DNA from: Micromonospora sp. CCTCC AA 2012012
Lineage (GTDB): Bacteria; Actinomycetota; Actinomycetes; Mycobacteriales; Micromonosporaceae
DNA length: 64,000 nt
Reading direction: 5' to 3'
NCBI RefSeq assembly: GCF_040499845.1
Contig: NZ_CP159342.1
Coordinates: 2,046,001-2,110,000 of the forward strand
Of this stretch, positions 1 through 64,000 are shown in pieces (the first letter of the stretch is position 1; each line of letters opens with the position of its first letter). The translations under genes and the position numbers were made by a program. The notes beneath the pieces are model-generated. The model was not told where the DNA came from. It was given only the letters and a program-made list of their open reading frames with translations, and did not search any database.

Positions 1-691
1 GGGTGGCCGGTTGGATGGAGCTGATCCGGGGACTGAAGCCGGCGGTGCGGCACAGGTGGGTGACGTACTGCCGGAACTCCGGCGCCTCGTTGTCGGCGTC
101 GAGGATGAACAGCTCGTCGCGCAGGTCGCGCAGCTCGATCGAGGCACGGCCGGCCAGCGGATGGTCCGCGGCCATCACCACGACCACCGGGTCGAGGCGG
201 ATCAGCTGGCTGCGCAACGTCGGCGGGGCCAGGGCCGCGCGGCAGACGGCGACGTCCAGCCGTCCGTCGGCGAGGCGGCGCAGCTGCTCGACGGAGGAGA
301 GCTGGCGACGGTGCACCCGCACCTGCGGATGGGTCCGGGTGAACTCGCCGATGAGGATGTCGTGCAGGTCGAACGCGGCGTCGACCAGGCCGATGCGCAG
401 GTCCTCGCCGACGAGGCCGTCCCGCGCGGCGCGGACCTGCTCGACGGTCAGGCTGCTGTCCGCGAGCAGCTTCCGGGCCCGGGGCAGCAGGATCCGTCCC
501 GCCTCGGTGAGCATCACGGCCGGTCGGGTACGGACCAGCAGCTGGACGCCGAGGCGCTCCTCCAGCGCCCGCACGTGGTAGGAGACCGTCGGTTGGGTCA
601 TGAACATCTGCTTGGCGGCGAGCCCGAAGTGCCGCGTCTCGGCCACCACGACGAAGACCTGAAGTTGGTGCAGATCCAGTTCCGGCCCCAT
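1..691 (-). CDS. LysR-type transcriptional regulator (3' end cut by window)
   Basis: Reading leftwards from an ATG at 691-689, an open frame runs off the window edge after about 230 residues. The N-terminus is a typical LysR winged helix: a QLQVFVVVAETRHFGLAA stretch, then TQPTVSYHVRALEERLG as the recognition helix. It is followed by the start of a periplasmic-binding-like effector domain. LysR proteins are usually about 300 residues, so roughly 70 are missing. It is divergent from a second LysR gene at 857; such regulators normally control a neighbouring divergent gene or themselves. The target and co-inducer cannot be told from the sequence. Confidence 0.85.
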   Translation of the reverse strand, partial: MGPELDLHQLQVFVVVAETRHFGLAAKQMFMTQPTVSYHVRALEERLGVQLLVRTRPAVMLTEAGRILLPRARKLLADSSLTVEQVRAARDGLVGEDLRIGLVDAAFDLHDILIGEFTRTHPQVRVHRRQLSSVEQLRRLADGRLDVAVCRAALAPPTLRSQLIRLDPVVVVMAADHPLAGRASIELRDLRDELFILDADNEAPEFRQYVTHLCRTAGFSPRISSIQPAT

Positions 692-723
692 CCGGCGTCA
701 CCCTTCGTGCATTGATTTCCTCG

Positions 724-772
724 ATCATCACGCACCGCGTACCGATTGGACACCGACAGATGCAGTGATGAT
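724..772. promoter_or_regulatory. Inverted repeat between two divergent LysR genes
   Basis: ATCATCAC at 724-731 is matched by its exact complement GTGATGAT at 765-772 in the 165-bp divergent intergenic region. The centre-to-centre distance is about four helical turns. LysR proteins usually bind dyads in the divergent promoter, so this is a candidate site for either regulator. It was found by eye and has no other support. Confidence 0.35.
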
Positions 773-856
773 TATGAATGTCAACGGCCACCCCGCCGGC
801 CGAAAATTTGATCGTTCCAATCATGCTCACCGTGCCGCACCCCGATCGGAAGCACC

Positions 857-1762
857 ATGGACATCGATGCCCTACTGCTGAAGACCCTCCGCATGGTCGA
901 TCAGAAGCGGTCGATCCCCGGCGCCGCCGCCGCACTGCACGTGCACCGGACGGTGATCAGCCGCCGACTGTCCCTGCTCGAAGGCCACCTCGGCATCGAG
1001 CTCGTCCAACGCGGCGGAGGCGAGCTGATCCTCACCCCTGCCGCGCAGATCCTGGTGGCCGAGTCGGAGCGGATGCACGAGCACAGCAAACGGGCGGTCA
1101 ACCGGGCACGCCGCGCCGCCGCCCGGTTCGCCACCCCCTCCCGTACGCTGGGCGTCGCCGTCCTCGACGGCCGGATCTCGCCGGAACTCGCCGCCCTCCG
1201 CGCGGCCCTCACCTCGCCGACGCGCCGGGTCTGTTTCCACCGCTACCCGTACGCCGATCTGCTGGAGGCCGTGCGGGACGGCCGGTGCGAGCTCGCGGTG
1301 ACCTGGCTGCCCATCACCGGCACGGCCCTGCGCGGGCTGCGCGCCGCGGTCTGGCGTCGCTTCCCCCGGGTGGTCCTCGCCCCGGCGGACCACCCGCTGG
1401 CCGCCGCCTCCAGCTGCCTGCTGTCCCACCTGGTGGATCAGCCGTTGGTCGGGTTCGACGTCCGGCTGGACCGTCGCGCGGCGAGCTACTGGACGCTGGG
1501 ACGGCACGGGGACGGCTCCGGCACCGGCCTGCTCCGCTGCCGCAGCCAGCACCTCGACGAACACTACGACCTGGTGGCGGCGGGCGTGGCACTCGCCGTG
1601 GCCCCCGCCCCGCTGGCCGACCCCGACGACCCCCGGTACGTCGCCGTTCCGGTGCGCGACCTCTCGCCGGCCACCCGGCTGATCGTCTGGAACGCCGCCC
1701 ACGACCACCGCCTCGCACCCCTGGTCAGACGGTTCCTCGCCCGGCAGGACCCGGATTCGTGA
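857..1762 (+). CDS. LysR family transcriptional regulator
   Basis: A 301-residue protein with an N-terminal LysR helix-turn-helix (residues 3-62, including GAAAALHVHRTVISRRLSLL) and a C-terminal effector domain with a conserved PADHPLA segment. The ATG at 857 is preceded by GGAAG at 848-852. Length is normal for the family. It diverges from the partial LysR gene at 691 and lies upstream of, and co-oriented with, the proline dehydrogenase gene at 1916, with 153 bp between them. It may regulate that gene, but nothing in the sequence proves this. Confidence 0.85.
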   Translation: MDIDALLLKTLRMVDQKRSIPGAAAALHVHRTVISRRLSLLEGHLGIELVQRGGGELILTPAAQILVAESERMHEHSKRAVNRARRAAARFATPSRTLGVAVLDGRISPELAALRAALTSPTRRVCFHRYPYADLLEAVRDGRCELAVTWLPITGTALRGLRAAVWRRFPRVVLAPADHPLAAASSCLLSHLVDQPLVGFDVRLDRRAASYWTLGRHGDGSGTGLLRCRSQHLDEHYDLVAAGVALAVAPAPLADPDDPRYVAVPVRDLSPATRLIVWNAAHDHRLAPLVRRFLARQDPDS

Positions 1763-1886
1763 CCGGCGGCGGTGGCCCGGGCATCGCCGGCTCGACGGCC
1801 GGTTGCGCGCCACGGCCACCGCCACGGCGACGGAGCCATCCCGGGCGCGACACGAGGGAGACCCGCCGTCGCGCACCCTTGCTTGA

Positions 1887-1928
1887 ATGTGACACCTGAC
1901 GGCACCATGTGACGCATGAGTGTCACAT
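1887..1928. promoter_or_regulatory. TGTGAC repeat elements overlapping the proline dehydrogenase start
   Basis: ATGTGACA at 1887-1894 and ATGTGACG at 1907-1914 form a direct repeat 20 bp apart, about two helical turns. TGTCACAT at 1921-1928 is the exact inverse of the first and lies inside codons 2-5 of the gene. This looks like an operator covering the promoter and start. The regulator is unknown. Confidence 0.4.
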
Positions 1929-2869
1929 CTGACGATCTCGCGGCCCGCGATGCCGCGGCAGCCCTGCGCACTCTCGCCCTGGACGAGGAGCTGAAGCGCC
2001 GCGTCTCCGACGATCCGGCGCTGCACGCCGTCGCCCACCGGGTCGCGCGACGCTACATCGCCGGTGAGGGCGTCGACGACGCCCTGCGCGTCGTGGCCGA
2101 GACCAACCGCAGCGGTCACGCCGCCACGGTGGACTACATGGGCGAGAGCTGCCGCGACGCCGACGAGGCGGCCCGGGAGACCGACGTCTTCCTCGACCTG
2201 TCCCGCCGGCTCGCCGGTGCGGGCGCCCGCAGCTCGGTGTCGCTGGACCTGTCGCACATCGGCCTGGTCGTCGACGAGGAACTCGGCTACCGGCAGGCGG
2301 TCCGCATCGCCGAGGCGACCGCCGGGCACGGCCAGGAAATGATCATCTCGATGGAGGGCACCGACCGCACGGACGCGATCCTGCGCCTGCACCGCCGGCT
2401 GTGTGCCCGCTTCACCCACGTCGGCGTCACCGTCCAGGCCCGGCTGCACCGCACCGGCACCGACCTGCCCCGCCTGCTCGACCTGCCCGGCCGCATCCGG
2501 CTGGTCAAGGGCGCGTACCCCGCCGCGGAGGCCATCGCCCACCCGCGCGACAGCCAGGGCCTGCGGGAGGCGTACCTGACCCACGCCCGGACGCTGCTCG
2601 AATCCGGCCACCCCGTCTCGATCGCGACCCACGACCGTGACCTGCTCGACCGGATCGCGCCGGTCGCCGCCGCCAGCGGATCTCAGAGCTACGAGTTCGA
2701 GACCCTGCTCGGCCTCGGTCGTGACCACCTCGACCGCCTCGCCGCCGCCGGGCACCCGACCCGCGAGTACGTCGTCTTCGGCGACCAGTGGTGGCTCTAC
2801 ACCTGCAACCGCATCGCCGAGGACCCGATCCGCCTCCTGCAGGCCCTCGTCGACGCCACCACCGCCTGA
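1916..2869 (+). CDS. Proline dehydrogenase family protein
   Basis: A 317-residue single-domain protein. Family proline dehydrogenases are FAD-dependent TIM barrels that oxidise L-proline to pyrroline-5-carboxylate, the first step of proline catabolism. Diagnostic segments are RLVKGAYP (substrate/FAD site), YEFETLLGL, and the C-terminal GDQWWLYTCNRIAEDP, where monofunctional bacterial enzymes have a YxxRRxxE motif; here it reads YTCNRIAE. The length matches the short monofunctional form rather than the bifunctional PutA. No pyrroline-5-carboxylate dehydrogenase lies beside it. The ATG at 1916 has no clear ribosome-binding site, so translation may be leaderless. Confidence 0.85.
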   Translation: MSVTSDDLAARDAAAALRTLALDEELKRRVSDDPALHAVAHRVARRYIAGEGVDDALRVVAETNRSGHAATVDYMGESCRDADEAARETDVFLDLSRRLAGAGARSSVSLDLSHIGLVVDEELGYRQAVRIAEATAGHGQEMIISMEGTDRTDAILRLHRRLCARFTHVGVTVQARLHRTGTDLPRLLDLPGRIRLVKGAYPAAEAIAHPRDSQGLREAYLTHARTLLESGHPVSIATHDRDLLDRIAPVAAASGSQSYEFETLLGLGRDHLDRLAAAGHPTREYVVFGDQWWLYTCNRIAEDPIRLLQALVDATTA

Positions 2870-2979
2870 CGCGCTGCCCGCCGCGATCCGCGCGTCACCG
2901 GGCGCGGTCCCGGAGGCCTGCGGGTGTGCGCCGGGCGTGCGGCAGGCGCGACCGGATGCCGTGGGAGTCGGTCGTCGTC

Positions 2980-3008
2980 GGGCCGGTCGCCGCGCGGACG
3001 ACCGGCCC
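2980..3008. terminator. Bidirectional hairpin between convergent genes
   Basis: GGGCCGGTCG (2980-2989) pairs with CGACCGGCCC (2999-3008) across a 9-nt loop. It lies between the stop of the proline dehydrogenase gene (2869) and the stop of the convergent isomerase gene (3017), where a shared terminator is expected. No T-tract follows, as is common in high-GC actinomycetes. Confidence 0.55.
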
Positions 3009-3016
3009 GGGGTCTC

Positions 3017-4030
3017 CTACCCGTCCCGGCTGCTGCTGAACGCGGCGTCGAACGCGGCTGACGGCGCGTCGAACGCCAGCCGGCGGACGAACTCCAGCGC
3101 CTCCGGCGCGCCGACCAGCCGGTCCATCCCGGCATCCTCCCACTCGATGGAGATCGGCCCGGCGTAGCCGATCGCGTTCAGGGCGCGGAAGCAGTCCTCC
3201 CACGGCACGTCGCCGTGGCCGGTGGAGACGAAGTCCCAACCCCGACGCAGGTCCGCCCAGGGCAGGTGGGACGCCAGCCGGCCACGCCGCCCGTCGCCGG
3301 TGCGCACCTTCGCGTCCTTGCAGTCGACGTGATAGATCCGGTCGGCGAAGTCGAGGATGAAGTTCACCGGGTCCAGGTCCTGCCAGACGAAGTGCGACGG
3401 ATCCCAGTTCAGCCCGAACGCCGGCCGGTGCCCGATCGCCTCCAGGGTCCGCTTCGTGGTCCAGTAGTCGTACGCGATCTCGCTGGGGTGGACCTCGTGG
3501 GCGAACCGCACCCCCTCGGAGTCGAAGACGTCGAGGATCGGGTTCCACCGGTCGGCGAAGTCGGCGTAGCCGCGCTCGATCATCGTCGGCGGCACGGGCG
3601 GGAACATCGCCAGGGTGTGCCAGATCGACGAGCCGGTGAAGCCGACCACCGTCTGCACCCCGAGCTTCGCCGCCGCCCGCGCGGTGTCCTTCATCTCCGC
3701 CGCGGCGCGGCGGCGGACACCCTCCGGTTCCCCGTCGCCCCAGATCCGTCCCGGCAGGATGTCCCGGTGCCGCTCGTCGATCGGGTGGTCGCAGACGGCC
3801 TGACCGACGAGGTGGTTGGAGATGGCGTAGACCTTCAGGTGGTGCTTGGCCAGCGTCTCCCGCTTGCGGTCGACGTACGAGTCGTCGGCCAGGGCCTTGT
3901 CGACCTCGAAGTGGTCGCCCCAGCAGGCGATCTCCAGCCCGTCGTAGCCCCATTCGGCGGCCAGCCGGCAGACCTCGTCGAACGGGAGGTCGGCCCACTG
4001 TCCGGTGAAGAGTGTGATCGGTCGCGCCAT
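3017..4030 (-). CDS. Sugar phosphate isomerase/epimerase (xylose isomerase-like TIM barrel)
   Basis: A 337-residue protein of the AP-endonuclease-2/xylose isomerase-like barrel family. Recognisable segments are [13 protein letters not shown] near the N-terminus, HEVHPSE around residue 188, [12 protein letters not shown] around 223, and HVDCKDAK around 250; their His, Glu and Asp residues usually bind a divalent metal. Such proteins isomerise, epimerise or dehydrate sugars and inositols; the exact substrate cannot be read. It is the last gene of the minus-strand sugar locus, 234 bp after the ThuA/DUF1080 gene. Proteins of this type often travel with Gfo/Idh/MocA dehydrogenases and ThuA proteins, which fits the context. 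Confidence 0.85.
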
Positions 4031-4201
4031 GGTGCGTCTCCCCTGTCGTGAGGGGGATTCCTGATTGGACCGGGGCGAGGGGCCGGCGCGGCGGCAGCGC
4101 GGAGCACCGGTGGGTGCGCGGACGCACCTGGGCCGGACGGGTCTGCGCCTCCCGTCGGGTCACCGGGTCACCGCACGGGTCGCCGGTGACCACTGTAGGG
4201 C

Positions 4202-4241
4202 GGTCGGGGCCGGCGCGGAAGCCTCCGCGCCGGCCCCGACC
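4202..4241 (-). terminator. Strong hairpin downstream of the ThuA/DUF1080 gene
   Basis: A perfect 17-bp stem (4202-4218 with 4225-4241) around a 6-nt loop, almost entirely G and C, lies 24 bp past the stop codon at 4265. This is a convincing terminator-type structure without a T-tract. It separates the large secreted protein gene from the isomerase gene, which therefore probably has its own promoter in 4031-4201. Confidence 0.7.
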
Positions 4242-4264
4242 TCAGCGGCGGGCCACCGTCCCGG

Positions 4265-4643
4265 TCAGGGCAGGATCCACTTCTGGTTGGCGGCGGCGGT
4301 GCAGGTCCACAGGTGCACCGGGGTGCCGTCGGCGGAGTTGTTGCCGGCCACGTCGAGGCACTTGCCGGACTGCGGGTTGCGCAGGGTGCCGTCGGCCTGA
4401 GCGGACCAGTTCTGTGCCCCCGTGCCGTTGCAGGTCCACAGCTGGATCTTCGTCCCGTCGGCCGAGCCGCCCCCGGAGACGTCCAGACACTTGCCCAGCG
4501 CCTTCACCGTGGCGTTCGGGGTGACCGTCCAGGTCTGTGCTCCGCTGCCGTTGCAGGTGTAGAGCTGCACCTGGGTGCCGTCGGCGGTGGCCGCGTTACG
4601 GACGTCGAGGCACTTGCCCGCCAGCCCCTTGATCGGGCCGGTA
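4265..4643 (-). repeat. Ricin-module repeat, copy 1
   Basis: The 3' end of the ThuA/DUF1080 gene, encoding the ricin-type trefoil, is nearly the same at the DNA level as 6431-6810 (roughly nine bases in ten by eye). The encoded modules are also nearly identical, both ending in ANQKWILP. This is either a recent duplication or ongoing gene conversion between tandem genes. Confidence 0.75.
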
Positions 4644-6370
4644 CCCGTCGGGGTGGTGCCGCGGACGAGGGTGAAGTCGTCGATGTCGAAGAGCCCGGAG
4701 CCGGCGCCGGTGTAGGTGAGGTAGAGGTCCCGGGTGCCGGCGGGCACCCCGCTGAGGCCGGTGCTGACGTCGGCGTAGGTGGTCCACCCGCCGGTGTTCG
4801 GCACCGCGACCGAGCCGAGGATGGTGCCGGTGGTGGAGCCGGTGCGCACCTGGACGGTGCCGCCGGGGCCGCCGGAGACCACCCGGGCCTTGAACGAGGT
4901 GACCCCGGTCAGGTCCACCCCCTGGTACGCCGACCAGTCGCCCGGATCGATGTAACCGAGCGTCTGTCCTCCGTTGGCGCCGGCCTTGGTGTACGGGCTG
5001 ACCCCGCTGGCGGTGGTGTACGACTCGGCCTGCACGGTGGTGCTGCCGGTCGGGGTGGTGCCCAGCTCCTTGATCCGGACGTTACGGAAGGAGACGTCGT
5101 CCCCGGTGCCGTGGTTCTGGATGCCGATGTGGCCGGCGAGCGAACGGGCCGGGTTGGTGTTGGTGAAGTCGTTGATCTTCCGGCCGTTCAGGAAGACCTG
5201 GAGCCGCTCCCCCTCGACCAGCAGTTCGTAGGTGTTCCACTCCCCCGGCGGGTTCAGCGCCGCGTCCCGGGCGGCGATGTCCGCGGACTTGAACGTGTAG
5301 ACGGCGCCGGTGGTGCGGTCGGCGGTGTCGGTGGCGTCGATCTGCACCTCGTACCCGTTGTCGACCGCCGAGTTCGGGTCGGTCGACGGGGGGAAGCCGA
5401 TGAAGACCCCGGAGTTGTCGTCGCCGGCGAGCTTCCAGTCCAGCTTCAGCGAGTAGTTGGTGAACTGCTTCGCGCTGTACCAGAACAGGCCCATCCCGCC
5501 GACCGAGCTGAGCGTGGCGTCGGTGTTGGTGAAGCCGCCCGGCCCGGCCTGCGACCAGCCGGTGGTCGAGCCGTTGTAGAGGGTGGTGTAACCGGTCTCC
5601 GGGCGGCAGTCGGCCCTCGTCCGGCCGGCCGCGTACCGGATGCCGCCGAGCAGGTGGGCCCGGAACGCCGGGTCGGCGTAGGAGGCCTGGGTGTGGCCGC
5701 CGCCGGTGTAGAAGGAGCGGCCCCCGCTGACGGTCTTGCACCAGGCGTGCGGGTGGTCGCCGCCCATCGACCCGCCGGAGTACGACGACTCGTCCAGGCT
5801 GGCCAGCACGTGCGCGGTGGAGCGGGCGTTGGTGCGGTAGTTGTACCACTCGTCGGTGCGGGTCCAGGTCTGCGGCAGGTGCGCGGTGGCCGCCTGCGCC
5901 CGGTCCTCGACCGTGACGTTCGCCTGCTGGATGGCCGGGTGCGAGGCGAACCAGGCGCCGACCAGGTTGCCGTAGAACGGCCAGTCGTACTCGGTGTCGG
6001 CGGCGGAGTGCACGCCCACGAAGCCGCCGCCGCCGGTGATGTACGACTCGAAGGCGGTCTGCTGGGTCGGGTCGAGCACGTCGCCGGTGGTGTTGAGGAA
6101 GACCACCGCCTCGTAGCGGGCGAGGTTGGCGGTGGTGAACGCGGTGGCGTCCTCGGTGGCGGTGACGGTGAAGTTGTTGGCCGCGCCCAGGTCGCGGATG
6201 GCCTGGGCGCCCACCGCGATGGAGTCGTGCCGGAAGCCGGCGGTCCTGGAGAAGACCAGCACGTCGTACGGGGCGTCGGCGGCGGCCGCCGGGGTGGCGG
6301 GGACGGTGCAGGCGACGGCGGCGAGGACGGCGGTGGCCGCGCCGAGGACGGGTCGCAGGAGTCTGCGCAT
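4265..6370 (-). CDS. Secreted ThuA / DUF1080 / CBM6 / ricin-type modular protein
   Basis: A 701-residue exported protein. Residues 1-30 are a signal peptide ending in alanines. Residues 34-250 are a ThuA domain (VLVFSRTAGFRHDSI, then GGGGFVGVHSAADTEYDW and MGGDHPHAWCK). Residues 262-437 are a DUF1080 (3-keto-disaccharide hydrolase-like) jelly roll (GDDNSGVFIGFP, EWNTYELLVEGERLQVFLNG). Residues 445-575 are a CBM6-like module (VQAESYTTASGV, YIDPGDWSAY), and 582-701 a ricin-type beta-trefoil with three GKCLDV and QLWTC/QxW repeats. ThuA and DUF1080 domains are linked in the literature to 3-keto sugar metabolism. It lies just downstream of the sugar dehydrogenase gene, with which it shares its C-terminal modules. 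The likely role is extracellular carbohydrate modification; the substrate is unknown. Confidence 0.85.
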   Translation of the reverse strand: MRRLLRPVLGAATAVLAAVACTVPATPAAAADAPYDVLVFSRTAGFRHDSIAVGAQAIRDLGAANNFTVTATEDATAFTTANLARYEAVVFLNTTGDVLDPTQQTAFESYITGGGGFVGVHSAADTEYDWPFYGNLVGAWFASHPAIQQANVTVEDRAQAATAHLPQTWTRTDEWYNYRTNARSTAHVLASLDESSYSGGSMGGDHPHAWCKTVSGGRSFYTGGGHTQASYADPAFRAHLLGGIRYAAGRTRADCRPETGYTTLYNGSTTGWSQAGPGGFTNTDATLSSVGGMGLFWYSAKQFTNYSLKLDWKLAGDDNSGVFIGFPPSTDPNSAVDNGYEVQIDATDTADRTTGAVYTFKSADIAARDAALNPPGEWNTYELLVEGERLQVFLNGRKINDFTNTNPARSLAGHIGIQNHGTGDDVSFRNVRIKELGTTPTGSTTVQAESYTTASGVSPYTKAGANGGQTLGYIDPGDWSAYQGVDLTGVTSFKARVVSGGPGGTVQVRTGSTTGTILGSVAVPNTGGWTTYADVSTGLSGVPAGTRDLYLTYTGAGSGLFDIDDFTLVRGTTPTGTGPIKGLAGKCLDVRNAATADGTQVQLYTCNGSGAQTWTVTPNATVKALGKCLDVSGGGSADGTKIQLWTCNGTGAQNWSAQADGTLRNPQSGKCLDVAGNNSADGTPVHLWTCTAAANQKWILP

Positions 6371-6389
6371 GGCGGTTCCCCTCTCGGGT

Positions 6390-6420
6390 GTGCGGGGGCC
6401 CGTCGGCCGGGCCCCCGCAC
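6390..6420 (-). terminator. Intercistronic hairpin between the two secreted protein genes
   Basis: A perfect 12-bp stem (6390-6401 with 6409-6420) around a 7-nt loop lies 10 bp past the stop of the sugar dehydrogenase gene. It ends only about 20 bp before the start of the ThuA gene. It could terminate, attenuate or stabilise the upstream transcript. The following gene keeps its own GAGAGGGGAA ribosome-binding site. Confidence 0.6.
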
Positions 6421-6430
6421 GGTCACTCGG

Positions 6431-6810
6431 TTACGGCAGGATCCACTTCTGGTTGGCGGCGCCGGTGCAGGTCCACAGGTGGACCGGGGTGCTGTCGGCG
6501 GAGTTGTTGCCGGCCACGTCCAGGCACTTGCCGGACGCGGGGTTGCGCAGCGTGCCGTCGGCCTGGGCGGCCCAGTTCTGCGCGCCGGTGCCGTTGCACG
6601 TCCAGAGCTGGATCTTCGTGCCGTCGGCGGTGGCGGCGCCGGAGACGTCCAGGCACTTGCCCAACGCCTTGACCGTCGAGTTCGGCGTCACCGTCCAGCT
6701 CTGCGCGGCGGTGCCGTTGCAGGTGTAGAGCTGGATCTGGGTGCCGTCGGCGGTGGCCGCGTTGCGCACGTCCAGGCACTTGCCGGCCAGCCCCTTCACC
6801 GGGCCGGTAC
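6431..6810 (-). repeat. Ricin-module repeat, copy 2
   Basis: The second copy of the near-identical 380-bp block described at 4265-4643, forming the 3' end of the sugar dehydrogenase gene. The matching stretch begins at the stop codon. Upstream of it the CBM6 modules are related but clearly more diverged. Confidence 0.75.
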
Positions 6811-9289
6811 GCACGCTCGCGCCGGTGGTGAAGGTGAACGAGTCGACGTCGAAGAGTGCCCCGGCGCCGCCGGAGAAGGTCAGGTAGAGCGTGGTGGTGC
6901 CGGTCGGCGCCCCGGAGATCGCGCCGGTGACCGTGGTGAAGGAGTCCCAGGCCCCGGTGACCGGCACCGTGGCGGAGCCGAGCACCGTGCCGGTGGCCGA
7001 TCCGGCGCGTACCTGGAGGGTGCCGCCGACCCCGGCCGAGGAGACCCGGGCGCTGAACGAGGTGACGTTGCCCAGCTGGTAGGGGGTGAACGCGATCCAG
7101 TCCCCGTTGTTGATGTCGCCGACGGTCTTGCCGCCCTCGGCGGGTGCCTTGTCGAAGGTGTTGACGCCGGACGAGGTCTTGAAGTGCTCGGCCTGCCGGT
7201 GCCGGGGTTGCAGGGTCTGCTGGGTGTGGGTGGTGAGGCCGCCGGCGTCGGTGTACTCGGCGTCGAAGATGGCGAAGATGTTCGCCGCGTCGTCGTGCTC
7301 CCCGTCGACCGGGATGGTGATCGAGCCGGAGCAGCCGTTCACCGAGGTGATCTGGTGGCCGTGCTGGTCGTGCCCGAGCACGTAGGTCATCTTGACCCTG
7401 GCGCAGTCGATGGTGCCGTCCTCGGGGTCGGTGACGGTGATCGAGAAGGGCACGGTGTCGCCGTACGAGAAGAGCTGGCCGTTGCCGGGCGTGTTCACGG
7501 TGACCGTCGGGGCGGTGTTGCCCACGGTGACCACCACGCTGGCGTTGCCGGTGGCGCCCTGCGGGTCGCGGACGGTGAGGGTGGCGGTGTAGGTGCCGTT
7601 TGCGGTGTAGGTGTGCGCCGGGTTCGCGGCTGTCGAGCTGGTGCCGTCGCCGAACGCCCACGAGTAGGTGAGCGCCCCGCCCTCCGGGTCCGCCGACCCG
7701 GCCGACGAGAAGGCCACGGCCAGCGGGGCGGTGCCGGAGGTGCGGTCCGCCGCCGCCCGGGCGACCGGCGCCCGGTTGCCGGAGCCGATGTAGTCGAAGC
7801 GGTACAGCGCCGAATTCGCGTCGCCGTTGAAGTACCCGGTGCCGTAGTCGAGCACGTAGTAGGACCCGTCCGGCCCGAACGCGGAGTCCATCACCTGCTT
7901 GCCGGTCCACGGGAACGCGTCGATGGTGCCCGGTGAGCCGTCGGCGTTGAGGTGGATCGGCTTGATCCAGCCGCGGCCGAACTCGGTGGCGAAGAACTGC
8001 CCGTCGAACGACTGCGGGAACTTCGTGGTCGAGGTGGAGGCGGCGTCGTAGCGGTAGACCGGACCGGCCATCGGCGACTCGGAGCCGCCGCCGAACTCCG
8101 GTGGGGTGCCGGCGTCGCCGCCGTACCGGATCCAGGCCGGGCGGGCCGGTGGCAGGGTGGTCTGGCCGGTGTTGCGGAACGAGTTGTTGGTGGGGCCGCC
8201 CGCGCAGTCGAACTTCGCCCCGGCGGTGCCGGTGGCGAAGTCCCACTCGGCGTACGTCTCGGCGGCGGTGTTGGTGCCGGTGCAGTACGGCCAGCCGTAG
8301 TTGCCCGGTCCGGTGACCCGGTCGAACTCGACCTGACCGCTGGGCCCGCGGGTGGAGCTGCTGCCGGCGTCCGGCCCGTAGTCGCCGACGTAGACGATGC
8401 CGGTGGCCTTGTCGACGCTCATCCGGAACGGGTTGCGGAAGCCCATCGCGTAGATCTCGGGCCGCGTCTTCGCGGTGCCGACCGGGAAGAGGTTGCCGCT
8501 GGGGATGGCGTACGAGCCGTCGGCGTTGACCCTGATCCGGAGGATCTTGCCGCGCAGGTCGTTGGTGTTGCCGGCGCTGCGCTGCGCGTCGTACGCGGGG
8601 TTGCGGTCGGTGCGCTCGTCGAGCGGCGCGTACCCGGCGGAGTCGAACGGGTTGGTGTCGTCGCCGGTGGAGAGGTAGAGGTTGCCGGCGGCGTCGAAGT
8701 CGATGTCCCCGCCGACGTGGCAGCAGATGCCGCGGCTGGCGGGCACGTCGAGCACGTCCGCCCGGCTGGCCTGGTTGAGGGTGAAGTCGGCGTTCAGGGT
8801 GAACCGGGAGAGCCGGTTGACGCCCTGCCAGGCGGAGAAGTCGGTGCCGGTGGTGGGAGCGTCGCCGGTCGGGGTGGACAGCGGTGGGGCGTAGTAGAGG
8901 TAGATGTTGCGGTTGGTGGCGAAGTTGGGGTCGACGCCGACGCCCTGCAGGCCTTCCTCGTCGTGGGTGTAGACGGCGAGGGTGCCGATCACCGTGGTGG
9001 TGCCGGCGGCGTCGGTGCGGCGCAGCGTGCCGTTGCGGGCGGTGTGCAGGACGGAGCGGTCCGGGAGCACGGCCAGGGACATCGGCTCGCCGGTCTCGGC
9101 GACGCCGCGGGCCAGTTCGACCTGCTGGAAGTCGCTGGCGGTGATGGTGTGGGCGGCGGCCGGGGCGGGACCGCCGAGGGCGGCCGGGCCGGTTGCGAGG
9201 CTGACGGTGCCGGCCGTCGCGACCAGGAGCAGGGTCGAGGCGGCGGGGAACCATCGTCGGGGGCGGTGGGTGGGGGTGTCCATGGACAT
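6431..9289 (-). CDS. Secreted PQQ-type sugar dehydrogenase with PKD, CBM6 and ricin modules
   Basis: A 952-residue exported protein. I start it at ATG 9289-9287, because GGAAGGG sits about 12 nt upstream and a signal peptide follows at once (residues 1-46). Residues about 52-470 are a beta-propeller of the soluble glucose/sorbosone dehydrogenase family (MSLAVLPDRSVLHTARNG, CCHVGGDIDFD, GMGFRNPFRMSVDK, VGDYGPDAG, FGPDGSYYVLDYG). Next come a PKD domain (residues about 490-570, SWAFGDGTSS), a spacer, a CBM6-like module (about 700-825) and a ricin-type trefoil (about 830-952). Propellers of this family use PQQ to oxidise sugars outside the cell. No PQQ synthesis genes are in the window. With the ABC importer, the locus suggests extracellular oxidation and then uptake. 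Confidence 0.85.
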   Translation of the reverse strand: MSMDTPTHRPRRWFPAASTLLLVATAGTVSLATGPAALGGPAPAAAHTITASDFQQVELARGVAETGEPMSLAVLPDRSVLHTARNGTLRRTDAAGTTTVIGTLAVYTHDEEGLQGVGVDPNFATNRNIYLYYAPPLSTPTGDAPTTGTDFSAWQGVNRLSRFTLNADFTLNQASRADVLDVPASRGICCHVGGDIDFDAAGNLYLSTGDDTNPFDSAGYAPLDERTDRNPAYDAQRSAGNTNDLRGKILRIRVNADGSYAIPSGNLFPVGTAKTRPEIYAMGFRNPFRMSVDKATGIVYVGDYGPDAGSSSTRGPSGQVEFDRVTGPGNYGWPYCTGTNTAAETYAEWDFATGTAGAKFDCAGGPTNNSFRNTGQTTLPPARPAWIRYGGDAGTPPEFGGGSESPMAGPVYRYDAASTSTTKFPQSFDGQFFATEFGRGWIKPIHLNADGSPGTIDAFPWTGKQVMDSAFGPDGSYYVLDYGTGYFNGDANSALYRFDYIGSGNRAPVARAAADRTSGTAPLAVAFSSAGSADPEGGALTYSWAFGDGTSSTAANPAHTYTANGTYTATLTVRDPQGATGNASVVVTVGNTAPTVTVNTPGNGQLFSYGDTVPFSITVTDPEDGTIDCARVKMTYVLGHDQHGHQITSVNGCSGSITIPVDGEHDDAANIFAIFDAEYTDAGGLTTHTQQTLQPRHRQAEHFKTSSGVNTFDKAPAEGGKTVGDINNGDWIAFTPYQLGNVTSFSARVSSAGVGGTLQVRAGSATGTVLGSATVPVTGAWDSFTTVTGAISGAPTGTTTLYLTFSGGAGALFDVDSFTFTTGASVRTGPVKGLAGKCLDVRNAATADGTQIQLYTCNGTAAQSWTVTPNSTVKALGKCLDVSGAATADGTKIQLWTCNGTGAQNWAAQADGTLRNPASGKCLDVAGNNSADSTPVHLWTCTGAANQKWILP

Positions 9290-9498
9290 GTGGGCTGTCC
9301 CTTCCTGACGAGCGACTGTCAGGGTGGGGCGCGCGCCGTCGCGCCGGTGCCGGATACGGGGTGTGGCTGGCCGCCGGGTGCCGGGCCGGTCGGCCGCGAC
9401 CGAGGGGTGTGGCGGGGCCACGGGCTGGTCGCCGGTCGATGGATTACCGCGCCGCCGGTTCACCTCGACGAGACATCTGCGTGTTGGCAGGGACATTA

Positions 9499-9516
9499 AG
9501 GGAATTCGATTTCCCT
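9499..9516. promoter_or_regulatory. Inverted repeat upstream of the sugar dehydrogenase gene
   Basis: AGGGAA at 9499-9504 and TTCCCT at 9511-9516 flank TTCGAT, giving an 18-bp dyad in an AT-richer patch about 210 bp before the gene. It is a candidate operator or promoter element. Its arms do not match the palindromes upstream of the ROK gene, so the same regulator is not implied. Confidence 0.3.
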
Positions 9517-9853
9517 GTCCATACCTTTCGATCGATCGCCTTCAACTTTCGCCCGTTCAACGGAAAGTCGCGTGCGGGCCGCTCGGCGACAGGCGGCGGA
9601 CGCCAGGAGAGGTGCCTGTCGTGCCGCGGGGCCCCGCCCGTCCGGTGGTCCGGGTGGACCCGGATCCGCTGCCGGCGTCGGCGTCGTCGACACCGGTCCG
9701 GCTCCCGGCCACGAGGGACGGGCGGGACTGGCAGGCAGGCCCGCTCGGCGTCGCGGCCCTGCCTCCCCCGCATCCGGCCGGCGGGACGGCGGCGCGCCCC
9801 GACCGGACGTCGAGCCCCGGCGACCACGGGTCGGCCGAGGGGCTGACGGTCCT

Positions 9854-9890
9854 CCGGTGCGGCCGGGGAATCCCGGTCCGGCCGCACCGG
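9854..9890 (-). terminator. Hairpin downstream of the Gfo/Idh/MocA gene
   Basis: A perfect 13-bp stem (9854-9866 with 9878-9890, arm CCGGTGCGGCCGG) with an 11-nt loop lies about 130 bp past the stop codon at 10023. It probably ends the importer/dehydrogenase operon and separates it from the two secreted-protein genes. Confidence 0.65.
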
Positions 9891-10022
9891 ACGACCTCGT
9901 ACGCGTACGCCACCGGCCCACGTGGGCCGGCCGTACGCCCTCCCGGCCGCCGACCCCGGCCCGACCGCGGGGCGCAACCGCGGCCGGTCCCTCGCCGGTC
10001 GGCGTTCGGGAGGTGGGCTCGT

Positions 10023-11231
10023 TCAGACCGCGAGCGCGGCCAGCGCCGGCTCCACCTCCGTCCACCGGGAGCCGTCCCGGGCCGACCGGGTCACCGCATC
10101 CAGCACCAGCTGGACGTGCAGCGCGTCGGCGAAGGACGGCGTCGGGTCGACGCCGGTCGCGACCGCCTCCACGAAGTCCCGCATCTGATGGGTGAAGGAG
10201 TGCTCGTAGCCGATGATGTGCCCCGGTGGCCACCACGCCGACATGTACGGGTGCTCCCCCTCGGTCACCAGGATCCGGGTGAAGCCCTGCTCGGCCGTCA
10301 GGCGGGTGCCGTCGTGGAACTCCAGCTCGTTCAGCCGTTCCAGGTCGAACACCACGCTGCCCAGCGAACCGTTGATCTCCACCCGGAGGGCGTTCTTCCG
10401 GCCGGTGGCGAACCGGGTCGCCTCGTACGTGGCGAGCGTCCCCGCCCCGAGCCGGGCGACGAAGACGGCGGCGTCGTCCACCGTCACCGGGCCCGTCGCC
10501 GCGCCGTCGCCGTCGGCCCGGGCGGCCAGGCCGCTGGAACCGGCCGGCAACGGCCGTTCCTTGACGAACGTCTCGGTGACCGCGCTGACCCCGGTGATCC
10601 GCTGCCCGGTGACGAACTGCGTGAGGTCGATGATGTGCGCCCCGATGTCGCCCAGCGCCCCGGAGCCCGCCCTGTCCTTCTGCAGGCGCCAGACCAGCGG
10701 GAACTGCGGGTCGACGATCCAGTCCTGCAGGTACACCGCCCGGACGTGGCGGATCACGCCGAGCCGCCCGTCGGCGACCAGCTGGCGCATCATGGTCACC
10801 GCGGGCACCCGACGGTAGTTGAACCCGCACATGGACCGCACCCCGGCGGTCTGGGCGGTGGCCGCCGCGGCGGTCATCGCCCGCGCCTCCTCCACCGTGT
10901 TGGCCAGCGGCTTCTCGCAGATCACGTGCTTGCCGGCGGCCAGCGCGGCGAGCGCGATCTCGGCGTGGCTGTCCCCCGGTGTGCAGATGTCGACCACGTC
11001 GATCCCGTCGGAGCCGACCAGGGCCCGCCAGTCCGTGGTGGACGACTCCCAGCCGAGCCGGTCGGCCGCGTCGGCGACCTTTCCGGCGTCCCGACCGCAG
11101 ATCATCGCCATCCGGGCCCGGGCCGGCAGGTCGTACACCCGGTTCACGGTGCGCCACGCCTGCGAGTGCGCGGCGCCCATGAACGCGTAGCCGACCATGC
11201 CGACCCGCAGTTCGCTTCGGTGAGTGGACAA
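10023..11231 (-). CDS. Gfo/Idh/MocA family oxidoreductase
   Basis: A 402-residue NAD(P)-dependent sugar dehydrogenase-like protein. The N-terminal Rossmann fold reads VGMVGYAFMGAAHSQAW, and the family EKP motif appears as VICEKPLANT (about residue 104). The C-terminal half is the usual alpha/beta domain, with GDIGAHIIDLTQ. I use the TTG at 11231-11229: GGGGGGAGA sits a few bases upstream, and the next in-frame start would cut into the Rossmann strand. It follows the binding-protein gene by 20 bp, so it belongs to the importer operon and probably oxidises the imported sugar or inositol derivative. The exact substrate is not readable. Confidence 0.85.
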   Translation of the reverse strand: MSTHRSELRVGMVGYAFMGAAHSQAWRTVNRVYDLPARARMAMICGRDAGKVADAADRLGWESSTTDWRALVGSDGIDVVDICTPGDSHAEIALAALAAGKHVICEKPLANTVEEARAMTAAAATAQTAGVRSMCGFNYRRVPAVTMMRQLVADGRLGVIRHVRAVYLQDWIVDPQFPLVWRLQKDRAGSGALGDIGAHIIDLTQFVTGQRITGVSAVTETFVKERPLPAGSSGLAARADGDGAATGPVTVDDAAVFVARLGAGTLATYEATRFATGRKNALRVEINGSLGSVVFDLERLNELEFHDGTRLTAEQGFTRILVTEGEHPYMSAWWPPGHIIGYEHSFTHQMRDFVEAVATGVDPTPSFADALHVQLVLDAVTRSARDGSRWTEVEPALAALAV

Positions 11232-11251
11232 GGTGGGTCTCCCCCCGTGTG

Positions 11252-12304
11252 TCAGAACCCGAGCTTGAGGTAGTTGCTCGCGTTCTCCTTGGTGATCGTC
11301 TCCGAGGCGAGCACGATCTCCTTGGGCACCTGGAGTTCCACCAGGTCGGACATGCCCTTGCCCTGGCCGATCAGGCGGGCCAGGGAGACGGCCGAGGAGG
11401 CCATCGACGGGCTGTAGGTGACGGTCGCCTTGAGCACGGTGTTGTCGGCCTGGATGTCCTGCATGGCCTTCTTCGAACCGGCGCCGCCGACCATGAAGAA
11501 CTCCTTGCGGTTGGCCTGGTTCACCGCGGCCAGGACGCCGATGCCCTGATCGTCGTCGTGGTTCCAGATCGCGTCGATCTTCGGCAGCGCCTGGAACAGG
11601 CCGGTCGCGGCCTGCTGGCCGGAGTCGGCGGTGAACTCCGCCGGTCGCCGGTTGGCGACCTTCAGGCCGTTCGCCGCGAGGGTGTCGGCGAAGCCCTTCG
11701 AACGCTCCTGGGTCAGCTCCAGCGAGTCGATGCCGGGGATCTCGCCGATCACCGGGTTGCTGACCCCCTTCGCCTTGAGCTGCTCGATGATGTAGGTGGC
11801 CGCCGCCACCCCCATGCCGTAGTTGTCGCCCTTGATCTGCAGCCGGTAGGCCTTCGGGTCGGGGAAGGCCCGGTCCAGGTTGACCACCGGGATGCCGGCC
11901 TTCATCGCCTCCAGGCCGAAGGCGTTGAGCTCCTTGCCGTCGTGCGGCAGCAGCACGATCACGTCCGGCTTCTGGGAGACCAGGGTGGACAGCGCCGCGC
12001 GCTGGGCCGCCGCGTCCGCGCCGGCCTCGACCGTCTTGAACTCCACGTCGGAGTACGCCTGGGCCTGCGCCTTGGCGTTGTTGGTGATGGCGGCGATCCA
12101 GCCGTGGTCGGCGGCCGGGGCGGAGAAGCCGAGGACGACCTTCTTGCCCGGCTCGGCGTTGCCACCGGCCGACGCGGCGGCGTTGGTCTGGGCGGCGGTG
12201 GGTGTCGCCTCGTTGCTCGTGCAGCCGGCGAGGAGCACGCCGGCGCCGACGGCGGCCCCGCCGAGCAGCAACCGGCGGCGGGACAGGTCGCGGAACTGGG
12301 TCAT
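11252..12304 (-). CDS. Sugar ABC transporter substrate-binding lipoprotein
   Basis: A 350-residue periplasmic-binding protein type 1, the family that includes ribose- and galactose-binding proteins. The N-terminus has RRR, a hydrophobic stretch and the lipobox LAGC with the lipid-bearing Cys at residue 28, so it is membrane-anchored outside the cell. Typical segments are DVIVLLPHDGKELNAFG, GIPVVNLDRAF and IWNHDDDQGIGV. An AGGAGG sits just before the ATG. It lies 158 bp downstream of the permease gene and 20 bp before the dehydrogenase gene, so it belongs to the same import system. Confidence 0.9.
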   Translation of the reverse strand: MTQFRDLSRRRLLLGGAAVGAGVLLAGCTSNEATPTAAQTNAAASAGGNAEPGKKVVLGFSAPAADHGWIAAITNNAKAQAQAYSDVEFKTVEAGADAAAQRAALSTLVSQKPDVIVLLPHDGKELNAFGLEAMKAGIPVVNLDRAFPDPKAYRLQIKGDNYGMGVAAATYIIEQLKAKGVSNPVIGEIPGIDSLELTQERSKGFADTLAANGLKVANRRPAEFTADSGQQAATGLFQALPKIDAIWNHDDDQGIGVLAAVNQANRKEFFMVGGAGSKKAMQDIQADNTVLKATVTYSPSMASSAVSLARLIGQGKGMSDLVELQVPKEIVLASETITKENASNYLKLGF

Positions 12305-12462
12305 GACGACCTCCTGTATTCGCGGGTGGTGGGGCGGAAATGGGTGTGCGGGGTCCGGCCACCGTGCGGTGGCCCGGGTCGCGGTGGGTCGGGTGTGGTG
12401 CGTGGCGCCGACGGGCGCCCCCGGTTCCGCAGGGACGCGGCGCCGGCCGGCGCCACCGGGGA

Positions 12463-13578
12463 TCAACTCGTGGTGGCCCGGTTGCGGCCGAGGAACTGGG
12501 TGAGGCTGCGGAACTGCACCTGCTGGACCAGGACGGCGCCGACGATGATGCCGCCCTTGACCATGTTCTGGGCCTCGGTGGAGAGGCCGTTGATGGCGAA
12601 GAGGTTGGTGATGGTGGAAAAGATCAGCACCCCGAGCAGGGAGCCGACGATGGTGCCCCGGCCGCCGCTGAGCAGCGTGCCGCCGATGATGGCCGCCGCG
12701 ATGGCGTCCAACTCGTACAGGTTGGCCATGGCGGCCTGCGCCGAGTTGGCCTGGGCGGTCAGCATGATCGCCGCGATGCCGCAGCACAGGCCGGAGAGCG
12801 CGTACAGCAGCAGGGTGTGCCGGCGGACGTTGATGCCGGCCAGCCGGGCCGCCTCCGGGTTGCCGCCGACGGCGACCGTCCGCCGGCCGAACGTGGTCCG
12901 GTTGAGCAGCACCCAACCGGCGGCGACCACCGCGGCCAGGATGTAGACCAGCAGCGGGATGCCCAGTGGCGAGGTGCTGGCGATGCCGTTGATGAACTGG
13001 TTGTCCGACACCTGGGTCTGCTTGTCGGAGATCTCAGCCGCCAGGCCGCGGGCGGCGACCATCATGGCCAGCGTGGCGATGAACGGCACCAGCCGCCCGT
13101 AGGAGATGAGCAGCCCGTTGACCAGGCCGACCGCCAGCCCGACGGTGAGCGCGCTGAAGATCATGCCGCCCGCGCCGTAGCTCTGGGTGGCGACCGTGGT
13201 GCACCAGACCCCGGCCAGCGCGACGATCGCGCCGACCGACAGGTCGATGCCACCGCCGATGATCACGAAGGTCATCCCGACGGTGACCACGCCGACCACC
13301 GAGGCCAGCTTGAGGATGGTCAACGTGTTGTTCCAGACCCAGTCCGGGTTCGAGTAGAGGTCGGAGCGGGTGGCGGCGCCGATCACGACCAGCACCACCA
13401 GCACCGCGACGAGGCCGAGGTTGCGCTTCGCCCCCTCGCCGCCCTCGCCGTTCCACCAGGACAGCCGCCCGGAGCCGGTACGCCCGGTGGCCCGCCGCGT
13501 CGGTGCCGGGTCGACCGGTGGGGACTGCGCCGGCAGGCCCGCCGCCGGGTGCGACGTCGCGGTCTCCGTGTCGCTCAT
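12463..13578 (-). CDS. Sugar ABC transporter permease (ribose type)
   Basis: A 371-residue polytopic membrane protein of the BPD_transp_2 / RbsC family. A charged cytoplasmic N-terminus of about 50 residues comes before roughly ten hydrophobic segments. GGGIDLSVGAIVAL is the family hallmark, followed by GNPEAARLAGI and GGTLLSGGRGTIVGSLLG. Its ATG overlaps the stop of the ATPase gene (ATGA), so the two are translationally coupled. It forms the membrane channel of the importer. Confidence 0.9.
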   Translation of the reverse strand: MSDTETATSHPAAGLPAQSPPVDPAPTRRATGRTGSGRLSWWNGEGGEGAKRNLGLVAVLVVLVVIGAATRSDLYSNPDWVWNNTLTILKLASVVGVVTVGMTFVIIGGGIDLSVGAIVALAGVWCTTVATQSYGAGGMIFSALTVGLAVGLVNGLLISYGRLVPFIATLAMMVAARGLAAEISDKQTQVSDNQFINGIASTSPLGIPLLVYILAAVVAAGWVLLNRTTFGRRTVAVGGNPEAARLAGINVRRHTLLLYALSGLCCGIAAIMLTAQANSAQAAMANLYELDAIAAAIIGGTLLSGGRGTIVGSLLGVLIFSTITNLFAINGLSTEAQNMVKGGIIVGAVLVQQVQFRSLTQFLGRNRATTS

Positions 13579-15119
13579 GCCGGCGCTCCTTCCATCAGTG
13601 ACCCCGCCATGACGAGGTCGAGCACGGTGCTCTCGTCCAGTTCGCCGGCCGGCGCCTCGCGCACCATCCGGCCCTCGCGCATGACCAGCACCCGGTCGGC
13701 TAGACCGAGCACCTCGGGCACCTCGCTGGAGACCAGCAGCACCCCGACGCCCCGGGCGGCCAGCTCCCGGATCACGCGGTACAGCTCGGCGCGGGCGCCG
13801 ACGTCCACGCCGCGGGTCGGCTCGTCGAGCAGCAGCAGCCGGGTGTCGCCGAGCAGCCATCGCCCGACCACCACCTTCTGCTGGTTGCCGCCGGAGAGGG
13901 TGCGCACCGGCCGGCGCACGTCGCCGGGGGTCAGCTGGAGGCTGCCGGTGATCCGCTCCGCCTCGGCCCGTTCTCTTGTGGCGTCGGTGAACCCGAGGCG
14001 GGCGTACCGGCCGAAGGTGGCGAGCGTGACGTTGCGGTGGATGGGCTCGCCGAGCAGCAGCGCCTGGCTCTTGCGCTCCTCGGGGGCCATTCCCATGCCG
14101 GCTCGTACCGCGGCGCCGACGCTGCCGGGGCGCAGCGCCCGGCCGGCCATCCGGATCGTGCCGGTGTCGGCCCGGCGGGCGCCGAAGATCGTCTCGAGCA
14201 GCTCGGAGCGGCCGGAGCCGACCAGTCCGGCGATCCCGACGATCTCGCCGGCCCGGACGTCGAGCGACACGTCGGCGAACTCGCCGGCCCGGCTGAGCCC
14301 TTCCACCCGCAGCAGTTCATCGCCGGCGGTGGTGTCGGCGGGCCGGTCGGGGAAGACGTACTCGATGGTCCGCCCGGTCATCCTCGCGACGAGGTCGCGG
14401 GTCGGGGTGTCGCGCGCCGGCAGGTTCGCCGCGGTGGTCCGGCCGTCCTTCAGGACGGTCACCCGGTCGCCGATCTCGCGGATCTCCTCCAGCCGGTGCG
14501 AGATGTAGATGACCGCGATGCCCTGGGCGGTGAGTTCCCGGATGATCCGGAACAGGTTCTCCACCTCGTCGTGGGCCAGCACCGCGCTCGGCTCGTCCAT
14601 GACGATCAGTCGGGCCTCGTGCGACAGCGCCCGGGCCATGCTGACCACCTGCTTGCCGGCTGCCGGCAGCGACCGCACCAGCCGGTTCGGCGGGATCTCG
14701 CCGTGGCCGAGCCGGGCGAGGATCTGCGCGGTACGCCGGGCCATCCGCCCTCGTCGGACGAAGCCGACCACCTTCGGCTCGTGCCCGAGGAACGCGTTCT
14801 CCGCCACCGACAGGTCCTCGACCAGGTCGAGTTCCTGATAGATGGTGGCGATGCCGGCGCGCATGGCGGCCTGCGGGTTGGCGAAGGTGGCCGGCTCGCC
14901 GTGCCACTCCACCCGGCCGGAGTCCGGTCGGTGCACCCCGGCGAGCACCTTGATCAGGGTGGACTTGCCCGCGCCGTTCTGCCCGAGCAGGCAGTGCACC
15001 TCGCCGGCGCGCACCTGCAACTGGACCCCGTCGAGCGCCCGTACTCCGGGGAAGGTCTTCACCACGTCGGTGAGGCGCAGGACCACCTCGCCGGGGACGG
15101 CCTCGGCGGGGGCGGTCAC
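13575..15119 (-). CDS. Sugar ABC transporter ATP-binding protein (RbsA type)
   Basis: A 514-residue protein with two nucleotide-binding domains, normal for ribose/xylose importers. The first half has Walker A GQNGAGKST, a weak signature segment (SLPAAGKQVVSMARAL) and Walker B VMDEPSA. The second half has the degenerate P-loop GLVGSGRSELL typical of the family, the signature LSGGNQQKVV and LLLDEPTRGVDVG. I start at GTG 15119-15117, from which a normal family N-terminus follows. The gene lies 55 bp after the ROK regulator and overlaps the permease gene by 4 bp. Confidence 0.9.
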   Translation of the reverse strand: MTAPAEAVPGEVVLRLTDVVKTFPGVRALDGVQLQVRAGEVHCLLGQNGAGKSTLIKVLAGVHRPDSGRVEWHGEPATFANPQAAMRAGIATIYQELDLVEDLSVAENAFLGHEPKVVGFVRRGRMARRTAQILARLGHGEIPPNRLVRSLPAAGKQVVSMARALSHEARLIVMDEPSAVLAHDEVENLFRIIRELTAQGIAVIYISHRLEEIREIGDRVTVLKDGRTTAANLPARDTPTRDLVARMTGRTIEYVFPDRPADTTAGDELLRVEGLSRAGEFADVSLDVRAGEIVGIAGLVGSGRSELLETIFGARRADTGTIRMAGRALRPGSVGAAVRAGMGMAPEERKSQALLLGEPIHRNVTLATFGRYARLGFTDATRERAEAERITGSLQLTPGDVRRPVRTLSGGNQQKVVVGRWLLGDTRLLLLDEPTRGVDVGARAELYRVIRELAARGVGVLLVSSEVPEVLGLADRVLVMREGRMVREAPAGELDESTVLDLVMAGSLMEGAPA

Positions 15120-15174
15120 CGGGTCACCTCGATTCGCGGCCGCCGCGCTCGCCGGGCCGGCTCGCACCGCGCGC

Positions 15175-16353
15175 TCACGACGCCTCGCCGAAGGCGATGT
15201 CGCTGGCCAGGACGGCAGCCCCGGCCACGCCGGCCCGGGCGCCCAGCTCGGAGAGGACGACCGGCAGGTTTCCGGTGGCCAGCGGCAGTGAGCGGCGGTA
15301 GACCACACTGCGGATCTCGGCGAGCAGAACGTGGCCCAGCTGGGCCAACCCGCCGCCGATCACGATCATCGACGGGTTGGTGAAGCTGACCAGCCCAGCC
15401 AGTACCCGCCCGACCTGCCGGCCGCCGTCGCGGATCAGTTGGATGCAGGTGACGTCGCCCTCGGCGGCACCCTCGGCCACGTCCCGGGCGGTGAGCACGC
15501 TGCGGGCGGCGAGCCGCTCGACCAGCGCCGGAGCGGTGCCGGCCCGGGCGGCGGCGGTGGCCTCGCGGGCCAGCGCGGCACCGCTGAACACCGCTTCGAG
15601 GCAGCCGGCGTTGCCGCAGGAGCAGATGGGACCGTGCGCGTCCACCTGGATGTGGCCGATGTCCCCGGCGCAGCCGTCGGTGCCCCGGTAGACCTCGCCG
15701 CCGAGGTGGATCCCGCACCCTATCCCGGTGCCGATCTTGACGAAGAGGAAGTCGTCGACCGAGTGGGCCACCCCGCCGTGCCGCTCCCCGAGGGCCATGA
15801 TGTTCACGTCGTTGTCGACCACCGCGGGGCAGCCGTGCTCCCGGGTGAGCAGCTCGCGCACCGGGAACCGGTCCCAGCCCGGCATGATCGGCGGGGAGAC
15901 CGGCACGCCGTCGCGGAAGCTCACCGGGCCGGGCACCCCGATGCCCACCGCGTGGAGCGTCTCGTACGCCCCGTCGGCCCTGGCCTTGTGCAGCAGGTCG
16001 TTGACCCGGTGCAGGATGACCTTCGGTCCGGAGCGGATGTCGGCGACCTCCGAATAGGCGGCGACGGGCTCCAGCCGGCCGTTGACCACTTCGACGTCGA
16101 TCGAGCTGGCGCCCAGGTCGACGGCGGCGAACCGGAGCCGGGGGTCGAGTTCGACCAGGGTGGAGCGTCGTCCGCCCCGGGAGGCCGCGAGCCCCGCTTC
16201 GGCGACCAGACCGAGGGCGACCAGGCGGTCGAGTTCGGCCAGGAGTCGCGGGCGGGGCATCTGCAACCGGTCGCCGAGTTCCGCCCGGGACACCGGGCCC
16301 TCGTCGCGCAGCAGCCGCAACAGCCGCAGGTGCAGGGGGTCTGCCGTCCGCAC
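15175..16353 (-). CDS. ROK family transcriptional regulator
   Basis: A 392-residue protein. An N-terminal winged helix (LRLLRLLRDEGPVSRAELG) is followed by a ROK sugar kinase-like domain with DLGASSIDVEVV, GVGIPGPVSF-type (here GIGVPGPVSF) and the zinc motif CSCGNAGCLE. ROK regulators repress sugar genes until a sugar ligand binds. I choose GTG 16353-16351, because GGAGG lies 8 nt upstream. The ATG at 16383 has no good ribosome-binding site and sits inside a perfect palindrome. It heads the importer operon, so it probably controls that operon and itself. Confidence 0.85.
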   Translation of the reverse strand: MRTADPLHLRLLRLLRDEGPVSRAELGDRLQMPRPRLLAELDRLVALGLVAEAGLAASRGGRRSTLVELDPRLRFAAVDLGASSIDVEVVNGRLEPVAAYSEVADIRSGPKVILHRVNDLLHKARADGAYETLHAVGIGVPGPVSFRDGVPVSPPIMPGWDRFPVRELLTREHGCPAVVDNDVNIMALGERHGGVAHSVDDFLFVKIGTGIGCGIHLGGEVYRGTDGCAGDIGHIQVDAHGPICSCGNAGCLEAVFSGAALAREATAAARAGTAPALVERLAARSVLTARDVAEGAAEGDVTCIQLIRDGGRQVGRVLAGLVSFTNPSMIVIGGGLAQLGHVLLAEIRSVVYRRSLPLATGNLPVVLSELGARAGVAGAAVLASDIAFGEAS

Positions 16354-16379
16354 GGGGCTCACCTCCGCATCGGATGTTT

Positions 16380-16400
16380 CCATCGACGGTCCGTCGATGG
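16380..16400. promoter_or_regulatory. Perfect 21-bp palindrome upstream of the ROK regulator gene
   Basis: CCATCGACGG, one central T, then CCGTCGATGG: perfect 10-bp arms about 27 bp before the GTG start. It is a strong operator candidate for autoregulation of the sugar operon. It could also form a leader hairpin, though a 1-nt loop would have to open. Confidence 0.6.
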
Positions 16401-16466
16401 GTGGTGTCCGACACAGTAGGAGGCTTCCGCGTCACCTGTCCATAGCTTCAGTCGATCTGACGGCAA

Positions 16467-16488
16467 CTTTTGTACGTTGATACAAAAG
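16467..16488. promoter_or_regulatory. AT-rich inverted repeat upstream of the sugar operon
   Basis: CTTTTGTA (16467-16474) and TACAAAAG (16481-16488) are exact inverses around 6 nt. An AT-rich dyad of this size stands out in a 73% GC region. ROK operators are often AT-rich dyads, so this is a second candidate site for the regulator, or an upstream promoter element. Confidence 0.55.
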
Positions 16489-16579
16489 ATGGGAGTGGAT
16501 CAAGGCCATCCACGTCTGCGCGGCACGGCTGGAGCCGTCGCCTTGCGCGGGCCTCGACCGGACGAGGCGGCCCGGCCGG

Positions 16580-16623
16580 CGGGGCAGCGGGGCGTACGGC
16601 CCCCGCCGTCGCCTGCTGCCCCG
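16580..16623 (-). terminator. Stem-loop downstream of the aminotransferase gene
   Basis: CGGGGCAGC (16580-16588) pairs with GCTGCCCCG (16615-16623). Within the loop, a GCGGGGC and GCCCCCGC pair gives an inner stem. It lies 17-60 bp past the stop of the last cluster gene (16640) and is the best terminator candidate for the nine-gene operon. Confidence 0.55.
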
Positions 16624-16639
16624 TCCGGTCCAGCGGCTG

Positions 16640-17716
16640 TCACCCGTGGAGACCACCGGTGCTCACCGGGTACATCCAGCCGTCCGGGTCCGGGGCCTTG
16701 CCGTGGTGCAGGTCGAGCAGCGCCTCGCGCAGCCGCATGGTGACCGGGCCGGGTGCCCCGTCGCCGACCGTCCACTCGGTGCCGCCGTCGCGCACGGCAC
16801 CGACCGGTGTCACCACCGCGGCCGTGCCGCAGGCGAAGACCTCGGTGATGGTGCCGTCGGCGCACTCCTGCCGCCACTGCGAGACGGACAGGCGCGTGGT
16901 GCCGCTGCGGTAGCCGAGCCGGGTGGCGAGGGTGAGCAGGGTGTCCCGGGTGACGCCGGGCAGGAGGGTGCCGGTCAGCTCGGGGGTGAGCACCTCGGCG
17001 TCGGCGCCGCTGCCCCGCACGAAGAACAGGTTCATCCCGCCGAGTTCCTCGACCCAGCGTCCCTCCACGGCGTCGAGCCAGACCACCTGGTGACAACCCT
17101 GCATCTGTGCCTCACGCTGGGACAGGAACGCCCCCGCGTAGTTGGCGGCGCACTTGACGTCGCCGGTGCCGCCGGGGAAGGCCCGGGCGGTGTCCCGGCT
17201 CACCCACACCCGCACCGGCTCGACGGCACTGCCGAAGAACCCGCCCGCCACGAAGGCCATCATCATGAAGGTGTACTCGTTCGCGGGCCGGAGCATCAGG
17301 TTGGCCTCGCTGGCGAAGAGCAGGGGGCGCAGGTAGAGGCTGACGTTCGGGTCGTCGCCGATGTGGTGGCCGTCGGCGGCGACGACCGCGTCGACCGCCT
17401 GGAGGAACATCTCCTCGGGCACCTCCGGCATCGCCAGCCGACGCGCGGAGCGCTGGAACCGCAGGGCGTTGTCCCGAGGCCGGAACACCGCCATGGAGCC
17501 GTCGACCTGCCGGTGGGCCTTCAGGCCCTCGAAGACCACCTGGCCGTAGTGCAGGCCGATCATGCCGGGGTGCATGGCGAAGGTCGTCAGCGGGCCGCGG
17601 GTGGCCGGGCCCCAGCCGGTGGCCGGGGTCCAGGTCGCGGAGACGAGGGTGTCGGTGAACTGCGCACCGTGCTCGACGTGCGGGAGCCGGGAGACGGGGG
17701 CTTGGGTCTGGGTCAT
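16640..17716 (-). CDS. ilvE: Branched-chain amino acid aminotransferase
   Basis: A 358-residue fold-type IV PLP enzyme. Diagnostic segments are YGQVVFEGLKAHR (residues about 58-70), YLRPLLFASE, GGTGDVKCAANYAG with the PLP lysine at about residue 188, GGMNLFFV, and EVFACGTAAVVTPV (phosphate site). These enzymes interconvert valine, leucine or isoleucine with their 2-oxo acids. It is the last gene of the NRPS operon, 106 bp after the SnoaL-like gene. It may supply a branched-chain or unusual residue to the NRPS, or be a duplicate housekeeping enzyme; the position in the operon favours the former. Confidence 0.85.
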   Translation of the reverse strand: MTQTQAPVSRLPHVEHGAQFTDTLVSATWTPATGWGPATRGPLTTFAMHPGMIGLHYGQVVFEGLKAHRQVDGSMAVFRPRDNALRFQRSARRLAMPEVPEEMFLQAVDAVVAADGHHIGDDPNVSLYLRPLLFASEANLMLRPANEYTFMMMAFVAGGFFGSAVEPVRVWVSRDTARAFPGGTGDVKCAANYAGAFLSQREAQMQGCHQVVWLDAVEGRWVEELGGMNLFFVRGSGADAEVLTPELTGTLLPGVTRDTLLTLATRLGYRSGTTRLSVSQWRQECADGTITEVFACGTAAVVTPVGAVRDGGTEWTVGDGAPGPVTMRLREALLDLHHGKAPDPDGWMYPVSTGGLHG

Positions 17717-17822
17717 GGTGCTCAGTGCTCCTCAGGGTCGGTGGTGCCTGGGCGCGCGGGACGTACGGGCGCGGACGCGGGTGGGTGGGGCCCGGCGGGA
17801 CTGCGGTGGACGGTGCCGGGAC

Positions 17823-18200
17823 TCAGACGAGCGGGGCGGAGAAGTAGGTCTCCCGGCGGCTGATGGCACCGGATGCGTCGAACTCGAAGAAGTCGGCGAA
17901 GCGCAGGTCGATCGGTGATCCGTCCAGGGCCACGCCCCGGAACCCGCCGTGGGCGGCGACACCGTCCCCGTCGGCGATCACCGCGTCGAGGGTGTGCACG
18001 CCCGATCGGATGGGTCGCAGCTCGCAGTAGAAGTGGGCGATCCGCTCCCGGCCGACCATCGGTGGGTGGCCGGGGCGGTGATAGAGGGCGTCGGGGGCGA
18101 ACAGCGCGACCGAAGCCAGCAGGTCGCCGGTGTCGATGAGACCGAAGTAGTCCCGCACGGTCCGGGCGTGAAGCTCGGGATGGACGACGGTGTCAGTCAT
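17823..18200 (-). CDS. SnoaL-like / NTF2-fold protein
   Basis: A 125-residue protein with the NTF2 fold pattern: [39 protein letters not shown], then a [11 protein letters not shown] strand. The ATG at 18200-18198 overlaps the NRPS stop codon (ATGA), so translation is coupled to the NRPS. SnoaL-like folds act as cyclases, isomerases, hydrolases or simple binding proteins. The sequence shows nothing that picks one. Coupling to the NRPS suggests a late tailoring or release-assisting role, which is inference. Confidence 0.75.
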
Positions 18201-21200
18201 CGTGCTTCTCCTTTCGGGGTGGCCGGTCCGGGGGTGGAGCCGGTCGCCCGGCCGGCGTTCGGCATGGTGGTCAGGTGGGCGGCCAGGACCGGCCCGATGT
18301 GGGCCAGCGCCGCCGGGCTCGTCATCAGCCCGTGGGAGAACGGCACCGGATGCACCTCGACGTGTCGTGCGCCGTGTGACGGCCACCGTCGCGCCGCGGT
18401 GGACCCGGCGGCGGTGAACAGCAGCAGGTCCCCGTCGAAGGGGGGCGAGGCGACCGACCGGGTCAGGTTCACGTGCGCGACGAAGACGCGCAGCACCGAC
18501 GCGGCGGTGGCACCCAGGGAGTCCAGGTCCAGCTCGGTCAGGGCGTCGAGCGTCAGCGGACCGTCGGGCACCGGCCGACCCAGCGAGTCCAGCACGGCGG
18601 CGACCGCCGCCGGGTCGTCGGGGCGCAGCGGCGCGGCGTCGGGGTCGACGTCGAACGGGTACGCGTCCAGGAGGGCGAGCAGCGCCACCTCCTCCCCCGC
18701 CGCGCGGAGCCGGGCGGCGATCCCGTGCGCGAGCGCGCCGCCGAAGGACCAACCGAGCAGGTGGTACGGGCCCGACGGCTGGACGGCGCGGATCTCGGCG
18801 AGGTGGTACGACACCAGCGCGTCCAGGTCGTCGGTGTGCCGGTGCGGGTCGGCGAGCGCGGGCGACTGCAGCGCGTACAGCGGCCGGTCGGGAAGGTGCC
18901 CGCGCAGCCCGGAGTAGACCCAGCCGAAGCCGGCGGCCGGGTGGACGCAGAACAGCGGCGGTGTGCCGCCGTCCACGCGCAGCGGGAGCATCGTCGCCAG
19001 CGGGTCGGCCCAGGTGTCGAGCTGCTCGGCCAGCCGGGCCACGGTCGGCGCCTCGAACAGCGACCGCACACTGACCTGGCCGCCCAGGTCCCGGGAGATC
19101 CGCCTGGCCAGCATCGCACCGAGCAGGGAGTGCCCGCCGAGGGCGAAGAAGTCGTCGTCGACGGTGACCTCCGGCAGCCCCAGCACCTCGGCGAAGAGAC
19201 CGCACAGGAGCCGTTCGACGTCGGTGCGCGGCGGTCGGCCGGTGGTGTGGTATTCGGGCGCGGGCAGCGCGGCGCGGTCCAGCTTGCCGTTGGCGGTCAT
19301 CGGGAGCCCGTCGAGGACCACGACCGCCGAGGGCACCATGTGCTCGGGCAGTTGCCGGGCCAGGTGGTCGCGGATGTCACCGGGCTCCGCCGCACCGACG
19401 ACGTAGGCGACGAGCCGGCGGTCGCCCGGTCGGTCCTCGCGTACCTCGACGGCCGCGCGGGTGAGTGCGGGATGGCGCAGCAGGGCCTGTTCGACCTCGG
19501 CGCGCTCCACCCGGAACCCGCGGATCTTGACCTGGTCGTCGGCCCGGCCCACGAACTCCAACTGGCCGTCGGTGGTCCGCCGGGCCAGGTCACCCGTGCG
19601 GTACATCCGCGCGCCGTCGTCGGCGAACGGGTTGGCCACGAACCGTTCGGCGGTCAGGCCCGGCTGCGCCACGTAGCCGTTGGCGAGCCCAGCGCCGCTG
19701 AGGTAGAGCTCGCCGACGACGCCGGGAGGAACCGGCTGCAGCGTGGCGTCGAGCAGGTGAGCGGTCTTGTTGGCGACCGGAGCGCCGATCGGCACGGTGC
19801 GGCCGGCCGGCCCGTCCTCGCGGGGCACCTCGTACGCGGTGGTCAGGCCCATGCTCTCCGCCGGGCCGTACCCGTTGGCCACCCGCAGCGTGGGCCACTG
19901 CCGCATCGCCCTGCTCACGTGGGCCGGCGACGCCGCCTCGCCCGCGGTGACCGCCCAGCGGAGCCCGGCGAAGACCGTGGGGCTCTCGTCGGTCATGAAG
20001 TTGAACAGGCTGGCGGACATCTGGAGCATGGTGACTCCGTGCGCGGCGACCAGGTCGGCGATCGCGTGCGGCTCCGGCCGGCTGCCGGGTTGCAGCACGC
20101 AGGTGCCCCCGAACAGCAGGGCGCCGAAGAGTTCCAGCGCGAAGGCGTCCCACGACATCGGGGCGCACTGCAGGAAGACCTGGTCGGCGCCGAAGTCGAC
20201 GTAGGACTGGCCGAGGAAGGTGCCGACCAGCGCGCGGTGCGGGGCCGCGACCCCCTTCGGTCGTCCACTGGAGCCGGAGGTGAACATCACGCAGGCGGTG
20301 TCGCCGGGGTCGGCCGGCACGGCGGGTGCGTGGGCCGGGCGGGCGGCGATGACGGCGGCGTCCGTGTCGACCCGCACGTAGCTGACGTCCCCCGCGTCGA
20401 GCCGGTCCCGCAGCGCGGACCGGGTGATGATCACGGGGGCGGTGGTGTCGGCGAGCGCGCCGCGCAGCCGCTCGGTGGGGAAGTCCGGGTCCAGCAGCGT
20501 GTAACCGGCACCGGTCTTGAGCACGGCGAGGAGGCTGACCACCAGGTCCGGGCCGCGTTCCAGGTGGATGCCGGCGAGGGTGCCCCGCCCGAGCCCCAGC
20601 GGGATCAGGTGGTGGGCCAGCCGGTTGGCCTCCCGGTCCAGTTCGGCGTAGCGGATCTTCCGGCCCTCGTGGATCAGGGCGGTGGCGTCGGGCGTCCGGG
20701 CCGCCTGCGCGGCCACCAGGTCGTGCAGGCAGCGGTCCAGGGGTACGTCGCGCGCGGTGTCGTTCCACTCCACGAGCAGTCGGTGCCGCTCCTGCGCGGT
20801 CAGTACGTCGACGGCGCCGATGCGGACCCCGGGGTCGGCGGCGACGGCGGTGAGCAGCCGCACGAGCCGCTGCCCGATCGCCTCGACGCTGGCGTGGTCG
20901 AACAGGTCCCGGGCGTACTCGACGGCGCCGTCGATGCCGGCCGGGGCGCCGTCGTCGTCCCGGTTCTCGCCGAAGGCGAAGGTGAGGTCGAACTTCGCCA
21001 CGCCGGTCCCGACCGGCTCGGTGCGCACCGTCAGTCCCGGGATCGTCAGCTCGCCGCGCGCGTTGTTCTGCACCACCAGGCTCACCTGATAGAGCGGGTG
21101 CCGGGCCGGGGTGCGCGGCGGGCGGACCAGGTCGACCACCGTCTCGAACGGCACGTCCTGGTGGGCGAAGGCGGTCAGGTCGACGTCGCGGACGCGGCGC

Positions 21201-24200
21201 AGCAGCGTGTCGAAGGTGGGGTCGCCGCTGGTGTCGGTGCGCAGGACCAGCGTGTTGACGAAGAAGCCGACCAGATCGTCCAGGGCGCTGTCGGTACGTC
21301 CCGCGACGGGCGTCCCGAGCGGGATGTCGGTGCCCGCGCCGAGCCGGGTGAGGAGCGCGGCCAGCGCGGCCTGCAGGACCATGAAGAGCGTGACCTGGTG
21401 GGCCCGGGCCACGGCGGCGAGCCGACCGTGCAGTTCCGCGTCGAGCCGCAGGTCGACGACGCCGCCGCCGGCGCGCGGCTGTGCGGGTCGGGGTCGGTCG
21501 GTCGGCAGGTCCAGTTCGTCGGGCAGGTCGGCCAGGGCGCTGGTCCAGTACTGCGACTGGTGGGTGAGCAGGCTGTCCGGGTCGTCCTCGGCGCCGAGCA
21601 GGTCCCACTGCCAGAGCGTGTAGTCCGCGTACTGGACCGGCAGGGGCGACCACTGCGGGGACTCACCGGCGTGCCGGGCGGCGTACGCGACGGCCAGGTC
21701 CCCCAGCAGGGGACCGGTGGACCAGCCGTCGCAGGCGATGTGGTGCAACGTCAGGAGCAGGACGTGTTCGTCGACGTCCAGTGCGAACAGCTCGGCCCGG
21801 ATCGGCGCCTCGGTCGCGAGGTCGAACGGGACGCGGGCGGCCCGCTCCAGGGTGCGGCCGAGGTCCGCCTCCGCGCAGGCGCGCAGCGGCACCGTGAGTC
21901 GTACCTCGTCGGGCGGGAGGATCCGCTGCCAGGGCAGGCCGTCGGTGGCCTGGAACACGGTCCGCAGCGCCTCGTGCCGGGCGACCACGTCGGTGAGCGC
22001 GGCGGCGAGGGTGGCCGGGTCGACCGGCCCGGTGAGGCGCAACGCGAACGGCGCGTTGTAGGTGGCGGCGGGTCCTTCGAGCTGGTCGACGAACCAGAGC
22101 CGGCGCTGCGCCGACGACAGCGGCAGGCGGTCCGGGCGGGGCCGGCGGGCGACCGGCGGGCGCAGCTGCTGCTCGTCGTCCAGCCGGTCGGCCAGGCCGG
22201 CCACCGTCGGGTGCTGGAACAGCGTCCGGATCGCCAACTCCGCGCCGAGGGCGGTGCGGACCCGGCTGATCAGCCGCGCCGCGAGCAGCGAGTGCCCGCC
22301 GAGGGCGAAGAAGTCGTCGTCGACGCCCACCCCGGGCAGCGTCAGCACCTCGGCGAAGAGCCCGCAGAGGATCTCCTCGCGCGGTGTGCGGGGCGGACGT
22401 CCGGTGCCGGTGCCGGTGAACTCGGGCACGGGCAGGGCCCGCCGGTCGAGCTTCCCGGTCGGCGTCAACGGGAACGCGTCGACGAGCACGAACGCCTGCG
22501 GCACCAGGTGCTCGGGCAGCCGTTCGGCGACGTGGCGGCGCAGGTCGGTCACGCTGACGGCGGTGTCGGCGCGGGCGACGACGTAGGCGACGAGCCGCTT
22601 GTCCCCCGGCCCCACCTCGTGCACCACCACCGCGGTACGGGCCACACCGGGATAGCTGCCGACGGTCGCCTCGACCTCCCGCGGTTCCACCCGGAAGCCG
22701 CGGATCTTCACCTGGTCGTCGGCCCGGCCGAGGAAGTCCAACACCCCGTCGGCGCGCCAGCGCACCACGTCGCCGGTGCGGTACATCCGCTCGCCGGGCG
22801 CGTCGTACGGGTTCGCGACGAACCGCTCCGCGGTCAACGCGGCCTGCCGGACATAGCCGTCGGCCAGTCCGACGCCGGACATGTACAGCTCGCCGGCGAC
22901 CCCGACCGGCACGGGTCGCAGCGCCTCGTCGAGGACGTACACCCGCTTGTTGCGGATCGGACGGCCGACCGGGACGGTCCCGCGGGCCACGTCGGCCGGC
23001 TCGACCGTGTGGCAGGTCGTGAAGATCATGCTCTCGGCGGGCGAGTACCCGTTGACCACGCGGACACCCGGGTACGCCGCCAGCAGCGCGGCGAGGTGCG
23101 GCACCGACGCGCGTTCGCCTCCGGTCATCACCTGGTCCACCCCGGTCAGCACGCCCGGGTACTCGTCGAGCAGGAAGTTGAGCAGGCTGGCCGACAGGTG
23201 GACGGTGGAGACGTGCCGCCGGGCGATCAGCTCGGCGATCACGGCCGGCTCGGGTTTCCCGCCGGGGTGCAGCACGCAGGTCCCGCCGAACAGCAGCGCC
23301 CCGAACAGCTCCAGCGCGAACGCGTCCCAGGAGACCGGCGAGCACTGCAGCACCACCTCGCCCGGGCCGAAGCGGACGAAGTCCTGCCCGTGGAGGGTGC
23401 CGACGACGGCCCGGTGCGGGGAGGCGATGCCCTTGGGTCGGCCGGTCGAGCCGGAGGTGAACATGACGCAGGCGACGTCGCCCGGGCGGGCCCGTCGGCC
23501 CGGCCGGTCACCGGAGCCGGTCCCGGCGACGGCAGGGTCGACCAGCAGGTCGGCGATCTGTCGGGTGGCCGGGTGGCCGGCGAACCCCACCTGGTCGGTG
23601 ACCACCAGCGCCACGCCCGCCTGGGCGACGACGGCCGCGAGCCGCTCGGGCGGGAAGTCCGGGTCGAGCATGGTGTATCCGGCGCCGGCCTTCAGCACGC
23701 CCAGCACGGCGGCCACCAGTTCCGGCCCCCGCGGCAGGTGCACTCCCACCACGTCGCCGACGCCGATCCCGGCGCGGTCGAGGCCGTGGGCGATCCGGTC
23801 GGCGTCGGCGTTCAGCCCGGCGTAGCTGACCGTGCGGTCGCCACACACCAGCGCTGTCGCCGCCGGACGCTCGGCGGCGTGCGCCTCGAACAGCTCGTGC
23901 AGACAGGCGTCGGGGACGACGCCGGCGGTGTCGTTCCACTCGTGCAGCAACCGGGTCCGCTCGCCCGGGTCGAACAGGTCGACCGCACCGATGGGCAGGT
24001 CCGGGTCGGCGGACAGGGCGGACAGCAGGCGTACCAGCCGGCGGCCGATCGCCTCGGCGGTCGCACGGTCGAACAGATCGGTGGCGTACTCCAGGTAGCC
24101 GGCGAGGCCGCCGGGCCCGTCGTCGGGAAGCTGCTCCACGAAGGCCAGCGCCAGGTCGAACTTGGCGACGTCGGCGCCGACCGGCAGGACCTGCGCCCGT

Positions 24201-27200
24201 ACGCCGGGGAACTCGGCCGTGGCCGCGGAGTTGTTCTGCACCGCCAGGTTCACCTGGAACAGCGGGTGCCGGGCGGTCGAGCGCGCCGGGTTGAGCGCCT
24301 CGACCAACCGCTCGAACGGCACGTCCTGGTGGGTGTACGCGGCCAGGTCGGTCTCCCGGACCCGGGCCAGCAGGTCCCGGAAGCTCGGCTCCCCGGAGGT
24401 GTCGGTCCGCAGCACCAGGGTGTTGACGAAGAACCCCACCAGGTCGTCGAGCGCCTGGTCGGTCCGGCCGGCGACGGGTGAGCCGATCGGCACGTCGGTG
24501 CCCGCGCCGAGCCGGGTCAGCAACGCCGCCAGGCCGGCCTGCAACACCATGAACAGGGTGACTCCGGCGTCCCGGGCGAGCCCGGTGAGGGCCCGGTACA
24601 GCTCGCCGTCCAGGTGCAGCGTCACCACGTCACCGCGGTGGCTGGGGCGGGCCGGCCGGGGCCGGTCGGTGGGCAGGGTCAGCTCCTCCGGCAGCCCGGC
24701 CAGCGCCTCGGTCCAGTACGCCAGCTGGCGCGACAGCAGGCTCTGCGGATCGTCCTCGGCGCCGAGCAGCTCCCGCTGCCACAGCGTGTAGTCGACGTAC
24801 TGGACGGCGAGTGGAGCCCAGTCCGGTTCGGCCCCGGCCCGTCGCGCCCGGTAGGCGACGGAGAGGTCCCGCAGCAGCGGGCCCAGGGACCAGCCGTCGC
24901 TGACGATGTGGTGCAGCATCAGCAGCAGGACGGTGTCGTCGGGCCCGACGGTGAACACCGTGGCGCGGACCGGCGTCCGGTCGGTCCGGCCGAGGTCGTG
25001 CGGCGTGGCGACGGCACGGGCCAGGGCGGTGTCGAGGCCCTCCGTGGTGCAGTCCACCATCGTCAGGTCCACCTCGGCGGGCGGCAGGACGACCTGGCTC
25101 GGCTCGCCGTCGTGCACCACGAATACCGTCCGCAGCACCTCGTGCCGGGTCACCACGTCGGTGACCGCCGCCGCCAGCGCGGGCAGGTCGACCGGGCCCC
25201 GCAGCCGTACGGCCAGCGGCGCGTTGTAGGTGGCGCTCGGCCCGTCCAGCCGGTCCAGGAACCACAGCCGCTGCTGGGCGAAGGAGAGCGGCACCCGTTC
25301 CGGGCGGGGTCGCGACCGTACCGGCGGACGTTCCGCCCGGGTGAGCCGGTCGGCGAGCCCGCACACGGTGGGCCACTGGAACACCGCGCGGATCGGCAGT
25401 TCGGCGCCGAGGACCGACCTGACCCGACTGATCAGCCGGGTCGCCAGCAGCGAGTGCCCGCCGAGGGCGAAGAAGTCGTCGTCGATGCCGACGCCGGTGA
25501 GGCCGAGGACGTCGCCGAAGAGTCCGCAGAGGATCTCCTCGCGGGGATTGCGCGGGCCCCGCCCGGTGGCGTCCGGACCGACCTCCGGGACCGGCAGCGC
25601 CCGCCGGTCGAGCTTGCCGTTGGGGGTCAGCGGCAGCGCGGGCAGCGCCACCAGCGCGGCGGGCATCAGGTGGGCGGGCAGCCGCTCCTCGAGGTGCCGG
25701 CGCAGGCCCGGGAGCGGGTCGGTGCCCCGCACCGGTACGACGTAGCCGACCAGCCGCCGGTCCCCCGGCCGGTCCTCCCGGACGACGACCGCGGCCTGCG
25801 CGACGGCGGGGTGCCGGTGCAGCACCGCCTCCACCTCGCCCGGCTCCACCCGGAACCCGCGGATCTTCACCTGGTCGTCCGCCCGCCCGACGAAGTCCAG
25901 CACCCCGTCCGGCCGCCAGCGGGCGAGGTCGCCGGTGCGGTACATCCGCTCGCCGGGCCGGCCGTACGGGTTGGCCACGAACCGCTCGGCGGTCGACGCG
26001 GCGCGGTTGACGTAGCCGTTGGCCAGGCCCACGCCCGCCACGTACACCTCGCCGGTCACGCCGGGCGGCACGGGTTGCAGGGCCACGTCCAGCACGTACA
26101 CCTTCTTGTTGGCCACCGGCGCGCCGATCGGCACGGAGGTCGTGCCCGCCGGGGCGGCGGCGGCCCGGTGCGCCGTCGTCAGGCCCATGCTCTCCGCCGG
26201 GCCGTAGCCGTTGACCACTGACAGGTGCGGGAACTGTCGCACCGCTTTCGTCACATGTGCCACGGAGGCTGACTCCCCTGCGGTGATCGCCCAACGCAGC
26301 CCCTCGAACGCCGTGGGGTACTCGTCGAGCAGGAGGTTGAAGAGGCTGGCCGACATCTGGAGCATGGTCACGTCGTGCGCCGCGGTGAGGGCCGCGATGG
26401 TGTCCGGCTCCGGCCGCTGCCCGGGGTGCAGCACGCAGGTGGCACCGGTCAGCAGCGCGCCGAACAGCTCCAACGCGAAGCCGTCCCACGACACCGGGGC
26501 GCACTGGAGGAACACCTGGTCGGCGTCGAAGTCGACGTAGGACTGGCCGAGGAAGGTGCCGGCCAGCGCGCGGTGCGGCGCCACGATCCCCTTCGGGCCG
26601 CCCGTGGAGCCGGAGGTGAACATGACGCAGGCCGGGTCGGTCGGGACGGCCCGCGCCCCGACGGGTGCCGCCGGTCCGCTGAGGGTGTCGGGCCGGACCA
26701 CGGTGGTGGGCAGGCCGGCGAGCAGGTCGCCGTCGGCGGCGGAGACGACCAGCGGGATGCCGGTGTCGGCGACCACGTCCCGCAGCCGGCCGGCCGGGAA
26801 GGCGGTGTCCAGCAGGGTGTACGCACCACCGGCTTTGAGGACGCCGAGCAGCGCCGCCACCAGGTCCGGCCCGCGGTCGAGGTGGACCCCGACGATGACG
26901 TGCGGGCCGACGCCGAGGCGGACCAGGGCGTGGCCGATGCGGTTGGCGGCGGCGTCGAGCGCGGCGTAACTGAGCGCCCGTCCCTCGGACAGGAGCGCGG
27001 TGGCGTCGGGGCGGGCGGCGACCTGCCGCTCGAACAGCTCGACCAGCGTGCGATCCAGGGGCGCGTCGGCCTCGGTGGCGTTCCAGTCGGTCAGGACCAG
27101 CCGGCGCTCGGCCGGGTCCAGCAGCTCCACCGCACCGATCGGGCGGTCGGGGTCGGCCAGCACGGCCGACACCAGCCGGGTCAGGGCGTCCGCCGTGGTC

Positions 27201-30200
27201 TGTGCGGTGGACCGCTCGAACAGGTCGGTGGCGTAGTCGAGCGAGCCGGTGATGCCGTCCGACCCCTGGGTGAGCGTGAGGGTCAGGTCGAACTTGGCGA
27301 CCGGCACCTCGACGGGCTCGGGCGCGCACTCCAGGCCGGGCAGGTCGAGGTCGCGGCCGGCGCTGTCGGTCAGCACCAGCATCACCTGGAACAGCGGATG
27401 CCAGGACGACGACCGGGTCGGGTTGACGGCCTCGACGACCCGTTCGAACGGCACGTCCTGGTGGGCGTACGCGGCGAGGTCGGTCTCCCGGACCCGGCCG
27501 AGCAGGTCCCGGAAGGTCGGATCGCCCGAGGTGTCGGTACGCAGCACCACGGTGTTGACGAAGAACCCGACCAGATCGGTCAACGCCTCGTCGGGCCGTC
27601 CGGCCACGGGGCTGCCGATGGGCACGTCGGTGCCGGCGCCCAGCCGGGTGAGCACCGCCGCCAACGCCGCGTGCAGCACCATGAACGGCGTGACCCGGGC
27701 CGCGCGGGCGAGGGCGGCGATGCGGTGGCAGGTGTCGGCGGTGAACCGTACCGGCACCGATCCCCCGGCCACGCCGGCGACCGGTGGCCGGGCCCGGTCG
27801 GTGGGGACCACCGGCGCGTCGGGCAGGCCGTCGAGTGCGGCGGTCCAGTACCGCAGCTGGCTGGCGGTCACGCTCTCCGGCTCGTCGGCCGCGCCGAGCA
27901 GCAGGTCCTGCCAGGCGGCGTAGTCCGCGTACTGCACCGGCAGCGGCGGCCAGTCGGGGGCGGCACCCGCGCGGCGGGCGGCGTAGGCGGTGGCGAGGTC
28001 GCGGGTCAGCGGCCCGACCGACGAACCGTCGCACGCCACGTGGTGCAGCAGCAGCAACAGCACCGTCTCGGTGCCCACCTCGAAGACGGTCACCCGGATC
28101 GGCAGCTCGGCGGCCAGGTCGAACGGGTGGGTGCGGGCGCGGCCCAGGGCGGCGGGAAGCTCGCCGGGCGGGCAGGTGACGACCTCGACCACGGGCGACA
28201 CCCCGGTCAGCGTGCGGGGCTGCGGCTGCCCGTGCACCGACGGGAGGACGGTCCGCAGCACCTCGTGCCGGTCCACCAGGTCGGCGAGCGCGTGGACGAG
28301 CGCGGCCCGGTCGAGCCGGCCGCGCAGCCGGTACGCCAGCGGCACGTTGTAGGCCTCCGGGCGGTCGATCTCGCGGAGGAACCACATCCGCCGCTGCGCG
28401 TGGGAGATCGGGACGACGGCCGGGTCGGTACGGCGCCGCAGCGCCGGCCGGCGTGCCGCCGCCGTGTCGAGCATCCGGGCCAGGCCGGCCACGGTCGGCG
28501 TCCGGAACACCGTGCGGATGTCCACCTCGGCGGCGAACGTGGCCCGTACCCGGGCGATGAGGCGGGCGGCGAGCAGCGAGTGTCCGCCCAGGGCGAAGAA
28601 GTCGTCGTGCCGGCCCACCTCCGGCAGGCCGAGGATGTCGGCGAAGAGTCCGCACAGGATCGCCTCACGGGCGTCGGCCGGTGGCTGGACGGCACTCGTG
28701 CCGGGGTCGGCGGCGGGTGCGGGCAGCGCGGCCCGGTCCAGCTTGCCGTTGGGCGTGACCGGCAGGGCGTCGAGCAGCACGACCGCGCTGGGCACGAGAT
28801 GTGCCGGCAGGAGGTCCCGGGTGTGGTCGCGCAGGGCCGCCGGGGTGGGTGCCGGGCCGGGTCGGGTGACGACGTACGCGGTCAGCCGCGGATCCCCGGG
28901 CCGGTCCTGGCGGACCACCACGGCGGCCTGCGCGACGGCCGGATGCCGGGTCAGGGCGGCCTGCACCTCGCCCGGCTCCACCCGGAAGCCGCGGATCTTC
29001 ACCTGGTCGTCGGCGCGCCCGACGAACTCCAGGACCCCGTCGGCGCGCCAGCGCACCAGGTCGCCGGTGCGGTACATCCGCTCGCCCGGAGCGCCGAACG
29101 GGTGGGCGACGAAGCGGGTCGCGGTGGTGCCGGGCTGGTTCACGTACCCGTCGGCGAGCCCCACACCGGCCATGTACAGCTCGCCGACGACGCCGACCGG
29201 CACCAGGGCGAGCCGGTCGTCGAGCACGTGGACCCGCTTGCCGGCGATCGGACCGCCGACCGGGATCGAGGCGCGGTCGGCGTCGTCCCGGGCCACCCGG
29301 TGGCACACCGTGAAGATCGTGTTCTCGGCCGGTGAGTAGCCGTTGACCAGACGCAGGTCGGGGTGCCGGTCCAGCAGCCGGGCGACGTGCTCGACGGAGG
29401 CCGCCTCGCCCCCGGTCATCACCTGGCGGACCCGGTCGAACACGGTCGGGTACTCGTCGATGAGGAAGTTGAGCAGGCTGGCGGAGACGTGCAGGGTGGT
29501 CACCGCGTGCTCCGGCACCAGTCGGGCGATCACCTCGGGTCGGGGTGCGCCGCCGGGTTGCAGGACGCAGGTGCCACCCGTCAGGAGTGGCCCGAACAGC
29601 TCCAGCGCGAAGGCGTCCCAGGACACCGGGGCGCACTGCAACCACACCTCGGTCGGCCCGAAGTCGACGTAGGACTGGTGCAGCAGGGTGCCGAGCACGG
29701 CCCGGTGCGAGGTCAGGATCCCCTTGGGGCGTCCGGTCGAGCCGGAGGTGAACATGACGCAGGCGGGGTCGTCGGGGCCCACCGGCACGCCGGGCCAGGT
29801 CTCGCACCCGTCGTCGTCCGGGTCGGCGGGCGGTACGCACCGCACACCGTCCAGGTCGGCACCGTCGTGGGTGACCACCAGCGGCGCGCCGGTCTCCGCG
29901 AGCACCGCGCGGCGACGCCGCGCCGGGAAGTCCGGGTCGAGCATGGTGTACGCCGCGCCGGTCCGGAGCACGGCCAGCACCGCGACGACCAGGTCCGGTC
30001 CCCGGTCGAGCTGGACGCCGACCACGGTGCCCCGGCGGGCACCCGCGGCGGCCAGCCGTCGGGCCAACCGGCCGGCTCGGGCGTCGAGGTCGCCGTAGCT
30101 GACCCGGTGACCGTCGAAGATCAGGGCGGTCGCGTCCGGGTCGGCGACGGCGACGGCGGTCACCGTCTCGTGGAGGGTGCCGGACGGCGCCGGTGCGGTG

Positions 30201-33200
30201 GTGTCGTTCCAGGTGTGCAGCAGCCGGTCCCGTTCGGCGGTGTCCAGCAGGCCGACGGCACCGATCCGGGTGTCCGGTGCGACGGCGACCTGGTCGAGCA
30301 GCCGCACCAGACGGGCCGCGAAGGCCGCCACGGTGGACGGGTCGAACAGCGCGCCGGGGAACTCCACCACGCCGGTGAGGCCGGCGGCGGATCCGTCGGT
30401 GGACCGGCACTCCCGCAGCTCGACGTTCAGGTCGAACTTGGCCGTGCCGGTGCGGACCGGCTCCAGCCGGGCCGGCGCCGCACCGAGGTGCACCTCGCCG
30501 TCGGCGGTGTTCTGCAGCACCAGCATGATCTGGAACAGCGGGTGCCACGCGGTGGAGCGGGGTGGGTTGACCGCCTCGACCACCCGGTCGAACGGCACGT
30601 CCTGGTGGTCGAACGCGGCGAGGTCGGTGGCGCGGACCCGGCCCAGCAGCTCCCGGAACGTCGGGTCGCCCGTCGTGTCGGTGCGCAGCACCAGGGTGTT
30701 GACGAAGAACCCGACGAGGTCGTCGAGCGCCGCGTCGGTACGCCCGGCGACCGCCGTGCCGATCGGGACGTCGGTGCCCGCGCCGAGGCGGGTGAGCAGG
30801 GCCGCCAGGGCCGCCTGGAGGACCATGAACAGCGTGACGTTGCCGGCCCGGGCGAGGTCGGCGAGGTGGGCGTGGGTCTGCGGGGAGATCCGCAGCGCGA
30901 CGGTGTCGCCCGCCGTGGCGCCGTCGGCCGGCCGGGGGTGGTCGGTGGGCAGCACGGGCGATCCGGGCAGCCCCGCCAGCGCGGTGCTCCAGAACCGCAG
31001 CTGTGCGTGGAGCAGGCTGTCCTGGTCCGTCTCGTCGCCGAGCAGGGCGTGCTGCCAGCGGGCGTAGTCGGTGTAGCGGGCGGGCAGCGGCGCCCACTCC
31101 GGCACGGTTGCGGCGTGCCGCGCCGCGTAGGCGGTGGCGAGGTCGCGTACCAGGGGTGCCATCGACCAGCCGTCGGACGCGATGTGGTGCAGGACCAGCA
31201 CCAGCACCGAGTCGCCGTCGTCGAGTTCGATCAGGGTGGCGCGCAGCGGGGTCTCGTCGGCGAGGACGAACCGGTGGCGGGCCACCCGGGCCACGACCTG
31301 CGCGGCTTCCGCCGCCGGGGCGGCGACGACGTCCAGCACCGGCCGGACGTCCTGCGGGGCCGGCACCACCGGGTACGGTTCGCCGTCCACCGCCGGGAAG
31401 AGGGTGCGCAGCGGTTCGTGGCGGGCCATCACGTCGCCGAGCGCCGCGCGCAGCGCGTCCGGGTCGAGCCGGCCGCCGACCCGGACCGCCTGCGGCGCGT
31501 TGTAGGTGCGGCCGTCGTCGTCGGTCTGGTCGAGGAACCACACCCGGCGCTGCGCGTGCGACAGCACCGGCGGCGCGTCCGGCGGCCCGGCGCTGACCGC
31601 CGGCCGCGCGGCGGCGGCCCCGTCGAGCCGGACGGCCAGGTCGGCCACGGTCGGCGCGGCGAAGAGCGCGGCGAGGGGCACCTCCACCCCCACCGTGGCG
31701 CGGATGCGGCTGACCAGCCGGGTTGCCAGCAACGAGTGTCCGCCGAGGGCGAAGAAGTCGTCGTCGACGGTCACCGCGGGCAGCCCCAGCACCTCGGCCA
31801 CCAGGCCGCAGAGGATCTCCTCGCGCGGGGTGCGGGGCGCCCGACCCGCCGACGCGGCGGCGAAGTCCGGGGTGGGCAGCGCGGCCCGGTCCAGTTTGCC
31901 GTTGGCCGTGCGGGGCAGCTCGGTCAGCAGGACCACGGCGGAGGGAACGAGGTGACCGGGCAGCAGCTCCGCCGCGTGGGACCGTACCTCGGCGGCGGTC
32001 ACCGACCGGGCGACCACGTAGGCGACCAGTCGGTTGCCGTGCGCGGCGTCGGCGAGCGCCACCACGGCCGCCTGGCTGATCGCCGGATGGGCGGTCAGGG
32101 CCGCCACCACCTCCGCCGGTTCCACCCGGAAGCCGCGGATCTTGACCTGGTCGTCGACCCGGCCCAGGAATTCGAGGACCCCGTCGGCCCGGCGCCGGGC
32201 CAGGTCGCCGGTGCGGTACATCCGCGCCCCGGCCGGACCGGACGGGTCAGCGACGAACCGTGCGGCGGTCTGTCCGGGCTGGTCCAGGTAGCCCACGGCG
32301 AGACCGACACCGGCCACGTACAGCTCGCCGGCCACGCCGGGCGGGACCTGGCGCAGGTCGCCGTCGAGGACGTACGCCCGCTTGTTCGCCACCGGAAGGC
32401 CGATCGGTACGGTCGCGCCGGTGACCTCGGTGACGTCGTCGAGCGGGTGCCAGGTGGTGAACCCGAGACTCTCGGCGGGTCCGTAACCGTTGACCACCAC
32501 CAGCCCGGGCCACCGGGCCAGCGCGGTGGCGACGTGCCCCGGTGAGGCCGGCTCCCCGCCGGTGAAGACCCGCCGCACCCCGTCGAACGACCGTGGATAC
32601 TCGTCGATGAGGTGGTTGAAGAGGCTGGCGGAGGTCTGCAGCATGGTGACCCCGTGCGTGGCCACCAGTTCGGTGATCCGTTCGGGGTCCGGCCGGCCGT
32701 CGGGGTGCAGCACACAGACGCCACCGAACAGCAGCGCCCCGAACAGTTCCAACGCGAACGCGTCCCAGGACACCGGGGCGCACTGGAGGAACACCTCTGC
32801 CGGGCCGAAGTCGGCGTACCGCTGGCCCGCGTAGGTGCCGACCAACGCCCGGTGGGCCGCGACGACCCCCTTGGGTGCTCCGGTGGAGCCCGAGGTGAAC
32901 ATGACGCAGGCCGGGTCGTCGGGTCCGACGGCGACGACCGGCGGCGTGGCGGGGCCGTCCTGCGCGGGCACGTCGTCGAGGTGCAGCAGTCGGGTGGTGG
33001 CGGGCAGGCGGCCGGCGGCCGGCAGCCGGGTGACCACGAGCGGCGTCAGCGCGGCGACCGCGGCGATCCGGGCGGCGGGGAACGCCGGGTCGAGCAGGGT
33101 GTACGCCCCACCGGCCTTGAGCACCGCGAGCAGCGCCACCACGAGGTCGACACCGCGTGCGAGGTACACGCCGACGACGACGCCCGGCCGTACCCCGGCC

Positions 33201-36200
33201 TGGACCAGTCGGTGCGCGAGCCGGTTCGCGCGGGCTTCCAGCTCCCCGTAGGTCAGCCTCGCGTCCCCGGTGACCAGGGCGGTGGCGTGCGGGGTCCGCG
33301 CCGCCTGCGCGGTGATCAGGTCGTGCAGGCACCGGGCGGGGTACGGGGCGTCGGTGTCGTTGACGTCGGTCAGGACCGCCCGCTCGGCGGAGGAGAGCAG
33401 GTCCAGGTCGCCGATCGGCCGCTCCGGGTCGGCGGTGAGCACCGCCGCCAGCCGCTCGGCCAGCGCGGCGACGGTGGCGTGGTCGAACCGGTCGGTGGCG
33501 TACTCCAGCACACCGGTGATGCCGGCCGGCCCGCCGTCGGCGGTGTGCTGCTCGGCCACGTCGAGCATCAGGTCGAACTTGGTCGCCGCGGGCCGGATCT
33601 CCGTCACCGTGGCGTCCACGCCCGGCACGGTCTCCGTCCCGGTCGCGTTCTGCAGCACCAACAGCACCTGGAACAGCGGGTGACGGGCCGGGTGACGGTG
33701 CGGGTTCACCGCTTCGACGACCTGGTCGAACGGGACGTCCTGGTGGGCGAAGGCGGCCAGGTCGGTGTCCCGGACCCGGTCGAGCAGCCGACGCAGGGAC
33801 GGGTCGCCCGACGTGTCGGTGCGCAGCACGAGGGTGTTGACGAAGAAGCCCACCAGGTCGTCGAGGGCGACGTCGGAGCGGCCGGCCACGACCGTGCCGA
33901 CCGGCACGTCGGTGCCGGCGCCGAGCCGGGTGAGCGTCGCGGCGAGCCCCGCGTGCAGCACCATGAACACCGTGGCGCGGGCGGCCTGGGCGACCTCGAC
34001 GAGCCGGGCGTGCAGGTCCGCGGGCAGCCGGAAGGGCACCGTGCCGGCCGCGTGGGTCGGCTCGGCGGGACGCGGCCGGTCCGCGGGCAGCGGGATCTCG
34101 GCGGGGACGCCGTCGAGACGGTCGCGCCAGTACGCGAGCTGCCGCTCCGCGAGCCCACCGTCGAGCACGTCCCGCTGCCAGAGCGTGTAGTCGGCGTAGG
34201 CGACCGGAAGGAGATCCCAGTCCGGGGCGTGCCCGGCGAGCCGGGCCCGATAGGCCAGGCCGAGATCGCGCAGCAGCGGACGCATGGACCAGCCGTCGCC
34301 GGCGATGTGGTGCAGCACCAGCACGACCAGCGTCTCGTGCGGTGCCTGCAGCACGGTGACCCGCAGCGGGGACTCACTGGCCAGGTCGAACGCCTCGGCC
34401 GCCTCGGCCCGGACGGTCGCGTCGGGGTCGGGGCCGGCCGGCGCGGTCCGCAGCCGGGGGGACACCGACGCGACGTCCGCCACGCGTTGGCGGGGGCGCC
34501 CGTCGACGGCGGGGAAGACGGTACGCAGCACCTCGTGCCGTTGCGCCAGGTCCCGGACCGCCGCGTCGAGCGCGACGACGTCGAGCGGGTCCGCCACCCG
34601 CACCACGCGGACGAGGTTGTACTTCTCCGGCGCCCGCTCGAACTGGTCGAGGAACCACAGTCGCTGCTGGGCCGCCGAGGGCTCCAGCTCGGCGGGCCGA
34701 GGACGGGGGCGCAGTGGCGGGCGGGCCGCCGGTGCCGCCGCGACCACCTCGGCGAGCGTCTCCGGTGTCGCCGCCGCGAACAGGGCCCGGATGTCGATCT
34801 CCGCCGTCAGCTCGGCGCGGACCCTGCTGATCAGCCGGGACGCCAGGAGGGAGTGGCCGCCCAGGTCGAAGAAGTCGTCGTCGACGCCGACCACGGGCAG
34901 GTCCAGCACGTCGGCGAAGATGGCGCAGAGCGCCGCCTCCGTCGGTGTCCGTGCCGCGCGACCGCGCACCTGCACCGCCGGCGCGGGCAGGGCGGCGCGG
35001 TCGAGCTTTCCGTTGGCGGTGATCGGCAGGGCGTCGAGGATCACCACCGCCGCCGGTACCAAATGTTCGGGCAGCCGGGTCCCCGCGTCGGCCCGCAGCT
35101 GCGCCGCGCTGGCCTCGGCGTCGGCTGCGAGAACCACGTACGCCGTGAGCCGCCGGTCGCCGGGGCGGTCCTCCCGGACGACGACCTCCGCCTGGCGCAC
35201 CGCCGGGTGCTGCGTCAACGCCGCCCGCACCTCGCCGGGCTCCACCCGGAATCCACGGATCTTGACCTGCTCGTCGGCCCGGCCGAGGAAGTCCAGCACC
35301 CCGTCCGCGCGCCAGCGGACGAGGTCACCGGTGCGGTACATCCGCTCCCCGGGCGCGTCGAAGGGGTTCGCCACGAACCGCTGCGCCGTCGTCCCGGGCT
35401 GGTGGATGTACCCGTCGGCGAGCCCGACGCCGGCCATGTACAGCTCGCCGACGGTCCCGACGGGCACCGGGTCGAGGTTGTCGTCGAGCACGTACACCCG
35501 TTTGTTGCGCAGGGGGCCGCCCACCGGGATCGCCCGCGCGGTGTCGGCCGGGGCGATCCGGTGGCAGGTGGTGAAGATGGTCGACTCGGCGGGTGAGTAG
35601 CCGTTGACGAGGTTCAGGTCGGGGTGGCGGTGCAGCAGTCGGGCCACGTGCGCGACCGAGGCCGGCTCACCTCCGGTCAACACGTTCGCCACCCGGTCGA
35701 AGACCGCGGGGTGCTCGTCGACCATGTGGTTGAGCAGGCTGGCCGACAGGTGCAGCACGGTCACCCCGTGCCGCTCGACGAGGTCGGCGATGGTCAGCGG
35801 CTCGGGCCGGCCGCCGGGGTGCAGCACGCAGGTGCCGCCGTGCAGCAGCGCACCGAACAGCTCCAGGGCGAAGGCGTCCCAGGACACCGGCGCGCACTGC
35901 AACCACACCTGCGCCGGGCCGAACGCCACGAAGGACTGGCCGAGCAGGGTGCCCACGACGGCCCGGTGCGGGGTGGCGATGCCTTTGGGCCGGCCGGAGG
36001 AGCCGGAGGTGAACATGACGCAGGCGAGATCCCCGGCGGTGACGGGGACGCCGTCGGCGTCCGGCGCGGCGGGCGACCCGGTGGTGGTCCCGGCGTCGAT
36101 GCGGATCGTCTCGACGGGCGCGTCGGGCAGCCGGTCGGCCGCGTCGCGGTCGGTGACGACGAGCCGGCAGCGGGCCTCGGCGAGCACGGCGCGCAGCCGG

Positions 36201-36652
36201 GCCGGCGGGAACGCCGGGTCCAGCAGGGTGTACGCGGCTCCCGCCTTGAGCACGGCGAGCACCGCGACGACCAGCTCGGGTCCGCGTTCGAGGCAGATGC
36301 CGACGACCTGACCGCGCCCGGCGACCCGTCGACGTACGCGCGCGGCGAGCAGGTCGGCCCGCTCGTCCAGCTCCCGGTAGCTGAGCCGGTCGGTCCCGGA
36401 CACCACGGCGGTCGCCGTCGGCGTGCGCGCGGCCTGCTCCGCGATCAGGTCGTGCAGGCACGCGTCGGCCGGGAACACGGCGGCGGTGTCGTTCCAGCCG
36501 GCGTCGGGCCACCTCGGCGGGGGTGCCTGGACGTGACCGGGCACCCCCGCCGGTCGGCGCGGGTCGAGGCGGACACCGTCCGTTCCCCGTGGGCCTGTTC
36601 CCGTGCCGGCCGGTGCCCCGACGTCGCCGAGCCGCTGCTGTGACTGAGTCAC
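18197..36652 (-). CDS. Six-module nonribosomal peptide synthetase with terminal thioesterase
   Basis: A 6151-residue single-chain NRPS laid out as A-T, five C-A-T modules, then TE. Approximate positions: A-domain substrate cores ([14 protein letters not shown]) at residues 254, 1296, 2345, 3390, 4443 and 5501; carrier motifs (GGHSLL) at 598, 1638, 2689, 3731, 4785 and 5840; condensation HHxxxDG motifs intact at 785, 1825, 2872, 3916 and 4973; TE serine in GWSFGG near 5967. Every A domain keeps the catalytic lysine in GKLDR. There is no epimerase, methyltransferase, cyclisation or starter C domain, so a hexapeptide is expected. Pocket codes read by eye (235-331) are DALSLGGIF, DALSFGGGF, DALSMGGIF, DGLSIAGGL, DALSMGGIF and DALSVAGGL. 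Modules 1,3,5 and 2,4,6 form two alternating types. I cannot assign the amino acids; Asp235 implies ordinary alpha-amino acids. Confidence 0.95.
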
Positions 36653-36664
36653 CGTCGACCATCC

Positions 36665-36904
36665 CTACTTGTCGGTGGCGCGTCCGGTCAGGACGGCCTG
36701 GCTCGCGCCGGTGGCGAGGCTCGCCGGGCGCAGGTCGGTCCAGCAGCGTTCGATGTGGTCCAGGCAGGCCTGCCGGCTGTCCTCGCCGAAGGTCACCCGC
36801 CACCCCGCCGGTACGGCGATCCGGGCGGGCCAGAGCGAGTGCTGGTTGTCGGCGTTGACCAGGACCAGGTACACGCCGTCCTCGTCCTCGAACGGGTTGG
36901 TCAC
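36665..36904 (-). CDS. MbtH-like NRPS accessory protein
   Basis: A 79-residue protein matching the MbtH family almost end to end: [15 protein letters not shown], then [22 protein letters not shown] and WTDLRP, including the conserved tryptophans. MbtH proteins bind A domains and are needed for their solubility or activity. The GTG start (36904-36902) overlaps the stop of the MFS gene, and the NRPS starts 12 bp after its stop, so supply is tied to NRPS translation. A C-terminal tail of about 15 residues goes beyond the family core. Confidence 0.95.
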
Positions 36905-38181
36905 GACACGTCCTCCTTCGGTGCGGTGGTGGGCAGGTCCCGGACGGACCTGATGGGGCCGATGAGCCGGACGAGCTTGCCGAGGATCACGGCGACGGTG
37001 ATCACCCAGAGCGCCTGCCGTACGCCGAGCTCGGCGCCGAGCCATCCGCCGAGGACCGCACCGACGGGGATGATTCCGAACTGGATAAAGCGCGAACTGG
37101 TGTAGACCCGGCCGAGCAGGTGTGCCGGGCAGTACGACTGCCGGAACCCGGTGACCACGACGTTGCCGACGACCATGCCGATCGACGGCACGAGGATCCC
37201 GAGGACGAACAGGACCAGGCCCGGCCCGTCCTGGGTCAGCGGGACGAGCAGGCAGAAGGGTGCGGTACCGATCGAGAAGAGCAGCAGGGTACGGGCGGTC
37301 CCGAGCCGCCCGGCCACGCGCCGGGCGATGATCGCGCCGAGGAGTCCGCCGACGAAGTCCGCCGCGAGCAGGAACCCGACGGCACCGGGCGCGGCGCCGA
37401 CGGTACGGATCAGGAAGAGCACCGTGAGCGCGTACATCGCGTTGAGGGTGAAGTTGTCCACGGCGGCGCTGATGGCCAGGATCCGCAGGTACCGGTCCCG
37501 TCCCACGTAGCGCAGCCCCGCGCCGATCTCCTGCCGGGTGCTGGTGCGTTCCGCGGCCGGAGCGGGCAGCACCTCCGCGACCCGCATCCGCAGCAGGCAC
37601 ACCGCCGACACGACGAAGGTGACCGCGTCGACCAGCAGCCCGGTCACCGCGCCGGCGGCCTGGGTGATCAGACCGCCCAGCGGCGGCCCGGCCAGGTTGG
37701 CCACCTGGTCGGTGCCCTGGAGTTTGGCGTTCGCCTCGGCCAGGTCGGTCTTGTCCACCACCGCCGGCAGGAACGCCTGGTAGGCGGTGCTGAAGAACAT
37801 CGACGCGGTGCCGGCGGCGAAGGACACCACGATCAGCTGTCCGACGCTCAGCAGGCCGAGCCAGGCCGCCAGCGGCACGCTGAGCAGCACGGCGATCGAG
37901 ACGGCGTTGGCGGACAGCATGGTCCGTCGGCGCGGGTAGCGGTCGATCCAGGCCCCGGCGGGCAGGCCCATCAGCAGCCAGGGCAGCCACGCCATCGCGT
38001 TGATCACGCCCATGGTGACCGGGCTGGCGTCCAGGGTCACGACCGCCACCAGGGGGAACGCCACGCCGGTCACCGCGCTGCCGGCCTTGCTGGTCGCCTC
38101 CCCCAGCCAGAGCAGCCGGAAGTTCCGGTGGCGCAGCAGACCGTCCGGTGCCCGTACCGGTGGTGTATCGGTGAGGTTCAT
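36901..38181 (-). CDS. MFS transporter, probable peptide exporter
   Basis: A 426-residue polytopic protein with about twelve hydrophobic segments, of the MFS_3/EntS-like type. It has the cytoplasmic loop motif [15 protein letters not shown] after helix 2, and GPPLGG and [11 protein letters not shown] later. The ATG (38181-38179) overlaps the stop of the upstream GltB-like gene (ATGA). MFS proteins of this type inside NRPS clusters usually export the product and give self-resistance, which is the likely role here. Confidence 0.9.
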
Positions 38182-39461
38182 GCCAGCTCCACTTCCCGCT
38201 GCGACCATTCCGGATGCCAGATGTCCTGCTCGGCGAGGCCGGCCACCGCGTACCGGCCCAGCGCGCTGATCAGGAGCCGCAGTTCCAGCGCCAGGCATTC
38301 GACGAGTCGGATCAGTCCCGCCTCCGGGTCGGTGTCGGCGGCCAGGATCGCGGCGCGCCCGAGACCGATCGCGTTCGCGCCGAGGGCGAGCGCCTTGGTG
38401 GCTCGCGCGCCCTCCCACATCCGGCCGCTGACCAGCAGGGGCCCGGTGGCCGGCGTCCGGCCGATCCGGCGCAGGCACTCCACCAGCGGCAGGCCGACGT
38501 GGTCGAGGAACACCGACGGCGCCCAGCCGGTGCCGCCCTCGGCGCCGTCGACGGTCACCGCGTCGGCGCCGGCGGCCCAGGCGACCTCGGTGGCCTCGGC
38601 GATGTCGCGACCGGGTGGCAGCTTCACCCAGACCCGGGCCCGGGGGTAGTTGTTGCGCATCAGGTGGATCTGGTGCGCCAGGATCTCCTGGGTGAACGTG
38701 CCGGGCGCGCTGGAGCGCAGCACACTGGCGCAGTCGGCGCCGAACACCGGATCGATCAGGTACTGGTCGCCGAGGCGGCCGGCGGTCCGCTCCGACACCA
38801 GGGTCATGCCGCCGAGTCCGGGCTTGGCGCCCTGACCGACCTTCAACTCGAACCCCAGCCGTCCGCTGTCCAGCAGCGGCTGTGCGGACGGGTCGCTGTA
38901 CACGAGGTTCCACACCTCGGCGTCGGCGTCCTCGGTGCTCTGCTGCACGACCACTCCGCCGAGCCCGTCCGGGACGGTGGCGCAGTACTCGCGCAGTCGG
39001 CCCAGCAGCGCGCTCTCGCCGGCCGGTCCGAGCCGCCCGTACCCGTTGACCGGCACGACGTTCTCGCCGATCACCATCGGCAGGCCGAGGGTGCCCGCCT
39101 GCCGGGCCACCGCCCGACCGAGGTCCGCGCCGGCCACCTGGGTCGACCCGAAGGCGGAGACGTAGACCGGCAGCGGGGCGGCGAACCCCCCGACGCTGGT
39201 GTGCAGCTCGACGTCGCGGTACGTCGGTTCACTGGCCAGGTCGATCAGTTTCTCCAGCCGCAGCGGCATGAAGACCGGCGGTACCAGGCGCAGCGCGTCG
39301 AGCCCGTCGGCGGGCGTCCCGTCGCCGGCGCCGAGCAGGGTGTGGCCGTAGCTCGCCGGGGGTGGGAACACCGCCTGGGTGCCGGTGCGGGCCCGGTGCC
39401 TGACCGCCTCCTCGGGGAATGTGTCGGCCCGCAGGGCGGCCGGTGTGCCGCTCGTGCTCAC
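38178..39461 (-). CDS. GltB-like FMN-binding (glutamate synthase domain) protein
   Basis: A 427-residue protein resembling only the FMN domain of glutamate synthase. Segments: [15 protein letters not shown] (about residues 204-218), [25 protein letters not shown] (about 303-314), then [10 protein letters not shown]. In true glutamate synthases the next stretch carries cysteines (CHxNxCP) for a 3Fe-4S cluster. Here the same place reads [18 protein letters not shown] and lacks them. There is also no glutaminase domain. It is therefore a stand-alone flavoprotein that may act on an imine or amino acid derived from the neighbouring pathway. GTG 39461-39459 overlaps the previous stop. The reaction is unknown. 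Confidence 0.8.
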
Positions 39462-40465
39462 GGCGCCACCACCCCGGGCACCTTCGGGTACGCGCTGGCC
39501 TGCCACACCGCGTCCAGCCCGGCGACGTAGCGGGTCAGCCGCTGCACGCCGATGCCGAAGCCGGCGCTGGGCGGGATGGTCTCGCGCAGCATCCGCAGGT
39601 ACCACGCGTACTTGGCGGGGTTCTCCCCCGTCTCCCGCATCCGGGCGACCACGGTGGCGTAGTCGGACTCCCGTTCGCCGCCGCTGATCAGCTCGCCGTA
39701 GCCCTCCGGGGCGATCAGGTCGAAGTTGCGCAGCGTCCCGGGCCGGTCCGGGTCCTCCCGGTCGTAGAAGCCGCGGGAGCCCTTGGGATAGTCGGTGACG
39801 AAGAAGGGGCGGGCGGCGGCGCGGGACAGCAGTTCCTCGCCGGTCCAGTCGATCTCCGCCGCGGAGCTCTGGTCGTGTCCCATCGCCCGCAGCCTGGCGA
39901 CGGCCTCGGCGTGGGTGCACCGGTCGAACGGGCCCGCGAGCAGCTCGTCGAACGCGCTGACCCGCCGGTCGAGCACGGCGAGGTCCTCCGCGTGGTGGGT
40001 GACCACGTGCCGGACGGCGTGGGTGATCACACCGGTGGCCACCGCGATCACCTCGTCGCGTCCGGTCCCGGCCATCTCCACGTCGATCTGGTGGAATTCC
40101 GCCAGGTGGCGGTTGGTGTTGCAGGTTTCGAGGGGTTCCAGCCGGACGTTCGGGGCGATCGAGTAGATCCGGTCGAACGCCCGCAGCGAGGCCTGCTTGT
40201 ACAGGATGACGCTGGTCATCAGCTTGTAGCGGTGGCCGTAGTAGTCGACGTCGACCTGCTTGGCGCCGCGCGCGCCCGGATCGGTGACGGGGCCGATGAT
40301 CGGTGCGAGCAGTTCGACGAAGCCGGCGTCCGCGAGGTATGCGCGGGCGGCGGTGAGGATGCCGTGCTGTACCCGCAGCGCGGCCCGGGTGACCGGTGCC
40401 GACAGATGCTCACCGGGCGTGCCCGGCAGGGACGGGGTGACGGTGCGTTCGGAGGTGGTGGTCAT
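39458..40465 (-). CDS. AsnRS-like asparagine synthetase homologue (class II aaRS core)
   Basis: A 335-residue class II aminoacyl-tRNA synthetase-like catalytic core with no anticodon-binding domain, so it is unlikely to charge tRNA. Motif-2 region: PNVRLE (105-110), then NRHLAEFHQIDVE (118-130). Further on, YGELISGGERE, the aspartate/asparagine-site segment, and motif 3 GFGIGVQRLTRY with Q308 where family members have Glu, followed by R309. The pattern is closest to the archaeal AsnRS-related asparagine synthetase, which makes asparagine from aspartate, ATP and ammonia, rather than to bacterial AsnA. Behind glutamate mutase, amidation of 3-methylaspartate is the natural guess. The start overlaps the glmE-like stop by 4 bp. 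Confidence 0.8.
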   Translation of the reverse strand: MTTTSERTVTPSLPGTPGEHLSAPVTRAALRVQHGILTAARAYLADAGFVELLAPIIGPVTDPGARGAKQVDVDYYGHRYKLMTSVILYKQASLRAFDRIYSIAPNVRLEPLETCNTNRHLAEFHQIDVEMAGTGRDEVIAVATGVITHAVRHVVTHHAEDLAVLDRRVSAFDELLAGPFDRCTHAEAVARLRAMGHDQSSAAEIDWTGEELLSRAAARPFFVTDYPKGSRGFYDREDPDRPGTLRNFDLIAPEGYGELISGGERESDYATVVARMRETGENPAKYAWYLRMLRETIPPSAGFGIGVQRLTRYVAGLDAVWQASAYPKVPGVVAP

Positions 40466-41799
40466 CGCTCAACTTCCACTCGGGTCGTGGGGGTGTGGCC
40501 GGCGTCGCACCGGCGTTCCACATGGGACAGGGCGTTCATCAGGTCGGATGCGGTGAGGGGGCGCGGGCATGCGAGGTCCGCCGGGATGGGCATGTTTCCC
40601 GTTCGGGCCCAGCGCAACCGGCCTCGCTCGTCGATGAAGGTGGCGCTGCGGCCGGCGTTGTCGGGGTGCAGGCAGTAGGGGACGTCGAGGTGTCCGCGGG
40701 CGAACGCCGACAGCAGCGCCCGGCCGATGTCGGAGTCCAGCGCCAGGGTCGCCTCGATCAGGGTGCTCGCCTCCCGGTACACCTGGCTGAGCAGGTCGTC
40801 CGGACCGCCGTGGCCGGTCGGCGCGTCGGCGGGACGGCGGGTGCCGACGTCGGGTCGGGTCCGGTCCGCGGCGGCGGCTGCGGCCCGCAGCGCCGTGACG
40901 TTCTCCTGGACCGTGGGGATGCGGTGCGCCTCGGCGGCGGTCTTCACGATCAGCCGGGCGGCGCCGGCGCGTACCGCCATCTCGGCGGCGAGTTCCAGCA
41001 GGCGGGTGGCGCCGGGCACGCTGCGCGGGTACACGCCCATGTAGGTGTAGACGACGACGTGCCACTGGAGGTCGGGCAGGTACTCCTCGGCGAGCCGCCG
41101 CAGCGCCCGCACTGCGGCGACGTCCTGGTCGGTGTCGGTCTGCTGGGCGTAGCTGAGCGAGACGCTGCGCAGTCCGTGGGCGCGGAAGAAGAGCGCTTCG
41201 AGCACGCTCATGGCGACCAGCAGTCCCGGCGGGCACAGCTGGCCCATCAGGCAGCCACCGAAGGTCTCCAGGTGTGGTTCGGGACCGCGACCGGCGGCTG
41301 CGGCCAGCGTGTGGCACGACTCGGTCCAGTTGCGGACCGACTCGCGCAGCGGGGTGCGGCCGTAGGGCAGGCAGTAGGAGACCGGGCCGCCCTCGGTGCT
41401 GTGCAGGCCGACGTCCAGCAGGGCGGTGAAGATCCGGCGGGGGTCGGCTGAGCCGTGCCGTACCTGGACGGGGAAGTCGGGTCCGTGCACGTCACGCAGC
41501 ACCGCTCGGGTGGTCGCCGGGTCGTGGGCCACCAGCGGGTAGCCGTTGAGGTCGGTGCCGGCGGCGAGGGCGTCGCGGGCGGCCCGGTGGTCCCCGACGC
41601 GGGTGTAGCTGTCCAGGGTCAGGGTGCCGACCGTGACGGCCGGCGCCGTCCGCACCGCGCGCAGTCCGGCGCGCATCCGCTCCGGGTCGCTGAACCCCAT
41701 GCGCGGTTGCACCACCAGGTGTCCGGACGCGGCGGCCTGGCTGACGAAGTCGCCGAAGGCGCCGTCGGTGACGGCTGCGGGTGTCGGCCCGGTCAGCAT
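40462..41799 (-). CDS. glmE: Glutamate mutase (methylaspartate mutase) epsilon subunit
   Basis: A 445-residue protein with the epsilon-subunit pattern: QPRMGF near the N-terminus, VQVRHG, DVGLHSTEGGPVSYCLPYGR (about residues 134-153), ETFGGCLMGQLCPP and SLSYAQQTDTDQD. With the small B12-binding subunit it forms adenosylcobalamin-dependent glutamate mutase, which rearranges L-glutamate to (2S,3S)-3-methylaspartate. It is somewhat shorter than the roughly 480-residue fermentative enzymes, as is seen in antibiotic-cluster versions such as friulimicin and vicenistatin. Its start lies inside the end of the S-subunit gene (7-bp overlap), which suits a fixed stoichiometry. Confidence 0.9.
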   Translation of the reverse strand: MLTGPTPAAVTDGAFGDFVSQAAASGHLVVQPRMGFSDPERMRAGLRAVRTAPAVTVGTLTLDSYTRVGDHRAARDALAAGTDLNGYPLVAHDPATTRAVLRDVHGPDFPVQVRHGSADPRRIFTALLDVGLHSTEGGPVSYCLPYGRTPLRESVRNWTESCHTLAAAAGRGPEPHLETFGGCLMGQLCPPGLLVAMSVLEALFFRAHGLRSVSLSYAQQTDTDQDVAAVRALRRLAEEYLPDLQWHVVVYTYMGVYPRSVPGATRLLELAAEMAVRAGAARLIVKTAAEAHRIPTVQENVTALRAAAAAADRTRPDVGTRRPADAPTGHGGPDDLLSQVYREASTLIEATLALDSDIGRALLSAFARGHLDVPYCLHPDNAGRSATFIDERGRLRWARTGNMPIPADLACPRPLTASDLMNALSHVERRCDAGHTPTTRVEVER

Positions 41800-42290
41800 G
41801 TGACGGCCGCGGGGAGCGAATCGACGAAGGAGCGGAACGTCCGCAGGGTCTCCGCGAACGGGTCCACGTCCTCGCCGGCGACGCCGACCACGTCGTCGCC
41901 GAAGACCGCGTCGTAGCCGGCGGCGAGGAGGGTGGCAACGCGGTCCGCGGCGCCCTGCTCACCGGTCACACCGAGCTTGCCGCCGATGACCACGGGCAGC
42001 CGCGTGGTGTCGGTCCGCTGCCGCAGCGCGCCGATGAGGCGGAGGCCGTCGTGGAATCCGTGTCCGTTGACGCTGCTGACGACCACCAGGTGGGGAGTGG
42101 CCCGTGCGCACTCGTCGACGAGGAGCGCCTCCGGTACGCAGGGGCCGAGGTTGGTGACCTGGTGGCCCCACTCCTGCAGCAGGAGCTGGAGGAACACCAG
42201 GTTCCAGGTGTGCGCGTCGGAGGACACGCCACTGATGACGATGTTGAGCCGTGCCGTGACCGGGGCCGCCGTGGCGTCGTGGTTTCCCAT
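41793..42290 (-). CDS. glmS: Glutamate mutase sigma (B12-binding) subunit
   Basis: A 165-residue cobalamin-binding protein. SSDAHTWN at residues 23-30 holds the base-off B12 site with His27 as cobalt ligand. The usual DxHxxG motif here ends in Asn30 rather than Gly. VVSSVNGHG and PVVIGGKLGV are the other two nucleotide-loop segments. This gene is the first of the nine-gene operon; GAGGA lies about 10 nt before the ATG. The symbol means the mutase subunit, not glucosamine-6-phosphate synthase. Confidence 0.9.
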   Translation of the reverse strand: MGNHDATAAPVTARLNIVISGVSSDAHTWNLVFLQLLLQEWGHQVTNLGPCVPEALLVDECARATPHLVVVSSVNGHGFHDGLRLIGALRQRTDTTRLPVVIGGKLGVTGEQGAADRVATLLAAGYDAVFGDDVVGVAGEDVDPFAETLRTFRSFVDSLPAAVTC

Positions 42291-42313
42291 GCCGGCAATC
42301 CTCGGTGGAGGCT

Positions 42314-42395
42314 CTATCGGCAGGTTATTGCCGCGTCCTCACCGATCACCGGCGAACATTGCCGGGGTCCGGCCCGACGATATGGGGCCGATAGC
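42314..42395. promoter_or_regulatory. Candidate SARP-type repeats in the divergent promoter
   Basis: CGATATG at 42378-42384 and CGATAGC at 42389-42395 are direct heptamer repeats with an 11-bp period, the spacing SARP regulators use. CTATCGG at 42314-42320 is the exact inverse of CCGATAG at 42388-42394. Nine bases after the second repeat, TAGCGT (42405-42410) could be a -10 element for the rightward peptide gene. This would link the adjacent SARP gene to both the peptide gene and the glutamate mutase/NRPS operon. It was found by eye. Confidence 0.45.
42349..42365. promoter_or_regulatory. Palindrome in the cluster's divergent promoter
   Basis: CCGGC (42349-42353) and GCCGG (42361-42365) flank GAACATT, about 60 bp upstream of the operon's first gene. 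It could be an operator. A second element, GCGTCAA at 42407-42413 and again at 42416-42422, is a 9-bp-spaced direct repeat nearer the peptide gene. Confidence 0.3.
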
Positions 42396-42471
42396 ACCGC
42401 TCCCTAGCGTCAATCGCGTCAACCCGGACCACATCGGGATCAGGTCCGGGAAACCGTCGAAGGAGGCAGTA

Positions 42472-42627
42472 ATGGGCAGCATCCGTCGGGCCATCGCTAT
42501 CGCAACGCTCGCCGCCGGCATCGTCACCGGTCTGGTGTCGGCAGCCGGGCACGGCACGGGCAACCCCGCGTCGGCCGATCCGGGCACCTCGGCCCCCGTC
42601 GTCATGATCGACACTCCGTGGGAGTGA
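42472..42627 (+). CDS. 51-residue secreted-type peptide beside the SARP regulator
   Basis: A short gene with an unusually strong ribosome-binding site (AAGGAGG at 42460-42466, 5 nt before the ATG). The product starts with GSIRR, followed by a hydrophobic stretch (AIAIATLAAGIVTGLVSA), then a small polar linker rich in Gly, Pro, Ala and Ser. It ends in APVVMIDTPWE. This is the shape of an exported small peptide with a short, distinct C-terminal segment. It converges on the SARP/TPR regulator gene with only 14 bp between their ends, and diverges from the glutamate mutase/NRPS operon. No peptide-modifying enzyme is nearby. The function is unknown; a signalling peptide is one possibility. Confidence 0.75.
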   Translation: MGSIRRAIAIATLAAGIVTGLVSAAGHGTGNPASADPGTSAPVVMIDTPWE

Positions 42628-42641
42628 CCCGGCCGGCCGCG

Positions 42642-45600
42642 CTAGGCGCGACCCTCGGGGTCGGAGCGCGTGGCGGGCGGCTGCACCGACAGTGACCGCA
42701 GCGCCTCGCGGGCCTTGACCTCCCAGGCCGGCAGGCCACGGTCCACGAAGGTACGCAGGGCCCCGGTCGCCAGCTCGACAGCGTGATCCGGTTCCTTCTC
42801 CGAGACCAGCAACGCCAGGTCCAGGCCGGCCCGGGCGACACCGACCTGGTGGAGGATCTTCCGCCCGCTCGTCATCGCCGCCCGCAGCAGTTGCTCCGCC
42901 TCGTCCTGCCTGCCCAGCCGGGCTTTGATCACCCCGAGCGCGTGCAGCGCGTAGACCTCCCCGTACACGTCCCGGTTGCCGCGGACCATCTCCAGGACCG
43001 TCTCGGTGACCAGCTCGGCTTCGGTGTCCCGCCCCTGCAGGCGCATCGCCGTACCCAGTCGGTGCAGCACCTGCGCCTCCACCCGGGTTCCGCCGACGTC
43101 CTGGCAGATCGCCAGCGCCGCGTTCAGGTTGTCGATGGCTCGTCCGTACTCACCCACGTCCAGGTCGATGCGGGCGAGCTGGTTGAGCGCATGGGCCTGG
43201 CCGATGCTGTCGCCGACGTCGCGGAAGGCGGCGATCGCCCGGGCGTATCCGGCCGCGGCCTGGTCCTGAGCGCCCTCGTGGTAGTCGACCGACGCCAGAT
43301 TCCGCCAGACCATCGCGAGGCCGTGGGTGTCGCCGAGGTCGGTGAACGTGGCCAGGGCGGGGGTGAGCACGGCCCGCGCGGCACCGAGGCGGGCCCGGCT
43401 CAGGTGCAGCGATCCGAGGGAGCACAACAGCGCGGCCTCACCGCGCCGGTTGCCGGCGGCGCGTACCGCGGTCAGGGCGATCTCGTGCGTCCGTTCCCAG
43501 TCCTCGGTGTACCGGTTCGCCTCGAACAGGGTCACCAGGCTCACCGCCAGCTCCCAGCTGAGCTCGTCCATGCCCGCGGCGGCGGCGGCGTCGACCGCGG
43601 CGCACAGGTTCAGCCGTTCGTCGTCGAGCCAGCGCAGCGGGTCGTCGAGCGTCGCCGGCGGGAAGCCACCCGGCGGACACCAGCGTGGGGCGGTGCCCCG
43701 CAGGACGGTGTAGTCCCCGCCGTAGAGCCTCGCGTGCGCCTGCTCGGCGAGGGCCAGCCAGCCGCCGAGCAGGCGGGTCCGCGCGGCGGCCACCGACGCC
43801 GGCTCCTCGTCGGCGGCCAACCGGTCGTGGGCGTAGAGCCGGATGATGTCGTGGAAGGCGTACCGGCCCTCGGCCTCCAGGCCCACCGCCCGCACGTCGA
43901 GCATCTGGGTGTCGACCAGCAGGTCGAGCTCCGCGTTGGCCCGGCGCAGGTCGTCGTCCAGCAGCGCAGCAGCGACCCACGGGGGCACGCTGTCCCGGGA
44001 CGCCAACGCCAGCAGGCGGAACAGCCGGGCGGTCTGCTGCTCCAGTCCGTCGTAGGTGAGGGTCAGGCTGGCGCGCACCATCATCTCCCCGTACGCCAGC
44101 TCGTCGAGACGGTGCCGTTCGTCGGCGAGCCGGCCCACCATGGATGCGAGCGACCAGTGGGTCCGGGCGGCCAGTCGGGCGGACACGATGCGCAGCGCCA
44201 GCGGCAGGCCGCCGACCACCTGCACCAGGGCGAGGGCCGCGGTCGGCTCCCGGGCCACCCGCTCGGCGCCGACCACGCGGGTGAGCAGGGTCAGCGCCGG
44301 GTCGGCGCCGAGCACGTCCACATCGACCAGTTGCGCCCCGGAGATGTCGGTGAGCCGGACCCGGCTGGTCACGAGCACCGCGCACGTGTCGCTGCCCGGC
44401 AGCAGCGGGGCGATCTGGTTGCCGGTCGCGGCGTCGTCCAGCACCACCAGGACGCGCTTGTCGGCCAGCAGCGTGCGGTAGAGATCGGCCCGTTCACCGG
44501 CGTCGTCGGGGATGCTGGGACCGGGCAGTCCCAACGCGCGGAGGAACCGGGCCAGCACCTCCGCGGGGTCCGCCGGGGTCTGCTGCATGCCGGCCAGGCT
44601 GCAGTACAGCTGCCCGTCGGGGAACCGGTCGCGGGCGAGCCGGTGGGCCGCGTGTACCGCCAGTGCGGTCTTGCCCACCCCGGCCTTGCCCGCCATCACC
44701 ACCACCGGCACCGCGCGGTCGCCCGGCTCGGCCAGTGCCGAGATGATCTGGGCGACCTGCGCGTCTCGGCCGGTGAAGTCCGCGATGTCCGCGGGGAGTT
44801 GATGCGGGACGGTCCGGGGCGGGCCCGCCTCCGCGGGCGTCAGACGCAGCGACGGGTCCTCGGCCAGGACCGCGGTCTCCAACCGGCGTAGCTGCTCACC
44901 CGGCTCGATCCCCAGCTCGTCGACGGTGAACCGCCGCCCGGCGCGGTAGGCCTCCAGTGCCTCAGCCGACCGGCCGGACCGGTACAGAGCGACCATGAGC
45001 TGGCCGCGCAGCCGTTCACGGAGCGGATGAGCAGCCACCAGACCGCCGAGTTCCGCGGCCAGCCGGTGATGACGGCCGAGTTGGAGCTCGATGTCGATGC
45101 ACTCCTCCAGGGCGCTGAGCCGCTCCTCGCCGAGGGGCACCGCCCGGGCGGACAGCGTCTCGCTGACGTCCCCGCCGAACGCGGGCCCGCGCCACAACGC
45201 CAACGCCCGGCGCAGCAGTTCCGCGGCCTCGGTGAGGTGGCCGGAGCGTCTGGCCTCGACGGCGTGGGCCACCAGGTCGCGGAACACGCAGATGTCGACG
45301 CTGTCCTCGGGGACCCGCATGAGGTAGCCGGGGGCCTGGGTGACGATGACGTCGGTCAGGCCGATGGTGGCCAGCGTGGCGCGCAGGGCCGACACGCAGA
45401 TCTGCACCTGGCTGCGCGCCGTCACCGGTGGCCGGTCGGCCCATACCGCGTCGATCAGGGAGTTCACGCTGACGACCCGGTTGACGTCGAGCAGCAGCGC
45501 GGCGAGAATTACCTGCTGACGGCCCGGCGGGATGCGTACCGGCGCGTCATCGGGACCAATTTCCATGGGCCCGAGCATCCGGAAGACCACATCGGCGAAG

Positions 45601-45647
45601 GTGTTACCCGGAAGTCCGGCGTCCATCCCCGTCTTTTTCTTCTCCAC
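42642..45647 (-). CDS. SARP family regulator with NB-ARC and TPR domains (AfsR type)
   Basis: A 1001-residue regulator. Residues about 20-110 are an OmpR-type winged helix (VFRMLGPMEIG, RQQVILAALLL, VSVNSLIDAVWADRPP). Residues 117-265 are the bacterial transcriptional activation domain (VHAYR-type ALEAYRAGRRFTVDELGIEPG). An NTPase domain follows with P-loop GKAGVGKTALA near 320, VLVVLDDA and GGLPLALRI. A long TPR region runs to the C-terminus. SARPs activate antibiotic clusters by binding heptamer repeats in promoters, and the TPR part may sense a partner or peptide. The GTG at 45647 is used; ATG 45626 is an alternative. It is most likely the pathway-specific activator. Confidence 0.9.
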   Translation of the reverse strand: MEKKKTGMDAGLPGNTFADVVFRMLGPMEIGPDDAPVRIPPGRQQVILAALLLDVNRVVSVNSLIDAVWADRPPVTARSQVQICVSALRATLATIGLTDVIVTQAPGYLMRVPEDSVDICVFRDLVAHAVEARRSGHLTEAAELLRRALALWRGPAFGGDVSETLSARAVPLGEERLSALEECIDIELQLGRHHRLAAELGGLVAAHPLRERLRGQLMVALYRSGRSAEALEAYRAGRRFTVDELGIEPGEQLRRLETAVLAEDPSLRLTPAEAGPPRTVPHQLPADIADFTGRDAQVAQIISALAEPGDRAVPVVVMAGKAGVGKTALAVHAAHRLARDRFPDGQLYCSLAGMQQTPADPAEVLARFLRALGLPGPSIPDDAGERADLYRTLLADKRVLVVLDDAATGNQIAPLLPGSDTCAVLVTSRVRLTDISGAQLVDVDVLGADPALTLLTRVVGAERVAREPTAALALVQVVGGLPLALRIVSARLAARTHWSLASMVGRLADERHRLDELAYGEMMVRASLTLTYDGLEQQTARLFRLLALASRDSVPPWVAAALLDDDLRRANAELDLLVDTQMLDVRAVGLEAEGRYAFHDIIRLYAHDRLAADEEPASVAAARTRLLGGWLALAEQAHARLYGGDYTVLRGTAPRWCPPGGFPPATLDDPLRWLDDERLNLCAAVDAAAAAGMDELSWELAVSLVTLFEANRYTEDWERTHEIALTAVRAAGNRRGEAALLCSLGSLHLSRARLGAARAVLTPALATFTDLGDTHGLAMVWRNLASVDYHEGAQDQAAAGYARAIAAFRDVGDSIGQAHALNQLARIDLDVGEYGRAIDNLNAALAICQDVGGTRVEAQVLHRLGTAMRLQGRDTEAELVTETVLEMVRGNRDVYGEVYALHALGVIKARLGRQDEAEQLLRAAMTSGRKILHQVGVARAGLDLALLVSEKEPDHAVELATGALRTFVDRGLPAWEVKAREALRSLSVQPPATRSDPEGRA

Positions 45648-45807
45648 GCTGCCTGCGACAACAGCTGCCCGCCTGCGGCAGCGGTCTCACACAGACCGTA
45701 TCCGGGTGATGGCGCAGTGACAACTTGAGTGGCCGGGGCACCGGCCGGACCGCGGTCGGTCTTCGAGTCGGGTCCGCTGCACCGTTCACAGTGCCGCGGG
45801 AGATTCC

Positions 45808-46218
45808 CTAGCGGGCAGAAGGCGGCGGCCAGGGGGTCCGTGACGACGTGAAGCACTGCCGGTCGAGGAAGAGGGCGTGGTCGGATACGCGAAAGATGTC
45901 CACGAAGTCGCATGTCTCGCCGCCGATCGTCAACCGGTACACGGCAGCGAGTTGCCGGTCCGAGCCGAACACGTCGAGCACCGCGTGGTGGACGCTGGAC
46001 CCCGAGCGGAGCAACCAGGCGAGCATCTCGGGTACGGCTGCCCCGCTGCCGGACCACGTCGGTGGCGTCCCGGACTCGAACAGCGAGGCGTACCCGTCAA
46101 GATCTCCGATGTCGAGGTAGGCGTAGCAGAGTCGGACGTGGTCCACGGCCGCCGTCAGCGCTGCATCGATCCGCAGGCCCCGCCGCACCCCGTCCCGGTC
46201 CATCCCGACCCACCTCAT
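45808..46218 (-). CDS. SnoaL-like / NTF2-fold protein
   Basis: A 136-residue protein with the NTF2-like pattern (LCYAYLDIGDLDGYASLFE, SVHHAVLDVF, DFVDIFRVSD). It resembles bile-acid dehydratase/SnoaL_4-type small proteins. The ATG at 46203-46201 is an alternative start with GAGGTGG ahead of it, giving a protein five residues shorter. It lies 160 bp upstream of the SARP gene on the same strand and may be the edge of the peptide cluster or unrelated. No catalytic residues can be named with confidence. Confidence 0.65.
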   Translation of the reverse strand: MRWVGMDRDGVRRGLRIDAALTAAVDHVRLCYAYLDIGDLDGYASLFESGTPPTWSGSGAAVPEMLAWLLRSGSSVHHAVLDVFGSDRQLAAVYRLTIGGETCDFVDIFRVSDHALFLDRQCFTSSRTPWPPPSAR

Positions 46219-46551
46219 CCCCTGACCCCCTGTTTCTGATTACGCTCGCACCGGACCCCATCGCCGCGCTATCTCCTCGGCCGCGACGGGGTGGACGCGC
46301 GGGTGCCGCAGTGGGCTGCCGGTCGACCGGACGTTGCTGCGGGAGGCCGCGTTCGGCGACCGACCAGGAGCTGCGGCCGGGCCCTTCCGCCGCCGGAACT
46401 GCTCACCGCCGGTCCGGACGGCGGACCCGGTTCTGTCGCGACGTCACCGTCCAGTCGTGGATGACCGCAGCCTTCGTCCCGGTGATCGCGATCGTGACTG
46501 GCGATCCCAGCAGGAGACCCGTGACCGTCTCGGCGTGGCGCGCCTCGGCCC
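46219..46551. other. 333-bp intergenic region
   Basis: No convincing gene is seen on either strand between the SnoaL-like gene and the end of the permease gene. Open frames here have no ribosome-binding site and arginine- and proline-rich composition typical of GC-driven noise. No clear hairpin was spotted. Confidence 0.4.
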
Positions 46552-47913
46552 TCAGCGCCGGTCGGCGTCGCCGCGCCGCGCCGTCCGCCGGCGGACCGCA
46601 GCGGTGACGACGTAGAGGACGACCCCCACCGCGATCAGCAGCAGCGCCCGCAGCCACACGGCCCCGTCCTGCTGGCTCAGGAGCACGACACAGGATGCCA
46701 GCGCCAGGATCGGCAGCACCACCGGCGTGCGGAAGTGCTGGTGGTCGACCTTGTCGCGACGCAGCACCAGCACGGCGGTGTTGGTGCTGACGAACACCAC
46801 CAGCAGCAGGAGCACCACCGTGTTGGCGAGGGTCTCCAGGTCGCCGGTGAGGGCCAGGGCCATCGACGCGAGCGTGGTGACCAGGATGGCGGCCCACGGG
46901 CTGCGCCGGCGCGGCAGCACCCGGCCGAGGGCGCGGGGCAGTAGTCCGTCCGAGGCCATGCCGTACGTCAGGCGGCTGGTCATGATCGAGGTGAGCAGGG
47001 CGCCGTTGGCGACGGCGACGAGCGCGACGAGGCTGAACACCCAGGCCGGCAGGCCGATGTCGGCCACACGCACCACTTCGAGCAGCGGGCCGCTGGACTC
47101 CGCCAGCTGCTGGGCCGGCACGGCCGCCGAGACCGTCAGGCCGACCAGCACGTAGACGACGCCGGCGGTGAGCAGGCCACCGAACAGCGCCCGGGGGTAG
47201 TTCCGGGCCGGGTTGACCGTCTCCTCGGCGACGTTCGCGGAGGTCTCGAACCCGACGAAGGAGTAGAAGGCGAGCAGCGCCGCACCGAGCACGGCGGGCA
47301 GCGCCGACGTGCCGGCGGGCAGCTCGACCACCCGGCCGAGGTCACCGTCGCCGCGGCCGAGCACGAGCGCGCCGAGGGCGATGATGAACAGCAGCCCGGA
47401 CAGTTCGACCACGGTCATGACGACGTTGGCGCCGAGCGACTCGGAGATCCCCCGCAGGTTGAGGGCCGCCACCGCGGCCAGGAACACCAGGGCGGCCGGC
47501 ACCGCGGGGACGTCGAGGAACGCGTGCAGATAGTCGCCGGCGAACGCCAGCGCGAGGCCCGCCACGCTGACCAGTCCAGCCGCCAGCATGCAGAAACCCA
47601 CGACGAAGGAGACCAGGTCGCTGCGGTACGCGCGGTGGGCGAAGACCGCCGCGCCGCCGGCCTTCGGATACTTAGTGACCAGTTCGGCGTACGAAGCGGC
47701 GGTCAGCAGCGCGAGCAGCAGGGCCACTGCGAGCGGCAGCCAGAGCATCCCGCCGGTCTGCCCGGCGATCTTGCCGATGAGGGCGTAGATGCCTGCACCG
47801 AGCACGTCGCCGAGGATGAACAGGTAGAGCAGCTTGCCGCTGATCGCCCGCTTGAGCTGATTGCCCCGCCCGTCGCTGGTCTCCGCAGCGGGAGCGTCCG
47901 CACTGACTGCCAT
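46552..47913 (-). CDS. APC family amino acid permease
   Basis: A 453-residue membrane protein with about twelve hydrophobic segments. The first helix region reads GDVLGAGIYALIGKIAG, the substrate-binding glycine-rich motif of the APC superfamily. TKYPKAGGAAVFAHRAY and FYSFVGFETSANVAEE are further hallmarks. It imports or exchanges amino acids or amines by a proton- or sodium-coupled route; the substrate cannot be read. It is transcribed alone, 121 bp from the WYL regulator gene on the same strand. Confidence 0.9.
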   Translation of the reverse strand: MAVSADAPAAETSDGRGNQLKRAISGKLLYLFILGDVLGAGIYALIGKIAGQTGGMLWLPLAVALLLALLTAASYAELVTKYPKAGGAAVFAHRAYRSDLVSFVVGFCMLAAGLVSVAGLALAFAGDYLHAFLDVPAVPAALVFLAAVAALNLRGISESLGANVVMTVVELSGLLFIIALGALVLGRGDGDLGRVVELPAGTSALPAVLGAALLAFYSFVGFETSANVAEETVNPARNYPRALFGGLLTAGVVYVLVGLTVSAAVPAQQLAESSGPLLEVVRVADIGLPAWVFSLVALVAVANGALLTSIMTSRLTYGMASDGLLPRALGRVLPRRRSPWAAILVTTLASMALALTGDLETLANTVVLLLLVVFVSTNTAVLVLRRDKVDHQHFRTPVVLPILALASCVVLLSQQDGAVWLRALLLIAVGVVLYVVTAAVRRRTARRGDADRR

Positions 47914-48035
47914 GGCGGGGCCAGTACCCGTGACATGGGCCCGGGAACCAGACCTGTGTCACCGGCCACCGGCGGCGAACAGTCACATGGCGACCTAGAT
48001 CATCGGTCGAGCAGCTGCTGGGACGCGTGGACCGC

Positions 48036-48998
48036 TCACTCTCCGGCGTTGGCGTCGGTGAGCAGTCGGGCGGCAAGGGCGCGTACCTCGTCCTTGAGTT
48101 CGTCCGGTCGGTCGATCGTGAATGGCCAGCCGAGCCCGGCGAGCATCTGTGCCGCACCGTCGAGCCGCTCGACCCGGGCGGTGAGGCGCACCCCGTTCGG
48201 CACCTCGGTGAGCGTGCCGACCGACGGTGGGAGCCGTCGCTGTGCCTGCCCCAAGCTGGTGTGTAATACCACGGAGATGTCGTGCGCGTACGGCACGGCT
48301 GCCAGACCGGCAAGGACCTGCGCGGTGGGATCGAATCCGGCCGGGATGTCGAACGCGCCCTGAGCGGGGCGCGCTGTCCCGATCCGGTCGAGTCGGAACG
48401 TCCGCACGGCCCGGCGGTTGTGGTCGTGACCGGTGACGTACCACCGGCCGGCGTGGAAGACCAGCCCGTACGGGTCGAGCCGCCGCTCGCCGGACCGGCC
48501 GCGCCAGGTGGTGTAGGCGATGTCCACGGGTTGCTGGTGTCGGGCCGCCTCGGCGAGCACCAGCAGCACCTCGATGCCGGGCGGGGCGGGCTTCCGGACC
48601 GGTGCCGTGAAGTCCACGGCGTCCAGCAGCGAATCGATCCGCCGGGCGAGGACGGCCGGCAGCACCCGACGGATCTTCGCGGTCGCGCTCTCGGCGGCCG
48701 CGCCTTCGCTGGTGACCAGCCCTGCCCGGGTGGCGGCGACGAGCCCGAGCATGACGGCGACCGCCTCCTCGTCGGTGAGCATGAGGGGCGGCAGCTTGTA
48801 TCCGGGCGCGAGCCGGTACCCGCCGTAGCGACCGCGCCGAGCCTCGACCGGGATGCCGAGGTCGGCGAGGTGCGCGGCGTAGCGGCGGACCGTGCGCTCG
48901 TCGACGTCCAGCCGACCGGCCAGGTCAGCGACGGTGAAGCCGCCGCCGGCCTGGAGGATCTCCAGCAACGCCAGGACGCGTGCGGTGGGCCGGGCCAA
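48036..48998 (-). CDS. WYL-domain transcriptional regulator
   Basis: A 320-residue regulator with an N-terminal HTH_11 winged helix (RVLALLEILQAGGGFTVADL, then DERTVRRYAAHL) and a WYL domain around residues 140-250 (PVDIAYTTWRGR, DPYGLVFHAGRWYVTG, RTFRLDRI), followed by a C-terminal extension. I start at TTG 48998-48996 because AGGAG lies 8 nt upstream. WYL regulators respond to small ligands or nucleic acids. It is divergent from an alpha/beta hydrolase gene, with only 57 bp between the starts, so it probably controls that gene. Confidence 0.85.
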   Translation of the reverse strand: MARPTARVLALLEILQAGGGFTVADLAGRLDVDERTVRRYAAHLADLGIPVEARRGRYGGYRLAPGYKLPPLMLTDEEAVAVMLGLVAATRAGLVTSEGAAAESATAKIRRVLPAVLARRIDSLLDAVDFTAPVRKPAPPGIEVLLVLAEAARHQQPVDIAYTTWRGRSGERRLDPYGLVFHAGRWYVTGHDHNRRAVRTFRLDRIGTARPAQGAFDIPAGFDPTAQVLAGLAAVPYAHDISVVLHTSLGQAQRRLPPSVGTLTEVPNGVRLTARVERLDGAAQMLAGLGWPFTIDRPDELKDEVRALAARLLTDANAGE

Positions 48999-49055
48999 AA
49001 ATCTGACTCCTAATCCGGGCGGAACCTGTCCAGTATTGATCGTAGCGTGGGGCGC

Positions 49056-49799
49056 ATGACGACATTCGTACTGGTTCCCGGGTTCTGGCTCGGCGCGTGG
49101 GCCTGGCGCCCGGTCACCGCCGCCCTGCGTGGCCACGGCCACGAGGTGTACCCGCTGAGCCTGACCGGCCTGGGCGAACGCGCCCACCTGGCCCGCCCGG
49201 ACACCGACCTCGACGTCCACGTCACCGACGTGGTCAACCTGCTGCGCTACGAGGACCTCCACGACGTGGTCCTCGTCGGGCACAGCTACGCCGGCGCGGT
49301 CGTGACGACCGCCGTCGCCGACCGTGTGCCCGACCGCATAGCCCAGCTCGTGTTCGTCGACACCGGCCCCCTGCCGGACGGGACGGCGAACGTCGACTTC
49401 AACCCACCCCAGGAGCGTGAGCGCAACGCGGCGGTGGTCGCGGAACACGGCGATGGCTGGCGGCTGCCACCCCCGCCGTGGGCCGACCTGGCGGCGGGCG
49501 CGGCGGATGTGGACGACTCGGTCGTCGCGCTGCTCGGTGAGCGGTCGGTGGCCCAACCGTGGGCGACCGCCACCTCCCCGGTGCGGCTGACCGGGGCGTG
49601 GGAGAAGCTGCCCCGCCTCGGCGTGCTGTCGAGCTTCACGATCGAGCAGGTACGCGAGATGGCCGCCGCCGTGCCGCTGTGCCAGCACATGGTCGGCGAC
49701 TCGTGGCGGTACGAGGAACTGCCGACGTGGCACTGGCCGATGCTGAGCCGACCGGCCGAGCTGGCCCAGATCCTGCACCGGGCGAGGCCGACGGCATAG
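49056..49799 (+). CDS. Alpha/beta hydrolase
   Basis: A 247-residue hydrolase. LVPGFWLGAWAW near the N-terminus forms the oxyanion-hole region, and GHSYAGAV holds the nucleophile Ser. The pattern resembles the salicylate esterase/EstC group, with a small C-terminal block (CQHMVGDSWRYEELPTWHWPM). The ATG at 49056 is used; an in-frame GTG 9 bp upstream has no better support. The gene diverges from the WYL regulator gene. The natural ester substrate is not known. Confidence 0.85.
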   Translation: MTTFVLVPGFWLGAWAWRPVTAALRGHGHEVYPLSLTGLGERAHLARPDTDLDVHVTDVVNLLRYEDLHDVVLVGHSYAGAVVTTAVADRVPDRIAQLVFVDTGPLPDGTANVDFNPPQERERNAAVVAEHGDGWRLPPPPWADLAAGAADVDDSVVALLGERSVAQPWATATSPVRLTGAWEKLPRLGVLSSFTIEQVREMAAAVPLCQHMVGDSWRYEELPTWHWPMLSRPAELAQILHRARPTA

Positions 49800-49945
49800 C
49801 TCGCGGTGCCCGGGTGACCGCGCACGGAGGTCACCCGGGCACCGGTGCGCGCTCGATGCCGGGAGGAAGATCCGCCCCCGATCGGCCGGCGCCGGGAAAC
49901 CAGGGCGCCGGCCGGCACCGGTACGGCGAGGAGCAGGGGTGCGGC

Positions 49946-50398
49946 TCAGCTCACCGCCCGTGTCACGAGCGCACCGATCCGTGCCTCCACCTCGTCGGTC
50001 ACCTCGGTCAAGGCGAAGGCGGCCGGCCACATCCCGCCCTCGTCCAGCCGCGCCTGGTCGCTGAACCCGAACGTCGCGTAGCGCGTCCTGAACTTGGTCG
50101 CAGGCTGGAAGTGGCAGAGGATTCTGCCGTCCAGCGCGTAGGCGGGCATCCCGTACCAGAGCCTCGGCGCGAGGGTCGGGGCGGCGGCGGTGACGACGGT
50201 GTGGAGGCGTTCGGCCATGGTCCGGTCCGGCTCCGGCATCTCGGCGATCTTCGCGAGCATGTCCCGCTCGGCCTCCGCCGCCTTGTCCGCCCGCGAGCCA
50301 CGGCGCGCTGCCTTCTTCCGCTCGTGCGCGTGATCCTTCATCGCGGCACGCTCCTCGGCGGTGAAACCCTGGTACGTGCTGTCCTGAGTGGTGCCCAT
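49946..50398 (-). CDS. DUF1801 family protein
   Basis: A 150-residue protein. A charged N-terminal helix (residues 10-50, many Arg, Lys and Ala) is followed by the DUF1801/YdhG-like fold ([49 protein letters not shown]). Members are small cytosolic proteins, some tied to iron or stress, without an agreed enzymatic role. It precedes VOC-family genes on the same strand, a common actinobacterial arrangement. Confidence 0.75.
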
Positions 50399-50442
50399 GA
50401 CGTTTCTCCCCCTGTCAGGTCGATGTGCGTGGTGAACGTGCC

Positions 50443-51132
50443 CTACAGCCCGCTGTTCGGGTCGGCGCCCCCGGCCCTCACGCCGGCCGAGGCGGCCTCG
50501 CCAAACCGGCCGGCCGAGGTCGAGGCCGAGGTGGCGGCCTCCCACTGGAAGCCGTCCGGGTCGGTGAAGGTGCCGGCACTGCTGCCGATGGCGAGCCGGT
50601 GCGATCCGCTGCCGTCGGGAGAGACACCCGCGTCCTTGGCAGCGGCCCGGCGGCCGTAGAGCGCCAGTTTGACGGGCGAGGTGGCGAACTCGACGTATTT
50701 GCGGCCGAAGCTCTTGGCCACGGACAGGCCGCGCTCGACGTAGAACCGCTTGGTCACGGCGACATCGGCCACCCCCAGCAGGAGCACGACGTCGTCGATG
50801 TGCCGGGACACCGGTCCGCTGTCCTTCTTCGAGGAACTCGCGATCTTCCAGATCGTGCCGTACGGATCACACAGCACTCCGCCGTAGCCCCAGAACCCCT
50901 TCGCGGCGGGCTTCAGCGTCGTCGCTCCGCCGTCGAGGGCGGTGCGGAAGAAGCTGTCCACGATGCTCGGCTGGGACACCACGAGCGACATGGCGAAACC
51001 GCGGAAGCCGGTCGTCGGCGCCTGCGCCTCGCGTACGCGCACCCGGGCGTCCAGGTCGAGGGCCGTGCGGTAGAAGGTGTCGGCGGCTGCGGGGTCGGGC
51101 ACTTCGAGCGTGACAGATTCGATGGAGGACAT
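50443..51132 (-). CDS. Two-domain VOC (glyoxalase/bleomycin-resistance fold) protein
   Basis: A 229-residue protein with two tandem VOC half-modules. The first is residues 5-100 ([34 protein letters not shown]) and the second about 110-205 ([33 protein letters not shown]). The fold usually binds a metal or small ligand, as in glyoxalases, dioxygenases and bleomycin-binding proteins. It lies 44 bp after the DUF1801 gene's start region, on the same strand. Its specific function cannot be assigned. Confidence 0.8.
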
Positions 51133-51248
51133 TCCGGGGTCCCTTTCGTGAGGTCGGATTGCGGTCGTCCTGCTGCGGATGCGACGGGGGTACGCGCGTC
51201 GGAGATCTCGCCAGGCGTTCTCGATGACGGCCGGCGCAGAGCCGCCGC

Positions 51249-51605
51249 TCAGCGGTCCTGGATCAGCCCCAGGACGTTGCCGTCGGGGTCGGTGACGGTG
51301 GCCACGAGGCGGTCACCGCCGACGTCGTGCGCGGGCTCGGTCACGGTGGCACCGGCGGCGCTCAGCTCGGCCAGCCGCACCTCGATGTCCGGCACGTGCC
51401 AGTAGGCCACCGGTGAGGTCATCCCCTGCGGTCCGCCGCCCGGCACCAGCCCGATGTGCTGACCTGCGGCGTCGAAGCCGACGTAGTAGGACGAGTCGGT
51501 GGTGGGCGGCACGCCGAGCAGGACGGCGTACACCGCCTTGGCAGCCGACAGATCCGACACCGGATGCAGCACGGTCCTGATTCCCTGGTGCGAAGAGCTC
51601 GTCAT
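51249..51605 (-). CDS. VOC family protein
   Basis: A 118-residue single VOC module with HPVSDLSAAKAVYAVLLGV at the N-terminus and VATVTDPDGNVLGLIQD at the C-terminus, the usual glyoxalase-like ends. The ATG 51605-51603 follows an AGGAGTGATC sequence. It diverges from the LuxR/NB-ARC regulator gene at 51731, which may control this group of VOC genes. The ligand is unknown. Confidence 0.8.
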   Translation of the reverse strand: MTSSSHQGIRTVLHPVSDLSAAKAVYAVLLGVPPTTDSSYYVGFDAAGQHIGLVPGGGPQGMTSPVAYWHVPDIEVRLAELSAAGATVTEPAHDVGGDRLVATVTDPDGNVLGLIQDR

Positions 51606-51730
51606 GATCACTCCTTCAGGTCCCGGGTCGTCGTCGGCCCGGTCGGTGTGCTCACAGCCTGCCTCCGGCTCGGCCGACCCGAATCCGTGCTGACCACGGA
51701 TCCGACCACGGAACCCGCACACGGACGGGC

Positions 51731-54634
51731 TTGCGACAAGATGGTGCGGTGGTTGACGTCTCCCCTCGGGAATCCGAGGTGCTCGCACTGGTCGGAGAAC
51801 ATCTCAGCAACGCCGAGATCGGGGCACGGCTGTACATCTCGGTGCGCACCGTCGAGACTCACGTCTCCTCGCTGCTGCGCAAGCTGGAGGTCCCGGACCG
51901 TCGTGCGCTCGCCCAGCGGGCGACCGACCGCACCGGCACCGGGCCGGCCCACCCGGCACCGGCCCTACCGGCCCCGCTGACCTCGTTCATCGGCCGGGTG
52001 AGTGAGCGGACCGAACTGACCGAGCTGATCAAGGGGAACCGTCAGGTGACCGCGGTCGGCCCCGGCGGAGTGGGCAAGACCCGACTCGCGCTGGCGGTGG
52101 CCACGGAGGCCGCCCGCACGTACGCCGACGGGGTGTGGTTCGTCGACCTGGTACCGGTCGGCGAACCTGACATGATCGCGACGGCGGTCGCCGGCGTGCT
52201 CGGCCTCGGCGAGCAGCCCGGCCGCGACATGACCGGGTCCGTCGTCGCCGCGCTGGCCGACCATCACGCGTTGCTGGTGCTGGACAACTGCGAGCACGTG
52301 GTGGACGGCGTGGCGCGGTTCCTCGACCGGCTGCTGGCACGGTGCCCGGGAGTGACGGTGCTGGCGACCAGCCGGGCCCGGCTGATGGTGCCGTTCGAGC
52401 GGGTGTACCCGGTGCCCCCGCTGTCGCTGACCGTCGACGGCGAGTCGGACGCGGTCGCGCTGTTCCTGGAACGGGCGGCGGCGGTGGGCCCGCCGCTGGA
52501 TCCTCGCCTGCGCAACCGGTTGGCCTCGATCTGCGAACGGCTGGACGGCATGGCCCTGGCGATCGAGCTGGCCGCCGCCCGCTACCCCACCCTCGGGCTG
52601 GACGGCGTCACCGCCGCCCTGTCCCATCCGCTCCGGATGCTCACCGGCGGCTCCCGTGCCGACGACCGGCACCGATCGGTACGGGCCACCCTGGACTGGA
52701 GCCACGCCCTCCTCGATCCGGCCGACCGGGCGCTGCTACGCCGCGTGTCGGTGTTCGTCGCGCCGTTCACCGTGTCGGCGGCGGCGCAGGTCGCCGCGGC
52801 CGAGGAAGGCCTCGTCGCCGACCAACTGGCCCGGCTCGCCGGACAGAGCCTGTTGGTGGTGACGCCCTCACCGGGCGGTACGCAGTACCGGGCGCTGGAG
52901 ACCATCCGGCAGTACGGGGCGGAGCGCCTCACCGAGGCCGGCGAGCTGATCGACACCCGGTCCCGGCACCTCCACTGGTGCCTGGAACAGGTCGCCGGAC
53001 TGGCGGTGGAGCGAGCGGACTGGCGTACCCGGTTCGACCCGGTGGCCGACGACCTGCGTGCCGCGCTGGCCTGGGCGGCGGACCGGCCCGAGCAGCGCAC
53101 GAACGCGTACCGGCTCGCCCGACACCTGGCGGAGCTGACCTTCACCCGGAACCTGATCGGGGAGTCCCAGCTGCGTTACGAGCAGGCGGCCGCGCTCGCG
53201 GACGACCCCGCCGCCGCCGCGTCGATGCTCCGGCACGCCGCCGCCGTGGCCGGCTGCCGGATGCGGGGCGAGGACATGTACCGCTGCCACCGGGCGGCCG
53301 CGGAGGCCGCCCTGCGGTCCCGGGACACCGCCGGCGCCGCCACCGACCTGGCGACCGCCGCCACCAGCGCGTACCGGTTCTGGAGCAAGTTCGAACGACT
53401 CCCGTCACCGCAGGAGGTGATCGCACTCGTCGCCGAGGCGCGGGACCTGGCCGGTGACGACGGGGCCGCCCAGGCCGCCGTGGCACTGGCCGAGGCCGCG
53501 GTGCTCACCGACGCGTTCGGTGCGGCTCAGGGCCCACCCGACAACGCCGTCGCGGAGACGATCGCCCGCGCCGAGCGGGCGGTCGCACTCGCCCGGCGTA
53601 CGGGCGACCCGCTCGCCGAGTCCGCCGCGCTCGACGCGCTCACCGGCGCCCAGTGCTGGGCCGGTGAGACGTTCGCCAGCGCGGCCACGGCACGACGCCG
53701 GGTCGCGCTGCTGACGTCCCTACCCGCCACCCCGGCCAGCACCCATGAGCTGCTCGACGCGCTCGGCAACGCCGCCGAGGCCAGCCTCGGCGCCGGGGAC
53801 CTGCCGGCCGCCCGACGCTGGGCACGGCAGATCGCCGACCATCCGCTGCTGGCGGAGGTCAGCCACCGTGCCACGAGTTGGCTGCTGGTGGCCGACGCGT
53901 TGGCGGGCAACGTCGACGAGGTGCTCGCCGGCGGTGTCCGGTTCCTCGAAGCGTGGCAGCGGGCCGGCAGCCCGGCCAGGTCGATCCTCGCGCCGGCCGC
54001 TGCCGGCGTGGCGATGATCCACGGCCTGCGCGACGACCGGGACGCCCGCCGCTCGTGGAACGCCGTCCTGGAGCAGCTCGGCATGCCACCGGAGCACGTC
54101 TACGGCTACGGGGCCGTCTTCGACGCGATGCTCCTGCTGCACCAGGGGCGGGCACCGGAGGCGCTGGAACGGATGGCACCCGAGCCCGGCGAGGTGTGGA
54201 AGTGGCTCACCTGGATCTGGCTCCACTGGTATGTGGCGCTGCGCGCCGAGGCCGCCGTACTCGCCGGAAGTCCCGATGCTCGCGACCGCCTGACCGAGGC
54301 CCGGACCGTCGTGGCCGGCAACCCCGTCGCCGAAGCCCTGGTGGAACGGGCCGAAGCCCTGCTCGACGGTGACCGGGAGGCGTTGCTTGCCGCGGCCGGC
54401 GCGTTCGACGCCGTCGGCTGCCGCTACCAGTCCGCACGCACTCTGGTGTTCGCCGGCGGCGCCCACGCCGAGCGGGGCGCCGCCGTGCTCGATGCCCTCG
54501 GACTCACCCCGATGGACCCCCGCCACCGTGGGGCGGACCCTCACGTAGCGACCGCCGCGGCGCACCACACCGGCCAGCCGGCACGAGCCCGGGGTGGGGT
54601 CAGGTCACCGGCGGTGCCCAGTCAGGGAGTCTGA
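51731..54634 (+). CDS. LuxR-type regulator with NB-ARC ATPase and TPR-like C-terminus
   Basis: A 967-residue protein with an N-terminal LuxR helix-turn-helix (residues 8-65: VSPRESEVLALVGEHLSNAEIG, YISVRTVETHVSSLLRKL), which is unusual because most LAL proteins carry it at the C-terminus. An NTPase domain follows with P-loop GPGGVGKTRLA near residue 110, LLVLDNCEHV and TSRARL. The rest is an alanine-rich helical repeat region. I use TTG 51731; GTG 51749 is equally possible, as neither has a strong ribosome-binding site. The 3' end overlaps the convergent VOC gene by 35 bp. The signal sensed is unknown. Confidence 0.85.
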   Translation: MRQDGAVVDVSPRESEVLALVGEHLSNAEIGARLYISVRTVETHVSSLLRKLEVPDRRALAQRATDRTGTGPAHPAPALPAPLTSFIGRVSERTELTELIKGNRQVTAVGPGGVGKTRLALAVATEAARTYADGVWFVDLVPVGEPDMIATAVAGVLGLGEQPGRDMTGSVVAALADHHALLVLDNCEHVVDGVARFLDRLLARCPGVTVLATSRARLMVPFERVYPVPPLSLTVDGESDAVALFLERAAAVGPPLDPRLRNRLASICERLDGMALAIELAAARYPTLGLDGVTAALSHPLRMLTGGSRADDRHRSVRATLDWSHALLDPADRALLRRVSVFVAPFTVSAAAQVAAAEEGLVADQLARLAGQSLLVVTPSPGGTQYRALETIRQYGAERLTEAGELIDTRSRHLHWCLEQVAGLAVERADWRTRFDPVADDLRAALAWAADRPEQRTNAYRLARHLAELTFTRNLIGESQLRYEQAAALADDPAAAASMLRHAAAVAGCRMRGEDMYRCHRAAAEAALRSRDTAGAATDLATAATSAYRFWSKFERLPSPQEVIALVAEARDLAGDDGAAQAAVALAEAAVLTDAFGAAQGPPDNAVAETIARAERAVALARRTGDPLAESAALDALTGAQCWAGETFASAATARRRVALLTSLPATPASTHELLDALGNAAEASLGAGDLPAARRWARQIADHPLLAEVSHRATSWLLVADALAGNVDEVLAGGVRFLEAWQRAGSPARSILAPAAAGVAMIHGLRDDRDARRSWNAVLEQLGMPPEHVYGYGAVFDAMLLLHQGRAPEALERMAPEPGEVWKWLTWIWLHWYVALRAEAAVLAGSPDARDRLTEARTVVAGNPVAEALVERAEALLDGDREALLAAAGAFDAVGCRYQSARTLVFAGGAHAERGAAVLDALGLTPMDPRHRGADPHVATAAAHHTGQPARARGGVRSPAVPSQGV

Positions 54635-54971
54635 TCAGGCAGAACGGGTGACCGGCCGGGTCGGCGTACACATGATCGCCGGACAACCGCCGCGCGCCCA
54701 GCGCCAGCACGGCCTCCCCCGCCGCGGCCTGGTCGTCGACCATGACGTCGAGGTGCATCTGCTGCGGCACCGCCGGCTCCGGCCACGTGGCCGGCGTCAG
54801 CTCGGCAGCGCGCTGGAACGCCAGCCCCGACGCCACCGTGCTCGGCGACACCACCACGAAGTCCTCGTCGGCGTAGGTGATCGCATCGCCGAGGACCGCG
54901 CTCCAGAACCGCGCCTCGACCATCGGATCCGGGCAGTCGATGATCAGATGGTGGAGCCGACCGATCGGCAT
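54600..54971 (-). CDS. VOC family protein
   Basis: A 123-residue glyoxalase-like protein (IGRLHHLIIDCPDPMVEARF, QQMHLDVMVDD, VYADPAGHPFCLIRLP). The pattern matches the actinobacterial DUF-type VOC proteins with a conserved HLDV strand. It converges on the LuxR/NB-ARC gene and overlaps its 3' end by 35 bp. The ATG 54971-54969 is preceded by a GGAGGTG sequence. Confidence 0.8.
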   Translation of the reverse strand: MPIGRLHHLIIDCPDPMVEARFWSAVLGDAITYADEDFVVVSPSTVASGLAFQRAAELTPATWPEPAVPQQMHLDVMVDDQAAAGEAVLALGARRLSGDHVYADPAGHPFCLIRLPDWAPPVT

Positions 54972-55182
54972 GGGGAACACCTCCGTCCACAACCGGCGTC
55001 TCGGGCCGTCTGTGACGGCAGATGTACCCGGGCCACTCCCGGCCGACCCCCACGTCGCCATTCAGGTGCCAAGGCACGCCCGCTTCGCCGTGACGATGGA
55101 GATCTCCACCCCGGTATCGACGAAGGCGACCAGAGACGCGCTCGAAGGCCCCGGCCACTGCGGGCGACGCCTGCCCGGAGCG

Positions 55183-55659
55183 TCACACCCGGGCCTGGGC
55201 GAGGTCGCGACCGGCGGTGGCGCGAACGGTCCGGGGCCAGGTCCACGCGGCGCGCAGGATGAAGGCCAGGAGCAGCACCTCGAGTCCGATGGACAGGCCG
55301 TAGAAGTAGGCGTAGGTCCAGGGCTCGCCCTGCGCGTTGTACACCGAGACGGGGATGTAGAGCGTCGCCACGACGAGGTTGGTGGCGCGGTTGACCCGGG
55401 CGGGCAGAGTCGCCGAGAGCAGGATCATGAGGATCGGGACGGCCACGAGCGTGAGCGCAAGGGCGACGAAGGTGGGGCCGGTGTCGAACTCGTGAACGAC
55501 GCCGGCCTGGATGTCGTCGAGGAAGCCGGGCTTGTACAGGGCGAGGTAGTCGACATAGATGTAGAGGAACATGAAGCTGGTCCAGGCCGCGGCGAGCTTC
55601 GCCTCGACGGGGATGTGCGCTTCCTGGAGCGCACCGGTTGCTCTGTCGGTTCTGGTCAT
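55183..55659 (-). CDS. Small membrane protein (DUF6326-like)
   Basis: A 158-residue integral membrane protein with four predicted membrane segments, of which the first carries AAWTSFMFLYIYVDYLALYKPG and later ones FVALALTLVAVPILMILLSA and YFYGLSIGLEVLLLAFIL. I recognise the pattern of a small uncharacterised family (DUF6326, from memory). ATG 55659 is preferred to GTG 55662 because GGAGA sits at a better distance. The function is unknown. It is divergent from the histidine kinase gene. Confidence 0.7.
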   Translation of the reverse strand: MTRTDRATGALQEAHIPVEAKLAAAWTSFMFLYIYVDYLALYKPGFLDDIQAGVVHEFDTGPTFVALALTLVAVPILMILLSATLPARVNRATNLVVATLYIPVSVYNAQGEPWTYAYFYGLSIGLEVLLLAFILRAAWTWPRTVRATAGRDLAQARV

Positions 55660-55846
55660 CACGTCTCCTGGGTGCGGGCGTCAGCCGGGCCGGCTCACGC
55701 GGTGCCTCCACCATGACGAGCGGCGACGGGCAGCACCTCCGCTTGCGGGCTCGAGCTGTCCCGGCCCCAGGCACGGGACGGCCGCCGTACTTTCGACTGA
55801 TCCGCCCGGCCGGCGGCTCCCTTACGTTGTCCGGAAGGGGGGAAGC

Positions 55847-56980
55847 ATGGTTGCTGGGATCTGGGCTGAGCCGCGCCCCGCACGCCCGCCGGTGCGGGTC
55901 TGGCGGGACTGGGTGCTGTCCTCGGCTCTTGTCGTGATCTCGCTCGTCGAGGTGGTGCTGCGCGACGACAGGGCATGGGCGCCGCTGCTGGTCGGTGTCA
56001 GCGTCGTGGTCGCGGCGTGCCTGCTGTGGCGACGCACGCGGCCCCTGGCCGCGGTGACCGTTGCCTTCGGAACCGTTCTCGCGTTCGACCTCGCGAGGAT
56101 CGCGTTCATCGATACCACCGGACTGCTGGGCACCGCGGGGCTGCTCGTGCTGCCCTACGCCCTGCTGCGCTGGGGGTCAGGTCGCGAGGCCGCCCTCGGG
56201 CTCGGTGTCATCCTCGTCTGGCTACCCGTCACCCTCATCGCGGAGCCGACCTCACCCGCGGAGAAGGTCGCCGGTTACGGCTTCTTCCTGTTCTCGGCCG
56301 CGCTCGGCGCGGCGGTGCGCTACCGCACCAGAAGCCACGACCGCGACATCGAGCAGGTGCGGCTTCACCAACGCAACGAGATCGCCCGCGAGCTGCACGA
56401 CACGGTCGGCCACCACGTCGTGGCCATCGCCGTCCAGGCACAGGCAGGTCGCGCGCTGTCCGCCGCAGATCCGCAGCGCGCGCTGGCCACCCTGGTCACC
56501 ATCGAGGAAGAGGCGTCCCGGACGCTCAAGGAGATGCGCGCCCTCGTCGGCGTGCTGCGCGACGGAACGGACGCCGACCTCGCCCCCCGGCGAGGGGTGA
56601 TGGACATCGAACGACTCGCTCGTCCCGGCGGCGAGGTGCTGGGCGTCCGCGTGCGGATCTCCGGTGACGTGGCGGCCGTGGAGCCGGCAGTCGGCACCGC
56701 CCTCTACCTGATCGCCGCCGAGGCGGTCACCAACGCGACCCGCCACGCCTCCGGCGCCACCCGTGTCACCGTCGACGTCACCGCGTCCCGCAGCCGGGTG
56801 CACCTGCGAGTGTGCGATGACGGCGAGGCGGGCACGACCGGATCCCCGCACGCCGGCTACGGGCTGCGCGGCATGGCCGAGCGGGCGAGCCTGCTCGGCG
56901 GCAGCCTCCGGGCGGGACCTGACCCGGACGGCGGCTGGAGCGTCGACGCCTCGCTGCCCCGGACAGCGGGCGCGTCATGA
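55847..56980 (+). CDS. Two-component sensor histidine kinase (NarL-partner type)
   Basis: A 377-residue kinase. About five hydrophobic segments lie within residues 20-160. A HisKA_3 dimerisation domain follows with the phospho-acceptor histidine in NEIARELHDTVGHHVVAIA (about residue 187), and an HATPase region with AAEAVTNATRHASGAT (N box) and GYGLRGMAERASLLGG (G box). GGAAGGGGGGAAG lies just before the ATG at 55847. The stop overlaps the response regulator start (ATGA). It has no large extracytoplasmic sensor, so the signal is probably sensed in or near the membrane. Confidence 0.9.
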   Translation: MVAGIWAEPRPARPPVRVWRDWVLSSALVVISLVEVVLRDDRAWAPLLVGVSVVVAACLLWRRTRPLAAVTVAFGTVLAFDLARIAFIDTTGLLGTAGLLVLPYALLRWGSGREAALGLGVILVWLPVTLIAEPTSPAEKVAGYGFFLFSAALGAAVRYRTRSHDRDIEQVRLHQRNEIARELHDTVGHHVVAIAVQAQAGRALSAADPQRALATLVTIEEEASRTLKEMRALVGVLRDGTDADLAPRRGVMDIERLARPGGEVLGVRVRISGDVAAVEPAVGTALYLIAAEAVTNATRHASGATRVTVDVTASRSRVHLRVCDDGEAGTTGSPHAGYGLRGMAERASLLGGSLRAGPDPDGGWSVDASLPRTAGAS

Positions 56981-57633
56981 CCATCCGTGTGCTGGTCGCT
57001 GACGACCAGGACATCGTCAGGGCAGGGCTGTGCATGATCCTGGACGCTCAACCGGGCATCGCCGTCGTCGGTGAGGCCGCCGACGGCCGCCGGGCGATCG
57101 CCATGGCCCGTGCGCTGCGTCCCGATGTCTGCCTGCTGGACATCCGCATGCCCGAGGTCGACGGGATCGAAGCCACCCGTCAACTCGCCGGGGCCGACGT
57201 CCCCGACCCGCTGGCCGTCGTCGTCATCACCACCTTCGACCTCGACGAGTACGTCTACGGCGCGCTGAAGGCAGGCGCCCGAGGCTTCCTCCTCAAGGAC
57301 GCCGGCGCCGAGATGCTCACCCAGGCCGTTCACGCCGCCGCCCGCGGCGACGCCCTGATCGCACCGAACATCACGGCGAGGCTGCTGTCCTCCTTCGCGA
57401 ACAGCCGCTCGCGCCCGGTGCCACCCGAGCCTGTCGAGCCGCTGACCGCTCGCGAGGAACAGGTCCTGCTGGCTGCCGCTCGCGGGCGGACCAACAGCGA
57501 GATCGGCCACGAGCTGTCCATCAGCCTCAGCACCGTCAAGACCCACATCGCCGCCCTGATGCGCAAGCTCAACGCCCGCAACCGCGTCGAGATCGTCGTG
57601 TGGGCCTACGAGACACGGCGCGTCGACACCTGA
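56977..57633 (+). CDS. NarL/FixJ family response regulator
   Basis: A 218-residue regulator with a receiver domain (residues 1-120: VLVADDQDIVRAGL, phospho-acceptor Asp in VCLLDIRMPEVDG, lysine in GFLLKDAG) and a LuxR helix-turn-helix (LTAREEQVLLAAARGRTNSEIG, SLSTVKTHIAALMRKL). It is coupled to the kinase gene by a 4-bp overlap and forms its output. The regulated genes are not known; the neighbouring small membrane protein is a simple candidate. Confidence 0.92.
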   Translation: MTIRVLVADDQDIVRAGLCMILDAQPGIAVVGEAADGRRAIAMARALRPDVCLLDIRMPEVDGIEATRQLAGADVPDPLAVVVITTFDLDEYVYGALKAGARGFLLKDAGAEMLTQAVHAAARGDALIAPNITARLLSSFANSRSRPVPPEPVEPLTAREEQVLLAAARGRTNSEIGHELSISLSTVKTHIAALMRKLNARNRVEIVVWAYETRRVDT

Positions 57634-57781
57634 TCCGCGTCCGCCCACTCGAATCGCGAAAGCAGGAGGGCCGGTCGTGTGTCACGGTGCTCGGCGCGCC
57701 GAAGGATCGACCACGGGGTCGGCGGCAGCCGACCCGTCACGGCTCCGACGTCCCGCGGGCGCGCTGGTCTCTCGGGTGGGA

Positions 57782-58153
57782 TCAGGTGCCCAGCACCGCC
57801 GCGACGGCCGCGCGGATCTGCTCGTCGTCCGCGCCGAGCAGCCGGGCGTCGCGGACGAAGGCGGCGGCCCGCTCGTGCAGGACGGCGGCGGGTGGGCGGG
57901 ACCGGGCGGCGGCCACCCGGGTGCCACCACCCCGGCGCGAGACGACCAGGCCGGCCGACTCCAGTTCCCGGTACGTCCGGGCCACGGTGCCGACCGCCAG
58001 CCCCAGGTCGGCGGCGAGCTGGCGCAGCGGCGGCAGGCGGTCGTCCGGCGCGAGCACCCCGTACTCGATCAGGTCGGCGAGCTGCCGGCGCAGTTGTTCG
58101 TACGGCGGGGTCGGGTCGTCGGTGTCGACGGTGAGGGTCGGCCGGTCGGTCAC
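57782..58153 (-). CDS. GntR family regulator (YtrA subfamily)
   Basis: A 123-residue protein with an N-terminal GntR winged helix (PPYEQLRRQLADLIEYGVLA, LPPLRQLAADLGLAVGTVARTYRELE) and only a short helical tail, the YtrA type. The GTG start overlaps the stop of the upstream membrane protein gene by 4 bp. YtrA regulators repress linked membrane or ABC transporter genes. Here the partner is the seven-helix membrane protein, and the operator is probably the TTGACACAA cluster at 59058-59110. Confidence 0.88.
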   Translation of the reverse strand: MTDRPTLTVDTDDPTPPYEQLRRQLADLIEYGVLAPDDRLPPLRQLAADLGLAVGTVARTYRELESAGLVVSRRGGGTRVAAARSRPPAAVLHERAAAFVRDARLLGADDEQIRAAVAAVLGT

Positions 58154-59043
58154 GACGCGACCCCCGCCGCGGTGGTCCTCTCCGGAACGAGGACCGCCGT
58201 GGTCCACCAGACGGTCAGGGCGATCACCATGGGCCACGCGACCAGCAGGAACCAGCCCACCGGCCGACCCCAGGAGGGGCCGCAACCGGTGGAGAGCAGC
58301 GCCCAGGACGCCGTCGCGGCGACCCCGGCGAGTGGTAGGCCGACCAGGATTCCGCCGGCGCCGGTCACCGCACGGGCGGCCCGTCGGCGCGAGGCGTCGT
58401 CGACGGCGATCAGGTCGGGGGTGCCGCCCGGCCGTGGCCGGCGGACGATGTTGCGGAGCACGACGTACGCGACGGCCAGGCCGAGCAGCACGACGACGGC
58501 CAGCGGCACCGAGTAGAACGCTCCCGGCCACGGCCCGTGGGCCTCGACGGTGGGCGGGCAGCGCAGCTTCAGGGCCCGGCCGGGATTCCCGGCGTCGTCG
58601 GGGCCGCTGTTGGCGGAGGTGACGGCCAGCAGGGCCAGCAACCCGACCGCCGCGACCCCCACCGCCCGGCTCATCCTGCGTGGCAGGTAGTCCTGAACGG
58701 TGCGGACCTCCAGCGCCGCCGTGCGCGTCGGGCCGCCGGGCGGGGCGACGCTGGCCTCGCCGATCAGCACCCCCACCAGGACGCAGAGCCCGAACACCGG
58801 GGCCGCCAGCAGCGCCCCCAGGTCGGGGGAATCGGCGGTGGCGACCGCGACGCCGAGCGCCACCCCGACGGCCACCCCGATCCACCGCCACCTCGCTGTA
58901 CGCCGGATCGCCCCCCGGGGCGGGCCGTCCGGCGGCCGGTGGGACGGGCGGGCCCGCAGCCACGCCACGGTGAGGGTGACCGCGGCGAGAACGAGATACA
59001 GCACGGTCACGGTGATCGGGATACCGCCCACACGAGCCTCCAT
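58150..59043 (-). CDS. Seven-helix membrane protein of unknown function
   Basis: A 297-residue protein with seven likely membrane segments, beginning at ITVTVLYLVLAAVTLTVAWL and ending with WFLLVAWPMVIALTVWWT. I do not recognise a named family with confidence; the layout fits the DUF1648-like or similar membrane proteins paired with YtrA-type regulators. The ATG at 59043 has no obvious ribosome-binding site, so the transcript may be leaderless. It is the first gene of a two-gene operon with the GntR gene. Confidence 0.75.
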   Translation of the reverse strand: MEARVGGIPITVTVLYLVLAAVTLTVAWLRARPSHRPPDGPPRGAIRRTARWRWIGVAVGVALGVAVATADSPDLGALLAAPVFGLCVLVGVLIGEASVAPPGGPTRTAALEVRTVQDYLPRRMSRAVGVAAVGLLALLAVTSANSGPDDAGNPGRALKLRCPPTVEAHGPWPGAFYSVPLAVVVLLGLAVAYVVLRNIVRRPRPGGTPDLIAVDDASRRRAARAVTGAGGILVGLPLAGVAATASWALLSTGCGPSWGRPVGWFLLVAWPMVIALTVWWTTAVLVPERTTAAGVAS

Positions 59044-59057
59044 CTTGTACCATCAGC

Positions 59058-59110
59058 TTGACACAATGATGGTCCTGCCGCCGGAGGCTTGTGTCAATAG
59101 GTTGGCACAA
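59058..59110. promoter_or_regulatory. TTGACACAA half-site cluster (candidate GntR operator)
   Basis: TTGACACAA (59058-59066) and its exact inverse TTGTGTCAA (59089-59097) lie 31 bp apart centre to centre. A third copy, TTGGCACAA, lies at 59102-59110. The middle element read leftwards contains TTGACA, which would serve as a -35 box for the membrane protein/GntR operon. GntR proteins bind short dyads in their own promoters, so autoregulation is likely. Confidence 0.5.
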
Positions 59111-59211
59111 AGCTGCGGTCGTCGAGGGAGGCGCCACCCCGCTGCGGCAGGTCCGGAACAAAGATGTGCCGTGCAGGATCGCGGCGTTGCGTGACGGCGG
59201 AAGGTGCTGAG

Positions 59212-59763
59212 GTGACCGCGACAACTCGGATGGTTCTGGTGTCAGGCAGCACTCGGGACGGCTCCACGAACACCGCGTTGCTGCGCACCATGAAAGCCTG
59301 TGCACCCCAGGACGTGACAGCAGAGCTGTACGGCGGGCTCGTCGACCTGCCCGCGTTCGTTCCCGGCGGGGACGAGCAGCGGGACCACCCCGCGGTCGCC
59401 GACCTGCGTAAGCAGTTGGCGCGGGCGGACGCGGTTGTCTTCAGCACTCCGGAGTACGCGGGGACACTGCCGGGCAGCTTCAAGAACCTGCTGGACCTGA
59501 CGGTCGGCACCGGCGAGCTGAACCGGAAACCGGTCGCCTGGGTCACCGTGGCACACCCGGGCCGGGGCGACGGCGCGCAAGCCACCCTCGCCACCGTGCT
59601 GCGGTACGTCGACGCCGACGTCATCACCTCGGCGTGCGTGCGGCTGCCGGTGTCGCGCGACTCGGTCGGCCCGGACGGGATGGTGACCGACCCCGTCGTC
59701 ATCGACGGCATCGCGGCGATCTTCCGTCAGATCCATGCGCACCTCGACGCACAGGCAGAATGA
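59212..59763 (+). CDS. NADPH-dependent FMN reductase
   Basis: A 183-residue flavodoxin-like reductase (SGSTRDGSTNTALLR phosphate-binding loop at the N-terminus, STPEYAGTLPGSFKNLLDL FMN-binding segment around 80-98). The family reduces FMN, quinones, chromate or azo compounds with NAD(P)H. I use GTG 59212 because GGAAGG lies about 8 nt upstream; the ATG 59164 would add an unconserved N-terminus. It diverges from the GntR-controlled operon and may share its control region. Confidence 0.85.
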   Translation: MTATTRMVLVSGSTRDGSTNTALLRTMKACAPQDVTAELYGGLVDLPAFVPGGDEQRDHPAVADLRKQLARADAVVFSTPEYAGTLPGSFKNLLDLTVGTGELNRKPVAWVTVAHPGRGDGAQATLATVLRYVDADVITSACVRLPVSRDSVGPDGMVTDPVVIDGIAAIFRQIHAHLDAQAE

Positions 59764-59914
59764 GGCACCGCGCAGTGCGCGGTGGCGGAGACGTCCGGTT
59801 CACCCAGCGGACGTCGGCCCCACCCGGACGTCCCTCCCCCACGCACCGCGGCAGGACGTGGAGATCCGGCCCATCGACCTCGACCCGGTCCATGCCGCGC
59901 AGGGAAGGTCACGT

Positions 59915-60775
59915 TCACCTTCCGGCTTCGGAGCACGTGCGGTGAGCAACCAGCATCGGCGGCGAGTTCGCCTGGTCGGGGGGACAGTCCGCACCCGCGG
60001 CCTGCAGTGCGCGAAACGCCGCGTCAGCGATGATCTCGTGTCCGCTGGCGTTGGGGTGGTCCCCGTCGTCCTGCAGCTCGGCGGTCGGGTCGCGCCCGTT
60101 GGTGGGCCCCTTGAGCGGGATCTTCGTGTCGACGTATATCGCCGCGGTCTCTGTCGCGACGTCGCTGATCACCCGGTTGACGTATTCGGTGGCTTGCTCG
60201 CTGGCCGTGGTGAACGCGCTGCCGCGCGCCGCGCCCACCGCGCCGTCGACGGTGATGTTCCAGTAGCCGATCACGGCGACGACCGGGTGGTGCACCCCGG
60301 CTTCGGCGGTGGCGATGATCCGCGTCAGGTTGTCGTGCAGGGTCTCCAGCACCGGTTGATAGCAGGCTGCGCCGGCTGTTCCGCACTCCATGATCGCTGT
60401 CGTGTCGACGTCGTTGGCACCGACCTGGATGAGGACGAGGTCGCTGGCGGCCAGGTGTGACGAGACGAGTTCGTCGCGCACCGCGTCGGCCACGTCACTG
60501 CTGGTCGCGCCGGCGTGGGCGTCGTTGTGGACGAGGACCTCGCGGCCGGTGGCCGCCGTGATCCGGTGGGCGAGGGACTGGACGTACCCGGGGCAGGAGC
60601 ATCCGTAGCCGCTCGGAACGGAGTCTCCGAGGGCGACGATGGACGAGCGCGAGACCGGCGGGGCCGCCTGAGGGCGACCCCGGTCCGGTCCGCAGGCAGC
60701 GACGCCGGCGACGGTGAGAGCCAGAAGAGCCGCGCCGAGGTGCACGCTCCGCGGTCGTCCCCTGCGCTCAGGCAT
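59915..60775 (-). CDS. SGNH/GDSL hydrolase, lipoprotein
   Basis: A 286-residue exported hydrolase. An N-terminal signal sequence ends in the lipobox GVAAC. GDSVPSGYGC carries the catalytic serine, GANDVD is block III, and DDGDHPNASGH holds the catalytic Asp and His. Family members are esterases or lipases. The ATG (60775) overlaps the end of the upstream esterase gene by 8 bp, so the two probably form an operon of cell-surface ester hydrolases. Confidence 0.85.
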   Translation of the reverse strand: MPERRGRPRSVHLGAALLALTVAGVAACGPDRGRPQAAPPVSRSSIVALGDSVPSGYGCSCPGYVQSLAHRITAATGREVLVHNDAHAGATSSDVADAVRDELVSSHLAASDLVLIQVGANDVDTTAIMECGTAGAACYQPVLETLHDNLTRIIATAEAGVHHPVVAVIGYWNITVDGAVGAARGSAFTTASEQATEYVNRVISDVATETAAIYVDTKIPLKGPTNGRDPTAELQDDGDHPNASGHEIIADAAFRALQAAGADCPPDQANSPPMLVAHRTCSEAGR

Positions 60776-61877
60776 GAAAGCCCGGGAGAGTGCCACCGAG
60801 CCAGGTTAACGCAGGCGTGATGGACGGCTGCCACACCGCGAACCGGTGTCCACCCGCTGGCAGCACGGTCGCGGTGACGGCGGTGGGAGAACGGGCTACG
60901 CGCAGGAACTGCGCGGTGCTCGGATAGGAGAGGCTGTCCTGTCGCGACGTCATCACCCACATGGACAGCGGGGCCGGATGGCGTGACTCGAGCCGCACCA
61001 GGTCGTACTGGGCCAGGTCAGATGTAGCCGGGATGTAGTGCGTGCCGAAGTCGGGGCGGAAGTAGCCCTGGAACACGACGGCGGCACCGAAGAGATCGGG
61101 GTGTCGAAGGCCCAGGGAGGCAGCGCACCATCCGCCGTACGAGTAGCCCGCGGTGGCCCAGGAAAGGCGATCGTCGCGCACCCGGAAGTGCGCCACGATC
61201 CACCGCGGGAGGTCGTGGGAGAGCCAACTGTCGATCCGCGGCTGTCCGGGGCCGCCGTCGACACATTCGGTGTCCAGTGAGCGGGGAACGTTGATCTGCG
61301 GGACGACGACGATGCTGGGGGCGAGGAGGTGCTGGCTCACGAGGCGGTCCTGTGCCGCCAGGATGCCGGTCCGGAGATAGGAGTCGGGCGTGGCGGGGAA
61401 GCCGTGCAGACCGATGATGACCGGGTAGGTCCGGGTGCCGGCGGGGTCGTAGCCGGTGGGCAGCTCGACCAGCACCTGAGCGGCTCCGGCGATGTCGGGC
61501 GACGACACCGCGTACCTCTGAAGTCGCTGACCGGGTGCCGGCAGAGCAGGGAGCCGACCGGGGAGCCGTTGCCCCACCAGACCGGTACCGGGAAGGTGCG
61601 GCGTCTGCGCGGCGGCGGTGTTGCCGAAGGTGTGCGTCGTCGCCTGGTCGGACGATCCGAACAGGTCACCCCATGAGGTGTAGAAGAGGTACTGGTTGTT
61701 CAGCGTCAGACCGCACAGAAGCACGACCAGGGCGCTGACGCTGACCACGCGGGCGGCGCGGGTGAGCAGCTGCAGGTCCGTGCGACGCGGGCGAGGTCTG
61801 TCGATCACCGCGAGGGCGAGCATGCCGACAGCGACGACACAGACCGCTACGAAAAGTGCCGGGCTGGTCAGACCCAC
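60768..61877 (-). CDS. Membrane-anchored esterase (alpha/beta hydrolase, esterase D-like)
   Basis: A 369-residue protein. One or two N-terminal hydrophobic segments (LFVAVCVVAVGMLALAVI and VVSVSALVVLLCGLTL) precede an extracytoplasmic esterase D/mycolyltransferase-like domain (YPVIIGLHGFPATPDSYL, GYSYGGWCAASLGLRHP with the nucleophile Ser, AGGHRFAVW with the catalytic His). I start at GTG 61877-61875 because a near-perfect AAGGAGG lies 5 nt upstream; the ATG at 61910 would place that site inside the gene. It is coupled to the SGNH hydrolase gene. Confidence 0.8.
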   Translation of the reverse strand: MGLTSPALFVAVCVVAVGMLALAVIDRPRPRRTDLQLLTRAARVVSVSALVVLLCGLTLNNQYLFYTSWGDLFGSSDQATTHTFGNTAAAQTPHLPGTGLVGQRLPGRLPALPAPGQRLQRYAVSSPDIAGAAQVLVELPTGYDPAGTRTYPVIIGLHGFPATPDSYLRTGILAAQDRLVSQHLLAPSIVVVPQINVPRSLDTECVDGGPGQPRIDSWLSHDLPRWIVAHFRVRDDRLSWATAGYSYGGWCAASLGLRHPDLFGAAVVFQGYFRPDFGTHYIPATSDLAQYDLVRLESRHPAPLSMWVMTSRQDSLSYPSTAQFLRVARSPTAVTATVLPAGGHRFAVWQPSITPALTWLGGTLPGFHA

Positions 61878-62126
61878 ATCAGCCTCCTTAGCCGATGAGT
61901 GGTGCGGCATCGTGAGCTGAAGCCGATGCCCCGACCTGGTCGTCTCTGGTGCCGCGGATCGTCCTCCCGACCACCGACCTCGTCATCGTGCTCTCCCGAT
62001 CGGTCGCATGGTGACCGCGACACGCCTGGCCGGCAGCCGTAGGCGGTACAGCTTCCGACACAGGATGCGTGCCGAACCTGAGATGATCCTGAAACTCCGA
62101 CTCCCCGGGACGCGATCCGCGCCCTG

Positions 62127-62375
62127 CTACCGGCGAGCGCGGGCTCCGCCGACGAGCGCAGCCAGGGATGACGGATCAGGTGGCCCACCGCTGAGCCGCG
62201 CGTAAAGGCCGCGTCGGTCGAGCAGGCGGACGACCTGACCGACGAGGCCGTTGGCGCGGGGTTCGCCGGTGGGCGCGGCACGGCGTTCGAGCACGACCGG
62301 GTGTACGCCGGCGAGGGCCAGCTCGCAGGCGAGCATGAGACCGTTGGGGCCGGCTCCGACGACGACGTCGATCAT
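62127..62375 (-). pseudogene. Remnant of a FAD-dependent monooxygenase
   Basis: An 82-residue frame starting IDVVVGAGPNGLMLACELAL, the Rossmann GxGxxG of aromatic flavin monooxygenases, then ERRAAPTGEPRANGLVGQVV, the family's second conserved block. Full enzymes are about 400-550 residues. Here the frame stops after the first block, and none of the later motifs (GD(A/S)AH, substrate domain) is found in the 250 bp downstream. It is a 5' fragment left by deletion. Confidence 0.7.
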
Positions 62376-62558
62376 GATCGTGATCCCTTCGGGGGCGTGC
62401 GGCATCGCCACGGCGGGCGCGGCATACCGCCGGTCGGACGCGATGCGCTCCCCCACCGCGCGCGTCACCGCAGCGCGGCGCGGCGGCGGTCCGGTTGCCG
62501 ACCTCGGGTTGGCCGGGTAAGAAGAATGCAGTTATCGGGTTCGATGCGAGGAGACCGC

Positions 62559-64000
62559 ATGAGACCTCCGGCCATCACTGCTGCGGCGATGGTTCTGGCG
62601 ACGGTCGGGGCGGTCGGCGTCACCGCCCCCGTTCAAGCGAAACCGGCCGAACCGGCGAAGACGCCCACCGCCGTCGGGTACGGAGGCGCGATCTCCACCG
62701 TGGACGCCACCGCCACCGCCGTCGGACTCGACGTGCTCAAGCGCGGTGGCAACGCGGTCGACGCGGCGGTCGCCGCGGCCGCGACGCTCGGCGTCACCGA
62801 ACCCTTCTCGGCCGGCATCGGCGGCGGCGGTTTCCTCGTCTACTACGACGCCCGCACCAGGACGGTGCACACCATCGACGGCCGCGAGACAGCGCCGGCC
62901 GCGACGACCGAAACCCTCTTCATCGACCCGGCCACCGGGCAGCCGTACCCCTTCGACGAGGCCCGGATCAGCGGCCTGTCAGTCGGCGTCCCCGGCACCC
63001 TGCTGACGTGGCGGGACGCGCTCGACCGCTGGGGAACCCGCTCGCTGGCGCAGCTGCTGCGACCCGCCGAACGGGTCGCGCGCACCGGCTTCACCGTCGA
63101 CGAGACGTTCGCGGGCCAGGTCGCCGCGAACCAGGCCGCCTTCGCCCAGTTCAGCTCCACCAGCGCGCTGTACCTGCCGGGCGGCCGCCCACCGGCCGTC
63201 GGCTCGACCCTGCGCAACCCCGACCTCGCCGCGACCTACCGCCTCATCGCCCAGCGGGGCACCGACGTGTTCTACCGGGGTCGGATCGGCCGGGACCTGC
63301 TCACCACCGTGCAGAGCCCACCGCTGGCCGCGCAGCCGACCACGTCGTGGCCGTATCCGATCCGTCCGGCCGCCATGACCGCCGCCGACCTCGCCTCCTA
63401 CCGCACCCGCCTGCCGGCACCCACCCACTCGGACTACCGCGGCCTCGAGGTGTTCGGCATGGCGACCCCGTCCAGCGGCGGCACCGCGGTCGGGGAAGCC
63501 CTCGACATCCTCGAGCGTTTCGACCTACGGTCGATGACCGCCACCCAGGCACTGCACCACTACCTGGAGGCCAGCGCGCTGGCGTTCGCCGACCGGAACC
63601 GCTACGTCGGCGACGGCACCCCCCGCCCGACGCTCGACGAGCTGCTCAGCGACGCGTACGCCGCGGAACGGGCGTGCCGGATCGACCCGGCGGCGGCGCT
63701 GCCCAAGCCGGTCGCGCCGGGTGTACCGGACGGCAGCTACGGCGGATGCCCGACGGCAGCGCGCGCCGACACCCGGGACGACCGCACGGGCACCACGAAC
63801 CTGACCGTCGCCGACCGCTGGGGCAACGTCGTGGAGTACACGCTGACCATCGAGGCGACCGGTGGCAGCGGAATGGTCGTGCCCGGGCGGGGCTTCCTCC
63901 TCAACAACGAGCTGACCGACTTCAACTTCAGCCCGACGCAGGGCACCGCACCGGACCCGAACCTGCCCGCGCCGGGCAAACGCCCGCGCAGCTCCATGTC
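62559..64000 (+). CDS. ggt: Gamma-glutamyltransferase (3' end cut by window)
   Basis: From ATG 62559 (GAGGAGA just before it) a frame stays open to the window end for 480 residues. Residues 1-28 are a signal peptide. ISTVDATATAVGLDVLKRGGNAVDAAVAAA (read as separate blocks) and EPFSAGIGGGGFLVYYD are the large-subunit hallmarks. TGTTNLTVAD places the autocatalytic nucleophile threonine at about residue 412, and LLNNELTDF follows in the small subunit. GGTs are exported, self-cleave into two chains and hydrolyse or transfer gamma-glutamyl groups, for example from glutathione. The C-terminal roughly 100 residues lie outside the window. Confidence 0.9.
   Translation, partial: MRPPAITAAAMVLATVGAVGVTAPVQAKPAEPAKTPTAVGYGGAISTVDATATAVGLDVLKRGGNAVDAAVAAAATLGVTEPFSAGIGGGGFLVYYDARTRTVHTIDGRETAPAATTETLFIDPATGQPYPFDEARISGLSVGVPGTLLTWRDALDRWGTRSLAQLLRPAERVARTGFTVDETFAGQVAANQAAFAQFSSTSALYLPGGRPPAVGSTLRNPDLAATYRLIAQRGTDVFYRGRIGRDLLTTVQSPPLAAQPTTSWPYPIRPAAMTAADLASYRTRLPAPTHSDYRGLEVFGMATPSSGGTAVGEALDILERFDLRSMTATQALHHYLEASALAFADRNRYVGDGTPRPTLDELLSDAYAAERACRIDPAAALPKPVAPGVPDGSYGGCPTAARADTRDDRTGTTNLTVADRWGNVVEYTLTIEATGGSGMVVPGRGFLLNNELTDFNFSPTQGTAPDPNLPAPGKRPRSSM

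Follow-up and report, generated by a model that had tools for sequence, protein, structure and literature searches.

A 64,000-nucleotide stretch of the Micromonospora sp. CCTCC AA 2012012 contig NZ_CP159342.1 (hereafter the window) contains a nonribosomal peptide synthetase (NRPS) gene in which two types of adenylation (A) domain take turns over six modules. This locus raises the question of which two building blocks such a line would join, and of how the alternating order arose.

Overall architecture of the NRPS and its operon

The open reading frame translation, Pfam and motif positions were used to define the domains of the NRPS. A single open frame of this actinobacterium (18197..36652, minus strand) encodes a protein of 6151 residues with the order A-T-(C-A-T)5-TE, comprising six A, six T and five C domains and one thioesterase (TE) domain. 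The A3, A5, A8, T and C motifs searched for were found in every module expected to have them, and the repeating A, T, C order, the intact core motifs and the release domain are those of a modular (type I) NRPS. No extra C-like (epimerization) domain was found in the 6151-residue protein by Pfam and motif scan. The modules, all on the minus strand and all with approximate boundaries, are module 1 (A-T; 34703..36652; pocket DALHLGGIF), module 2 (C-A-T; 31583..34702; DALQFGGGF), module 3 (C-A-T; 28433..31582; DALHMGGIF), module 4 (C-A-T; 25307..28432; DGLQIAGGL), module 5 (C-A-T; 22139..25306; DALHMGGIF) and module 6 (C-A-T; 18983..22138; DALQVAGGL). The TE domain (18197..18982, minus strand) has the motif GWSFGG and putatively acts in release or cyclization.

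The neighbouring genes lie on the same minus strand. On one side they encode an MbtH-like protein (36665..36904), a predicted MFS exporter (36901..38181), a GltS/FMN-domain protein annotated as SlgE3-like (38178..39461), an AsnS-like or asparagine synthetase A-like ligase annotated as SlgZ-like (39458..40465), the E subunit (MutE; 40462..41799) and the B12-binding S subunit (MutS; 41793..42290) of glutamate mutase, and an AfsR/SARP-type regulator (42642..45647) whose place next to the operon is conserved in G266 and G271. Directly downstream of the NRPS are the genes for a SnoaL/NTF2-like protein (17823..18200), which overlaps the NRPS stop and is a probable beta-carbon isomerase, and for a branched-chain aminotransferase (IlvE; 16640..17716), of which one other copy, 49% identical, was found in the genome (C1:3890223). 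Neither PKS modules nor an N-methyltransferase was found among the window genes scanned.

Two types of A domain alternate along the line

An earlier note on this DNA had divided the A domains into two types by parity, and all the markers that it named were present in the translation. Modules 1, 3 and 5 contain NGYSPAE followed by IFT, SASLLN, VPVGxxGELYM and GLADGY; modules 2, 4 and 6 contain NGYGPAE followed by G(F/L)TT, SASLFN and PPGVxGE. Pocket position 278 reads H-Q-H-Q-H-Q along the line, and the pocket codes are DALH[LM]GGIF in the odd modules (H-type) and D[AG]LQxxGGx in the even modules (Q-type). The even modules are not uniform: in all four genomes with this line, module 2 has Gly301 and Phe331, and modules 4 and 6 have Ala301 and Leu331. 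Given three modules of each type, strict alternation would be expected by chance in 2 of 20 orders. The same order was found in three more genomes (G266, G271 and G630), that is, in all four lines found with this operon; since these lines share descent, they are not independent draws. The NRPS of G266 reads in two frames.

The claim that the two types agree over the whole domain was not borne out by the identities. In the window, same-parity minus cross-parity identity was +0.109 in the A core and +0.077 in the next segment, and it was about zero or negative elsewhere (A N-part, +0.011; A C-terminal subdomain, -0.022; T, -0.015). The parity signal shows in roughly 180 A domain residues.

Origin of the alternation

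In the A domain phylogeny, the predicted clades 1/3/5 and 2/4/6 were recovered in the core (SH-aLRT 99) and in the next segment (97); the idea that parity is confined to the 110-column core was dropped, as the next segment also groups in this way. For the A N-part (p-AU 0.42), the A C-terminal subdomain (0.081) and the T domains (0.124), parity was neither shown nor rejected. The C domains rejected it (p-AU 0.0008), and their tree paired neighbouring modules (C3+C4 and C5+C6) in four genomes. The closest T pair (T4/T5, 77%) and the closest C pair (C5/C6, 64%) both cross parity. Because the C domains reject parity and pair neighbours, the repeated duplication of a two-module unit that had been proposed is unsupported and was rejected as the source of the alternation. 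The order probably arose when the segment that binds the substrate was exchanged or selected.

We also considered a history with two duplications of a C-A-T-C-A-T unit, in which gene conversion between neighbouring modules later erased the parity of the C and T domains. The clean parity of the core and next segment fits this history, as does a weak parity in the A flanks (91) seen with a larger data set from which the C-terminal subdomain was removed. Additionally, some same-parity segments of G630 group within the genome (A_M: M1+M5 86, M4+M6 75), so gene conversion may happen. We nevertheless judge this history unlikely, given the C domain results and a tree of the A flanks and C-terminal part that joins M1 and M3 (98) but also M4 and M5 (81). 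Segment exchange or selection is the reading we prefer. The tree of the A flanks and C-terminal part drew on 68 A domains that were long enough and had a complete code, with one G000 row removed by name; the larger data set consisted of the 24 line domains, SlgN1 and the domains scoring above 560 in 11 chosen clusters.

Substrate of the even modules

Upon comparison with all PDB chains, the best match of the module 2 A domain was SlgN1 (4gr5; 595.6 bits), whose pocket, mapped in the same way, reads DALQIGGGF, compared with DALQFGGGF in module 2. MutE retains Arg66/100/149, Glu171 and Tyr177/181, which we take to be the substrate-binding residues; this set is kept in 80 of 80 loci and in 21 of 22 matches in longer stretches, the other being a cut fragment. 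The streptolydigin genes slgE1 and slgE2 presumably encode the glutamate mutase subunits. Excerpts of two papers describe the activation of (2S,3S)-3-methyl-Asp by SlgN1 (PMC11253843) and the supply of 3-methylaspartate by slgE1-slgE2-slgE3, with SlgE3 being GltS-like and SlgZ AsnRS-like (PMC5357945). The locus has two features of a streptolydigin-type 3-methylaspartate system, namely MutS/MutE genes with the binding residues and an SlgN1-like pocket.

A possible natural control was found at pocket position 322. Gly322 is present in the Q-type pockets of 28 clusters, for which MutE lies in the fetched stretch in 24 and elsewhere in the genome in 4, whereas Ala322 (DALQFGAGF) is present in 3 clusters, all in genomes without a MutE match; the MutE query had matches in 73 of the 354 genomes of the family. 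This contrast would tie a pocket residue to the presence of the mutase and bears indirectly on activation. On the other side, in G357, G360 and G075 the cassette is present but without a Q- or K-type pocket, and modules 4 and 6 depart from the module 2 pocket at positions 301 and 331. Taken from sequence comparisons, the assignment of 3-methyl-Asp/Asn to the even modules appears fairly secure; SlgN1 was characterised with 3-methyl-Asp, so 3-methyl-Asn is no more than a candidate for the loaded form.

Substrate of the odd modules

The SnoaL and IlvE genes occur in 11 of the 12 clusters with H-type pockets, the one exception (G250) being on a contig of 12.5 kb. SnoaL occurs in none of the 25 Q-type clusters without H, within the fetched stretches, and 21 of these have an AsnS-like gene. 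For most of the 25, this absence refers to the fetched stretch rather than the genome, and three of the genomes (G375, G536 and G627) have a SnoaL homologue elsewhere. Four of the 12 H clusters belong to a single ortholog group, and two (G630 and G651) were detected by a SnoaL search; about 29 kb separate IlvE and SnoaL in G651. Grouped by eye, there were six H lineages versus six Q-only lineages (p 0.002). Excluded from the count were an H-type fragment on a 6.4-kb contig (G356/L015) and the Q-type line G357b, whose cassette is absent in 17 kb and whose genome has MutE (L028); a partial DALH fragment at the G420 contig end was not counted as H. G354, for which two overlapping stretches list the first modules twice, was taken as one cluster. 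For G360 the cassette genes in L065 were added manually, and for G354, G361 and G230 genes from separate contigs were counted together.

The allo-Ile isomerase has, we assume, a SnoaL fold. The H-type cores grouped with a domain of pocket DGLFMGGVY (support 86), presumably an Ile-like code, and in one orthologous module pair Tyr replaces His278. A two-enzyme route to L-allo-Ile is described in excerpts of PMC7459860 and PMC9943842. With moderate confidence, the odd modules are predicted to take a residue of the allo-Ile type. His278 counts against this, being unusual for an aliphatic pocket, and we know of no H-type A domain that has been assayed. When many relatives were added, the H rows did not form one supported clade (odd/even split 87), and none of the 15 matches of the SnoaL homologue search was named as an allo-Ile isomerase. 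The two types are not told apart by overall A domain similarity, as module 1 also scores high with SlgN1 (529.4 bits), exceeded by LgrA, whose 557.5 bits are a sum over two stretches.

The mutase (MutSE) and AsnS-like genes are likewise present in each of the 11 H-type clusters whose flanks could be read, and the residue taken by H might therefore derive from the mutase. Both pockets would then take forms of one amino acid, Q taking 3-methyl-Asp and H taking 3-methyl-Asn or a beta-epimer made by the aminotransferase and SnoaL, and the hexapeptide would consist of glutamate-derived methylaspartate units only. Methyl-Asp could undergo beta-carbon epimerization by an aminotransferase together with an isomerase, and in Nocardiopsis MutSE, IlvE and SnoaL adjoin without an AsnS-like gene. 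However, SnoaL and IlvE are found in two genomes without a MutE match at 1e-30 (G550 and G369), so the pair does not need 3-methyl-Asp; the Ile-like grouping, the Tyr replacement and the lack of SnoaL in the fetched stretches of the Q-only clusters, most of which have the AsnS-like gene, also make this reading quite improbable.

Alternatively, the odd modules could take ordinary Val or Ile to give (Val/Ile - 3-MeAsx)3, the aminotransferase/SnoaL pair having another role. Related W-type pockets (DALWxGGIF), which we take to resemble Val/Ile codes, occur without SnoaL. Against the allo-Ile reading, the pair itself is not restricted to H, being present with W-type pockets in G358 and G359, and without H in G478 as well as in G550 and G369. 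Globomycin module 5 accepts either allo-Ile or Val, according to an excerpt of PMC9943842. The position of the pair directly downstream, with SnoaL overlapping the NRPS stop, and its tracking of H-type pockets make this alternative just as improbable as the previous one, and an allo-Ile type residue is preferred.

Proposed pathway and product

From these genes we infer the substrates, amidation, collinearity, release mode and export as follows. Glutamate mutase (MutS and MutE) would convert glutamate to 3-methylaspartate. This residue, either free or already loaded, would probably be amidated to 3-methylasparagine by the AsnS-like ligase with the GltS-like flavoprotein. L-allo-Isoleucine would probably come from isoleucine, epimerized at its beta carbon by the aminotransferase and SnoaL-like protein. 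With MbtH, the allo-Ile-type residue would go to modules 1, 3 and 5 and 3-methyl-Asp/Asn to modules 2, 4 and 6; both would stay L because there is no epimerization domain. The hexapeptide (allo-Ile - 3-MeAsx)3, linear or cyclic, would be freed by the TE and exported by the MFS protein. That this stand-alone operon makes both building blocks and joins them alternately into such a product seems somewhat likely. A hexapeptide of a repeated dipeptide, as the earlier note had suggested, stands as the natural collinear reading of two alternating A types, the product itself being a prediction; the substrate assignment is new, the note having named none.

Repeated-unit peptides such as valinomycin and gramicidin S are often made iteratively, and the line could likewise depart from collinearity by module skipping, iteration or TE-linked dimerization, so that the product would not be a hexapeptide. 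This appears less likely still than the substrate alternatives above: six modules already encode three repeats, module order is kept in four genomes, and the searched motifs are present throughout.

In its most specific form, which we offer only tentatively and consider rather unlikely as a whole, the product would be cyclo-(L-allo-Ile - L-3-methylAsn)3 ([M+H]+ 724.435), three-fold symmetric and all-L with alternating aliphatic and amide side chains, from six collinear modules whose alternation would have come from exchange of about 180 A domain residues and not from module duplication, position 322 acting as a methyl gauge that goes from Gly to Ala on mutase loss. For the hexapeptide in general, the calculated m/z is 724.435 or 727.387 if cyclic and 742.446 or 745.398 if linear, and a ladder with two-residue steps near 241.14 or 242.13 Da is predicted. 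No peptide of this composition was found in the titles and abstracts of the open-licence literature searched, a weak negative. The Gly322/Ala322 contrast may connect a single residue of the pocket with a single methyl group, and related A domains with the type difference concentrated in 180 residues may suit NRPS subdomain swapping.

Comparison with known systems

Streptolydigin, a PKS-NRPS tetramic acid that undergoes N-methylation, contains a single 3-methylaspartate-type unit. By annotation, its producer Streptomyces lydicus shares with this locus the glutamate mutase pair, the AsnS-like ligase and the GltS-like flavoprotein, along with the similar A pocket of SlgN1. In contrast, the pocket type occurs three times here in a pure NRPS, and a methyltransferase was not found among the scanned genes. 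Compared by gene arrangement, DsaD/DsaE (desotamide) and MfnO/MfnH (marformycin) similarly pair an aminotransferase with an adjacent isomerase-like gene inside an NRPS operon, but the adjoining A pocket here has His278 rather than the ordinary Ile code. The amycolatomycins of Amycolatopsis are also cyclic hexapeptides from six modules, with allo-Ile in one congener; as described in an excerpt of PMC8002008, they differ in their dichloro-Trp, three NRPS genes and E domains, and amycolatomycin was rejected as the product, its line being unrelated. Iterative dipeptide lines of the valinomycin and enniatin type likewise yield a repeated two-residue unit; unlike them, the present line spells out its repeats in six modules and would have no need of iteration.

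The NRPS operon

The source genome (6.73 Mb, one contig; the window is C1:2046001-2110000) carries the NRPS ORF at 18197..36652 on the minus strand (6151 aa). Pfam and core motifs revealed the domain order A-T-(C-A-T)5-TE; the C motif occurs exactly five times, indicating that the NRPS lacks an epimerization domain. The surrounding genes, closely spaced and all on the minus strand, form an apparent operon in the order MutS-like B12 protein, MutE, AsnS-like ligase, GltS-domain protein, MFS exporter, MbtH, NRPS, SnoaL-like protein and branched-chain aminotransferase (IlvE); the SnoaL-like gene overlaps the NRPS stop, and an AfsR-type regulator lies upstream. The AsnS-like ligase scored over the NCBIfam cut-off for 'asparagine synthetase A'. 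The adjoining sugar ABC transporter region (10023-16362), which includes an oxidoreductase and a ROK regulator, is probably unrelated to the cluster. Two adjacent large proteins at 4265-6370 and 6431-9289, of ThuA and sorbosone-dehydrogenase type, both finish with CBM6 and ricin-type lectin domains.

Alternating pockets and module history

Pocket positions (235, 236, 239, 278, 299, 301, 322, 330 and 331) were placed by hand on these A domains using the GrsA numbering. The strict alternation of two A-domain types claimed in the earlier note was borne out. The odd modules contained His278 (H-type; DALHLGGIF in module 1, DALHMGGIF in modules 3 and 5) and the even modules Gln278 (Q-type; DALQFGGGF, DGLQIAGGL and DALQVAGGL in modules 2, 4 and 6). 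Three other genomes share the H-Q-H-Q-H-Q sequence of modules and the entire gene set: two of the same genus, G266 and G271, and one from another family of the same taxonomic order, G630. Their MutE proteins were 95, 79 and 69% identical to that of the window. The alternation is genuine and conserved, and it can now be given a chemical interpretation. In G266, the closest relative (L091-L092), the NRPS reads as two overlapping frames, through a sequencing error or a real break.

Segment trees were built from 24 A-T pieces of four genomes, with 20 rows for the C tree. One branch parted odd from even modules in the A core (SH-aLRT 99) and in the following segment up to motif A8 (97), and there the proposed grouping of A domains by parity held; for the A N-part, the A C-terminal subdomain and T (p-AU 0.42, 0.081 and 0.124), parity was neither shown nor rejected. 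The C domains spoke against the proposed origin by two-module copying, as parity was rejected (p-AU 0.0008) and C3+C4 (95) and C5+C6 (92) paired instead. In module-to-module comparison, the closest C pair (C5/C6, 64% identity) and T pair (T4/T5, 77%) also crossed parity, and a sliding scan revealed clear parity only near module-2 residues 1330-1430. In a wider tree of A flanks with the C-terminal part, M1+M3 (98) and M4+M5 (81) grouped; another tree, without that part, separated odd from even weakly (91). On these alignments, we read the substrate-binding segment, rather than two-module block copying, as carrying the alternation; module duplication followed by gene conversion is a possible route.

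Substrate of the odd modules

We lean towards an allo-Ile type residue at the odd positions. SnoaL and IlvE were found in 11 of 12 clusters with H-type pockets, the twelfth (G250) lying on a 12.5-kb contig; in G651 the two genes are ~29 kb apart. G075 and G236 were found by A-domain queries blind to SnoaL, and G630 and G651 via SnoaL. Within the fetched stretches, SnoaL was found in 0 of 25 Q-type clusters without H, three of which (G375, G536 and G627) have a homologue elsewhere in the genome. In desotamide-type clusters, L-allo-Ile is formed by an aminotransferase together with an isomerase (PMC7459860, PMC9943842). Y40-R42-P43-G44 and H69 were invariant among 25 aligned SnoaL-like sequences. 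The SnoaL-IlvE pair also occurred in G550 and G369, both without a MutE match at 1e-30, and the source genome has a second aminotransferase copy, 49% identical to that of the operon.

Several observations stand against allo-Ile: G357, G360 and G075 carry the mutase/AsnS-like/GltS-like cassette and have neither a Q nor a K pocket; the pair accompanies W-type pockets in G358/G359, and DALYMGGIF and DGFFSGAVF in G478; and the mutase is also present in all 11 H clusters with readable flanks. Separately, Nocardiopsis loci (L023, L030, L102-L104, L117-L118) contain repeated-module NRPSs whose W-type modules (DxLWMGGIF) number two or five and which adjoin MutSE, aminotransferase and SnoaL; the AsnS-like gene was not found there.

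Substrate of the even modules

The even positions very probably receive 3-methyl-Asp/Asn, a reading supported most strongly by a natural contrast at position 322. Among 31 clusters that contained Q-type pockets, 28 had Gly322; MutE lay within the fetched stretch for 24 of these and elsewhere in the genome for four (G1019, G250, G380 and G536). In contrast, both Q pockets of G183, G282 and G043 contained Ala322, and these genomes gave no MutE match at E 0.001, whereas across that family this query gave matches in 73 of 354 genomes, in some of them at just 34-39% identity. These three are related, and Ala322 may reflect a single event. They retain the AsnS-like and GltS-like genes, so both genes do more than serve the mutase. 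Their loci (L179-L184, L197-L199 and L218) are kin of a second NRPS cluster in the source genome. That cluster (C1:1459720-1489000; L106, L107) has a second cassette beside an NRPS with pockets Q-Q-Gln-like-Lys-like-W-Y, a family found again in several relatives.

Upon alignment with solved glutamate mutase, MutE kept Arg66, Arg100, Arg149, Glu171, Tyr177 and Tyr181, the substrate-binding residues of that enzyme. The set was kept in 80/80 fetched loci and 21 of 22 matches in longer stretches, the remaining one being a cut fragment. P0037 and P0113 (768-778 aa) combine MutE and the AsnS-like ligase domain in one protein (PF06368+PF00152), which supports a common pathway.

Predicted product and comparison with streptolydigin

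For this orphan NRPS line, the product prediction is sharp. The predicted (allo-Ile - 3-MeAsn)3 would give [M+H]+ 724.435 (cyclic) or 742.446 (linear), and 727.387 or 745.398, respectively, with 3-MeAsp in place of 3-MeAsn. Module 2 differed from modules 4 and 6 at positions 301 and 331 in 4/4 genomes, so the even residues may be unequal.

The top PDB match of the module-2 A domain was SlgN1 (4gr5; 595.6 bits), the streptolydigin domain for (2S,3S)-3-methyl-Asp (PMC11253843). Module 1 also scored high against SlgN1 (529.4 bits); the two types are thus told apart by pocket, not by overall similarity. In Streptomyces lydicus, 3-methylaspartate comes from slgE1-slgE2-slgE3, of which SlgE3 is a glutamate synthase; SlgZ resembles asparaginyl-tRNA synthetase (PMC5357945). 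Judged by annotation, the streptolydigin supply genes and the operon described here comprise the same set.
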